From: Crossaster papposus
Lineage: Eukaryota; Echinodermata; Asteroidea; Velatida; Solasteridae
Direction of reading: 5' to 3'
Length of the DNA stretch: 64,000 nt
NCBI GenBank assembly: GCA_037893245.1
Contig: JBAIAA010000648.1
Location: 496,001-560,000 of the forward strand
The notes beneath the pieces were generated by a model. It saw nothing but the letters and a program-made list of their open reading frames with translations. It did no database searches and had not been told where the DNA came from. Position numbers and translations under genes: made by a program. Below are positions 1 to 64,000 of this stretch, in pieces. How positions within the stretch are numbered: position 1 is the stretch's first letter; the number at the start of each line of letters is the position of its first letter.

Positions 1-128
1 TTGAAATCTTCAAAATTCAAAGCATCCGTTCTCACTGGAGCGTGAAGCGTAAACCAAGATACTGGTATCATTCGAAGCAGAATGACTCCCTCTACCAAGG
101 TTTACGCCCACATTTACGGAACTATAAT

Positions 129-545
129 CTATGTTAATTTTATGATGATTTTTCCGAGAGTATCATTTTTTCTGATACACCCTGTAGTGCGGCGCTTGCG
201 TTCTAATGCTGGCTGAGAATAAGCTCCAAAATAGTAAACTCGGGGAAGAATGTCTGACCATATGATTGTCAAAGTTGGGCACCATTCCAAACAATCGCGA
301 AGCATGACTGCAACCCTTTGACGCAGAGCAAACTCATCCACCTTAACCAGGTCATTAGTACCTAAATGAACAATTAGAAAAACTGGAGGAGGATAAATTT
401 TACTCAACTCATCCCTGAGGTCATAAAGATCACCTACACCTGCCCCACCTTTACCCTTCCAGTGAATTTGAACTGGGAGGGCAAACCCACACTCAGCACG
501 GCGGATGATTGAGTCACCGACTATCCAAACGGTATCTGAATAAAA
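129..545 (-). CDS. SGNH/GDSL hydrolase-like domain of the DIRS element
   Basis: The frame is open from about 545 to 129. It has block I as VWIVGDSIIRRA (Gly-Asp-Ser, catalytic Ser), block III as HLGTNDL, and a further conserved WSDILPRVYYFGA. These are SGNH-fold hydrolase motifs. The domain follows the recombinase, as in a number of invertebrate DIRS-type elements; its role there is not established. No Met begins the domain. The sequence just upstream is pyrimidine-rich and ends in AG (ACAATTTTATTCAG), so it may be joined to the recombinase by splicing; this is inference, since no matching donor could be fixed. A C-terminal Asp-x-x-His block was not found before the stop, so the domain may be truncated. 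Confidence 0.7.
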   Translation of the reverse strand, partial: FYSDTVWIVGDSIIRRAECGFALPVQIHWKGKGGAGVGDLYDLRDELSKIYPPPVFLIVHLGTNDLVKVDEFALRQRVAVMLRDCLEWCPTLTIIWSDILPRVYYFGAYSQPALERKRRTTGCIRKNDTLGKIIIKLT

Positions 546-631
546 TTGTAAGCAAAATAAAACTAATCACAAACCAACCTGATCATGGTGTATGAATTTA
601 TTTCTGACTTCTATAAGACCAGCTGCGCCGA

Positions 632-1541
632 CTAGCAAAGGTCGGAACCCGACGTATTCGCTATGCTGCAAACCGGTATTGGGCGTATATAGGATAAGAA
701 TGCATTAGAACGCCAGCGCCCCATAGTCTGAATGTCAGCATTGGGAACCCCCATATGTGAGGCCGAAGATGCCGCCCCAATGTGAAACGAATGCCCTTTG
801 ATATGGGCCCCTTCGAGACCCAAAAACGCAAGAGCCTTTTGTAATACAGCATTGAATTGATGCTGTGTAAGTGGACTCCCATCAAAGTGACAGAAAAATG
901 GACCTGAAATGCAAGGGCGAAGAGATGAAAAATGTAATAAGGCTGACACGGGGAAAAGGGCATTGTCGCTAGACTGTACTAAGCGAACGCTCTGGGGGAG
1001 GCCACGCTGATTATTCTTGGAATTTCGAAAACTAATGACCACAGAAACAGCCTTGCTGTCATCATTAGCTTGAGAAAACTGTAAATTTTTTGAACCCAAA
1101 ACAGAGTCACCAAGGCTCTGCCTTGAACAAACTGCAAATTCGCTAACTCGCATAAAACCAAAAAAGGCACTCAGGAACACAGCTTTATAAAATAAAACTG
1201 CCTCGAAATTCGAAGAGCATACCGCAGGTAGAGAACCAAGAATGTGTCGCAACAAAGGCAAGGAAATTGGTAGCCGAGAATCTTTACTCGGGCGAAGCCG
1301 GCGCGCACCCTCTAATAATTTGGAAACGACAATCTTTGGTAGGGTCCACCCACCCCCATAATTTGTGTACATAACCCACACCTGACACATATGTAGCAAT
1401 TGTGGAAGGAGATAAGCCCCTTAGTGAAAGCCATGCGACAAATTGGCAAATCTCATCAGCTAAAAGCCCTCCAGCCCGAAGCATAGGTTTTGTGCGAATT
1501 AGCCGAAATTGCTGCAGACAATAATCGCTCCACCTCATCAT
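632..1541 (-). pseudogene. DIRS tyrosine recombinase (integrase), frameshifted and missing a catalytic Arg
   Basis: A phage-integrase-type tyrosine recombinase would insert the circular DIRS cDNA. The core-binding part (1541-1290) includes SPSTIATYVSGVGYVHKL. A frameshift around 1340-1350 shifts to the frame of 1399-632, which begins the catalytic part with SKLLEGARRLRPSKDSRLP. Motifs seen: the first Arg in FFGFMRVSEF, the HxxR box as GHSFHIGAA, the second box MGRWRSNAFLSYIRP, and the nucleophile Tyr of SYIRP. The HxxR Arg is His, explained by one CpG-type transition (CGC to CAC) near 786. The second DIRS copy in this window keeps Arg at that place. Together with the frameshift this copy should be inactive. 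Confidence 0.88.
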
Positions 1542-2068
1542 CTACCAAACTAGAGGAAAGGGAGGAAGTGGGGTCATAACCTGGTCCGCATGGGGGGATG
1601 CACGACGAAAACGGTCCATCTGAAAACGGGACAAAGCATCCGCGATGTCATTAAACTTCCCTGGCACATGTACAGCTTTAACTGAAATATTAAAATGTAG
1701 GCACTGCAGCACAGAGGGGCGCACTAGTTGCATAATGCGTGCACAGTGTGAAGATTTCTTGTTAATGGTTTGTACCACTGCCGTGTTATCCGTGTGAAAA
1801 ATGACCTTGTGGCCAGCTAGCAAGGGCCCTCAGCACAGCAAACCGACATACAGTGGAAAAAATTCCAACAAAGCAATGTAGGGGCAGAGGCGCAAGAGCT
1901 CGGCCGGCCAACGGCCTTGAACCCATTTTCCACGAAAATATGCACCGTAACCAATACTAGCGGCAGCATCTGTAAACAGGGAAAGGCTAGCATTAGATTC
2001 CCATTCCGCATCCGGAAAAACGAAAACACCATTGAAATTTGTTAGGAATTCAAGCCAAGTTAGCAAAT

Positions 2069-2713
2069 CGTCGTGTGCCCGGAAAAAGGTCGTTAGGGCT
2101 AAAAATGGGTCAAAAGGTCAAATTCGTATTTTTCGAGTAACCGATAGAGAATCAAAACATCTTTCATTTGAAATACATTTCGTCTCCATGGATTACGTCA
2201 TTATGACGTAATTAATTAAATAAAAAGGACGGAAGGCGTTTTGCAATTTTGTGTACCCGGCATAAGGACGTTAGCGTATAATATCAATGGAACAAAACTT
2301 GCTACAAGTGCGTTCACCTCTCCACATATCAGTGGACGTTAACGCGCTTGCAGCAAGGTTTGTTCCCGGAAAAAGGTCGTAAGGATTGTTACCCGGCATA
2401 AGGACGTTAGCGTGTAATACCAATGGAACAAAACTTGTAGCGATAATAGTTCCCGGCATAAGGTCGTTAGCATAAATATGTAAATAACCTCATAGGCCTA
2501 ATTAAGTGATATTTTGAAATACAATTAAGTACCAGTTTTATATAAACAATATACGGTTCTATTCGAACTATTCACAAGATGTACAAGTCGAAATTTCAGC
2601 CTGATGTAGGGTTTAATTTAGAAATGGCAGCACAAAACCTTTAAACTCGATTATCTCAAAAAGTGATTTGTTGCGTGCCTGGGCTTTAACGTCCTTTTCC
2701 TTGGCACACGACG
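2069..2713. mobile_element. Non-autonomous TIR transposon inserted in DIRS RT/RNase H, TSD AAAT
   Basis: The ends are inverted: CGTCGTGTGCC at 2069 and GGCACACGACG ending at 2713. Similarity runs inward about 30 bp (GGAAAAGG, CGTTA). AAAT flanks both sides (2065-2068 and 2714-2717), and removing the element plus one AAAT restores the host frame. The interior has no ORF but holds several forward copies of CCCGGCATAAGGACGTTAG-like sequence (near 2078, 2256, 2366, 2391, 2451) and an inverted one at the right end. These could be protein-binding sites. The superfamily is unknown; the 4-bp AWWT-type duplication is shared with the large transposon at 10185-21466, but the terminal sequences differ. 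Confidence 0.82.
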
Positions 2714-3087
2714 AAATCCAGCCTAGCCCCTTTAGAGATGCGAACCCTGTGGTATGGCTGGGAGAGACCCGAAGCCAAAGCGATTAAGCGGCGCAGAAAA
2801 GCCCGCCCTGGAGGGATGGCCCTGCACAGAAAATTAAGGGACCTAACAAGTGATTGAATGCCCTTCAAGGAAATTGTTCGCTTGCCTAATACCTGCTCAA
2901 TTAGACGGGAAGTGGTTAGTACTTTCTCTGTTGGGACACAGACCGTTCTATCTACGGTGTTGATGTCTAGACCTACAAATGTTAACACTTGAGCAGGACC
3001 AACAGTTTTTTCCTCTGCCAATGGGACCCCTAATGCAGCACAGATGGACTGAAAACATGTTAATAAGTGCGCACAAGCAGGTGCTAA

Positions 3088-4242
3088 TGGCCCTGTCACA
3101 CTAGAACGTTTTAGGCCAACGCGTGAGTAGCGCGTTAAAAATAGTTGATACGCTGGCAAACGCTGAACTTCCACAGAAAAAGTCAAGTTGAACCGTGATT
3201 TCAGCGTGTCCATAACGCGTTAATAACGGGTTCATAGCGTTCGCCAGCGCGTGAATAACGCGTTAGTAACGCGCTCGACGAGTGATGAACGACTGCCCAG
3301 CGCGTGAGTAGCGCGGTCCAACGCGCGCCAGCGTACGGCAACGACCACATGATTAGTTGTACAAAAAGATGACGCGCTACTACAGTAATGGCCCTGTCAC
3401 ACCAGAACGTTTTAGGCCAACGTGTTGAAATTTCGGCAACACGCGGGTAAACGCTGACCAACGCTAGGCCAGCGTTCACAACGCGCTGAGCGCGTTACCC
3501 ACACGCTGGAACACGCTGTCACACGCTGAGACAAAAATACGTTTTTCAACATACCTAAAAAAATTCAGCGTTTGCCAGCGTGTGACTGCACACGCTAGCG
3601 GCGCGCAAAAAGGCCATTACTCACGCGTCGAACGCGCTAGACGATCGTTACCAACCCACTACTCTCACGCTGGCGACCCGCTGTCGTATTTTTACTATAA
3701 ATCAGTGATGCGTTCCTTACACGCTGAGCGCGTTCCTCACACGCTACTTACGCGCTGGCATACGCTATGAACCCGTTATCAACCTGTATGAACACGCTGA
3801 AATCACGGTTCCACTTGACTTTTTCTGTGAAAGTTCAGCAATTGCCAGCGTATCAACTATTTTTAACGCGCTACTCATGCATTGGCCTAAAACGTCCTGG
3901 TGTGGCAGGGCCATAACCAGCGTGTCGCAAGCGTACGCCGGCGTAAGCCAGCGTGTGATTAGCGTGTTGATAACGATCGCCTAGCGTGTTCGACGCGTGA
4001 GTAACGATTCTAAAACGCGCCGCCAGCGTGTGCAGTCACACGCTGGCAAACGCTGGAAATTGTAGCTATTTTGAAAAAAATCTTTTTTCCTCAGCGTATG
4101 ACAGCGTGTCCCAGCGTGTGAGTAACGCGCTCATCGTGTTGCTAACGCTGGCCTAGCGTTGGTTAGCGTTTGCCAGCGTGTTGCCAAAATTACAACACGC
4201 TACTCACGCGTTGGCCTAAAATGTTCTGGTGTGACAGGGCCA
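3088..4242. mobile_element. PIF/Harbinger-type composite MITE, copy 1 (TSD TAA)
   Basis: The 1155-bp element starts TGGCCCTGTCACAC and ends TGTGACAGGGCCA. TAA is duplicated at 3085-3087 and 4243-4245. A 3-bp TWA duplication with such ends is typical of PIF/Harbinger. The body is dense in ACGCG/CAGCGTGT motifs, mostly self-complementary, with no credible ORF. Internal copies of the terminal sequence occur at 3389 (preceded by TAA) and ending at 3913 (followed by TAA). It interrupts the DIRS RT between the VAPL and APAC codons. Confidence 0.88.
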
Positions 4243-4287
4243 TAAGGGGGCGACTAACAAAAAATCATCTAGATTATGTGTTACTAA

Positions 4288-5442
4288 TGGCCCTGTCACA
4301 CTAGAACGTTTTAGGCCAACGCGGGAGTAGCGCGTTAAAAATAGTTGATACGCTGGCAAACGCTGAACTTCCACAGAAAAAGTCAAGTTGAACCGTGATT
4401 TCAGCGTGTCCATAACGCGTTAATAACGGGTTCGTAGCGTTCGCCAGCGCGTGAATAACGCGTTAGTAACGCGCTCGACGACTGATGAACGACTGCCCAG
4501 CGCGTGAGTAGCGCGGTCCAACGCGCGCCAGCGTACGGCAACGACCACATGATTAGTTGTACAAAAAGATGATGCGCTACTACAGTAATGGCCCTGTCAC
4601 ACCAGAACGTTTTAGGCCAACGTGTTGAAATTTCGGCAACACGCGGGTAAACGCTGACCAACGCTAGGCCAGCGTTCGCAACGCGCTGAGCGCGTTACCC
4701 ACACGCTGGAACACGCTGTCACACGCTGAGACAAAAATACGTTTTTCAACATACCTACAAAAATTCAGCGTTTGCCAGCGTGTGACTGCACACGCTAGCG
4801 GCGCGCAAGAAGGCCGTTACTCACGCGTCGAACGCGCTAGACGATCGTTACCAACCCACTACTCTCACGCTGGCGACCCGCTGTCGTATTTTTACTATAA
4901 ATCAGTAATGCGTTCCTTACACGCTGAGCGCGTTCCTCACACGCTACTTACGCGCTGGCATACGCTATGAACCCGTTATCAACCTGTATGAACACGCTGA
5001 AATCACGGTTCCACTTGACTTTTTCTGTGAAAGTTCAGCAATTGCCAGCGTATCAACTATTTTTAACGCGCTACTCATGCATTGGCCTAAAACGTCCTGG
5101 TGTGGCAGGGCCATAACCATCGTGTCGCAAGCGTACGCCGGCGTACGCCAGCGTGTGATTAGCGGGTTGATAACGATCGCCTAGCGTGTTCGACGCGTGA
5201 GTAACGAATCTAAAACGCGCCGCCAGCGTGTGCAGTCACACGCTGGCAAACGCTGGAAATTGTAGCTATTTTGAAAAAAATCTGTTTTTCTCAGCGTATG
5301 ACAGCGTGTCCCAGCGTGTGAGTAACGCGCTCATCGTGTTGCTAACGCTGGCCTAGCGTTGGTTAGCGTTTGCCAGCGTGTTGCCAAAATTACAACACGC
5401 TACTCACGCGTTGGCCTAAAATGTTCTGGTGTGACAGGGCCA
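4288..5442. mobile_element. PIF/Harbinger-type composite MITE, copy 2 (TSD TAA)
   Basis: This copy has the same length (1155 bp) and orientation as the one at 3088-4242; I count about 15 differences by eye. TAA flanks it at 4285-4287 and 5443-5445. The 39-bp unique island between the two copies encodes the RT catalytic box and is not duplicated on either side. This is therefore an independent second insertion, not a tandem duplication of the first. Confidence 0.88.
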
Positions 5443-6141
5443 TAATGAGGAACGGGTTACGCGTTTCACCTGATGCTCGAGCAAAGAGCTACATTTCTCA
5501 AATAAGGCACAAGAAATGCTACACCCCATTGGTAAACATTTGTCGTAATAAAACATGCCTTGAAATGTGAAACCTAGCAACTCATAATCGTCTGGGGATA
5601 TAGGAAGTAAGCGAAAAGCTGACTTAATGTCAGCTTTAGCTAACCAAGCGCCCTCTTCTGCACTGATGGCAAGAGCCACCGCTGTGTCAAATGAAGCATA
5701 ATTTACGGTCATTGAAAGCGTTAATTGAATGGCCCATCGGAAAAGATAAATGGTGAATGAGACGAAAGGAATTGGGTTCCCGTTTGGGCACTAAACCAAT
5801 AAGGGAACACTGCAAATTGGGGAAAGGGCGCTCTGAAAAGGGCCCAGCTATCCTACCCAAAGCTATTTCTGAAGACAATTTGTTGTGGACAACATTAGAT
5901 CGTTCAGCCGCTGAGGCCAAACAAAGGGAATCCCGAGGTAAACTGGGACCAGCATAACCTACAGTGAACCCCTTTGAAAACCCGTTGAACAATTCCTCCG
6001 CATCGGCAACTAGAGGATAATCTACCAGGAATTCCCGCAAAACCGACACCTTAATTGGGGTTGGAAGGTCGAAAAGAGTGAGTTTGAGCAGCATTGCTGG
6101 ATGCCGGCACAGGCTTGGAATTGGTGCCAACTGATGCACGC

Positions 6142-7556
6142 CTAGCCCCCCCCCCCCCCGGCAGCTTGGGAGCTGCGAACATGTTGCATACCTAATGAGG
6201 TACCTGCACCTCCGGCATTTGGATGCACCCAGCGTGGTTGGCTGACTGCGCGGCAACGAGTGGCTCCGTGACCGGCACGCATGCATTTTTGGCAAGTGTG
6301 CGCACATTTGCATTGGGGAAAAGTGCATCCCGCTGAAGAATTGTACGCAAAGCAATGGCCCGGCCTCATTTTGGGCCTATTTGCAGACTGGAAATTACCG
6401 GCCTGGATAGCACCCCTCATCACGGGAGAAGTGACGCTTGCTGCCGCAACTGTGAGCCAAAGCTCGTAATCAATAACCCCACATGACTGCGCTGGGTGAG
6501 CCTCCTGCCTAAGGCGAAATTGCTCGTCATAAGCTTTCCAACCAAGCCCTGGGAATTGCAAGGAAGCAGTGCGAATTATCTCTGCATATTTAAGCAGCTC
6601 TGGCCCACGACCTGGATGTTTAGCAAGATAAATCGACATAAAGACATGAAATGCAGATTGCCACATGTCGAATGTGTCAATCTTCTGGCGCTGCGCTCCC
6701 GGCATTTTCAAGACCAAATTTCCCCCTTCGACAGACACAAACAGGTAAAATTTTGGCTGCGCTGTTCATTGGATTTTGCAATGACTGCAGTTGCAGCATC
6801 GCTGTACAAAACTGAAAAGTCAACAAAAACTCCTTGCCATTTTTTTTCGCGCACCGCTTGGGGAACGTGTAGGCCCAGCGGGGAGGCAACGCTGACCGCA
6901 AGGGCCGGGCATCCTGCCATAGGATCTGGCGAAGCAATAATGTTGGCAGCAGGTGAAATATTAGTGCTAAAAATGCATTCATGCCCAGCACTAGTCATGA
7001 CACTGACAGGGGTAGTTGTGGGATTATAAAAATATGGCCGAAATGGAGGCCTCAACTCACCCCCAGGCACCAGACTGTTAGTGCCAGACATCAAAGAAAA
7101 AGAAACAGGATAATTCCCCTGAACCACTGATTGTGGTTGGGTGGACACAGAGTTCACTGCAGTATGTTCACCAGTGTTCGATGACAGCACTGCCCAATGA
7201 CCAGCAGCGGTAGCGGACGACACCCGTGGTTATGCTTGCATGACCCCCGCTGGAGCCGGGGACAACCCCGCACCGGGAACGCAAGATGTAGAGGGCGGTA
7301 GCTGGTGGTAGTGGTACACATCGGGCCCGTACGCGTGTGGTGGTGGCATGATGACGTCGGACTGCTGACCTGGCTGACGATAGTTTCCCCCGGAAACCTC
7401 CGCTGCAATACCCGCATGACCCAGCACGGCAGGCCCTGGTGGGACGCCACTAACGTCAGCATAGCTAGCAGTAGGCGCTGGCATCGCAGGCTCGCTGATG
7501 TTGCCATAGTTACTGACGTAACCAGTCTGCGCAGACCGAAATGGGGCCATGGGCAC
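6142..7556 (-). pseudogene. DIRS gag-like protein with C-terminal zinc-binding cluster (broken)
   Basis: The N-terminal part (7556-7227) is Pro/Ala/Gly-rich and low complexity. An in-frame TAA near 7224-7226 separates it from 7223-6708, which continues in the same frame. A one-base shift near 6735 moves into the frame of 6738-6142, which carries the conserved gag core: a Trp/aromatic-rich helical stretch including DMWQSAFHVFMSIYLAKHP, then FPGLGWKAYDEQFRLR. A Cys/His cluster follows, with the pattern C-x8-C-x4-C-x4-H-x-C and then C-x5-H-x4-C, probably a nucleic-acid-binding knuckle for RNA packaging. The frame ends just after a run of 14 G (C14 on the plus strand at 6146-6159). One base more or less there joins gag to the RT frame. 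Role assigned by position and motif style. Confidence 0.8.
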
Positions 7557-10184
7557 TGTGAAATTGTAACATTAGCCTGGCCTATTTAACTATTTAAAAA
7601 ACACCAGATGAGCATACTGATGAAAATGAATATTCACTTCTAAAACATTCCTAGTGGTACTACTGCAACATTTTTAAAGCATTTAGTAATGCAGATGTTG
7701 ATTTTCTTATATTTGTTTACCTTTGGGTAATTAACTACTGTCAAGTATCTGAACACATCGTCAGCATTTATTGCCACCACAGCACTCCGCTGGACAATTA
7801 GTACTATCATTTCAAAATGCCTCATTGCTGGACAATTTGGGGATCGTAGTCGAGCTCAAGTTAACACAACAATGCTAAAGCCGTGATGATTATCACTATG
7901 CCAACCTGTGCCAAACTGATGTCTGAAAACGCCATTATCACAGATGAGTTACACAAGATTATGATACAAAAGGGCAGGAAACAAAAGAACAAAAATAAAT
8001 TGACTTGACACTGACAGCTGCACTGCACTGATCGGACTCTTTTCACAATGCCCTTTTCAAAAGGTAATATCTTTTATATAATTCACAAATGGTACTTTAG
8101 ATTTACAAAATACGTTTATAGTTATAAATGGGTGATATGGCTTAGGTTCTAGCCCCACTAGTGTGCCCTACATACAGCACAACGAGTATATAGGGCACAT
8201 TAGTGGGGGTTCATGCAATGAAATACATGTAATTGTAAAATACTGAGATATTTGCCTCCAAATACCGGTACCATGAAAAAGAAATTGACTAGGCCGGCCT
8301 ACCTCGAAAATGACACATAAACAATGTTGATAAGCGCGAGTCTTAGACATTTAACCTTCTAAAAAAGGGGGCAATAGTTTAAACTAGTTTCAACTTCTTT
8401 TAGTATTTTTTTGCAAAAGTGACTGGGTGCCATCATTTAACTCCTTTTCTGGGATCGGACATTACTTGCTGAGCATCTGCATAAACACAATTAATTGAAG
8501 AGATTTTTTTTTTTTCGCAATGGAAATGCAAAATTTACACTAGGTACACACTGGTTAATTGTACAGAGCACTGAATTAACAATTTCTTTTACAAGAACGA
8601 CTTGTTTTAATAGCCGGTATATTCCCACTAAAGACTTTGGTGTTTGCCTTGATAAAGTCTGTACATGTTTTTGAAAGGCTGAATAATTTGTCTTCATTTC
8701 CATGACAAATCCCAAAGTGTCCTCACACACACTGAATATGACATGGGGTGTTAAATTTACCCACAATGCAATTGTATATACAAAATGGAGGCTGCATGAT
8801 GTTGCATACATGCACACCAGTAAGCTTACATCATAAATGTTGAAAGGAGGCAGAAGCCCATGCACGCTAGGCCTAGGCATTTGGTCATAATGAATTCCAT
8901 AGATGATGCTGCTTTATGCTCAAATGTTTATAAATGGAGAAAAAGTACCAGATACAGAGCAGAGACTCGCACAAAAGGTACAGACAACATGGAACCCTAA
9001 TTACTCCCAGTGCCACATTTCGACCGAGGACATTGCCAAATAAATATAGTCACTTGGCAACCACTGAGGATAAAATTGAAGCGTATTGGAGGGCCAAATT
9101 TTCAGCTTCCAGAAATGGTAGTGGCATGATGGAATGCGTGTGTTATTAAAGAAATGCTGCATCGTAAGGGAGTTTTGGCTAGCCACAATGTCGTTCAATG
9201 TGTATCAGACAGTGGAGTACAAGCTACAAAGCCTAATGAATCTACAACAGTGAATGTAGCTTCCAGGTTTACTGAAATGAACAGACAGATGCACTACCAC
9301 AGAACAGCCCTCATAGTACTTTTAATTTGGGTTTTAACAATGACTGTATATTGTTTGATTATGGCATTCAAGTGAAATGCATCGAACACTTCATTATTTA
9401 CAAGCTAATTCATGACTCTAATTCTATAAGAAGCAGAGAAGAAAACTGATTTTGCTCTTTTCTGCAATAACCCAAAATGGCGTATATTTAAAAATGAGAA
9501 TCTCCTCAAATGCTGGAGTGTTCCCCCACCCCCTACCTTGCTCTGCCACACCCCTTATTTTTTTCATGCCCTGCGGTGGGAATGTTGACAATTCAGTGTG
9601 CCCCCAGGAAACTGCACATGCTTTAACTCATCAGGTGGATATTTGTCACCTAAATTTTTCCCCCAGGGGTGGGGACTTTTTTTAAGTGACAATTCCCACC
9701 AAGAGGCATAGGCTGGAGGGGAAGGGGGGGGGGTGGAACTACCAATTGATATGTGCATAATATTTATAAAATAGGACGTGTAATTTCAGAAATCTGGGAC
9801 TTATTCGTAATCAATAAAAAAATGTTTTCAAACTCCGACTTTTGGGGACCGAATCTATCATAAGCAGGGTCAGAACTTGTATTTTGTGCTTTCGGCTTGC
9901 GCACACTTTGACTTGGGAACAAGAAGTCACTTCTTGTGTACTAATTATTTTTTAATTATTACTCAGGTTCTTTTTAAGGCACTTTTTAAAGGTTGGTGAT
10001 CACTTCTCATTTTATTGTGTTATGTTTAAATCGGGTCTGCTGCCAAAACTACTCTAACATTCTGAACTCGCTTTTTGGAATATCAAGTTGAAACACCACA
10101 CACTATGCATGTCATTGGCACCTGGCATGCAAACAAAATAAGTCTGTCCGGCAAAGCAGACGTGTGTCGGCCTAAAGTGTAAAT
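7557..10184. other. Gene-free AT-rich interval
   Basis: No convincing coding region, RNA gene or long repeat was seen between the DIRS element and the large transposon. Short ORFs here have no recognisable motif. There is a poly-G run at 9724-9733 and a weak inverted similarity around GGTGGGAA (9576-9583) and TTCCCACC near 9692. The left target duplication of the large transposon (AAAT, 10181-10184) closes the interval. Confidence 0.6.
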
Positions 10185-10211
10185 GGGTAGTTCCATTTAT
10201 TTGGGGGCCAA
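10185..10211 (+). repeat. Left terminal inverted repeat of the large transposon
   Basis: 27 bp beginning GGGTAGTTCCATTTATT and ending GGGGGCCAA, preceded directly by the AAAT duplication. The partner is at 21440-21466. Confidence 0.88.
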
Positions 10212-10369
10212 CCTGTGACATATGTACCCAAAATTCAAAATGATTATATTTGTATAAATATTTGTTTTTATTTGAATAAAACTTATAAATTTTTAGAAAT
10301 TTTTAAAAATTTTCCAATCAAAGGACATTTTCCCACACAGGAGCAGATCAACTAGACATGCGCCGGTTA

Positions 10370-10395
10370 GGTTCACCGTGTAAACGGGGACACCA
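10370..10395 (+). promoter_or_regulatory. Subterminal motif, left end (candidate transposase-binding site)
   Basis: The core CCGTGTAAACGGGGACACC lies 185 bp inside the left end. Variants of the same motif recur at 13465-13489, inverted at about 13496-13520, and at 13662-13687 and 13840-13865. They also recur at the right end of the element. Its function as a binding site is inferred only from position and reiteration. Confidence 0.55.
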
Positions 10396-10506
10396 AATTG
10401 TTAAAGTCATTATGAAATTTATGTTACAAATGATTGAAATCAGTTGGAATTTTTACTGTTGTAATACTCAATTTTAATCACTTTTGTATGGTGTACTATT
10501 AAGGTC

Positions 10507-11152
10507 ACTAAAACGGCGCGGTGTGTCTTGGCTAGCGGCGCGATGTGTCGTGGCTAGCGGCGCGGTGTGTCGTGGCTAGCGGCGCGATGTGTCTTGGCTA
10601 GCGGCGCGATGTGTCGTGGCTAGCGGCGCGGTGTGTCGTGGCTAGCGGCGCGATGTGTCTTGGCTAGCGGCGCGGTGTGTCGTGGCTAGCGGCGCGGTGT
10701 GTCGTGGCTAGCGGCGCGGTGTGTCTTGGCTAGCGGCGTGATGTGTCTTGGCTAGCGGCGTGATGTGTCTTGGCTAGCGGCGCGGTGTGTCGTGGCTAGC
10801 GGCGCGGTGTGTCGTGGCTAGCGGCGCGGTGTGTCTTGGCTAGCGGCGTGATGTGTCTTGGCTAGCGGCGTGATGTGTCTTGGCTATAGCGGCGCGGTGT
10901 GTCGTGGCTAGCGGCGCGGTGTGTCGTGGCTAGCGGCGCGGTGTGTCTTGGCTAGCGGCGTGATGTGTCTTGGCTAGCGGCGTGATGTGTCTTGGCTAGC
11001 GGCGCGGTGTGTCGTGGCTAGCGGCGCGGTGTGTCGTGGCTAGCGGCGCGGTGTGTCGTGGCTAGCGGCGCGATGTGTCTTGGCTAGCGGCGCGCGATGT
11101 GTCTTGGCTAGCAGCGCGGTGTGTCTTGTCTAGCGGCGCGTTGTTTAGCGGC
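10507..11152 (+). repeat. 22-bp minisatellite, left arm of the foldback element (about 29 units)
   Basis: The unit contains GTGTGTCGTGGCTAGC followed by GGCGCG. Variants are CTTGG for CGTGG and GCGTGATG for GCGCGGTG, mostly CpG-type transitions. From about 10672 to 11000 a five-unit (110-bp) pattern repeats three times, a small higher-order structure. Confidence 0.95.
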
Positions 11153-12839
11153 GCGAGTGGATGATGAAGGGGGAACTTTTGGTATCGAGGGGCTTGCCCT
11201 TAAAATTGTGACGTCATGTCGACCTCGAGAATAAATATGTAGTGTTTTAGCCGTAGGAATATTTAAAGTGAGGTGGCCTTTCTTTAATTCAACTATACCC
11301 GTACCCCCCAAAAGCTGTTGTTTAATACATTTCCCTTTGTATGTCTTTCCTCTGCTCTACTGTGTTACCCAGTATGATCCAGTGGTAGGATCCAAAATGT
11401 TCGCGCTTTGGGGGGAATAATTACAAGAGGTCGCTTTTTTTGTGTGGACGCGTACGTTGCAGTAAACTTTGAAACCTGCCTACCGAAAAATGTCTACTAG
11501 ATTAGTATAGCTGTATGTGCAAACACTAGTGATACAAATATGGAATAGTAGTTAAAATTAGTGCGGTTGTTGAGAAATCAATTATACAAAGAGAAAAACC
11601 CACAAAAAAAAGAATGTATAAATGTATAGCCTAGGCTAGGGCCTAGCCCTATAGCCCTATACGTATACCACATTATTGCGTTAATACATTACATATTATG
11701 TATACATTTTTTTTTGTTCTGTGGTGTTTCCACATTTTCTCGTGTAATTAATATTAGAACATGCATGTGCATTTAAACATGCATGTTCTAATGTCCTTTT
11801 CTTCATGAGATAACGGTGGTAAAATACAAGAATGAATGAATGAAAACAATTCACACATCATGCCTTTAAGTTCAATGAAGGCTTCATGAATCCTGTTCAT
11901 GCTTCTATTGGTTGTCCTTGGAAACTTAATTATGTAGGGCGTACGTCATGTAGGCCAAGTCTACCATTTCTTTTATATTTAAAATGTTTGTGGTATACTT
12001 TGCATCCATCTCTGATTTGATGAGCAGGTATTTTCTTAAGAAAATTATAAATTGATGTTTTATTGGTTCACTTCCACCATGGATTTATGCATACAATTCA
12101 TGGCATATTTGTCATCCAATCCAATGATGCATTGAGAATGTCGATAATGTCGGTTTATTCTGGTGAATCTGTCCAGGTAACGCTAGGTATAAGGCCTTCT
12201 TCCCTAAAGCTGTTTGGGAATTTCGAACGCTGACTATAATAGTCGACAATCTAGTTCCTCGACCTGGCAGTAGGCCTATCCAATGTCAGGATATGTGGCT
12301 CAGTCTTGCAACCGTATTCAACCCAGTGGTTCTGCGTCCCTTCCTTGAAATGATATTTCAATAACATTTGAAACGTAATCGGTATCGTTACCGCAGTCAA
12401 CATTGTGGTTCCCTGACCTGAAAATAATCATCAGGATCTTTGGCTCGTGGAGCAAGACTATCAACCGACGGTCTGGTTGCACTGAACCAGATGGGAACCA
12501 CATTGGAACCACATGGTCGACTGCCGTAACAATACCCTCTCTGAAATTCAACAAGGATAAATAAAAGAAATAAAACCTAAAAAAAGCGCTAACATTTTGG
12601 ATCCTACCACTGGCTCAGATGGGTACTGGGTAACACAGTAGAGCAGAGGAAAGGCATAAAAAGGGCAATGTATTTAACAACGGGTATAGTTAAATTAAAG
12701 AAAAGTCCCTTCACTTTGAATATTCCTACGGCCAAAACACTACATATTTATTCTCGAGTTCGACATGACGTCACAATTTTAAGGGCAAGCCCCTCGATAC
12801 CAAAAGTTTCCCCTCCATCATCCACTCGTGCCGCTACAC

Positions 12840-13180
12840 ACCGCGCCGCTAGACACTAGACACACCGCGCCGCTAGCCACGACACACCGCGCCGCTAGCC
12901 ACGACACACCGCGCCGCTAGCCAAGACACATCACGCCGCTAGCCACGACACACCGCGCCGCTAGCCAAGACACATCACGCCGCTAGCCACGACACATCGC
13001 GCCGCTAGCCACGACACATCACGCCGCTAGCCACGACACACCGCGCCGCTAGCCAAGACACATCGCGCCGCTAGCCACGACACACCGCGCCGCTAGCCAC
13101 GACACACCGCGCCGCTAGCCACGACACACCGCGCCGCTAGCCAAGACACACCGCGCCGCTAGCCACGACACACCGCGCCG
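12840..13180 (-). repeat. 22-bp minisatellite, right arm of the foldback element (about 15 units)
   Basis: The same 22-bp unit in inverse orientation (CCGCTAGCCACGACACAC). It is about half as long as the left array, so the two arms have expanded or shrunk independently. Confidence 0.95.
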
Positions 13181-13439
13181 TTTTAGTGACCTTAATAGTA
13201 CACCATACTTTTGACATGTACCAACATTTGGTTGTGGTTAGTTTGAGGAAAATTTTAATGGAGGCATGTTACCTTTTTACAATTTCGGCCAGAAAAGGTA
13301 ATTTCTGACTATTCTAGATAAGAACAAGTTTTCAGGTCCAATAATTAATCATACTTAAGAAAAATCTGATTATAACTTGTGGCATATGTAGTATAGAATT
13401 ATTTTTTACTAACATCAAATGAGTACATATAAGGTTTAT

Positions 13440-13880
13440 GCTCACAACCGACCCCAAAGTTAAAGTTCCCCGTGTAAATGGGACACCAACAATATTGGTG
13501 TCCCTTTACACGGGGAACCCGAAGTACAGGGGTGTGTTTTAGACTTAAAATTATCTATTTTGAATAAGATGACCACAATTAACTAACTAGCATAACTCTT
13601 TGCAACATAATTAATACTACTTACTACACATTTTGACTTTTGCTCCAGAAACATGGACAGAGGTTCCCCGTGTAAAGGAGACACCAACTTCTAAATGTGG
13701 AGTCAAGAGTAAGATGGGTGTTTTAGACTGGGACATTATTAATTTCAAATAAGATAAGGACATTTAAACCATTAGCATGACTGATTGCAACAACAAAACA
13801 AAATCATATAACTTATAACAATACTAGAACCTGCAAAAAGGTTCTCCGTGTAAGGGGGACACCAAAAGTATAATTGTGTA
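13440..13880 (+). repeat. Diverged ~180-200-bp tandem units carrying the subterminal motif
   Basis: Three units start with GGTTCCCCGTGTAAA-like sequence at about 13464, 13662 and 13840. The first two also share GTGTTTTAGACT and AATAAGAT further on. The first unit includes a near-perfect hairpin: the motif at 13465-13489 faces its inverse at 13496-13520 across a 5-7-base loop. Confidence 0.65.
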
Positions 13881-14528
13881 TTAAGATCAAAATTTGATTT
13901 TTTTTTTTTTTTAAGGTCAAAAGAGACTTTGCCTTGTGGAATGGAACATTCCATCTGTCACCTAATGAAATTATTCTTAACATCGCACCCACAAACATTC
14001 ATTATTTGTATACTATGTACATGACACTCAAAACCTCTGCACATTATGATTTGCATGACTGTTACAGCACTTCCATGGGATACTTACACATAGTGACTTT
14101 TAACAGTTTGTGTATTTTCTTACTTAACAATTAATTTCTATTTGAACTAACATAATTACTACAACATTGTACTAATTATTGTCCTATCTAACTTTAGACC
14201 AGAAGTTTGTGTCTCCCAGCCGATGAAAGCCGTTGCTTTTCTGTGAATACCCTTATTTAGTATCAACTCACAGAAGGTCCCGGACACAAATGGGATCATA
14301 ACCCGAGTTACAGGGATCGAAAGACGCACAGTGATAAACGTTTGAGCCCAGTTCACAACCCCCCCCCCCCCAAAAAAAAAAAAATAATAATAATCAATAA
14401 ACTTTTAACTTTATACCCATTAAAACAAAAAATGGAAAATAGTTATCTGAAGTAGACAAATTTTGCATCAAAAACCAAAAATGTTCCATCACAATTTGTC
14501 CTGGGGATTTATAGTTCCTTGTTTCTGC

Positions 14529-17500
14529 TTATTTTAGTTCGATATCAGGTGGTAGGATATTTAGGTCCTTGTCGTCAAATTTGTACAGGTAAGCTCTTTG
14601 AAATTGCACAATTGAAGGTTCTGCCATTGTTTGTATGATGTCTTTCATAGGAAGGGTAGCCTGACGCTCAGCCTTGAAATCGTAGAATCCCATCTGATTT
14701 CTTCGCATGAATTTCAATCGCGCAGTACTTGCTTGCACGTCTGTAACCTGAATAAAGAGAAACGTGACACTAACAGTTCAATTCAGTCTAGGTTTTAACT
14801 TTTACAAACACATTTATTAGTCTATAATATTTATAACATTCTGGGACAATAGTAGTCCCCTCCCAGTTTAAAATACAACCCGCTATTGCCCAATCCACGC
14901 AACAAAATCTTACCATTGCCATGTAGACCAATGCTGTGCTATTCTTGTTAACTTCCGGAAACTTCACAGTCACAAAGTCATTGACTTTGATCCTGTACAA
15001 ATTAAAGTATGAGAAATAAATTAAGTGGAAAACAGCATGCAAATATATCGTAAACAATGACTGCTATACAGATTAAATTCAATGGATTCTATATCAAATT
15101 GTCATTCTTCTCATACTAGAATACTAACTTCTTTGGTTGTGGTTGAACCTTTCTTGTGTTGTTTGCACTAGAACCAGGGTCTAGGGGGTAGGCAGTGTCA
15201 TCATGGTCTGCTACATCAGGATCAGAGACGAGTCGATGTGTAGTGTTATCATGGCTGAAGGTGTCGATGCTGGCTTCATCAAGACCAGGGACAGGGTAGT
15301 GGGCACTGTCAACTGAATCAGGTTCAGGGGCAAGAAGGGGAGTGTTGACATCTTGGCTGGTTTCATGGTTCATGTTGACGCGAATTGAAAATGTAAAAAT
15401 AAAATATTGTTATTTCACTGTACACATTTCTAGGTCAAAGTGTTTAAAAAAAATAAAAATAAACAGTGATAACAAGGGTTTTAAAAATTAGGAATTGTAG
15501 GGAAACTTTACTTGTTTTTGGTTTTCCTTTCTTGTTCTTGATAGTGCATTTCTTCTTTTTGGTTTTCAGCAGGGCAATCTCTTCCCAGTAATGCACATAC
15601 ACCCCATTACTGCATTCACCAACACCTCGTAGGCAGCCATCACAAAAGCAGGAGAGATTCCGGACAGCCACTACACCTCCCTTGACATTTTTGATACTGT
15701 GCAGTTTCCTCGTCCCTTTCACACTCCGTAGTACTCTGTCTGCTCGGTTTCTTTTAACATCCTCAAATGGAATGAAGAAGACAGAACGCCGGAAGGCTGC
15801 GCAGCAGCTGCCATCTTGGGCCTCCTTCACCATATTTTTGGAGAGATACTCAAAAAGAGCCTTGGCATTATTTATTATTGCATTTCCTGCCTTAATGGCG
15901 TCCGATGCATGTCTCTTCACTACGCCACTTTCACCATCACTCGGCCCCTTACCATGTCTGGTACCCGAGTAATTATGGCACAGGGTGAAGCCGAAGTCTT
16001 CTAGGGCGTAGCTGATGTCTGATATTGGACCCTTACTCTTGTACTGGCAGCTGCATCCATCGCTGAACCGGTAGAAAGTGCTCAGTGGTATACCTCTTGT
16101 TTGCGTCAAATGTTGAGTCAAAACCTGCTGAAATGTGTTCACCAAGTTGAAGTCGTGTGTCAAATCGTTACTGATCATCACGCAACTTTCGGTTACGGGA
16201 CTGTGACAGTTGTTGCATCTGTAGTATGTGACTATTGGGTGCACCGTCGCCGAATCATGTGCATAGTATGCACTCTGTACCTCACGCTGGTAACTGCATT
16301 TAAAGTTCTCTGCAAAGTCAAACACCCCTAAAGCTTCATCATCATGCAGCTTTCCTCTCAGCTCACTCTCTTGTCTATGCTGCCAGTCCTTATTGAACAG
16401 GTGCTCAGCATGTGGATGAATTTCTACCTTCAGTTCATCAATCAGTTCCTTTACAGTGCCTGATTTCAGTTCAAGGGACCTTTTCTTCACTTCTTTGGTA
16501 CCTTTTTTAGTGTGGCAAATGGAGTTAACCATATCCCACTTCTTCCACTGAACTTTGCAGGCGAGACTTGCCAAGTGACCGAGCGAATCCTCAAGCCCTT
16601 CAACACCACATTCGGTGCATGTTCTTGTGATGCATTCTGGATTGTTGTATTCTTCTGTCTTTGGGCACATGGTTAGATTAACCAAGTTGTATTGATCCTT
16701 CAATGTTGCTGACTTGATCTGATTGATTGCGTGTATCTTAAGTTGAATATTTTCACAATATTCACATAGGCAACCGATGTACTTCGCCTGTTGTTTGTAT
16801 TTCACATGCTTTGGGCGTAGCCGATAGAACACCGAAGCACACACAGGCTTGTCTGGATTTGCCTTGATGTACTGTTTGTGCAAATTTGCAATGGTGACAT
16901 CCATGACATGTGCAGGTTTTAGAGTTTTTTTACTAACAAGTTTCTTGTCGGGCAACTGGTTTGAATTAACTTCATAGAATTCACGGATGGCTTCAACTGT
17001 TTTAGATGGAATAGGTTTTCTGCCAGCTTTCAGTTTCCTTGCCTTCTGCAGTAACTTGCGACTGATGATGCCAGACCTCCTGCAGAATTCCCTTTGAAGC
17101 TTGTACCTTTTGATTTCACTCAGTGTGCTGGCCAGGATTTTTCTTGAAACTGACTTTCTTGGTGCTTGAAGTCCGATTGCTACAGCCTCCATAACTCCTT
17201 CCTCCAATTTGGATTTGGAGCTAATCCCAGCTTTCTTAAAAGCTGCAGCTTTGGTTGGGGTTGCCTTATTTATTAGATCTATCGAAGTGTTAATACATTT
17301 AGATCTTGTCTTTGGCAGGGCTTTTCTCGCACGCTCAAGTGCCTTGTTTCTAGCTTCATGCGTTCGGAAATCCAATGCATCTTCATTCTGAAGAATGTTG
17401 TTTCTGTACTGTAGCTCATTATTCTTGTCTTGTAGCTCATTAGTCTTGTCTTGTAGCTCATTAGTCTTGTCTTGTAGTTGTTCCTTCTGAGCTTTTAACT

Positions 17501-18080
17501 GTTCTTCCATTTCCTTCAATCGTTCTTCACCTTCCTTTATCTTTCGGTTCTGTTCTTCCAAAATCATCATCTGCACCCTTTTGGACTTAAGAGCATACAA
17601 CTCTCTTCTTCGAGCCAATGTAGATTCTTTTCTTTTCTTTGAGTATCCTGCTCGCTGTGCTCGTTTCTTTGCTGCTGCTTTACTCTTGGCTTTCTCATGC
17701 TGTTGTCTTGTCTGTGTTTTCTTTAATCTTGCATCCTTGCCTGCAGCTTTCTTCCTTTTATTCATCTTTTCCATCCTGATCCTGGCCGTCTCGTTGTTTC
17801 GTTTTTTCCTCTGAAGCCACATCTCAGCTTCTTCCCGTTCGTGAGCAGAGAGATTTCTTTTCGTGAGAGATTCTTCTGCTAATGAACATTGAACTCGGTA
17901 GTATTTGCTGTATAACTTTGAATGTTCACGAATTGTTTTAATTTTTTCTGGATTTGTTTGTGCCATTCTGTCTTTCCAAGTTTGAGTTTTTGATTTGCGG
18001 TTTTTTGGCTTGGTAGGAATAGAGCTTGTGGAGGCAGCTTCAGTTCTGAATCGAACACGAAGTTCATAGGGCGGTGGCAT
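14529..18080 (-). CDS. Putative transposase of the large transposon (Sola-like?), four exons, predicted 1029 aa
   Basis: Exon 1 is 18080-15512 (donor GTAAAG), exon 2 about 15351-15129 (donor GTTAGT; its acceptor is the least certain), exon 3 14992-14914 (acceptor TTTGTACAG, donor GTAAGA) and exon 4 14747-14529 (acceptor TTATTCAG, TAA stop). All phases agree. Residues 1-170 are very Lys/Arg-rich; 170-235 look like a coiled coil with LQDKTNELQ heptads. Cys pairs follow at CLCEYCEN (about 437) and CTECG (about 488). The likely catalytic core has Asp in VFDFAENFKC (588), ISNDLTHD (637), RFSDGCSCQYKS (674) and HGKGPSDGES (709-718). Similar blocks occur in transposase-like proteins scattered through animals. 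A T-rich tract plus AAAG just before the ATG suggests a 5' UTR exon. DDE-type catalysis is inferred, not proven. Confidence 0.8.
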
Positions 18081-18643
18081 CTTTAAAAAAAAAAAAAAAA
18101 AGATGAGACGGGTGAAAAGGCTGGATGGAATAAATCAAGCAAATAATAATATACATATAAGCAATTATTAAATAAAAATATCTAAATCTTTGCACAATTA
18201 ATTAATAACAATTAATAACAATTAATTTTTTAATAAATCATTATGAAGGAAAAGAAAAGAAAAAATGACCTAAACAGTGATAAATAGCTCGTCCAAAAAG
18301 TAACTAAGTATTTAAGTTCAAAGAAAAAAATGTTTTCCAGTCTAGGTTGGTTTCCATTTATATTGGTGCGCTTTAGGGGTGAACAATATAAAACTGAACA
18401 GCAACATCAAATAATCGTTGGCAAACAAAAATTCTTTAGCTTATACAGACAAATATTAAACCCTCCAATAGTTGTACAATTATAGAAATAACTGGAAACA
18501 AACATTTACAAATGCGAACAGAAAGTTGTAAAAGCAACAACCCGCCAAGGTTACCCCTTTGTAATAATGGAATATCCCACAAAGGTAACACATGTACATT
18601 AGCCTCTGTCATGACCTTTCTAAAAGGTCAACGCAAGGAAAAT

Positions 18644-18660
18644 TGTCAAAATGGCGGCGC
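18644..18660 (+). promoter_or_regulatory. YY1-type initiator-like motif AAAATGGCGGCG
   Basis: AAAATGGCGGCGC fits the AANATGGCGGC consensus found at many animal promoters. It lies about 570 bp upstream of the transposase ATG, on the opposite strand. A similar AAAATGGCGGGAG is at 20731-20743. They could mark the transposase promoter or a divergent transcript; evidence is motif only. Confidence 0.35.
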
Positions 18661-18875
18661 TTACCAACAGCAACACGTGTGTCGTCGATGTCAGAACTTT
18701 ATGGCTTACGACGGAGCTCTAAAGGCTGTGGTTATTTCGAAAGGATAAATCGTAGGCATAAGGCTAAATGTCATCCAAAACCGTAAAATTACGAAAGAGA
18801 AAGAAACAGCGACTGAAAAAATGGTCAGTTTGTGAAAGCGTGCTGCGCTATATACGTACGTGCGTAGCTAGCAGA

Positions 18876-18955
18876 TGTCAGACAAGTCGACCGTTGAGAC
18901 AACTCGCCCGTTGAGACAACTCGCCCGTTGAGACAACTCGACCTTTGGGAGAGCT
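18876..18955 (+). repeat. Short array related to the ACAACTCG minisatellite
   Basis: About four 17-bp units of GACAACTCGCCCGTTGA. The GACAACTCG core is shared with the larger arrays at 46-49 kb and 55.7 kb. Single related units also occur near 19872 and 20028. Confidence 0.7.
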
Positions 18956-20678
18956 ATAGCTGTACTTCGACGTTTACATTGTTTATAAACAGTTAATGTT
19001 GGGCCGACTTTCCTCATGCAATGTTGCCATACTTCTTTGTTGACAAACTGCAAATTCATTGTACCTTTACCATGTTAATGTTATTAATGCTTGCTATTTA
19101 TCCTCTGTTAACAATTTAGGTGTAAGCTTAGTCCGAAAAAAACACCAAAACGGTGGCGTCCAGAAATTGTGCACACAATCGACCGAGTGCTCCCTAATTG
19201 GTCGTGGCGCAATTGAATAATTCTTGAAAAATTCAAGTTTAATATTTACGAAGTTCTTTTAATGTCAGGTTTCAGTCAATAAAAGGGTAAAATATTACTA
19301 GATTTCACAGGCGTCTGTACATTTAATGTGACAGTATTTAAAACTGGTTTTTAAATTAACATTGCAGGATTGTTGAGGTTTAACGTCCATATAGTAATTA
19401 TGTGAACCAAGTGCTTGTGTGTAAAGCCCCAAATTTATATTTGATGTCAAAAAATAATTAAAAATACAAAAATAATATTGCTTGTACATGTATCAAGTTG
19501 TATGAATTGGCCCCAGAATTTGTTTACTGTTTGGCATTCAAATATGGCTTTCAAATAAAGCTTCAGTTCAGTGCCACTGAATTTTTTGTTTTGTTTAAAT
19601 GTTAATTGGGCCTAACCGGTTTTCTAAGGAGCATAAATATACGGCGGGTCTTTTCAAGTGCAGGAAAGAAAATCTAGTTTTATGATTGGCCATTTTTTAT
19701 TAAGTATTTCCCCGCAATTCACTAACTATCTGTTGTCTTTCCTCCATGGTATAGCTACTTACGTTAGTTTTACGCGCGAGCTCGGAAGCCATATTGACAA
19801 ATTTCCTCAAAACGCCCTCTTCGGTTGATTTTCGTCATTTCATGACAGAGGCTAATGTACTCCCCAACGCTAACGGTGGGACAACTCGACCGCTAGACAA
19901 CTTGTGCACAGTGCGCCGCGGCACGTACCGTGCCCGAGAACGGTGCGGTCGACCGGTCATTAATGCAACGTGCCTGCAATGCAACACCCGCTACGGTGTA
20001 CGTGTACATGCACGGATACACAAAACGGTCGAGTTGTCTAACATTGGGTAATTCATGGATTGTGTCCTGTTTACGCGGCGAACAATTTTCAGCTGTATTT
20101 GGAAATATGAAAGTTATTCTCTCAGTAATGGGCTTGTTCTTATGTTAAAACCAACCCCAAATAATTGCCGGTGTATTATTACAGTATATTCACGAGTTGA
20201 AAGGCAAGTGACAATTAAATAAATGGTTAAAATTGACTCGGTCATCACAACGAAAACGCGACACGAAATACTCAAGTGTCCCTGCTAATAGTTTACGTGG
20301 AGTGGATACACGCACAAAACTGTAACAAAACTACGACTAAATTGTCAATTACTGTACACAAATCACTTCAATTGTTATACAACTGTTCTGTATCCCTCTA
20401 CCGTGTCAACTTACAGATTATAACACGATCAGAATTCGTTTGGTCAGCTAAAAAATCGCAACGTAAAAACGGACCCGAAAATAGCGGTGTCTCATCAGAC
20501 CGCAAAACACCCATAGAGCTGGCTGATCGAGTACAGCTACGTTCGTGTTTTATTTTGTAATTTTTTAACAGTTCTAGACCATCGATATCTACAAAAATAC
20601 GATGAGATTGTTACAAAATGTTCCAGCTTACCTTCAATTCCTTGATGAAAGTCCACCCGCCACGTAAATTGCAAAACT

Positions 20679-21275
20679 ACGTAAAAGGGAGGACACCAAA
20701 GTATTTTCGTTCCGATTTTGTCAACTAGAAAATGGCGGGAGACGTGAGGGCACTCAATGCCAAGACGTACGTGTGGGGCATTGAATCAGGGGTTCTGTTT
20801 ATTGCTACATTTTCTAGGTCAGGTATGACGCAAGGGCAAATGTTCGCTACGTAAAAAAAAACGGGGACACTACTTCTTCAATTTCCTACTTGTTTTATCA
20901 TTTTGTGAACAATTAAAGCTAGCTGCTGCTGTTTTTTATTGAAATGTAAGTTATTGATGCATATTGATAACAAGAAAACAGGGATTTGCCGATTGTCAGC
21001 CTTGTCTTTATTTTACACGCCTTCAAAAATACAATTTTCAGCGTAAACAAGGGGACACGAAAATTTACGTTTTTTTGTTTTTGTTAAACACAAACTGAAC
21101 AAATACGATTGACAACAGGGAAATAAAAACTCACAGGAACTGATGTTAGTTGTTAATGTTGTGTTTAATGGTACAATCATTAAAATCTAACAGTTAACCA
21201 AAACTATACAGTACTGAAAAGACAGGGACATGTTCATGTCACAACAAAACCCTCAAAATGTCGGGGACACGAAGA
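20679..21275 (+). promoter_or_regulatory. Right subterminal motif cluster of the large transposon
   Basis: Four spaced variants of GTAAANNGGGGACAC occur: ACGTAAAAGGGAGGACACC (20679), ACGGGGACAC (about 20864), GCGTAAACAAGGGGACAC (21042) and TCGGGGACACG (21259). A possible inverted one is AAGTGTCCCTGC...TTTACGTGG near 20273-20299. They match the motif reiterated at the left end and lie within 800 bp of the right terminus. Confidence 0.5.
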
Positions 21276-21439
21276 ATAAAATCGGGGATTACCACCAAAT
21301 CATCTGATTTTTTTTTTCTGTGTGTGAATGGTGGAATACCCTAATATATATGCCTAATAACAATGTTAATATGAAAAACAAATATCTGTGGCTTAGAGCA
21401 CAATGCATACAATCAAGTCGAATACCCTTTTAAAAACAC

Positions 21440-21466
21440 TTGGCCCCCTAATAAATGGAACTACCC
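21440..21466 (-). repeat. Right terminal inverted repeat of the large transposon
   Basis: Reads TTGGCCCCC and then AATAAATGGAACTACCC at the outer end. It is the inverted match of 10185-10211 with one mismatch (A for T at the 18th position) and is followed by AAAT at 21467-21470. Confidence 0.88.
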
Positions 21467-21751
21467 AAATACGAACTGCTCACAATGTCGACATTGTCAG
21501 CAAATAATTCTGGCTATTGTAACTCGCATATATACAAGTCCAGCATTAATATGTACTGTATATTCTGCAGTGTAACCAAAAGTGCATGTATGGCTCATTG
21601 TGACGCAGCCTTGTTTGGAATTCCTTGATACTTTGTTGGGGTGGGGTTGGGAGGGTGGACGGTCAGGCTGGAAAATCATATGGATTGTATGCTGGTGACA
21701 GTGCCGACAATTGTGAGTGACCCTTATATTTAAGAAAGTTTATATTGAAAG

Positions 21752-22428
21752 TGTTCCAGTTACTTACCACTGCTCTGACCTTTAACATGCTGAAACAAAT
21801 TGATGTCCAGCCACACGGTTGTATGGAAGCAGCATGATAATGGTTTATGCACCATAAATTTACATGTTAGCAGTGTTGTAGTCGAGTACTTTTCGAGTAC
21901 AAATTTACTGCAAAATATTGAACAGGTGAGGTGTGAACAAAGTTGGAAAACATGGACATTAGATGGTATGCACAAAGGTAAGATTATGTAATGATGGCCT
22001 CAAACTATCACAGCTGAGTAAAAAATTATACTGTAGGACAACAGTACACGGCCGAGTACATTTTGAGTACTCTTCTGCTAAAAACTTTTTTTTGTTCTAA
22101 CTGAGAATCTGAAGTATGCAAATTATGTTGTAATCTTACCTATGTGTATCTACCGTCTAATGTCCATGTCTGCCAGCTTTGTTCACACCTCAACTGGTCA
22201 ATATTTAGCAGTAAAATTGGTATTCGAAAAGAACCAGACTACAATACAGCATGTTAGGAAACATATAAAATGTTGACGTAGTTAGAAAGTGTTCCAGTTA
22301 CTGGTTTATGCACCATAAATTGTTAGGAAACATTCTTATTACATTTTGAAGTATTTGGAAAGTGTTCCAGTTATTTAACAGTACTCAGACCTGTAACATG
22401 CTGAACAAATTGATGTCTGGTTACATGA
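21752..22428. repeat. Direct and inverted duplication cluster
   Basis: About 65 bp beginning GTGTTCCAGTTA recurs at 21752 and 22364, both followed by AACATGCTGA and AAATTGATGTC. Between them, 21895-21985 and 22130-22235 are inverted copies of each other. Each contains an exon-like block bounded by an AG and GTAAGATTA, reading RCEQSWKTWTLDG in one copy and RCEQSWQTWTLDG in the other. Confidence 0.65.
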
Positions 22429-24532
22429 GTGCTCTACCATGTCTTCAGTATTCAGTTCATATTAAATTAGTTTGTTGACAAATGAAGGTTGATAACTTGT
22501 TACTTAACCACATTGACAATTAATCTGGCAAAAATAAACCACTGCAGCATTTAATGTGTAAAATTCACATGATGTCATGGGTGCTGGTAATGGGTGTGGA
22601 AGATAAACTGTTACAAAATGTATACCATGCCAGCTTGCTTTGTTGGATCTCTAATATTTCATTAAAACATTTCCTTCATCTTGCTGTCATTTTCCATAGC
22701 TTAACGCGTTAAACAACAAATGATCTGCAAACACGTGACTTCATGATTGTTGTGATGATAGCTGTGGTGATAGCTGTGCTGACATCTCAAAACATTGTTT
22801 GTAATTACAGTGAATTTAGCAGGTTTTTTTGTTTTTTGTTTTCTTTTGTTTGTTTTGTTTTGCTTTGCATATCGCTTGACTTATTTTAATCAACCTCATT
22901 TTATGTTATTTGTATGTGGCAGTAATGCAGCTTATTCATTCATGTGGCATCTGAAAATCTAACATCTTGTTTACTGTTGCTTTGCATAAATGGAAGAAAT
23001 GTTCAGTGTCCTATCAGCATATTTCTTTTTTTGTAGGAGGGTGAAGTGAATACAAGGTGGTCCTGACCCCCTCTCCATCTCACTGTAACCACGGCGATAT
23101 ATAAACCTCCACTAAAGCAAGCTAGTCCTAATTAGTACTATATTTTGTAAATTGTAACAGTTTTGGTTCAGGTCGGGCACTTGCTTCAAATATCAATTTT
23201 TGAAATGGAGAACTCATGTAGATGTAACGTTATAGCTGTGTTAACTTGTTCATAATTGATACTTGCACAACTGTAGAGTGGATTATTTCTGAAGTGAGTT
23301 GAACGTGACAGTTACTGTGCTAAACAAGAACAGTATCATTACACAAATTTAAAAAGAGTCAACTTTATAAATGTTCAATGATCTCCCTTTGTAATTGTCC
23401 CTATGGTCTAAATTTGTATCTTGCATTTTACCTTGCAACTGAATCCAGTTTCCATTTTTTTTGCAAACTGGACAACTTCAGTGAATTTTACACATGAGTC
23501 CTTTGGATTATTATTAATGTTGCAACTTTTAAGGTGCCGTATAAATATTGTAAATAAACCGATCAAAATGAGTAAATATTTCTAGTGTGTCTCTTTTTCT
23601 GCTGTCTGCCTGTTGTACATGTATTTGAAGACTTAACCTTACCTAGTGAAGCCTTTGAAGAAACTATTTGCAAGTAACACAGCATTTTCGTTTCATTACG
23701 GTTTATTACACATGGATCAAACAGCAAGTCAAAAAATCAACAATGTCTGATATACAATTTGAAAATAGATTTATACAAAAAACAATTTTTGGACAACATA
23801 AACAAACTAGATTAAAAGCAATTATTACAAATTACAATATAAATGACAAACATACATGTACATGTTTAGGAGTGATTCATGAATGGTAAGATGACTGTTT
23901 TTATACCTCTTGGAGGGAAATCAAGCAGATGAGATTGTCCGAGATTATGACCAGACGGTTTGGCGAGTTGATGGCAAAGATGACAGTGTTTCAGATTCCA
24001 ATAAATAAGACAACCGAATCGAACAATTAATTGGTTACGTCTAACAGCTTATGCAGTAATGCTTTATTCTTTGGACAGTGTTAATTTGAAAATGTATTCT
24101 TGCTTGCATATTGACAATTGTAAGCCTATATTATTCCCGACAAGCAAGTAAATAAGTCACCAGCTAGAACAATAAGGGTATTACACTCGGATACACGCAA
24201 TAAAGGACAGAGGAGAAAGGATTTTGTTTTTGCTATTTGCTGCAGCTTGCAAATTTATTAATATTCCCTAATGGGTATCCGTGCCCTTACGAGGGTCAAT
24301 CGGCAACCGACCGCAAATAAGAAAAGTTAACAGGGGTCCGGCTTGACCACTGCACCTGGTAATTATCAATCTATCCAATCCATTATAAACCAATTTCATA
24401 CAAGCACGTGATGACAGATAGGCCACAGCTTGTGGCCTCGACCGTGAACGAATAGGCAGCTTGCCCCAGTTGCAATCGACTTATGGGCTGATCAGACCCC
24501 CATGGCAGCTTGCCAAAAGTCGATTACAGTGA

Positions 24533-24655
24533 ACAATAAACTTGTATACCATGGCAGCTTGCCAACAAGTTAAATCACAATGCATTACTATGTAGAATAA
24601 ACTTGCATACCATTGCAGCTTGCCAACAAGTTAAACCACAATGCATATCAATACA
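24533..24655 (+). repeat. Two tandem ~61-bp units
   Basis: AATAAACTTGTATACCATGG then CAGCTTGCCAACAAGTTAAA is repeated with few changes. A third, partial unit lies before it (ATGGCAGCTTGCC near 24502). It precedes the SGNH end of the second DIRS copy and may be part of its terminal region. Confidence 0.6.
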
Positions 24656-25117
24656 GACTGACTGCCCTATCACAGCCCACTTAATGAAAATACGAACCTT
24701 TAAAACGATTACACGTTTTAGGGTACCGTACCGGTAATATTAAAATGTCACTACTGCTGAATGGTTATATGTTTTCCTCTTATTAAGAACTCCAATCATT
24801 AGATTAGGATTTTCTAAAACCCTAATGGTGATTTATTAAAAGTTAATCGTATAATTTACTGAACTGGCCTGAACCACCGCCTGAACTGGCAGTTGGAAAT
24901 GAATTGCAGGTCTAATAAATAATTTACAGGTTAAACTACAGCAAAATGAGTCTGTGTCAGTCCTTTCCCCAGCAAAAATGCCACTAGCGCCACCAAAAGC
25001 GACCCCTGGGAAGAAGGAACTGACACGATGACTCATGTTGCCTCATCGGCAACAGGAGTTTGCGGAAAATATGAAATGATGCAATGAGAAATATTTTGCC
25101 GAAATATAGTGAGCCCT

Positions 25118-25644
25118 TCAGCAGAAAGGGTTCCACCTCATCGAATCAAATCGATAAAGCTGAAAAACGACCCTTAACTGTGGGTGGTGTACTTCTGTTA
25201 TGCCCAACCTGCGCGCGACCGATCGCGCCCATGTATTTATGGCCCGCCGCTTCATTTCAATTTTTGTTAAAGAAAAGGCCGCATAAAAACAGGCTCGTGG
25301 TACAATATCTGACCACACTATCTAGCTGTGCTTCAGGAAATCGGCCACGACACTCCGCCATGAATATGCGGATGCTTTCTCTATGCTTTGACGAATACAA
25401 AAGACATCCAAAGGCACGAGAGCATTCGTACCAAGATTGACAACAATAATTATTGCGGGCGGATGCCCAGTTGCGGCAAATTCTGACCACAAATTGTTAG
25501 GGTCAGACAGCTGCGCCCACCCTCAGCATTCCACCGAACTTGATGCGGACAATTGAACACTTGTTGAGACTGTCGGATGATGGAGTCTCTGACAATCCAG
25601 ATGTCGCCTGTCCAATATAACGCGAAACAACATTGTGATAGCAA
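25118..25644 (-). pseudogene. SGNH hydrolase-like domain of the second DIRS copy
   Basis: Block I reads IWIVRDSIIRQS, where the first DIRS copy has IVGDSIIRR, so the Gly of GDS is Arg (GGA to AGA). Downstream, WSDIVPRACFYAAF matches WSDILPRVYYFGA of the first copy. The pieces lie in different frames (25644-25450, 25490-25257, 25318-25118), so frameshifts have accumulated. A TTGGACAG sequence just before GDIW could be a splice acceptor. Confidence 0.7.
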
Positions 25645-25965
25645 TTTACAACCTTGGTAAAAAAAAAGCGAACCTATAAACGGGGCGATTAAGACAGGAC
25701 TGCCTCGGAACGCCAGCGACCCTTGGGCTTAATATTCTCTGGAGAGACTCCTAAGTGAAATCCCGTCGTGGCCGCCCCAATGCGAAAAGAATGCGCCCAA
25801 GTTGTTAGTCTGTTTCTTTCTCTATGTTATTATGGAGGACTAAATTAAACTGGTAACTTGTCAGGGGACTGCCATAAAAATGATTAAATAACGCGTCGGA
25901 CCCTGAATGTGGTCGTGTCGCAGCGAATAGGGACAGTGCCCGGACAGGGCAAAGTTCGCTGTTAA

Positions 25966-26286
25966 AAGGTATAGGATACACAATTTGAAGATATAGAAAA
26001 TCTTTACTACCGAATTATATGAAATATCTTACTCATTTGAAAGTAAATAATTTTCGCGAGCGCGAAAAAAAACAACAAAAACAAACAACCCAAAAAACAA
26101 AGATAACGTAAAACAAACTGCTCGACGCCGGTTGAAAACAAACGCTATTTTTCGTGCTTTGCTAGGCATCCATGATTGTAACACTTCGGGCAGGTCAGTT
26201 AAACGATATTATATAAATTACCACCCCGAAATCCGCCCATTCGTGATAATTCCAGCAATTACCAATGGTGTATCCTACCTTTAACC
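25966..26286 (-). mobile_element. MITE of the GGTAGGATACACC family, copy 1
   Basis: The right end reads ATTACCAATGGTGTATCCTACC, whose complement begins GGTAGGATACACC; the left end has AGGTATAGGATACACAATTTG. Internal blocks CGCCGGTTGAAAAC and GGCATCCATGATTGTAA recur in the copy at 49.5-49.85 kb. It lies within the recombinase remnant. Confidence 0.68.
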
Positions 26287-26494
26287 GAATTACCCAACCT
26301 GATTACCTGTGGAGCGCCTGTCTTAACTCGCTATCGTGGCCGCTGGATTCCCGGAAACCCAAGATTCTGTCTGTAATTCGTAACAGCGAATCGTGCAAGT
26401 GATGTCGTGAGTCGGCCATAAATTATCCAATTCGCATAAACCCCCCAAAATGCACCCAGCGTATACTGCTCTGTTAATAATGTTACCTAATACT

Positions 26495-26680
26495 TATACC
26501 CAGCACGATATGTGGCAGAGGGGTACCCCCCTCTTATCCCTATACTTTATACGCACTCAACACTATTGTAACCTAACCCACCCCCCCTTAAAACCTAAAA
26601 GGAATTCCTGAGATTCCGGGAACACAATGGTCAACACAAAAGAGGGGGGGTTTTCTCTGCCACATATCGTGCTTCATATG
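26495..26680. mobile_element. hAT-type MITE, copy 1 (8-bp TSD CTAATACT)
   Basis: The 186-bp element has inverted AGCACGATATGTGGCAGAG near both ends. CTAATACT is exactly duplicated outside (26487-26494 and 26681-26688). An 8-bp duplication is typical of hAT transposons. A second copy with its own perfect 8-bp duplication is at 53076-53276. Confidence 0.9.
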
Positions 26681-27129
26681 CTAATACTGGCCAGAGCAAA
26701 TGTGCGTTAATGTACATAACATCCGTGACCAAGTTTGTGGGAAAATAGGCAAACGGTCGTCCGCTGAAGGGCGATCTTTTCTACATCCTTCTAACAACTT
26801 AGAAATAATGAAATCCTTGGTCGGGTTCGGTAAACCTTGAACAATAAGAGAAAACCCGACTCCAGAAACATATAGTGGCTATTGTTGCCGGGGACAACTG
26901 CCGCAATTTACCGTAAGTCGTTCACTGACGCTCTGAAAGCACAATCTAATTGGAGTACCCCCACGGTTAATGCAATGAGTCTCCTAGTAAACGCTCTACC
27001 CGGGTCAATCGCCCAACACAAACAATTTAGCGACCCTAGTACATGTAGCAGTAGTGAGTACTAGTACATGTAGTAGGGATTGAAGCGCCCGTAACGAATT
27101 GTTAGGTTTTCGCAAAGTGTGTGTGTTCT

Positions 27130-28030
27130 GTTCACATATTACGCCTGTACCTTTCCGTCTAGAACCTTAACCTGCCGTTGCACTGAGTCAATTTTCAACC
27201 CCAGAAAAACACTAGACTGGGTTAGTGATTTTTTGGGTTTTTTTCTGTTCTTTTTCTCTCTCGCAGCAAGTCGCACCCCCAAAGTGGAACACTCCTCCTT
27301 AAATGTAGTCAGCAGATGATTACTGTTCTGCTCGGTCGACCCCATAATTAACAATTAATCCAGGTACTGGGTAATAAAGCGTGATTGTGACATTCAACGA
27401 ACATGAAAATCTAAGAACTAACTGTCTCAAAATGAGAACAAGAAATCGAACACCCCATTGGCAGACATCGATCATAAAAGTACCGCCCATTAAACTTAAA
27501 AGCCTAACAGTTCCCAATACGACAGGGGCCACGGGAAGTAAATTGAAATGCAGATTTTATGTCCGACTTTGCCCTCCAAGCCCCCTGCCCTGTCCCCCTA
27601 ACTAAATCGACAGTCGTGTCAAACGACGAATAGCGAAACACACATTTTTCTCTGTCGCTGAAACCCGTAATTGAATCTCCAGGAGGAAAATATAGATGTT
27701 GGTGATTGTGAATAATATTAAAAGTGGCCCTCGGTGGCCCGTCGCGCGTATTGACTAGCTACCAGCGGGAAAAGCCGTGTTCATAGGGGACATGGCAGAT
27801 GCAGCGGCACCCATGGATATCTATGTCTATCTGTGCCCATGATATGACCGCGTGGGACTGTGTTGTTGCCTTAATCGGAACAGCTCATCATAGGAACGCC
27901 CGCCCCAACCCGGGAATTGTGTAACGGCCGTCCTAACCGTCTTTGCGTATTGATTGAGCAGCCCACCGCAGCGAGTTGGATGACGGACTAGCTGTCATGT
28001 CGTGAATGTATAGGAAGACTGCAGTGTTTC
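27130..28030 (-). pseudogene. gag and RT remnants of the second DIRS copy
   Basis: The gag part shows FPGWGGRSYDELFRLR, aligning by eye with FPGLGWKAYDEQFRLR of the first copy. The RT part has SDIKSAFQF, then FNGRYFYDRCLPMGCSIS, and after a gap STLGVRLA and SSVFLGLKIDSVQRQVKV. Several frameshifts and stops occur and the LDD catalytic box is absent. Confidence 0.72.
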
Positions 28031-28301
28031 CCCCTGCGGTCAGTGTCAGAGAATGTTTACAGCGGTTGCCAATGCGGAAACTGCGTTGTCGTGATAAAGA
28101 CTAGCAACGTCTACCTATTTACTATTCTCTTTGACCGGGAGAGCGATATGTGTCAAAGGGATTGGTAATGACTCCAAAAATTAATGGCAATATTACTTGG
28201 TAAGAAGTACAGCAGCTTCGGATAGTATAATGCATTTTTAGAAACGTTTCACTGCGAAGTACTGCGGTTATGGAAAAAAATATCACTTTTTATCCCCCCC
28301 G

Positions 28302-28380
28302 TTGATACGCTGGCAATCGCTGAACTTTCAAAGAAAAAGTCAAGTGGAACCGTGATTTCAGCGTGTCCATACAGGTTGAT
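28302..28380 (+). repeat. Fragment of the Harbinger-type MITE
   Basis: GTTGATACGCTGGCAATCGC through CAGCGTGTCCATA matches the block near 3148-3230 of the complete MITEs. No terminal sequence is left. Confidence 0.75.
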
Positions 28381-29555
28381 AACCGCATATCGATACCAGT
28401 TGGGGAACTAAGCCTGCGCGAGTTTCCTTCACGAAAATCACAATGGAGAAACTATCGAAAAAGTCGGGTTTTTTTGCATCTATCGTCATTGTAAGAATAC
28501 TTTTCAATATATTTCTTAGTTCTGTTAGCATAACGAAGCTAAGATACTCTACTTTCAGAAAATATTAAATATAATGAAATCTTTAATCATTAAGGCTCGC
28601 TGATTTCATGATAAAAGTCACATTTTCCGTAAAAATCGGTCTCATTTCCTGTGTAAAGTCCTTTTTTGTACAGTAACTCCCGACTTCAACTCGTCATAAA
28701 AATAAATAGCGCCACCGCACGTCTTAATTCTAAAGAGTGAATCTTCAGCAAGCCTTTGCCGAACTAACAATGTAACAATCATTTTGATTGGTTTAGGATA
28801 ACACTCGCGGATCTTTCTTTAAACAAAAACTATCCATTCAAACCTAGCGTTTCTCGAGAGCCTGACCTGCTTGGCTAGTCTTTTCGCATGCGCAATTTAG
28901 TACACGCTTCCGTAGGCGCGCGAACGTACGTACACACACGTACACATCGTAAACAGGATGTAAGAGTTGTTAAGACTGCTAGGAGACTACATCAATCGGC
29001 GGGAGAAGTGAAAGGTTGGAACGTTCGTCTCGATCGCTGTATATTTTGGGCCAAATTGTGAGTAAGTCCTTCTGATTTTTGTTACAATTTTGTAATCATA
29101 TTGTAGTTTAAGTTATATACAACCAAAGTATGTAATTTGTGTTAGCCAATTTCACCGTATAATCAATAGTTTGAGGAAAGAAAATTACCACGTGAAAAAG
29201 GCAAGTACGTGCGTGTACACTGATGAATGGCTTATTCCATTTCCAATCAGAAGGGGGTAAACACGATACTTCACCCATTTTGCTCGATCGTGTTGGCAGC
29301 TCAGTGTATTCATTATCGTTTGTCACCAGAGTTAAAATTGAAATACAAGTTCTGTTTGTTAATTATTTTAACATTGTCATTTTTTTTCTGTTTTTGGGGG
29401 GAATCGAATGGAAGTAAATATATTTTCAATTTGTCAAAGTGTTAAATAGAATGTTTAACAACAAGGCCTACTCAGAGAGGATATGACATTTTATCTTTAA
29501 TACACAAATAATCCACAAGGGAAACCTGACTAGGTAAATTTGCATGAAAGAATTT
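28381..29555. other. No gene recognised
   Basis: AT-rich DNA with a short GC-richer patch near 28860-29000. ORFs are short and motif-free. Confidence 0.5.
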
Positions 29556-29632
29556 TGCAAGGTGGGACTCGAACCTGCGACTTCCGGAATACTAGCCTGC
29601 CCTCTACCAACTGAGATATCTTGACCTATATG
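29556..29632 (-). repeat. tRNA-derived sequence (SINE head or tRNA pseudogene)
   Basis: On the minus strand a box A (ATATCTCAGTTGGTAGAGG) is followed by a box B (GGTTCGAGTCC). The T-arm and acceptor stem do not pair properly, so this is not called a functional tRNA. Confidence 0.6.
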
Positions 29633-29735
29633 TTACTTGTTAGCAAGCTCCTAAATTGTTTAGTATTTTTGGTCGCAGTGATTAGCAATTTCGTCAAATA
29701 TAGATGTTACAGTCATCAGCTAATGAAGATTAATA

Positions 29736-29815
29736 CCCCCCCCCCCCCCCCCCCCATCCCGCCCCATCCCGCCCCATCCCACCCCATCCCACCCCATCTC
29801 ACCCCACCGCGGCTT
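29736..29815 (+). repeat. C20 homopolymer followed by CCCCATCCCG-type repeats
   Basis: Twenty C, then about six units of CCCATCCCGC/CCCATCCCAC. The other strand is G-quadruplex-prone. Confidence 0.95.
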
Positions 29816-30233
29816 TCATCAAACCAATATAAATGGACATGTGTCCAAAGTGTACAACAATCACAAAAAATACTATTCTGGTTATTTTTCACGGGGTTAC
29901 AGCAGACACTACAAGGACATTTAACAGGCATAGTACATCAACTAACATATAAACTTAACAGAAATTTGTTTTTATATATATGTGTATACACACACATACA
30001 CATACATATAGGTGGGTTCGGACGCTAAGTTGCAAAAAAAAGAAACAACTAAAAAACACTGCTTCCGTAATTATACATAAATATTAGGCTACACCAGAGA
30101 GATACACTTCATAGACAAGTGTTAATGTACATACATATCAACACTATATTATATTATTACTAATACATATTATTAAGGCTATGAGTGTGAGCAGCACGTA
30201 TGAACACATCAACATGTAAACTACTGCAGAAAC

Positions 30234-31067
30234 TCAGTTGGATCGGACTCCAGATGATGGTTCTGTGTCGAGTGGTGGGATGTATTTATGACCACTGATG
30301 TACAAGTTCCCATTGCGAAACACAGGTTTCTTGCCCGCAAGGAAGGACTTCCGCATCACGTCTTTAAGACTCCTCTTCTTAGCCACGTCAACAGCCGGCA
30401 AGTCATCTAGCACGAAGATTCCACAAGCAGATAAGGTTGCTCGAGCTCGGAGCATTATTGCTTGACGTTCTGGGCGGTAAATAAACTTCGCCAAGATATG
30501 GCGAGGTTTATCTGTCGGAGATTTCGGAATACGACCCGAACGATGAGCATTTTCAATCTTCGGCTCAAGATTGCATTCTTTAGCTAGGATTTCTTTTATT
30601 TTTCCGTATGGGTATGATGGAGATTCGTTCGGAAGTTCGGGGATACCTCCGAATCTAAGGTTGAAACTCCTTGAGTACCGCTCCAGCCGCAGAGTAGACT
30701 CCTCCAATTGAACGATTTTGTGATTGGCAGATTGGAGCATACTGGTAGTGTCAGCGAGATTTGATGAAACTGATTTGTTTACTGCCTGCATATCTTCTAT
30801 TGCTTGGGAAGTGAAATCGACAGATTTCTCAAACTGTTGATGCTTGGCCTCTATTATTGACATTCTCGATAGGAGAGACTGTTGGTTAGAGATGACTACA
30901 TCGAGTTTCCCCTGGATTTCAGATCTCATTGACTGCAGTTCCTGGCGAATCATCGGCAGCAAACTGTCGGAAATGGACGGTGATACGGCCCCTCCACACA
31001 ACTGCTGGTCATGCACATCAATCGGATCAGATGATGCCTGTTGTTTTTTGTCTCTTTTGGGCGGCAT
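30234..31067 (-). CDS. L1-type ORF1 protein (Transposase_22-like), intact, without ORF2
   Basis: An uninterrupted frame runs to 30234. I favour the Met at about 31067 (MPPKRDKK), giving 277 aa; the frame is open upstream to 31127. Residues about 30-130 form a long coiled coil (EIQGKLDVVISNQQSLLSR, VNKSVSSNLADTTSML). The RRM-like domain starts at RYSRSFNLRFGGIPE. A C-terminal domain includes AHRSGRIP, PRHILAKFIYRPER and KPVFRNGNLYISGHKY. This layout matches LINE-1 ORF1p, a trimeric RNA-binding chaperone. No endonuclease or RT frame follows downstream on the minus strand, unlike a normal 5'-truncated LINE. It may be a solitary or domesticated ORF1-like gene, or a LINE that lost its 3' part. Confidence 0.85.
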   Translation of the reverse strand: MPPKRDKKQQASSDPIDVHDQQLCGGAVSPSISDSLLPMIRQELQSMRSEIQGKLDVVISNQQSLLSRMSIIEAKHQQFEKSVDFTSQAIEDMQAVNKSVSSNLADTTSMLQSANHKIVQLEESTLRLERYSRSFNLRFGGIPELPNESPSYPYGKIKEILAKECNLEPKIENAHRSGRIPKSPTDKPRHILAKFIYRPERQAIMLRARATLSACGIFVLDDLPAVDVAKKRSLKDVMRKSFLAGKKPVFRNGNLYISGHKYIPPLDTEPSSGVRSN

Positions 31068-31548
31068 ATTTGCGTCAAAGATCACTATACCTTGGTTGGA
31101 GAAAGATATGTTGACACTGACAGGCAAATCTGAAGGAGACCCACAGTAGATGAAGCGGATGGAGACGGATTTTGGTGTAAGTTATAATTTTTGTTACGGA
31201 GCAGGTTTCAGAACGTTGTTAGCCCATCAATAGCGCCCTCATGCAAGTGAAACCAATTCACAACCATGTTTATAACACCTCACCCACAGATTATGTGTCT
31301 TGATTGGCCGAGAGCGAGTCACATGTTACTTTCTAATTTTGCTATCTTTCTGTGCACGGCCAAAAGTACTATGCGCATAGCAACCAAAGTACTATACCAT
31401 TAGCAACCAAAAGACTATTTCCACGGCGCAGTATTTGTGTGCAGATGAATGCTGGCGTGTGCGTTGCGCGTTGTGCGTAGCGCGTATTATTCCAAAGAGA
31501 GCGGGCCGCAGACTTGGGTTCAAACATTTCGTGAAGGGGTAGTTTTTA

Positions 31549-31766
31549 AAGGTAGGATACACCATTGGTAATTGCTTGAATTATGATGAAAGGGTAGATT
31601 TGGGGGGCGATCGCGAATCTTTCTTCATACAATTTTATTTTTCGGAATAATTACAGGATATCTAGCGCAATAATTTTGCTGGATACCTAGAATCATTATT
31701 TATTTTCAAATGAGTAAGATATTTCTTAATAATTCTGTAGAAAATAATTCGATATCTGCAAATGTG
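31549..31766 (+). mobile_element. MITE of the GGTAGGATACACC family, copy 2 (partial)
   Basis: It begins AGGTAGGATACACCATTGG and contains CAGGATATCTAGCGCAATAA, the inverse of a block in the 47.84-kb copy. It is cut off by the inverted-repeat element at 31767. Confidence 0.7.
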
Positions 31767-33638
31767 CAGGCCCGCTGGAACGCATTTTTTCCAGGGGGTG
31801 CGGACTTTATTAAACGACATTTTGTGCGAGCGCGAACCCCGAGGCCCGCTTAAGGGCCCCGGGAGCTTTGAGTTTCTAGATGCTCTGTGGTGCAATCTGA
31901 GCGTTTAATTCGTCACCGACACACGAACTGGCACCTTCTGCATCACATGTGTACAGAAAATCCAAAAAATCGAAAACGAAATTATTGCTGAATATATCAT
32001 TTTGTGCCATGAAGTATAACATGGCGAAGTTGTTTTTTCTTAAATCATGTTAATTTGCTAATTTTTATTGGGGAGTTTTGCAGATGATTAGTCCATTCTG
32101 TCGTTTTTCGGTTCCACGAAGTGACACTGCACTCTGTATCAGTTCGTGAAAACGAAATTGCGGGGCGCGCTGTGAAAAGGATTTCGCGAACTAGCACTGT
32201 CTATACAACGTACCCAGGGCAATGTTGTAATAGTGTTCTTTCGTTTTAGACGGTTTCATACGACATAGTAGACGGTGTACGTCTCCTATCCAATCAAAAG
32301 CCGTGCAAAACAATACAGCCCTCCCACCGGTGCCCCGTCCAATCGTTGGCCAGATGACGACCGGTCGTCACATTAGGTTTTTGTTATTAGTAAGCAAAGA
32401 TAATGTTACATATTCAGCATGAATTATTATATTTAAATTAAGGAAGCTTTTTCTGCGGTTTGTTATAACAGCAATGTGCGCCTACAGGAGACTAAAGATG
32501 TTCATCTAGTCGTACAATTTCCCATCTTTGTTAAATTTCTATGCCTTGTAATATCGCGCTTGTAATATATCCGTTGGAGTCAGCGGGGAATTTAAGTATA
32601 GCCTGGACAAACGGGTTGCTACGAGGATAGACCATGCGCAGACATTTTCATTCATAATTGTTTGGATAAAAGCCGCGGTGGGGTGGGATGGGTAGAGATT
32701 TGGAGAGGGGGGGGGGGGGGGGGGGTGGTAGTGGCGGCTAAATTAACTTTCATTACCTGATGACTGCAACATCTATAGTTAATTGCTAATTTTGGGTGTT
32801 ACTACTAGTAAATAACAAATAACCGCTCAACTTGCTTCTAAGCTCGACGGTGGGTGCAAAGGATTAATATTCCTCGCTTTTTTCTTTCTGTAATGTAAAT
32901 GAGCCAACTCCAACGCTCATTTTGATGTATTAGGACTACCTAAATTATTATGAGCGAACCCTAATGTACTTTTAATGTAATTTTTCGACAAAGCTCCCTG
33001 CTTCAATACCGAGAGCTTAATCGTCATTTGGGTGACTGATTGATACTACAATATTTACAACTTGGAACACAAACGACGCGGAAATTGTTTAGCTTGTCAA
33101 AGAGACAAAAGGCACAGTTCGTTTCATTGGTGGCTTTTAGCTTGATTGAACTAGGAACAAATACAGGTAATATTTTATTTAGTTGCTAATGGGATTTCGG
33201 TAATGATCGCCACGTCAAATGTTTACAATAAATCTTACAATTGTGCCTGCATACGAATAGTACAAAGACCGCAATTACTGTAAGTGTTAATTGCTAATTT
33301 TGGGTAAGAATGGACTAATTTCTGCAAAACTCCCCAATAAAAATTAGCAAATTAACATGATTTAAGAAAAAACAACTTCGCCATGTTATACTTCATGGCA
33401 CAAAATGATATATTCAGCAATAATTTCGTTTTCGATTTTTTGGATTTTCTGTACACATGTGATGCAGAAGGTGCCAGTTCGTGTGTCGGTGACGAATTAA
33501 ACGCTCAGATTGCACCACAGAGCATCTAGAAACTCAAAGCTCCCGGGGCCCTTAAGCGGGCCTCGGGGTTCGCGCTCGCACAAAATGTCGTTTAATAAAG
33601 TCCGCACCCCCTGGAAAAAATGCGTTCCAGCGGGCCTG
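31767..33638. mobile_element. Element with ~335-bp terminal inverted repeats
   Basis: 31767-32100 and 33307-33638 are almost perfect inverted copies (outer end CAGGCCCGCTGGAACGC, inner end near TAGTCCATTC). The 1.2-kb middle has no convincing ORF and includes a G19 run (32707-32725). A CAGG start is compatible with hAT, but the flanks show no clear 8-bp duplication, so the superfamily is open. Confidence 0.82.
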
Positions 33639-33929
33639 CAGGGGTGGAACATTTTGAAGTTTTATAGTACATGTTTGATTTGTTCGTTGGCCTATTTTAT
33701 AATTGTAGTTTTCCATTTTTAAGGATTTTTATTTTTGATCACGTAAGTATTCAAGTACTTATGATAAGATGTGCGTATACTAGGTCTCAAAAGTAGGGGG
33801 TGCTTTAGTACATTGCAGCACCCCCACCCCAAAATCCTGGGGGGCGGCAGCACCCCCTGCACCCCCCGTTCCCGCGTGCCTGGTATCATACCTTTAAGAG
33901 AGAAATACATTTTCCACCAATTTTGTATT

Positions 33930-34000
33930 GAAATTGGAGGTCGGGGCGGGGTCGGGGTCGGGATCGGGATCGAGGGCAAGGGCGAGGTCGGGAGTGACGC
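33930..34000 (+). repeat. Short GGTCGG/GATCGG hexanucleotide tract
   Basis: Imperfect GGTCGG, GGATCG and GGGCAAG units; nearby are GTCGACGTCGACG runs at 34070-34110. Low-complexity, with no coding meaning seen. Confidence 0.7.
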
Positions 34001-34189
34001 TTAGGCAGCGTCAACGTCGCCGTCGCCCTTGAGTATGTTTGTTTGTGCACAAGTCTACGGGGCTAAGGTCGACGTCGACGCTGCATTAGCGTCGCCGTCA
34101 ACGTCGACTCTTCAGAGACGACGGCGATCTTTTGTCTTTGGAACACCATACAAGCCAGTAATTTAGTAGGGAGGTGTCATAATGTTAAT

Positions 34190-35718
34190 AATTATATTAC
34201 TCCTCCAAGAGCAGGGAGATTAATGCATTTTGTTTCTGCCTGGCAAGAAATTACCTCTGATAAATGGATTTTAAACACGGTTGCGCACTGTCATATCGAG
34301 TTTGATAATCCGCCAGTTCAAACAATTTGCCCACGACCTATACTGTTCAATGATTCAAAATGCAGGTTGATCGATGATGAGGTTCAAAATATTGTATAGG
34401 GGCGATAGTTGAAGTAACACCTTGCCAAGGACAATTTTTTATTTCCAAGGACAACATTTTTCTACGTCCTAAAAAGGAAGGCTCAATGCGACTTATCATT
34501 ATTTTAAAAAGACTGAACAAATTTGTTTCCTATCACCATTTTAAAACGGAAACACTGGAGTATGCATTAACACTGATTCGTCCTCATGGCATCCACGTAC
34601 TTAAAGGATGCGTACTTCAACATTCCAATAGCCCGTAAGCATCAGAAATGGTTACGTTTACAATGGCGTGACAACATCTGGCCGTTAGTTTACCTGTTTT
34701 GGACTAGCTAGTGCACCACGAATATTTACGAAAAATAATGAAACCAGTGGTTGCAGTTTTACGCAATGTTGGCCTTATTTTCCTCACATTATATAGATGA
34801 CTCTCTCCTTATTGGAGATACGATTAACGAATGCAATACAAACATTCATGATAGATGTTCAATAGTACTTGAACTCTGGTTATTAATCAATGAGGAAAAG
34901 TCGAACTTTTCTCCTACACAAGTGTTAGACTTTTGGGGATTAACAATAAATTCTAATGAAATGTCTGTACAATTGCCTGCCCATAAGGCAGCTTCAGTTA
35001 TCAGCGCATGTGCTAACCTTGCAAGTCAAACTGAACCAGCCATACAAATACATGATATAAATTATCATGCTAAAATGCATTTGCCTAAAGAGGCAAAATC
35101 TGACTTGCAGTGGTGGATAAAAAACTTACCATCCATTTATCGGCAAATTATGTTGCAGATATTGAGGTTTATACTGATGCATCCTCTGAAGGATGGGGAG
35201 CTACATTCCCTAACATGAACTAACAGCTAACATGAACACCAATGGTCGATGACATTCGAGTGAAATCACAATACATATTAACTTTCTTGAGCTGTTGGCA
35301 GTCATGTAAGCATTAATGTCATTTACCAATTATATCCAGAACAAAACCATATATGTTGTGTTAGACAATGCCACAGCAGTGGCATACATAAACCACATGA
35401 GAGGTTAATTGCCACTGGAAAGAACTGAATAGTGTGGCAAAACGCTTGTGGCTTTGGTGTTTGCAAAATAATGTTTGGTTGATTGCACGCCACATTCCTG
35501 GCATTCACAAAACTTGTGCAGATTTCCTTTCACGAACATTCACTGACCATCTTGAATATAAATTGAATTCCCAAACCTTTCGTGAAATCATAGCCTATTT
35601 TAACACCAAACCCAGCATTGATCTATTTGCATCAAGACTGAATTATCAATTGAGACCTTTTGTTTCTTGGTTTCCCGATCCTGAGGCAAACGAATGTGAT
35701 GTTTTTTCAACTTCATAG
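34190..35718 (+). pseudogene. Third DIRS-like RT/RNase H relic
   Basis: Plus strand. Pieces in several frames: FLRPKKEGSMRLII near 34460, LNKFVSYHHFKTETLEYAL, then DAYFNIPIARKHQKWLRLQW and IFTKIMKPVVAVLRNVG. The frame at 34751-35218 has LNEEKSNFSPTQVLDFWGL-type thumb sequence. The RNase H part includes YTDASSEGWGATFP near 35170 and IARHIPGIHKTCADFLSRTF, then PSIDLFASRLNYQLRPFVSW at 35434-35718. Order and motifs fit a DIRS/Ngaro-like polymerase. Coding similarity stops where the 35736-36318 MITE begins and no recombinase follows. Confidence 0.78.
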
Positions 35719-35735
35719 TCAAATGAAACAATCTA

Positions 35736-36318
35736 CACTGTTAAAAATATTTCCGTTATTTTACGGAAAAAGTGCTGGCAGCTAAATTTCCGGAACTTTT
35801 GTTCCTGTTCTGTAATTTTACGGATACTTTTTTCACAAAAATTTATTCGTAAAAATACGGATTGGGAGAAAGTACCGTAAACAGAAATCCGTACATATAC
35901 AGATTTTTTTTAACAGAATTTTGTCAAAACCGTTAATTTTACGGAAAAGGTTTGTAATTTAACGGAATTGTCCAACAAGTAATTCCGTAAATATACGGAT
36001 TGGGGGAAAGATCCGTAAACAGAAATCCGTAAATATACAGATTTTTTTTCCACGAAATTTTATCAAAACCGTTAATTTTATGGAAAAAGTTTGTATTTTA
36101 ACGGAATTGTCAACATTTATTCCGTAAATGTACGGATTAAGAGAAAGTTCCGTAAACGGAATTCTGTATATATACGGATTTGTTTTTACCAATCCGTACT
36201 TTTATGGTTCCTCGTAATTGGACAATTCTGTTAAAATACTTTTTCCCACAAAGTGTCTGTGGAATTATTGGGGAAAAAATGATTGGAATTTTGGTGCCAG
36301 CACTTTTTTTTTACAGTG
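35736..36318. mobile_element. CACTG-ended MITE with internal ~150-bp repeats
   Basis: The ends are CACTGTTAAAAA with AAAGTGCTGGCA, and the inverse TGCCAGCACTTTTTTTTTACAGTG. The interior holds about three degenerate units marked by TCCGTAAATATACGGATT, each with an internal palindrome. No clear target duplication was found. The end type is widespread among animal MITEs. Confidence 0.75.
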
Positions 36319-37252
36319 CATCAAGGACTACAAAAGTATTCAATAAAATAAGGAAATCATAGTGCAGTTTGGTAATTACCAATTGAATTGTTTTTTGTAA
36401 ACAAAAGTGTGTGTCCTACATGTACATTCCACAAGGCCAAAGTTACACAACAGTATTCTATGTTCCACTCGCAGGATAATAATATCTATAAATAATTACT
36501 CAGGGGCGACACAGTTCTTAGTGAAAACAATTTATTCAAGTTAAAAGTTGTCCTTATTCAGGAATACTGCAAAACCAGTCTACAATGCAATTTTTGAAGA
36601 GTTCAAGAATTGTTTGGGGGCTAGTGATTTTGAACACCTATATTTTCCAGGAACTGGTTCTGAAACTGTCCTAAAGATTTCATAGAACTTCAATCTCAAT
36701 AACACCTCTATCAATCAAGAATAGTCTACATAGAAAGCATTAATGATTATTGTTGCAGTTCGTTGGGAATTTAATGAACAAGACAATGAATGCACGTACG
36801 TATGTTCTACTAGATGGATAAATGTGCCTGAATATGGCAAACTTATGGATGGATAAGACATTACTGACAAAAATACAATTAAACAATCACACCCTGCAGC
36901 TAGACAGGGTTGAGCTTATAGTTTCGTTGAAAATAATCCCGCCCCTAGGCTCGGGTTTTTAAAAATAATCCCGGCGCAAACTGGTTAACTTTCCTTTTTA
37001 ACAGTGTTCTCATTGTCTAATCAGTCCAATAAATGAGAGTCCGAGACTATAACACAAAGAAGAAGTTCCAGCAGGCATATTTTTGTTTGTGTGTACAAAA
37101 AGCAACCAAGAATAATACTATTTTTGAAAGGGTTGCAGATGCAAAAAATAACCATTAAAATAAGATTAAAAGAATACAATTTGTTGAAAAACAGTACATT
37201 GTACATCTTTAAAGTCTGGGATTCCTTTTCCTACACGCACAAGTCATCAGAG
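36319..37252. other. No gene recognised
   Basis: AT-rich. Two AAAATAATCCCG-type blocks occur at 36930 and 36965. It lies just downstream of the five-exon gene's stop at 37253. Confidence 0.5.
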
Positions 37253-37614
37253 TTAAAGTTCATTTGTCCAATCACTTTCAAAGAGTGCGATGGAATTGGC
37301 AAGTGACAAGACTTTCCCGCTGATAGCTTGGCCATCTCTCTTTGTTGCCATCTTGCATCCCTCACTTGGGTTCATGCCCACAAAGACACTGTGTGAGGTA
37401 TAATACAAAAATAAAACAAATAAATAAAAAGAGCTTTTGATGATGAGTTTTACCCTTCCCATAGTAGTTGTCAGCATTGTATACACAAATAATTCACGAG
37501 CTTACTCAGGTAGGACTAGTGCAAATGTCTTGACCACTGAGTGCACTGTGACCGAGTCGAATGAAGCAACAGGTATCGCAACCTCAATGAAGGATGGAAT
37601 TCATTCTTTGGTTT

Positions 37615-37960
37615 GTATGCATTCCGTGTCAATTCAACACGACTTTGTACTTGACCCGCACAGATTGTAATAATATTTGGTGTTATGGTTGGCCTATGGG
37701 CTCCGTGCACAAGTATCCCCTCAGCAGAAAGAAAAGGCAAGTTGGGGGCTCAATATCGATGCCATCCATATTGAACCTTGATTTAAATATCTGGTTCCCG
37801 CTATGATATTCATAGTAAAGAAAGTCAGCAAACAGGAAATGCAATCCCACTGGTATACAATATTAAAGGGTTATTCCGTGCCAATTCAACACGCTTTTGG
37901 ATCCGACCCTCACAGATTGAAAGGATATTTGGTGTTATGAATGGCCTATATGAGAAACCC
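37615..37960 (+). repeat. Diverged direct repeat (two units)
   Basis: TTCCGTG(T/C)CAATTCAACACG with ATATTTGGTGTTATG and TGGCCTAT downstream occurs near 37620-37695 and again near 37876-37952. One unit was not assignable to a known family. Confidence 0.6.
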
Positions 37961-39308
37961 CCAGAACTATTTCGTTTTATTTGGCTCGTCAGTTTTTGAT
38001 ATACGGGTCAGTGAACTTTGGACTAATTAGAATGACCTCCAAACTTTAAATACTTATATCTCTAAAAGTATAGCAGATATAAGGAAAAGTTGAACATCAT
38101 TTTGAAGCTATGCGAATGGTCGAAATTTGAAGCTGACGCATTTTTATAATTCCAGGTTATAGGTCATTTTGTTACGCATTTTGTCTATGCTTCATCTTCA
38201 TGCTACGATTTTATTTATGAAATGGAGACCATTCAAAGAGATTAAAAATAATGTAGGTGCTATACTTGTAGAGTATTTAAAGTTTGGAGGTCATGCTTAA
38301 TGTAAACAATTATTAAGAGTAACTTTGGCCTTTCCAAAGTATTTATCAACACTGTATACTTGGTGCTTTTGCTGAGACATACCGTATCCTCGGGACCCAA
38401 TTTCTAGAGGTACACTGACAGAGGACTGTTTTATAGGAAAAATTAATGGAACTGAATAAAGAAATAATAAACTAGAACTAAATAACTTTCTCAGGAACAT
38501 GCCTAGGATAAACCAGAAAAAATCTAGACATGTCAGCTGAACTACTTTTGGACGACCAAAGTTACTCTCAAGTTGTTTAAATTGTTACTTGTACAGGTAC
38601 CAATAAATGAATTCCATCCTTCATCAAGGTTGCGATACCTGCTGTTTCCACTGATATTAATACCTACATGTATAAACCAGTACTTTGCAGTCATATAATA
38701 CTTCCCATTCAAGTGGTAAAATGCTTCACCCTATATGGACCATAAAACTTACCGCTGGACAAAATCCAAGGTGCAGGAAGCTTGCTTGGTGTACTCTATG
38801 TTAAATACATAGTATGCTGCGAACAACATCACGAGACACTTCTCTGGTGTTATTGCCACATTGATGATGCAGCCATCGACACTTAGAAAAACCCTTGCAT
38901 TTGGCGAATACAAGTCCCCTGCAATCAATACAAAATTATGTTAACCCATAACCAAGAGGTTTGATGTCTGTGCGAAACAGCACAGCTCACCAAAAGATGA
39001 GTTAGAATGAACATGTATGCATGGCTGACTACATGTACATGTGTACATGTATAACACTTAAAAACGTAAACAAAGTCTGCAGAAGAATTAACCATGTGTA
39101 TTCTATTTATATCTTGCTGGCAGGATGGTCCCTCAGTGTCAAGGTTTTTTGTATTCTGTATTTTTATATTTTGCAGCTCTTTAAAGTATTACAATCTTTA
39201 AGTCAATTACCATCACGCAATTTTAAGCCACAAGATCGTTTGTAGTTGAATGTTCAATTTATAATTTGTTGCAACCAGCCAACTCGCCCAATGAAATACA
39301 TACGAAGT

Positions 39309-39571
39309 CAGGTTGGCACAGCGGTTCTTTCCTTGCTTTCCACCTCTATGACCCGGGTTCGAATCCCGGGTTCGAATCCCGTCTGGGCCAATATGTGGAT
39401 TGGGTTTCCAGTCCCTGCCAGATTACGTGGAATTTCCCCGAGTATATTCTTTTTCTTCCCACCTCTAAACTTCACACTGCCTTCTCTCACTTACACAATG
39501 TACCGGTATCTATTTCGTAATTTGCTGTCTCCCTGTTGGATGTTGAACGAATGAAATAGATAAATAAACAA
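39309..39571 (+). mobile_element. tRNA-derived SINE with duplicated box B
   Basis: Box A-like TGGCACAGCGG at 39314; box B GGTTCGAATCC at 39356 and again at 39369. The body contains TGGATTGGGTTTCCAGTCCC, a block I associate with echinoderm-type SINEs. The tail ATAGATAAATAAACAAAAC resembles a LINE 3' tail. It lies in the intron between exons 3 and 4 of the five-exon gene, on the opposite strand. Confidence 0.75.
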
Positions 39572-41826
39572 AACGTATGCACAATGTATCTTACCAACAA
39601 CTAAAATACACGGTGTTGAGGGAAGGTCCTTGATGTCACCCTTGGTAGTCGTATCCTATAGGACATGGATGTATTGTAAAAATGTACATGCAGTAAATAC
39701 TTCAATTTTTTGTTTGTTTGAAAAATATCAATGTAAATTCATAATAGAAACACTTCATACATGTATGTCATCACAGTCACCACGAACTGACAGTGGGGTT
39801 GGTGATGCATTTAAAATCTGTTCATAATAACAGAGAATAAAGGCTTGCAAAGCAAAATACGAAGCTTTCATCAATGGCCAATTCACATGTTTGAACATTC
39901 AGGGAATGACTCATTCATGCCCCACCCTCTTTAAATGAGTTCATATTTGTTTTAGACATAGAGGGTAAGTTTGGGAATCCGATCAGCTGTTTTCGCGCTA
40001 CCGCCCACCATTTTTGTATGATTTAAGTCAAAAATGGGAGTGGCTGCCAATTTTCAAAGGACCATACTAAACCCTTTTGCAAAACTTTTCGATATTGGTT
40101 TCTTTAGCAGGTATTAATTAGCTGCATTATGCATTGCTGAGCATAACGAATGCTGGGTACGTCTTATGACCTCGACCCTTTGCAAAATATACTTGCACTT
40201 TTTGCCATTCATCCTCAATCTTCCAAAACTACAAGGAGGATTGAGGAGGGTTAGGGTTAATTTGACCTTGTGCATCACATGAACAACTTTGGCCCACAGG
40301 TTATTATGGTCATTCATGGCAAATTTGGAAAAATGATGGGTGGTAGCGCTGGTCCTATGATGCTAAAACTTAAATTTGTAGCTTTATCAGCCAAAATTGG
40401 CACACACATGACACAACAAATAGGAACAATTTGAAGGGGCGATTTGACACAGAATGACCTCACAATCAAGACTAAATATTGTATTAGGCATGTGAGGTAC
40501 AGTGTATAGGTACTGCGTACCGGTACTTACATCGTAACAACGGATCAGAGCAGATACATCCTCTCTGAAATGTGCCGCAATCATATAAGGTAATCCCTGG
40601 AGGATTGCAAGCTGGTTTTGGTGTTTGCCAACAGCGGTAGTGATGGAATGGACTGCTTCCACCAATGATGCAGGGCTGCTCTTGGTTTTGAAGTAGGCCA
40701 GAAGTCTACGTCCCTTTGACACAAGGGTATCATTTAGTATGTAAACCAAGTTGATACCAGTTAGGCAATGAAAGTGGTCTAAAAGCCATTTCTCCTCGGC
40801 AAGAAAGGGCCATTGCTTAAGTAATTCCTCAATGCATTCTGTGTGGTTTATGTCACTGCGCTGTGTACAGTATGTGTCTCTCATAGCATTATCCACAGTT
40901 TCTGTGCTCCATGAAAACTTCTTGTATTCGTCCTGCAACAGCTTCTTCGTTTGTTCCTGTGTTCCATGCGATTCACCTTCTGGAAGATCTGGTTGCCACT
41001 TATCCCTCAAGCACCCAAAGCTGTTTAAGTTATTTTTTTATTTTTTGCTTGGCGAGTTATCTTTATTAGCAGATGAAGCTGCTTTGACGCGGTTACGAAC
41101 TGTGTGCCGCTGGAGGTTTTCTTTTCTACTTTCCAATTGCTGAAGTAGTGTCGAAGACCCGTCTCCAATTATTACACCATTGATTTTGTCTGCAAATGCG
41201 TTACCAAACTTTGCTACAATTTTTAGAGCAATGGCCCTCAGCTCTTTTCTCATAGGACTGATATGTAATCCATTGATGTCATCCATTATTATTCTCACCA
41301 TTTCCCGTCTGTCCTTAGGGTCGGGCTTTTGATCTCTGTTGCATGCTTCCATTAGTTTTGCAGGGAACTTGGTAAGTTGGTAACCAACCATCAGTTGTTG
41401 AAGGCCCATTTGGTATGCATGTTGCTTCACTGGGGAAGTCCTTTAATGCAGAAGTTGAAGTCCCCTGTCTCTGTGGTTGTGAAGCTGAAGGTGCATGTGC
41501 TTGATCCTTGTTGCTTTCACAGTGCTCATCAGTAACAGAAACCTCTACAAACCACACAAATAGTTTGTGTTTAGAATTACGTGACCTACATTATTATGTA
41601 TCCCAAAAACCACAGGATGCAGGTGAGTAAGTAGAATTGTAAGAATATCTTCAAGCAAACAAGATCCTCATTCAATACTTACACTGTGTCTAGTTATGAA
41701 AATCATCCAACCAGAATAACACTGAAAAGTGACCATGCAATGGCATGCATGTATTTGGTTCAAATGCAGGCCTCCATAATGCATCATTAAAGCGTATGCA
41801 ACTCATCGAGGAGCATAAATATGGGT

Positions 41827-41848
41827 GGGGGGGGGGGGGGGGGGGGGG
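41827..41848 (+). repeat. G22 homopolymer
   Basis: Uninterrupted run of about 22 G in the intron between exons 1 and 2 of the five-exon gene. Confidence 0.95.
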
Positions 41849-43368
41849 TTGACATCCAAGCGAATCCGGACTGATTTAGTCTGCTTGGAGATAAGTTCCA
41901 ACTAAATTAAGATTATTTTCTCATAACGAACAAACCAGGTGGGCAAGCACTCATTTTTCAACATAACTAATTAGTAAGAAGTACAGTATAAATATTGAGA
42001 TTTTGAAGTGAGAGTTTAAGGTAATTGTCAGGAGGCAGACTTGTCTTTAGGTCCCTGCGATTCCTTTCAAAAACCAAGTGCAATTAACCGGTTGAACAAT
42101 GACAAAATAATGCTTTTGTTAATAGTTTATTGGAATACATGTAGCTAGTATTTTGATTTGAGACTAAGAACTTTGATAGACTTGCAGGGACTCAAATACA
42201 ACTCTGTCAGGTGGGCTGCCCAGCTTGGTACACGCAACATTACAATGTATCCGGAAATGTTCAGATTGCACTTGGCAATGGCAGCGTAATTTTTTTTAAA
42301 TGAATAGCTTTTTAGGTGGGATTTTCTATACTGTACATGTAGCTTATCAGTGATTTTGAAAATGATTAGCAGTTGGTGTACATAAGTTTTATTTACAATA
42401 TCGGCAAATGTATACATATACCTTTACTCTTCCAATACTGTATTAGCTTTCTAGCCTTGACAAGAGGAAGGTCCTTTAGATCAGAGACTTGAACGAACTT
42501 CAAATCGTCTTCATTCTCTACTCCGAGTGCATCTAGCACCGACAGTATGCTCTCTAAGTGGCCATCAGATATGGATGGTATGGCCTCTCGAATGCCGTCT
42601 TCTAATGAGTTACAAAATGTATTCCGGCCTTCGTCCATTATACCCAGCTGAAAATAAAAACAACAGAAAATGTAATTAAATGCATGTATTCTGATAATGA
42701 ATTGGAAGTCAACTGAGGCATTATCGCCTTTGTATTAGTGGAGATGAGTCCCTAGTCACCAGGCAATTTATGTGAAATGCATCAGTGAAGGAGACACATT
42801 AACAAAAAGCCTCTTGCCCGACAATCCTGTAGGCGAGGGTGCAAAGAGAAAACCCGGTAATAGGAATTAAATGAACAAAGATGCCTGACAAGGAAACAAA
42901 AAGCCAGTTTGGTATTCCAACCACACGTGTACGCGTCAAGATTTGCAAAAGAATAACGGGTACATGTGTCGCACCAGCAAATCGTCATGTTCTTAAGTAC
43001 AGTACATGTAACATTTTTTGTTAAATTATGAATAGCGAAGTTTTGTTTGTCTTGTGTGTCCACTGTCCAAACTTGCATCTAAACTAAAGTTTCCAGCGTT
43101 TTTCGATTGCACCCAAAAAAATGCACAGAAATTTGATTTACCCCGTTCCCCATTTACCCCAAAAGAAAAATTGTCAAATGTTGTTGTGCACATGTGCAGT
43201 TACAATACCAAACTGGCTTATTGACATCCCCCTTGACAGACCAAATGAACAAATTGCATCTTGGCCAACTTGAAAACCTGGAACAACTGTAAGAAAAATC
43301 AAACACTAACATTTAATTTGTATTTGTTCGGATACAGCAAATCCATGCAAACACTGAATAATACAGAT

Positions 43369-43396
43369 GGGGGGGGGGGGGGGGGGGGGGGGGGGG
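43369..43396 (+). repeat. G28 homopolymer
   Basis: Uninterrupted run of about 28 G. Length is likely unreliable in assembly. Confidence 0.95.
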
Positions 43397-43559
43397 ACAC
43401 TGTATGAACATTTCATACACATACTGTGGCCTGTGGGCCTGTGAAAAATTGATGTCCAGAGGATGTAGGAAAAGGTTACAGATCCACCCAGTGTATGGCA
43501 CCCAGATCTCAACCTGTTCCCCCAAAAAGCAACTCAAAAATTTTAACAAGGATTTACTA

Positions 43560-43870
43560 ACAAATGAATTTACCAACAGAAGAATTTGCCAACAGAAGAA
43601 TTTGCAAACAGAAGAATTTGCCAACAGAAGAATTTGCCAACAGAAGAATTTGCCTACAAAAAGAATTTGCCAACAAAAAGAATTTGCCAACAAAACGAAT
43701 TTGCCAACCAAAAGAATTTGCCAACAACAAGAATTTGCCAACAACAAGAATTTGCCAACAAGAAGAATTTGCCAAAAAAAAATTTTGCCAAAAAAAGAAT
43801 TTACCAACAAAAAGAATTTACCAACAAAAAGAATTCAACAACAAAAAGAATTTACCAACAAAAAAATCAA
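43560..43870 (+). repeat. 16/17-bp minisatellite GAATTTGCCAACAGAA
   Basis: About 19 units. The first few are 16 bp (GAATTTGCCAACAGAA); later ones are 17 bp with an extra A (GAATTTGCCAACAAAAA). Long ORFs over it on both strands are artefacts of the repeat. Confidence 0.95.
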
Positions 43871-43992
43871 CAACCTCTTACACTAGACGCTATAACTTAC
43901 TTGATCTTTGTGTATGGGAAGTAGATTTTACTAGTTGAACTTGTATGTTGCGCACACTCTCTGGTGAGATGTAGTGTCAAATGTAGAGCTAG

Positions 43993-45107
43993 TTACAGCC
44001 CATCAACTATTGAATGCTTCAATGTTAATACTTTATTTCCTCCTTCGATGCTGTATGCATGAAGCGGATTATAATCTAATAGTTTGTCTACTCTCACGCA
44101 CTTCACAAGTTCATCATCCATTGGCAGTAGTTTATGCAGTCCAATGTTTCCAACATATTCACACTTGCAGAATTTTACAACTACGTAGGGGGAGTTGCAC
44201 GAAGAAACTATTATCATTTCAACTTCTCCAACTATAAGATTCCCGTCTACTTTTTCTAAGATAACATGCATCCCCCTGGAATACTTAGTGCCACATACCA
44301 CACAGCTGTTACTCACAAAGCTTCCCGACAGCAGCTGTGGGACTGAAGAAACTGCTTGCTTTACACTCTCTCTGTACAAATCCACATGGAAAGCTATTGC
44401 TTTATCGTCCACCTCCACATGCTTGTGAAATAATGAACCAGCACTATAGAAAGCCTGTAGCAGTTGATGTGTATGCGAGAGTGTGTACGTGATATTGCAG
44501 AAATTCCTGCTAGCTTTTGCACACCATTTGAAGTATGTGTGTTTACTTTCCATGCGCATCGTCCACAGCCGAATCATCGGACCAAATTGCAAGATCAGTT
44601 CCGGATAGTGAGTTAAATAGTGATGCTTTGGCCTCAAGTTAACATTGCTGAATAAAGAAACTCGATCAGATATGTACTCCTCAATTAACACATTCAGGCA
44701 ACTTGTTGTAGAGTAATTTGCGGTGCACAAATATACTCAACAATTTCCCTCAGCAACAAAATTATCCTCCAAACTGAATCTTTTGCATCTTTTATCTTGC
44801 TGAAGATGAGAATAGGCAACATTCGAAGAAGAACCCAGTTCTGAATAGCGTGGCCTCCCAACTTTCGTCCTGATGTATTCACAGCACTTAGTTTATCTAA
44901 ACTGTCAGTTCCATGCATCTTGCAACCCTTAAGAGCTGAATTCAAATAATTGTAGGTAAACCATCCCTTCTCAATTAAAGATTTGATGTACAGTGCAAGA
45001 TCATACTGAACTACTCCTTCAAACAGATCATGGGCAAGACAAGGGGGCAATCCTGGAGAACATACATGAAAATAACGCAAGCCATTGAGGTTAGGCCTAC
45101 GGTACAT
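43993..45107 (-). pseudogene. Transposase-like protein (HDLFEGV / PKHHYLTHYP type), frameshifted C-terminal part
   Basis: The first frame (45107-44694) has LPPCLAHDLFEGVVQYDLAL and VWRIILLLREIVEYICAP. A shift near 44699 moves to the frame 44730-43993, which has LIEEYISDRV, LRPKHHYLTHYPELILQFGP and LWTMRMESKHTYFKW, then NITYTLSHTHQ. A Cys pair (CVVCGTKYSRG) and a natural-looking C-terminus follow. I know such proteins as abundant uncharacterised genes in fish and marine invertebrates. They resemble DUF4218/TNP2-type transposases, but that link is from memory. The N-terminal part is missing or in upstream exons; a short block ending FPRFAGQEFI with donor GTGAGT near 45400 may be one. It precedes the five-exon gene on the same strand. 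Confidence 0.7.
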
Positions 45108-45450
45108 GTACTTGGGTATTTATCCAAATGTGGATTTTGGAGGATTGCGGTTCAAGCCTAAATCCTAGGCCTACCGCTAGACCCACTAACTGGGGCTCTA
45201 CATGTATACATGTAACTCCTTTTTTTTTAAATTTGTAAATATAACTTGTCGTACTAGAGCCACACATGCAAAATGTCTTGCATGAAGCTCAAAAATGTCG
45301 CTAAAACCATAACAATACTTAACAAAATACTTAAAAATTGCCTAAATAGCCTTCCATAATGTGTCCAAGATCAACTAATGGGGCTTCGGGGGTACTCACG
45401 ATAAATTCTTGACCTGCAAATCTAGGAAATTTGAGTACTGCACACTTGCT

Positions 45451-45975
45451 GTCTGTTCGCAATGATGAATTGCGGCTTTTTTTAGATGGCCACACCCGAT
45501 CATGGGATGCCTGTGATGTCACAGGTCAAAGTGTATCGACCGTGTCGTAAACAACTGCTGGGTTGCAAGGTAATTAAGCATCGAATGTTTCATGACATGG
45601 CACAAAAGCTGTACTGTGGCTGCACAGTGCATGCTGAGGAGACACCAATAACTCTCAGGCGAATCGCGAGGAGTATGGCAAAGCAAAATAATTATAACCA
45701 ATTATAATTTACCATGATTATTAATATTATTATTTTGCATTGCCATACTCCTCTCAATTGCAAGCATTGTGCACCTGCATCTCCGGCCGAGAGCGATTGG
45801 CATGGTGTCTTCTTAGCACGCAGCCACAGCCACTGCTTTAATACCCTGCAACCCAGCCGGCTGCGCGCTAGTTGTTTACGACAAGGTCGATACACTTTGA
45901 CCTGTGACATCACAGGCATCCCATGATCCGGTGCGGCCATCTAAAAAAGCCGCAAATCATCATTGCGAACAAGAC
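45451..45975. mobile_element. Foldback/hairpin MITE
   Basis: Arms of about 200 bp are inverted copies: GTCTGTTCGCAATGATG at 45451 and its inverse ending at 45975. They share TAGATGGCC, GATCATGGGATGCCTGTGAT and GTCACAGGTCAAAGTGTATC. The centre is an AT-rich palindrome around 45690-45735. Shorter outer inverted sequences (CTAACTGGGGCTCT near 45187 and its inverse near 46141) suggest it sits inside another element. Confidence 0.8.
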
Positions 45976-46149
45976 TATTGTCTTGGTTTTGGCAACCTTT
46001 TGGAGCTCTGCTACACCATGTAAGACTAAGACATTTTGCATACTGTAGATTGTTTTGCGTGGGGCTCTGGGCTGGGGCTCTAGTATAGTACATGATGATG
46101 TACATATAGTACAAGTTAAATCCAAAATTCGAAAAAAGAGGAGTTAAGA

Positions 46150-46300
46150 GCCCCAGTTAGGGAAACAGGTCAACTCGTACGCGAACCAACTCGTACGCAG
46201 GCCAACTCGTACGCAGATTGGTCAACTCGTACTCGGGACAACTCGTACGCCAACCAACTCGTACGCCAGCCAACTCGTACGCGGTCCAACTCGTACACGG
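46150..46300 (+). repeat. Degenerate CAACTCGTACGC minisatellite
   Basis: About eight units of (C/A)CAACTCGTACGC with variable spacers. They are preceded by GGGAAACAGGT, which also borders the large array at 47667 in inverse orientation (GTTTACCTGTATTCCC). Confidence 0.85.
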
Positions 46301-46714
46301 TTTGAAATTGTGGTTCACGGGTACATGGCTTTGATCAATTAAAAAGGCAGATACTCTGGGGCATCCAAGGTCAATCTGCACGATTGTTGGCATTATTAAC
46401 CTGTTTGGCATTATTAACCATTATTAAGCCTTGTAAACATTTTCGTATACAATTTTAATTCCATTAAATGTAACGATGTACAAGTTACATGAGATTCAGT
46501 TTGTACAGTCTCATTTATTTCGGTTTTTAAGAATAAGCTTAACTTAGACTTTTCTTTTTACAAAGGCATTCGTGTAAGATTTTACTATTTATTTATATAC
46601 ATCTTGGTTTTAATTTCGCAAACATCGTTTGACATAACTTTTTTCAATAATAGATCTTTTTAGACTAATGTTTTCATTTGATTAGTATTTTTAAGATAAC
46701 AAAAAAGTATTTGG

Positions 46715-47666
46715 TCTCGCGTACGACGTACGAGTTGGTCTCGCGTACGAGTTGGTCTCGCGTACGAGTTGGTCTCGCGTACGAGTTGGTCTCGCGTACG
46801 AGTTGGTCTCGCGTACGAGTTGGTCTCGCGTACGAGTTGGTCTCGCGTACGAGTTGGTCTCGCGTACGAGTTGGTCTCGCGTACGAGTTGGTCTCGCGTA
46901 CGAGTTGGTCTCGCGTACGAGTTGGTCTCGCGTACGAGTTGGTCTCGCGTACGAGTTGGTCTCGCGTACGAGTTGGTCTCGCGTACGAGTTGGTCTCGCG
47001 TACGAGTTGGTCTCGCGTACGAGTTGGTCTCGCGTACGAGTTGGTCTCGCGTACGAGTTGGTCTCGCGTACGAGTTGGTCTCGCGTACGAGTTGGTCTCG
47101 CGTACGAGTTGGTCTCGCGTACGAGTTGGTCTCGCGTACGAGTTGGTCTCGCGTACGAGTTGGTCTCGCGTACGAGTTGGTCTCGCGTACGAGTTGGTCT
47201 CGCGTACGAGTTGGTCTCGCGTACGAGTTGGTCTCGCGTACGAGTTGGTCTCGCGTACGAGTTGGTCTCGCGTACGAGTTGGTCTCGCGTACGAGTTGGT
47301 CTCGCGTACGAGTTGGTCTCGCGTACGAGTTGGTCTCGCGTACGAGTTGGTCTCGCGTACGAGTTGGTCTCGCGTACGAGTTGGTCTCGCGTACGAGTTG
47401 GTCTCGCGTACGAGTTGGTCTCGCGTACGAGTTGGTCTCGCGTACGAGTTGGTCTCGCGTACGAGTTGGTCTCGCGTACGAGTTGGTCTCGCGTACGAGT
47501 TGGTCTCGCGTACGAGTTGGTCTCGCGTACGAGTTGGTCTCGCGTACGAGTTGGTCTCGCGTACGAGTTGGTCTCGCGTACGAGTTGGTCTCGCGTACGA
47601 GTTGGTCTCGCGTACGAGTTGGTCTCGCGTACGAGTTGGTCTCGCGTACGAGTTGGTCTCGCGTAC
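46715..47666 (+). repeat. 17-bp satellite GAGTTGGTCTCGCGTAC, 55 units
   Basis: 46732-47666 is exactly 55 consecutive 17-bp units with no variant seen by eye. Since 17 is not a multiple of 3 and the unit lacks stops, all frames stay open for about 350 codons on both strands. Those ORFs are not treated as genes. The complement, GACCAACTCGTACGCGA, differs from the 48.5-kb monomer by one inserted C and one C/G change. Confidence 0.97.
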
Positions 47667-47839
47667 GAGTTTACCTGTATTCCCAGTTAGTGGGTCTAGT
47701 AGTACCAGTACTTTATACAAAAACTAATTACCACCATCATGAACAATCATCAATAATGGACCAAATTAGGAAATATCTATTCTTATTTTTAGTTACCTAT
47801 TTAAATTTAAAAGTAAACAATGATATTCTAATTAATTTC

Positions 47840-48492
47840 TAGGCATCCAGCAAAATGATTGCGCTAGATATCCTGTAATTGTTCCGAAAAATGTTATAAA
47901 GAATTTACAATGTCAATGGCCAGACGGCGATCGCGTAAAAAACCAATAACGAACAGTCCGAACGCTTTCGAACAGGGCCCAATTTCACGGCGCTGCTAAG
48001 CACACGATTTTCTGCTAACCGAGCCTCCGTCTATTTCACGGAGACCGTAAGCAGTAAGCACAGCAAAAGGCACGCTTAACTTAGCGGGAAAATTTGCTTA
48101 AATCAGTGACGTAACAATAGAATCTCCATGCGCGCGCCAACGTTAGCACAAAAAAGCCGTGAAATAGCGCTTAAGGTTAGCAAATTTTTCTGCTTAAGTA
48201 AGCACAACTTTTCCGCTAACTGTTAAGCAGCGCCGTGAAATTGGGCCCAGAACAACCCATCAAGTCATGACAACCGCCGACGCCGGTTGAATCATGCCAT
48301 GGTTATGTGGAGGAATCAATCATGGTTGAATACATCAAAGTCAAACCGACATACATGACATACGCCGTTTTTCGTCTTTTTTTCTTGGCATCTAAAACCT
48401 CGGACAGGTTAAACGATATTTACTAAAATGCAACCCCCAAACTAAATCCACCCAATCCTGACAATTCAAGCAATTGCCATGGTGTATCCTAC
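47840..48492 (-). mobile_element. MITE of the GGTAGGATACACC family, copy 3, carrying another MITE
   Basis: It contains TAGGCATCCAGCAAAATGAT and CGCTAGATATCCTGTAATTG, then GACGCCGGTTGAA, and ends GCCATGGTGTATCCTACC. A GGGCCC-ended MITE is inserted at 47975-48248. The left boundary is approximate. A 16-bp satellite starts 17 bp beyond its right end. Confidence 0.68.
47975..48248. mobile_element. MITE with GGGCCCAATTTCACGGCGC ends
   Basis: The 274-bp element has terminal inverted repeats of about 27 bp (GGGCCCAATTTCACGGCGCT then GCTTAAC). The flanks CGAACA and AGAACA are a possible but imperfect duplication. Such ends are familiar from echinoderm and lancelet MITEs. Confidence 0.85.
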
Positions 48493-48508
48493 CTTATTAT
48501 GAATGTGG

Positions 48509-49170
48509 GACAACTCGTACCCGGGACAACTCGTACCTGAGACGACTCGTACCCGGGAAAACTCGTACCCGGGTCAGCTCGTACCCAAGACAGCTCGTAC
48601 CCGGGACAGCTCGTACCCGGGACAGCTCGTACCCGAGACAGCTCGTACCCGAGACAACTCGTACCCGAGACAACTCGTACCCGAGACAACTCGTACCCGA
48701 GACAACTCGTACCCGAGACAACTCGTTTTTACCCGAGACAACTCGTTTTTACCCGAGACAACTCGTTTTTACCCGAGACAACTCGTACCCGAGACAACTC
48801 GTACCCGAGACAACTCGTACCCGAGACAACTCGTACCCGAGACAACTCGTACCCGAGACAACTCGTACCCGAGACAACTCGTACCCGAGACAACTCGTAC
48901 CCGAGACAACTCGTACCCGAGACAACTCGTACCCGAGACAACTCGTACCCGAGACAACTCGTACCCGAGACAACTCGTACCCGAGACAACTCGTACCCGA
49001 GACAACTCGTACCCGAGACAACTCGTACCCGAGACAACTCGTACCCGAGACAACTCGTACCCGAGACAACTCGTACCCGAGACAACTCGTACCCGAGACA
49101 ACTCGTACCCGAGACAACTCGTACCCGAGACAACTCGTACCCGAGACAACTCGTACCCGAGACAACTCGT
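48509..49170 (+). repeat. 16-bp satellite GACAACTCGTACCCGA, about 41 units
   Basis: The first ten units vary (CCGGG for CCGAG, CAGCTC for CAACTC). Three consecutive units at about 48720-48780 carry an inserted TTTT, and the rest are uniform. The gradient suggests recent expansion from the right side. Long ORFs in several frames are by-products. Confidence 0.96.
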
Positions 49171-49594
49171 GCACGGCTTACGTGCCTTACTTGTGCCGAA
49201 CGTTATCATACTTGTTTTCAACCAATTATTATTATGCTGCCGTTTTAAAAGATAGAAATTGTGAATGGTTTGATTACTAGAGATTTTAGACGATTACGAA
49301 TTAATATTGTTTATTTCCGTTTTACATTTAAAAGAGAGAAGAAGCTTAGGGCTGCTGTAGTTGGCCTGAAGATATTTTTTTTGTAATACCGGGTACTGTT
49401 TTATTTTCATTCCGTTTCAGAAACTCTGATGCAAACTCCGCCCCAGTATAAAACTTTAGTGTCAAAAAAACTGTAGAAGCTTGGTGTCATAATTATGTAA
49501 CATTTCATAATGAATCGGTACCCAGTCGGGAAAACTATGTTTACTACTGAATTATTAAGAGATATCTTACTTATTTGAAAGTAAATAATGATTC

Positions 49595-49853
49595 TAGGCA
49601 TCCAGCTAAATGATTGCGCTAGAAATCCTGTAATTATTCCGAAAAATAGAATTGTATAAAACAAAATTCGCGCCGATAACATAAGAATAACTGCCCGATG
49701 CCGGTTGAAAACGAATACGGTTTTTCGTGCTTTTCTCGGCATCCATGATTGTAAAACTTCGGACATGTCAGTTAAATGATATTTACTATAAAATACAACA
49801 TCCCAAATCCACCCATTCATAATAATTCAAGCAATTACCAATGGTGTATCTAC
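49595..49853 (-). mobile_element. MITE of the GGTAGGATACACC family, copy 4
   Basis: Shares TAGGCATCCAGCTAAATGAT, CCGATGCCGGTTGAAAACGA, GGCATCCATGATTGTAAAAC and the end ATTACCAATGGTGTATC with copies 1 and 3. Similarity may begin as far left as about 49555 (GAGATATCTTACTTATTTGA). Confidence 0.7.
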
Positions 49854-50254
49854 TTCTACGTGCCCATTTGAAACGCGTGTTTGGATATTTCATTTTACCT
49901 CGCCAAGACACGCGTTTTTTAAAACATAGTGTAGCCGACTGGGTACTCTTATTTAGAATTGCAATATATGAAGATCAAATAAGTTACGAGCAAACTCCGC
50001 CCCAGAGCTTTAATGTCATACAAACTGTTGAAGGTGACATTATGTAACATTTTTATAATTTTAATGAATCAGTCCACTTATTTTATAAATAAGTTTTCGC
50101 AATAAATGAAGATCAAATAAGCAGTATAAAGCTCATTGCTATAGCTCCTTCCGAATTCGGGCGAACTCCGCGATCATCGGACAGCTGCCAGAATCTCTCC
50201 AGAACAATCTCCTGCTTGTGTGATTGTCACCACTGGTTTTCCACATCTTCTGAT

Positions 50255-50520
50255 TTGTCATACACTCATAGCCAAATCGGAGTCAGGCTTACTCTTCAAA
50301 TGGAGTCCAGCAACTATGTCAAAAATCACTCTATACTAAGAGTTAAACAACTCTATTAAAGAGTCATAATGACTCTCTTTACTTATTTGAAGAGTCATTG
50401 TTGCGATTTTACTGCGACTCTCCTATAGCGTTAAGGAGACTCCTTCGAAGAGTCATAGTGACTTTACGGTGGAGTCAAGGTATTTTTTCAATTGACCCGA
50501 GGGGGAGTTCGTAATCAGGT
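50255..50520 (+). repeat. AGAGTCA-rich interspersed repeat, copy 1
   Basis: ACACTCATAGCCAAATCGG, then ACTCTTCAAATGGAGT and many AGAGTCATAATGACTC palindromes. An inverted copy lies at 55610-55735. Probably a MITE; ends not fixed. Confidence 0.6.
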
Positions 50521-52391
50521 TGACTACTGCAAAATATAGCAGGTTTTTTTTCAATCAAACATTTTGACAACCTTTTGTAGTAGACATTGAGATTTGAAAT
50601 AAATAAACAGATTGATCCACATCCATGTTGTTTTGTACTGCATGCACATCCTGTGTTGTGAACTTATTTTAAATAAATTATGCTTAAGTTGCCGGTAAAG
50701 TTGACCCCCCCCCCACAAAACAAAAAAAAAGACGTCAAAGAAACAAAAGTTTTAAGCAAATTCTCACATTATTTCTCATTACTTTTATTGTAATTAAGTA
50801 ATTCATGAAGTAATTATATCTGCAAGACAATACCTGTTTAGCACTGGGTCAAGTTTAAAATGCACTTTTAAATGTAACCAACTAAATGAAGTGCTATTGT
50901 CGGAAAATCACACAACAGGCTTTAACCACTACACAATTTTTCCAAAGGTGTACCATTTTTGTATTTATACAATACATGTACATTTACTAAGTTTGCGTTT
51001 GCATGCATGCGTGCATTACGTGTACACTCCCTACCCACTCTTCATACATGTATATTTTGTCATTTTTTAATTAAAGGAATTTTTGTCTCAATTCCTTGAA
51101 CCCCCGACCCAATTGAAAACCAGTTGTACTGCACCTTCCTCTTAACTAAATTAATTGTTAATGAACAAATTTTTATTCAATTATAATTTGTTTATAAAAC
51201 AATTGACAAATTTGGTTTGAGCATATACATGTACATGTGGACACCTGTAACCAAACAAAACATTATTTTGACCATACACCCAATTTTTACTTCGTCATTT
51301 CCCACATAAATACCTGCAATATCAGGTATTAACTCCATCACAACGAGAACATTATGAATTCAAAATTAAACTTGAGTATAAACAATTAATTATTTGAACT
51401 ATCTGGCCTCAAACAAATTGATGAGAGGTTTTTTTTCTGAAGTTGCAGCAGTTTCCACAGCAGGTGACACAATTCTGTGCGTAGATGAGGTACAACAAGC
51501 TACATGTACATGTATGATGTTCACTGCATGTAAATGTAGGTCTATACTTTGGAGAGCAGACAGACAGCTTATCAATTACTCCAAGGTATAGATCTCTCTC
51601 ATAAGACGCCATCTTCGAAATACAGCACAGCCGATCGCGATATGCGCGCGTTATAAAAATCTGATGCCCAAACCGATGCACATGGCAATCTGTTGGAAGT
51701 GATGTCATTTGAGAGAGACCTATACTTATAAGAACAGGCAAATTACTAACAAGTAACAAGTAAACTAGAAAGACAACAGTTTACAGGTTTCATTTAACAG
51801 TATATTTCACAGAGGACTAGTAAACCATTGGAAAGAATTCCATATCTCAACTCCACCTTAGACCTTGTGTACAAAGTCTATGGGCCATGACAGAAAAAGT
51901 TCAAGTATTCAAAGAAAAACTTGAAATTTTCTCACTCCCAAATTAGTGTTTCTTCATCAGATTTACACTTCTTGGTAGTTGTCAAGTCATATTAAGGGCA
52001 AAAAAGTGGAGGTGAGATATGGAATTCTTCCCAAACCATTTAAAGAATCAGTCCAACAAGAAACATGGTGATCTGCAGCAGACAGTATTACATGTAGATG
52101 TACATGTACATGATGATAAAACGTGAACATCATGTCCAACCTACATATATTTTAGTGGCATAACAATTTTGAGATTTCCCATTGCTAAAATATTGTATTT
52201 ATTACATCGAGGTTAACATCAGCAACATTTTGTTATCTTTGGCAAGTGTTTTGGCCTCGTCTTTATAGATTTAAAAAAACATTTTCACTCACAGGCAAGT
52301 ATACACACAATTCATATGGAGAATATCCAATATTCATACATACCTCAAACAGTTGATACAATTTAATTTGTTCGGATATTGGTTGGTTCCT
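50521..52391. other. Gene-poor interval
   Basis: AT-rich with ACATGTACATG motifs. The only gene-like item is the possible first exon at 51555-51612. Confidence 0.5.
51555..51612 (-). CDS. Possible first coding exon (MASYERDLYLGVIDKLSVCS)
   Basis: AAGATGGCGTC fits a YY1-type initiator whose ATG would start a frame of about 19 codons up to a possible donor (AAA then GTATAG). No downstream exon could be linked. This is speculative. Confidence 0.25.
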
Positions 52392-54120
52392 CAAGAACAG
52401 GTATTTAAAACTAGCCAAAGGTTTCGTGAAAGGATATAAGGAGCCATGTTACTGTCGTCTTCAGCTGTCTTAATCATGACCGAAACATCCTCGTTCAAAA
52501 GTCCTGGAACACTAACAAGAGCCAGAGGGTTGACAAGATCTGTAAAAAATTAAACAAGTGAAATTCATCCTGATGTACACAACACAATGAAGAAGCTTTT
52601 CCAAATAAGGTGATTGAACAAAAATGCTTTCAAAGGCACCATTACTCAGTGATGGAGGACTCGAGTCCGGACTCTAGTCAATTTTTTTGGACTCGTGACT
52701 CAGCTCGGACCCGTGCCCTTTTAATTTTGGACTAGGCTTGGCGCAGACTCGGCTAGTGGCTCAGCTCGTATTGGATGGACTCTACTACATCACTGCCATT
52801 ACTGATTCCAAATATACACAGGACTTCTGGCCTGATAACCAGATACACTGTATATGTAGTAGTTTCAAAAGATGTCTTTTGGTTAAAGGCAATAAAAATC
52901 AATAATAAATCCGTGCAACTGGTTGCCAAATCACAGTGAACCAGTTACTGAAAGTGGCATTTTGACAGGCAGACACTGTATAAAATGCAGTGTCTGTGGA
53001 TGTCTAAAATCAGGTTTTTTTTAAAAAGTGATTCTGTTTTTCACAATGGATATATTGTGCTGGACTATGGAACTGTATACCCAGCACGATATGTGGCAGA
53101 GGGGTACCCCCCTCTTATCCCTATACTCTATACACACTCCACACTATTGTTACCTAATACACCCCCCCTTAAAACCTAAAAAGAATTCCTGAGATTCCGG
53201 GAACACAATGGCCAACACAAAAGAGGGGGGGGGGGGGGGGGGGGAGTTGTTTCTGCCACATATCTTGCTTCATATGTGGAACTGGACTCTGCTAAAAGTT
53301 GGACCCAAATCCAAGTCCTCTACTCCTCCCCAATTCCAAGCCAAGTCTAAAGTCAGGCGTTCAGATTCCAGTCTTCAAGCATGGCAAATACCACCAAAAC
53401 AAAGTAAAACAATAACAAGTTAGTTACTTTAGGGCAGTCGATCCCTACACACATTACCTTTTTTTTTAAAGCTTGGACCATTGCCTTGCATTCAGTGGCA
53501 ATTTCTGGTAGCTTTCCTTTAGGAGGCTTCAAGCTGCTTAGTCTGTCGGATCAGAGTACCTCTTCACCCCAACATTGAAATCTGCCAGGTTCCTCGCTGA
53601 CAAGCGCCTAAATTCTCTTGTAATCTGTTGAAAAAATGGAATCATTAATTGAGGTTGGACATGCTCCAAGTTTAACTTACTGCAAGCTCAAAATACACCC
53701 GAAGGTTGAGTGTGTGGGGGGGGGGGGGGCGGGGGAGGATGTCGCAGAGATCTCAGCAGGTCCAATGAACATATGTACAAATGTGCACACAGACAGATCA
53801 TCATCTAACAAACTTGTTTGCAAATTTTTTTCTGCTTACTAGTGCTGATATCGTGACCAATTGACCACTACGCACATATTATAACAGATGGCCTTTTCAT
53901 TTTAAATTTGCTGCTTTTCTACACATACACATTCCACACACTTGTTAATTTTTTTTATACTTGCCTCTTGCTCACTGAATAAAATAGGGTACTTCTCCTT
54001 AATGGATGCCACAGATGCGTTCTGGCGGACTATAGCACGTCTTCTGTCGGGAAAAGTGCTATCCATTCTTGAATTGATAATCTCAGTGTCATGCTGCTTT
54101 GGTCTCAGCCGGCTTTGTCT
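52392..54120 (-). pseudogene. Exons of a second member of the SAM-like gene family, degraded
   Basis: Three exon-like blocks on the minus strand. The first, 54120-53965 (acceptor AATGTAG, GC-type donor GCAAGT), encodes HDTEIINSRMDSTFPDRRR, AIVRQNASVASIKEKYPILF. The second, from 53624 (acceptor TTCAACAG), encodes REFRRLSARNLADFNVGVKR, then after a one-base shift LSSLKPPKGKLPEIATEC. The third, 52539-52392 (acceptor TTTTTTACAG), encodes NPLALVSVPGLLNEDVSVMI and KTAEDDSNMAPYI. The style (RRRxIV...YPxLF, then VPGLL...IKTAED) matches the uncharacterised family of the 37-42-kb gene or a close relative. A hAT MITE lies between blocks two and three. The upstream start was not found. Function unknown. 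Confidence 0.6.
53076..53276. mobile_element. hAT-type MITE, copy 2 (8-bp TSD TGGAACTG)
   Basis: Same family as 26495-26680, with a G20 expansion inside (53225-53244). TGGAACTG is exactly duplicated at 53068-53075 and 53277-53284. Confidence 0.9.
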
Positions 54121-54660
54121 CTACATTAAGTAAGATTAAGGTAATGCAGTATGTGCACAGTGAATGGGACCAACACTCCTCTTAATACAAAATTCTGATA
54201 TAACAAACACTTTTGCTAGTTCCGGTTGAGTTTGTATTAACGAGAGTCCACTGTAATGCACTGCTCAATGCATCCTACATAACATGTACATCCCACAGGG
54301 TCGAAGAGTGAGTGGCTCACTGAATAAAATAGGGTACTTCTCCTTAATGGATGCCACAGATGCGTTCTGGCGGACTATAGCACGTCTTCTGTCGGGAAAA
54401 GTGCTATCCATTCTTGAATTGATAATCTCAGTGTCATGCTGCTCTGGTCTCAGCCGGCTTTGTCTCTACATTAAGTAAGATTAAGGTAATGCAGTATGTG
54501 CACAGTGAATGGGACCAACACTCCTCTTAATACAAAATTCTGATATAACAAACACTTTTGCTAGTTCCGGTTGAGTTTGTATTAACGAGAGTCCACTGTA
54601 ATGCACTGCTCAATGCATCCTACATAACATGTACATCCCACAGGGTCGAAGAGTGAGTGG
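53971..54660 (+). repeat. Tandem duplication, 345-bp unit, two copies
   Basis: 53971-54315 and 54316-54660 are identical except for about one base seen (GCTTTGG against GCTCTGG). Each unit carries most of the first exon block of the degraded gene at 52392-54120. The distal copy has lost the GC donor; GTGAGC could replace it. Confidence 0.92.
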
Positions 54661-55609
54661 CATATTCTCACGGTCGGAGGCTGTTCCACCTATTGCACAC
54701 GCCGTCGGGCAAAGGGGTAGCCCTCCATTCAATTTGTACAGGGAATTACGTGTTTTCTATATTTTTTTACAGCAATAAAAACATGCATACTTTTTTTTCT
54801 GGTGTATCGTGGGAGATTTTGTTACTTCATAAAACAATGAAATTTGGAAATATTTCGGTGTAGTGTTTAATAGATATTAGACAATAATTAATTATTAAGA
54901 TTTTTTTCACATAGACCACAACGCTATTTATTGCTACTCATTCCCCTTTGAGTCCAGAGGGGGTGATAACTAACAGCCACCACTGACCAATCAGAGACAA
55001 GAAACAGGGCCGGTGACGTCATGCCGACCGCGAGAATGGATTATGGAACACACATGTAGATGGTGCACTACATTTTCCATGTTCCATGGGCCTGAGTGGG
55101 ATACTAAGTTATCCTCAAGCAAACTTGATGTATACGTAATGCATACACTGTGTCTATTTCTAAGTGGTCACCTAACTAGGACGACACTAAAAAGTGCTCA
55201 GATCAGTATGCACAACGGCTGCACTTAAAATGTAACATTATACATCATACATGGGCCATTTTTTTTACACTCGCTCAGTCTCAGTAACTCACTGTATATA
55301 TTACATAGTTAAAAAGTAATGCTTCAAACCACATACACTGAAATATTCTGATAACTCGTGATTTTAATGAAATAATTTGAAGTACTGTAAGTGTAACTTG
55401 TAAGTGTAACTCACACAAATTCAGAAGACTTCACCGCCCCGTGCATTCACAACTTGACAAGATGGCCGACAGCATAGCAACGTACGGACGTAGACTGGTG
55501 TTCGACGTGACCCGCTGCATCGATCTCGTTTGTCGGAGAGTCGGTGACTAGACTGCGCGCTTTGTATGGGCGCCACAAACAAATAAGAAACTTCGCGAAG
55601 CCCGCCACC

Positions 55610-55735
55610 AACGACTCTAGAAGGGGAGTCAAATTGACTCTACACCATAGTCCACTTACTCTTTATAAGAGTAAAACGCCGTTTACTCCGTTTGAAGAGT
55701 CATTTGACCCCAATTTGGCTATGAGTGTAAGAAAA
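55610..55735 (-). repeat. AGAGTCA-rich interspersed repeat, copy 2
   Basis: Inverse of 50255 onward: ACACTCATAGCCAAATTGGG on the minus strand, followed by ACTCTTCAAACGGAGT. It stops at the satellite start near 55740. Confidence 0.6.
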
Positions 55736-55742
55736 GTACAAG

Positions 55743-55872
55743 GTACGAGTCGTCCTGGGTACGAGCCGTCCCGGGTACGAGTTGTCCCGGGTACGAGTCG
55801 TCTCGGGTACGAGTTGTCCCGGGTCACAAATTTGGGGTACGAGTTGTCCCGGGTACGAGTTGTCCCGATACC
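55743..55872 (-). repeat. 16-bp satellite monomer, short array (about 8 units)
   Basis: GGTACGAGTTGTCCCG units, the inverse of the 48.5-kb monomer, with one interruption (CACAAATTTGG). It lies about 90 bp from the 3' end of the LINE. Confidence 0.9.
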
Positions 55873-56257
55873 CCTTACTATGGTCGTCGTACCGGCCACC
55901 GTCCGTCTCAATCATTCTCATCATAATATCTGCGGCGCCGAAAACGATATAAATACGCGCGTTTTATTTATATTCCATTTCTTTACCCAGGGTGTGCCCA
56001 AACAGTTTAAAACTGGTTTTCATTGGGGCCCTGCATACATCATCAAATAAAATAACAGTACATATTATAAATACAAGGATATTACAGGAATTCTAAACAT
56101 TAATACTAATTCTGATTTACGAGATAGGCAAAAACCCGCCAAATAAAAAACCTTTTAGGTGAAAAATAAGAAGGGGAAATTCCTATCCGGCTCCACATTA
56201 TAGTGGCAACCAAGTTCTAACTCCGTAGATCAGCGCAATTGGCATAATATCTAACAC

Positions 56258-59183
56258 TCAGATGGCATGTCGGAGCTCTGATTTAAATGTGCTTAATGAG
56301 TCCAATGTTCGCAATTGTTCGGGCAGATTATTCCAAATATTTGCACCACTCACAGCGAAACTTGTGGCGTAGCATTCTTTTTTGGCGAAAGGAACTTTCA
56401 GTGCCGTGTGGGTTGATTGCCTTGTTTCGCGAATTACTGTAAGTGGTTTGAAAATATTTGTCATGTACAAAGGAGTCATTTTGTTGATACTTTTGAAGAC
56501 AAGAATAGCCTTTTTTGACTTGACTCTTTTTGAAAAAGGGGTCCAATTAAGACGAGCAAACATATCCTCTGAAGGGGTGAGGAAGGGACATTTAAGGATT
56601 ATCCGCGCGGCTCTTTTGAGACATTTGTTTAACATATTATCGTGAGATACGTACCTTCCTCCCCACACAGTACAACAATACTCTAATGTTGGCATAACTA
56701 GACTTACAAATAGTGTGTGCAAGCTGTGCTGAGGAATACAATCACGAATTCTTCTTAGTATACCTAATTTAGACACCACATTTTTTCTTACGTATTCGAC
56801 ATGTGGGCCCCAACTTAATGCTTCATCAATAATTACACCCAAACATTTATAAGACTTCACATTTTCAATACGACTACCAGCAATGCATACATTTAAATTA
56901 ACATTAGATATTTTCTGCCTAGTACCAATAAGCATGCATTTGGTTTTGGTGGCATTTAAAGCTAGCTTGTTTCTTCCGCACCAGTTGTGAAAACTAGTAA
57001 GAGCTGTATTTAAGCTACTTTCTATTATATTAATGTTGGAGGAGCTACACGTTAATGTTGAGTCATCTGCATACATAAATAAGTTGCAGTTTGGGGCAAT
57101 ACAAAATGGAAGGTCACTAGTATAAACAATGAATAAAAGTGGACCTAGTATCGACCCCTGTGGAACACCAGTGTTTACGGACAGGACCTTTGATATGGTG
57201 CCGCCAATATTCACAGACTGACTACGTTCACTTAGGTACGACTTAAACCAATTTATTACAGAAGATGACATGTTCATCCTTTCTAGTTTCTTTAGTAAGA
57301 TTTCATGATCAACACAATCAAATGCTTTACTGAGGTCTATAAACACACTGCCTGTAACTTGTCCATTCTCCATGGCCGCAAAACACTTGTTTGTCAAGTC
57401 ATGTAGGGTGCTTTCAGTTGAGTGCAGGGGTCTAAATCCCGACTGGCAACTAGGAATCAGATTGTTTTCATCAAGATATCTATATACCGATGAGTGCACC
57501 CATCTTTCTAAAATCTTAGAGATAATTGGCAGTATAGAAATTGGACGATAGTTACCTGTACTACATTTATCTCCTCCCTTGTGAATTGGTGTTACTAAAG
57601 CATGTTTCCAATCTTTATAGGTATCGCTCACATCTTATAGACAGGTTAACAATATGAGTTAAAGATTTAATGATATAAGGTGAAGCAATTTTAATCATTT
57701 TAACACTAATTCCATCCGGACCTGTTGCTTTCCCAACCGACATGGATGATATTTGCTTTCGAACAAACTCTTCTGTAATGTTAGGTACTACGCAATCTTC
57801 ATCAACAGAATCAAATATAGAGGCGTCAGTATTGTCATCTATTTCAAGTTCACGCAAAGGGTAATTTCCAGCAGTACGCTTGCCGATTGTTGAAAAGTGT
57901 TCATTTAATGTATCAGCAATGTCGGCGATATTGTCAATATTTTCCCCATTTGGGAAAGTAATCGAATTTGGTACAGTTTTTTGTTTCTTAGGGAGTACCT
58001 CCTTCAGAGTTTTCCACAGCATAGAAGAGTTGCTTTTATTTTCTTCTATGGCGGATGTGTAGTAATTACTCTTTTTACTGCGGATTTTATTAGTAACATT
58101 GTTCCGCAGGTTTTTGTATGAATCCCAATGAATTTGTAAGCCTGTGTGCTTTGCAATTTTGTGTACACGATCGCGCTGCCGCATAAGTTTAAGAATTTCG
58201 CTATCGAGCCACGGTACTGAGGCACCCCGAATGCGTTTGGTTTTGACTGGCGCATGGAGGTTAATAATACTCATAAATATGGAGTACCATATAGACCATG
58301 CATTATCCACATCATAACAACCAAAAACATCTTGCCATGGTGCATTACGGAGATCGTCCGTAAATGCATCACTGTTTATATTTTTTAGACATCGAAAATT
58401 TATTGAACGACCTTTCATTTTTGGTGTTTTCCAACTGTGTAGCCCATAAACAAGATAATGATCACTGATTAGGACTGGTAAAACACCACAGTCCTTTATG
58501 AGCTCTGGGTGGGAACTAAAAATGAGATCGATGGTAGTTTTAGTAGATTCAGTGACACGTGTTGGGTCATGTATGAGTTGCGCCATTTGGAACAAACTAA
58601 AGCAAGAAATAATTGGATTTGATTGCATACTATCGTATTCCTCTGAAACATCACAATTAAAGTCCCCAGTTGTAATAATTTCTTTACATTCACACGAGGC
58701 CTTATTAAGGATATCACTCAGTTTTCCCATAAATTCGACAGAGCTTGAAGGAGGCCTATAAATAGAACTGATAAGAACAGGCTGTCTTTGTTTACACTTA
58801 ATTTCAACCCATATACATTCGACATCATCTATTTCGAGATCTTCACGACGAGAGAACATTAGGGTATCTCGAATGTAAATTGCAACCCCGCCACCATGTC
58901 GGTTCCTGTCTTTTCTGACAATAGAATAATTTGGTAGAGTTATTTCGTCATCAGAGATTGAGGCGTCGCAAAAAGTTTCGTTTAGACAGATGATGTCGAA
59001 TGGATTTTTAGACATTACAATCTTAAAATGGTCAAATTTGTTTATGAGGCTTCTTACATTAAGATGGGCGAATGAGAAACCCTCTGAACTTTGATTGCAG
59101 ATAATACCATCTGTTATGTCTATTTTATAACCTTGCCTTGTGGGTTGAGCAGCTCCCTGACCATTTTCAGATGTTGGTTCCAC
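56258..59183 (-). pseudogene. LINE ORF2: endonuclease and reverse transcriptase (one frameshift)
   Basis: ATG at 59183, overlapping ORF1 by 64 nt. The AP-type endonuclease shows FAHLNVRSL, CLNETF, GGGVAIYIRD, SSIYRPPSS, TTGDFNCD and LISDHYLVYG, so Asn, Glu, Asp and the SDH box are all present. A linker leads to MSVGKATGPDGI. A one-base shift near 57628 (WKHALVTPIHKGG follows) passes to the RT frame, 57631-56258: FIDLSKAFDCVDHEILL, GVPQGSILGPLLF, YADDSTLT, LNATKTKCMLIG and CLGVIID. The C-terminus with IWNNLPEQLR is typical of CR1/Jockey-group LINEs. No RNase H or zinc knuckle was seen. Total about 975 residues; RT and endonuclease otherwise look intact. Confidence 0.92.
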
Positions 59184-61040
59184 TCCTGGCCTCGATAATG
59201 TGTCGGGGCGGGTGCTCTGGTCTGGGATACTGGCTGCCGTCGTTGATTGAGGTTGATTTGGTGCCGTTTCGGATGGGGATGCGGGTAATACTGGTTGGCC
59301 ATTAGAAAACCCGTCGGAACATCACGGGTCGCTGTAGTCCGCTTCGTCAGGACATCAGAGTACAAACTCTGACCGAAAGGGGTTTTCTGATGTGGAATGC
59401 GACTATCAAAGGTCTTTGGTGGTCCTTTGATGTGTTGGATAATGTTCGTGGCAAGTAGGCGCACTCCTGCTGAGTCGAGGTGCACACCGTCCGACACAAG
59501 GTGGTTTGAGTTTATGTTACCGTTGTCAATGAAGCCCCAGTTATTTCGCTTTGCTATGGACTTGAGCAGATTATTAGAATCATCTACTCTCTTGTACTGT
59601 GGCACCGTTTGGTTTTTACGGTGTATGATCGAAGATATTGTCACTGATCTTGGTTGTAGTGACTCGCCGAGGGAGGTGATCTGAGCGGCAATAGTCTCCG
59701 GGTTGTCGGATGTGTTGTTGGTCCCAACATGGAGAATTACCCGAGATACGTCGTGCTTGGTCGACAGCTGTATGGCGTGGGGGGCAAGATCTTGGATTTT
59801 TGCTCCACGCATGGTGTGGCACATCACTTTCTTTTGCCTGCTCAATCTCCTGGGCTGAAGCCGTTTTATCATCGAGTCACCGATTAGAAGCACATCTGCA
59901 CAGTGGTGTTCCGTTGGTGTGGATGCTGATTGTTTTACTTTAGGTGCCGGTTTGTCCTTTGCAGTGGTCAGCTTCTTGTGCTTTTTCCGGTATTGATTCA
60001 GCTGCTCGTCAAATTCTAAGGACATTTTAGTTTTTGAGGGATGGGGCAAATGGTTTGGGGTTGGGGAGGATCCCTGCTCCTCGGTGTCAGGCTGGCCGTT
60101 TAGCTGCAAGACTTCGAAGTACGAGTCGATCACCAACTCGGCCTCGGTCCGGGAATCACCGGTGCTGGAGTCGGTGATGACGGGATCCTCTGTCGCCAAT
60201 GCAGCGAAGCGGTTGCTTGTCGGTACCAGAACCGCTGGGCCGACATCCAATGTACAGTGGCTCGCTGGACTGAGATCCGCTGTACGGTGGCTCGCTGGAC
60301 TGGCTAGACTTGTGGGCGTCCATGGGTGGTTCCGGCTCAGAGCACTCGGCGGGCGTTCTGAATCATCATGGGCTTCACGAGAAGAAGGACTCATCAGCAT
60401 ATCAATGGTAGAATGGAGAGCGTCACATTCCTTCTTCAGGTGGTCTATTGTTTCCCTTTGGGAACAAGAAGATCGAAAAAATCTGGCCAGATAGTGTTGC
60501 AAATTGGTCTGAAAATTTCTGATCAAGTAATTTTATGTCATTTTGGACCTGTATGATGGCTTGATAAATGACCTGTGGGGTGGGTTCAGGGACTTGATCG
60601 GGGGTTGTGACACCTGTTAGGTCCCGATCTGTAGTATGCCTTGTTTGCTTGTAATTTATCTGACAAGCTGAACTAAGACAAGACATGGGAAAAGTGTTCC
60701 GATGACCAAAAATATACAGACATAGGTCCTTGATGTCATCGGATGCTGTTTGATTAGATCTACGGGATTTAAGTGAAAAAAATGTACTTAGCTTTTTTGA
60801 CGAGTCGCCCGTTTCGTCGCCATCTTGGACGTCTTCACGGTACTTCTCCATCGCAGCTTCAAAAATCACAATCCTCGCTTGTAACAATTCATCAATGGTA
60901 AAATCACTACTTAGCACTGACCGCAATGGCATAGGCGGCGACACTTGGAATTTAGACACGATATCCTGTATCTTAGTGTCGAGTTTTGATAGAAAACTCG
61001 GAGAGCTGACACAACACACGTCTTGTCCGTTGGCTGCCAT
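59120..61040 (-). pseudogene. LINE ORF1 with SGNH/GDSL esterase domain (one frameshift)
   Basis: I take the start as MAANGQDVCC at about 61040; the frame is open further up to 61109. The N-terminal part is helical. A frameshift near 60470 (inside DQKFSDQFATLSGQ and SSCSQRETIDHLKKEC) separates it from the frame 60526-59120. That frame has a Ser/Thr/Pro-rich linker and then the SGNH fold: VLLIGDSMIKRL (block I Ser), MRGAKI, HVGTNNTSDNPE (block III) and SDGVHLDSAGVRLLA (block V, Asp and His). All catalytic blocks are present. Esterase-bearing ORF1 proteins are known in CR1 and related LINEs, where they bind nucleic acid and may act on membranes or lipids. ORF1 ends inside ORF2. Confidence 0.87.
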
Positions 61041-61110
61041 TGTATCACATGAATATATTGCGGCCGTCTGCAAACGTAGTCTGTGCACAGCTCCCGTAAG
61101 AAGTAACAAT

Positions 61111-62860
61111 TAACATGAAAAATGTGATGTCGAGTCTAAAACCAGACATCAATCCCGGCACGCAATGGTAAAAAGAAAACTGTCCAGGTCAAAAATTATA
61201 TATTATTATAAGAAAAATATTGATAATAAATTATATGATATTCCCCAGTTCAGGTGTTATTATAAAAGAGAACATTTGCTTTAGTTTTTACTTTTTCAAA
61301 ATATAAGAAAAATATTAAAATTGAACGTATTTAATATATTTTACGTCACAACGTATACCACAACTCTATTTACGAATCCCTGGCTTTGTCTTTGTTTTGG
61401 CTTAGGGTGATTTAAAACTCCCAACTTCGGAAACTCCAGCCACATTTTAATAACTGCTTGTGCTTAAAAAAAACATTTAATCAGTTGATATGAACCCAAA
61501 AGTTCGAATATTTCCGTTTTCCTCTATTTCGATTTGCTTATCACTGATTCGGAGTTTGGAGGCAAAGCCGAAGACGAAGCAAAGGTTTCGAAACAATCCT
61601 AACTCGCGAAACCGAAAATCGCAACCTCGTTCCAATATTTAGTAAAGTATTTGCATCGCTGCTTTGTTCGGACTCCAGAGTCCACATTTGATCTTAGGTA
61701 TGGGTAGAAGGATTCGAGCGTAGAGACTATAGAATCCGAACAGCAGGACCAACCAGTATGGGGAGGGTGGGTGGGATAACATTTTTGGATCTTACCTGTC
61801 CTCGGAGCGACAAACCAAAGGCTTCTTCGACTTACCGTTCTCTCTCGTAGTGACCAAATTCACAAAGTGAATGTGGATCTTCCGACCGCTACGTCGCAGC
61901 GATGCAAATAGTAAAGTATTTGCATCGCTGCTTTGTTCGGACTCCAGAGTCCACATTTGATCTTAGGTATGGGTAGAAGGATTCTTCGCTCCGAACTTAG
62001 ACCCCCAATCCAATCCACTATTCTCTCTTCCTCTACCCCACAACCCCCATCCCATCCCATATCTCATCCCATTTCTCAGCCCTAATCTTACCCGTGATTA
62101 TCCTCGGGATACACAGCCTTTGCCACCAATAGTTGTTGTATCGATTTGTCTACCAGTTAATGGTCTTGATGTGTTGTTCCCTGCCGACAGGATTCTCTAG
62201 CCGCTAACCCTCAAATGAGGACCAGCCCATGTTTTGCAGGTACCATCCTTGTTTGCACACTACCGCAAGGCGTTTGGCAACTTTTACTATTCCTCATAGA
62301 GCCGTCTCAAGCTGCCTTACCTTTCTGCATTGTACCTTTTCTCATTGTTCCCTTACTGCTGTAGCCGACCAATTCTTAATTTCGCTTTGTCACACGGTGT
62401 CGCCTCATCAGCCCTTGGCATGTTGCAAAATAGTGAAGGCCTGGACTACCCCGAGATGGATTGTAGCACCTTGACCATTCTTACAATGCACATAGTTTGT
62501 CTTCGTCTCGACGACATATATACATGCTGAAATCTGAGCTGCCTAAAACGACCTCTCGTCTTGCCCGTCAGCAAATTTCGAGTGAAAACCGCTTTCTCAC
62601 CGAGCCCATCCATCGGCGAAATTTGGCCGCCGTCCATTATACCTCCAGGTTGCTTCAAATTAAAAGACATCCTCATCCCAGTCGACCAGCGCTATCCGAA
62701 TTCCCTCAAATGCTAAATGATATGTTGTACCATATAAATTGGACTTGTGTAAATTTAAACAAGAGCATCATAAATAAATCAACCCCAACCGAATACAAGT
62801 GGATCCATTTTAATTTCCGCTGCGCCGACTACTCCCTCTATCTATTAGATCGATGAGAAA
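61111..62860. other. Gene-poor interval with a 78-bp direct repeat
   Basis: AGTAAAGTATTTGCATCGCT continuing to GGGTAGAAGGATTC occurs at 61641-61715 and at 61911-61984, about 270 bp apart. Otherwise no gene; CATCCC-type repeats occur near 62045-62075. Confidence 0.7.
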
Positions 62861-63600
62861 TCTGAGATCACCTCTAGGTATCAACATTCAGAGTAATCTG
62901 AGCTGGAACAGTCAGATCCGACATGCAGCATTCAAAGCTACCCGCATCTTGAACTTCCTCATGCGAAACTTCTACCCAGCCTCAAAAGGCTGCCAAGGAG
63001 AAGTTGTACACTGCCTTAGTTAGACCAAACCTTGAGTAGGGGTTTCCCGCTTTGTCTGTGGTGATTTCTTAAGAAGAAGTAGCGTCTCAAAAAATGCTGG
63101 CAAACTAATGCTGGTTATAACTGTAAGATAGAAGGAAAGCGAACCAACTCACCTACATATACAAAATCCTCCACAACATATTGTTAAAATTAAACCTACC
63201 GTCCTGAAACCAAAACTTTACTTGACTGCGCAGGGGGAACAACGAACAAATCAATGAAATCACAGCCAACACTAACATTTACCTTTAGTCCTTTCTTCCC
63301 AAAATTGTGAGAAAGTGGAACAAGCAACAAAAGGAAACAAGCAACAATAGGAAACAAGCAAAATGCAGCATACTGTGGCGGGAACTCCACAGGCCAATCT
63401 AAGGCTGTTAGGATAAGTCGGACACCCATTAAACCGACGACAATCTTCCCAACCCAAGGCTCATCCCTATACGAGAGATCACTCAGAGAGCAACCTAAAG
63501 GCTAAGGGTGCAGGTCCGTTTTGGTGGACATATACCACCGATTATGATGATGGCGATTACTCTCTGTTAATTACACAATAAACCTGTGAACAAAGACACC
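62860..63600 (+). pseudogene. 5'-truncated LINE RT C-terminus and 3' region
   Basis: LGINIQSNLSWNSQIRHAAF, then KATRILNFLMRNFYPAS, a frameshift, KAAKEKLYTALVRPNLE with a stop where Tyr is usual, and later FFPKIVRKWNKQ. This is the post-palm region of a CR1/L2-like RT. The 3' part contains GGTGGACATATACCACCG. It differs from the LINE at 56-61 kb, so it is a different family. Confidence 0.7.
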
Positions 63601-63744
63601 TTATTGTCGGTATAGGCCTACAAAGATCAACAATGATGATTTATTCTCAACAATCAATACAATGTACGATAATTACGATTCAATTGGGGCTCTTTCATTT
63701 CCTGAGTTCTTAATTACTGGGGAGGAAAACCTACTGCTTACAGC

Positions 63745-64000
63745 AGCAACGCGCAACCGCATCAACAATGTGCAACGCCATGCGCAACGCGCGACAGCAT
63801 CAACAATGTGCAACGCCATGCGCAACGCCCAACTACGTAATGTCCAACAGCATACGCAGTGCACAACAGCATACGCAGTGTACTGCAGCATACGCAATGT
63901 ACTACCGCATACGCAATGTACTACAGCATATACAATGCACTATAGCGTACATAATGTATTATAGCATATACAATGCACCACAGCATATACAATGCACTAG
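63745..64000 (+). repeat. 42-bp duplication grading into a 19-bp tandem array at the window edge
   Basis: CATCAACAATGTGCAACGCC with ATGCGCAACGC repeats twice (63758-63830). From about 63850 there are roughly eight units of CAGCATACGCAATGTACTA, degenerating to CAGCATATACAATGCACCA, and the array runs off the window. Confidence 0.9.

Follow-up and report, generated by a model that had tools for sequence, protein, structure and literature searches.

A complete-looking and probably autonomous DDD/E-class DNA transposon, likely of Sola2 type, in the genome of the sea star Crossaster papposus

Within a 64-kb stretch of the Crossaster papposus genome (hereafter, the window), two inverted sequences enclose a long open frame (15444-18134, minus strand), which raises the question of whether this frame belongs to a host gene or to a mobile element and, in the latter case, to which kind. 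The terminal inverted repeats, GGGTAGTTCCATTTATTWGGGGGCCAA, are 27 bp long, occupy positions 10185-10211 on the plus strand and 21440-21466 on the minus strand, and are identical at 26 of their 27 bases. A 25-bp pattern drawn from these ends, with up to 3 mismatches, occurs at these two places only in the 64 kb and was not recovered in any of 100 shuffles. Both repeats are bordered on their outer side by AAAT (10181-10184 on the left, 21467-21470 on the right), a target duplication known from this single insertion. The inverted ends and the exact duplication reported in the initial annotation are thereby confirmed. No further copy of the element was found within the window, either by BLASTN or with the end pattern; this pattern has no match in viral contigs, and a search of positions 9000-23000 with Rfam returned nothing at the gathering score.

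The 11.28 kb enclosed by these ends do not all belong to the transposon. Its left arm contains a nested element, N1, of 2721 bp (10487-13207), delimited by its own long inverted repeats, which consist of 22-bp tandem arrays of 28.5 and 15.6 copies, and bordered on both sides by CTTTTG (10481-10486 and 13208-13213). Because 2.72 kb of the span are nested sequence, the transposon proper measures about 8.55 kb. A possible second nested element, IR2 (18594-19860), is marked by an exact 21-bp inverted repeat at both ends, whose local score of 24 stands against scores that never exceeded 16 over 300 mononucleotide shuffles, and it shows no clear flanking duplication. The two IR2 repeats lie 1.27 kb apart, upstream of the transposase gene, and 17-bp tandem repeats are present between them (18880-18947). 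Elsewhere in the window, a minus-strand open reading frame at 632-1420, presumably DIRS-like, has a weak tyrosine-recombinase (Phage_integrase) match below the Pfam cut-off. In addition, minus-strand LINE-like frames at 56258-60532, which are assumed here to be CR1-like, encode a reverse transcriptase and an endonuclease and show a weak GDSL-lipase-like match, also below the cut-off, while repeated sequence open in several frames is seen at 46660-47842 and 48462-49280.

Regarding the gene itself, a four-exon splice model on the minus strand gives a single frame of 1029 amino acids. In this model, exon 1 (15512-18080) encodes a basic helical N-terminus, a Cys-rich region and the DDD RNase H core, and exon 2 (15129-15351), whose 5' junction is weak, an acidic linker; exon 3 (14914-14992) and exon 4 (14529-14747), which rest on homology as well as on the model, would encode the first part of a Tudor-like domain and, respectively, its remainder with the C-terminus and the stop codon. 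The introns are short (160, 136 and 166 bp), and the second and third have ordinary borders. For intron 1, with the one exon-1 donor that was tried, a single acceptor (15352) out of five listed AG dinucleotides keeps the frame, the others being rejected as each out of frame; since this acceptor has no good pyrimidine tract, the junction is considered weak. Protein homology backs exons 3 and 4, whose junction is spanned by alignments with the catshark protein P0068 (55% over 129 aa) and the Diadema setosum protein P0013 (33% over 127 aa). In the predicted structure of P0013, N-terminal helices are seen, and the stretch 777-844, the counterpart of exon 2, has a pLDDT below 50. The proposal of a single gene with consistent exon phases thus holds, with its weak point at intron 1.

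The catalytic potential of the encoded protein was addressed by structure prediction and by comparison with RNase H-fold transposases, as suggested in the initial annotation. The core is predicted to adopt an RNase H-like fold (pLDDT 88), its best structural matches being retroviral integrases and Mos1, and it carries three acids in the order b1, b4 and a later helix: D588 at the end of strand b1 (codon 16317-16319), D674 at the end of strand b4 (16059-16061) and D715 at the start of the later helix (15936-15938), all on the minus strand, with codon positions calculated from the exon start. The initial annotation had already pointed to D588 and D674, which remain likely, but its candidates for the third acid are replaced by D715: this residue is kept in 228 of 232 aligned proteins whereas a Glu at 717 is found in only 74 of them, and residue 714 is a Ser. 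In retroviral integrases, Mos1 and IstA, the third acid is Glu or Asp; here it is Asp. Identity between the window protein and the solved structures of these three kinds of protein is 6-12% in the rows shown, and a Foldseek search against the PDB and viral models gave no match at E <=0.001, a result that was given no weight as a sign of absence. Taken together, the predicted structure has the features of a DDE/D transposase of the RNase H fold and presents the protein as a putative DDD transposase with D588, D674 and D715 in the canonical catalytic places.

Relatives of this protein bear on the choice between a mobile and a host gene. Three protein searches at E <=0.001 gave 72, 78 and 1075 matching proteins, the second and third scoring only the roughly 8000 candidates that share most words and the third listing 120 of its matches, and 233 distinct proteins were collected. 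Most family records are unnamed; the named echinoderm hosts include Asterias, Diadema, Holothuria, Apostichopus, Lytechinus, Anneissia and Amphiura, and the other named hosts are bivalves, gastropods, the nemertean Lineus, the hagfish Myxine, the catshark Scyliorhinus and insects. Several relatives per species are often found. In a tree of 58 proteins, P0001 is the partner of the window protein (100/99). Three proteins of Holothuria leucospilota are scattered over three positions; Asterias groups with Diadema antillarum, and the two copies from Diadema setosum are placed in other parts of the tree. Divergent lineages in one species and a topology that departs from that of the species form the pattern of a mobile gene. 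Peptide-pattern searches matched 26 and 3 stretches in viral contigs and 18 in prokaryotic genomes, none confirmed as relatives, and a literature search with core peptide strings returned 0 papers.

A domesticated transposase, that is, a host gene between fortuitous repeats, would account for the introns and the open frame. It would also find a parallel in P0068, annotated as VPS9 domain-containing protein 1 isoform X1, which contains the N- and C-terminal parts of the family but lacks the catalytic core, as though splicing had brought a transposase copy into a host gene. Such an origin is nevertheless highly improbable for the present locus, in view of the 26/27 ends and the AAAT on both sides of the gene and of the several divergent lineages in one species and the tree that departs from the species tree, even though that tree does place both copies of Lytechinus pictus side by side. 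The locus is very probably a complete-looking cut-and-paste DNA transposon of the DDD/E class, carried by an animal genome; it is probably autonomous, as deduced from the open gene and the presence of both ends.

As to the kind of transposon, excerpts of two publications provide the terms of comparison. Sola2 elements are described with 4-bp AWWT target duplications, AAAT included, one described transposase having 888 aa (PMC3627910), while Sola elements in general are reported to have a DDD transposase, inverted ends of 11-1124 bp and a size of 2-9 kb, some exceeding 15 kb (PMC10741241). The AWWT-like duplication that had been put forward as a Sola trait is thus printed for Sola2, and the single insertion in the window is flanked by AAAT on both sides. 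Besides, the element encodes the D588/D674/D715 triad, has 27-bp ends and measures 8.55 kb (11.28 kb with N1), so that the 11.3-kb length first regarded as unusual was inflated by the nested element and the transposon itself lies within the sizes printed for Sola. In terms of likeness, the excerpts therefore share with the element an AWWT duplication, a DDD triad, inverted ends, a kilobase size and a transposase near 900 aa; in terms of difference, they mention neither a Tudor-like domain nor a phased subterminal array (PMC3627910, PMC10741241).

Other superfamilies agree less well with the element, as far as excerpts of their descriptions go. The C/DxxH motif printed for hAT, P, MuDR, Kolobok and Dada between the second and third catalytic acids (PMC9587614) is absent from residues 674-715 of the window protein, in which a DxxH at residues 639-642 precedes the second acid; C/DxxH occurs in 15 of 224 relatives and is therefore not a signature of the family. 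In the same line, Kolobok and piggyBac duplicate TTAA (PMC9587614) and the duplication here is AAAT, while Ginger combines inverted ends of 40-270 bp with a Gypsy-type integrase (PMC10741241) and the present element has 27-bp ends and no Pfam integrase at E <=1. A transposon of the same kind could still belong to another, perhaps undescribed, DDD/E superfamily sharing an AWWT-like duplication. In that sense, the window protein has no Pfam family at E <=1, no Pfam family is matched by more than two of 48 relatives among the 25 of 28 families listed, and the 1075 proteins matching the profile of distant members form a very large family without a tied name. However, AWWT together with DDD are printed features of Sola2 and Sola, and one described Sola2 transposase has a length of 888 aa, which makes a separate superfamily not very probable. 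A Sola2-type placement is considered likely, and the element is called Sola2-like rather than a Sola2 member because the comparison covers described features. The new lineage put forward in the initial annotation is at most a possibility, the protein family being large and widespread.

Beyond the terminal repeats, the element carries a reiterated subterminal motif. When both strands were scored, the eight best sites of the whole window all lay inside the element, as did the next three, the template being drawn from those same eight sites and weak sites being enriched only slightly. The eight best are on the plus strand: L1 at 10368-10400 (anchor GACAC at 10389), L2 at 13461-13493 (anchor 13482), L3 at 13659-13691 (13680) and L4 at 13837-13869 (13858) in the left arm, and R4 at 20671-20703 (20692), R3 at 20845-20877 (20866), R2 at 21033-21065 (21054) and R1 at 21245-21277 (21266) in the right arm. 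L2 forms half of a palindrome of 54 bases (13465-13518, z -8.3) made of two head-to-head motifs with one unpaired base and a 5-base loop, and a related GTTCC...GGGG.CCAA block stands within the inverted ends themselves. A plain motif pattern with 3 mismatches was found 7 times in the whole window against 6.1 expected, not above chance; the signal is in the close matches.

Measured from the end block, whose position was set by eye, and with N1 omitted, the motifs lie at 183, 552, 750 and 928 bp on the left and at 180, 392, 580 and 754 bp on the right. The eight sites are coherent at 188 bp (R 0.94) and in phase with both ends, the left arm lacking the second site of the series. This coherence was reached by 0 of 20000 random sets, by 3 of 20000 when a spacing above 100 bp was imposed and by 35 of 20000 when each arm was given its own phase; R falls to 0.78 when three weaker right-arm sites are added. 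The reiteration noticed near both ends at the outset is therefore present and more regular than had been claimed. The chances appear even that a subterminal unit was duplicated in tandem and that the spacing of about 190 bp is only a trace of this, with no chromatin meaning. In favour of such an origin, the pairs L2-L3 and L3-L4 resemble each other outside the motif as diverged duplicates (z 6.9). Against it, the next best among 156 unit comparisons reach z 4.0 and 3.0, and most units show no recognisable likeness, yet the motif has been retained in phase with both ends. Repeated short sites within the two ends, with transposase binding shown or proposed there, are described for the hAT element Hermes in an excerpt of PMC10368747, where each end carries five asymmetrically placed AAG(T/C) sites within its first 55 bp; in contrast, the present element has longer sites that follow one another inwards from the ends at intervals of about 188 bp.

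The C-terminal domain, modelled on a homologue and tied to exons 3-4 of the window by homology, is predicted to be a small beta-barrel resembling the solved Tudor domains of PHF1 and PHF19 (PDB 6wav, 5xfq, 4bd3). The likeness to these domains lies in the predicted fold, whereas the sequence match is not significant: comparison with Tudor and Royal-family domains, looking for a significant sequence match or a methyl-lysine cage, gave some matches of the right kind, none of them significant. The aromatic residues are, by eye, partly kept in the window copy. Hence, on the basis of the model, a Tudor-like fold seems to be present in the transposase.

These features suggest how the element might move. 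The 1029-aa transposase would most likely dimerise through its long basic N-terminal helices, bind the motif within and near the ends, cut by means of the D588/D674/D715 triad and join the element to short A-T targets cut 4 bp apart on the two strands (AAAT at this locus, AWWT in Sola2). Less surely, the Tudor-like domain might contact histones, and the nucleosome-length spacing might place successive sites at the same position on successive nucleosomes, end pairing or target choice being thereby tied to chromatin. That the element as a whole is coupled to chromatin in this way, with Tudor-like histone reading and end sites at nucleosome spacing serving pairing or targeting on nucleosomal DNA, is regarded as rather unlikely.

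A large family of unnamed animal proteins is now linked to a defined mobile element, of which the two ends and the target duplication are in hand, and the family thereby becomes assayable. Some retrotransposons possess chromodomain-bearing integrases, a comparable idea; should the Tudor-like domain and the end array of nucleosome-length spacing prove functional, the present element would combine cut-and-paste transposition with a chromatin reader of its own.
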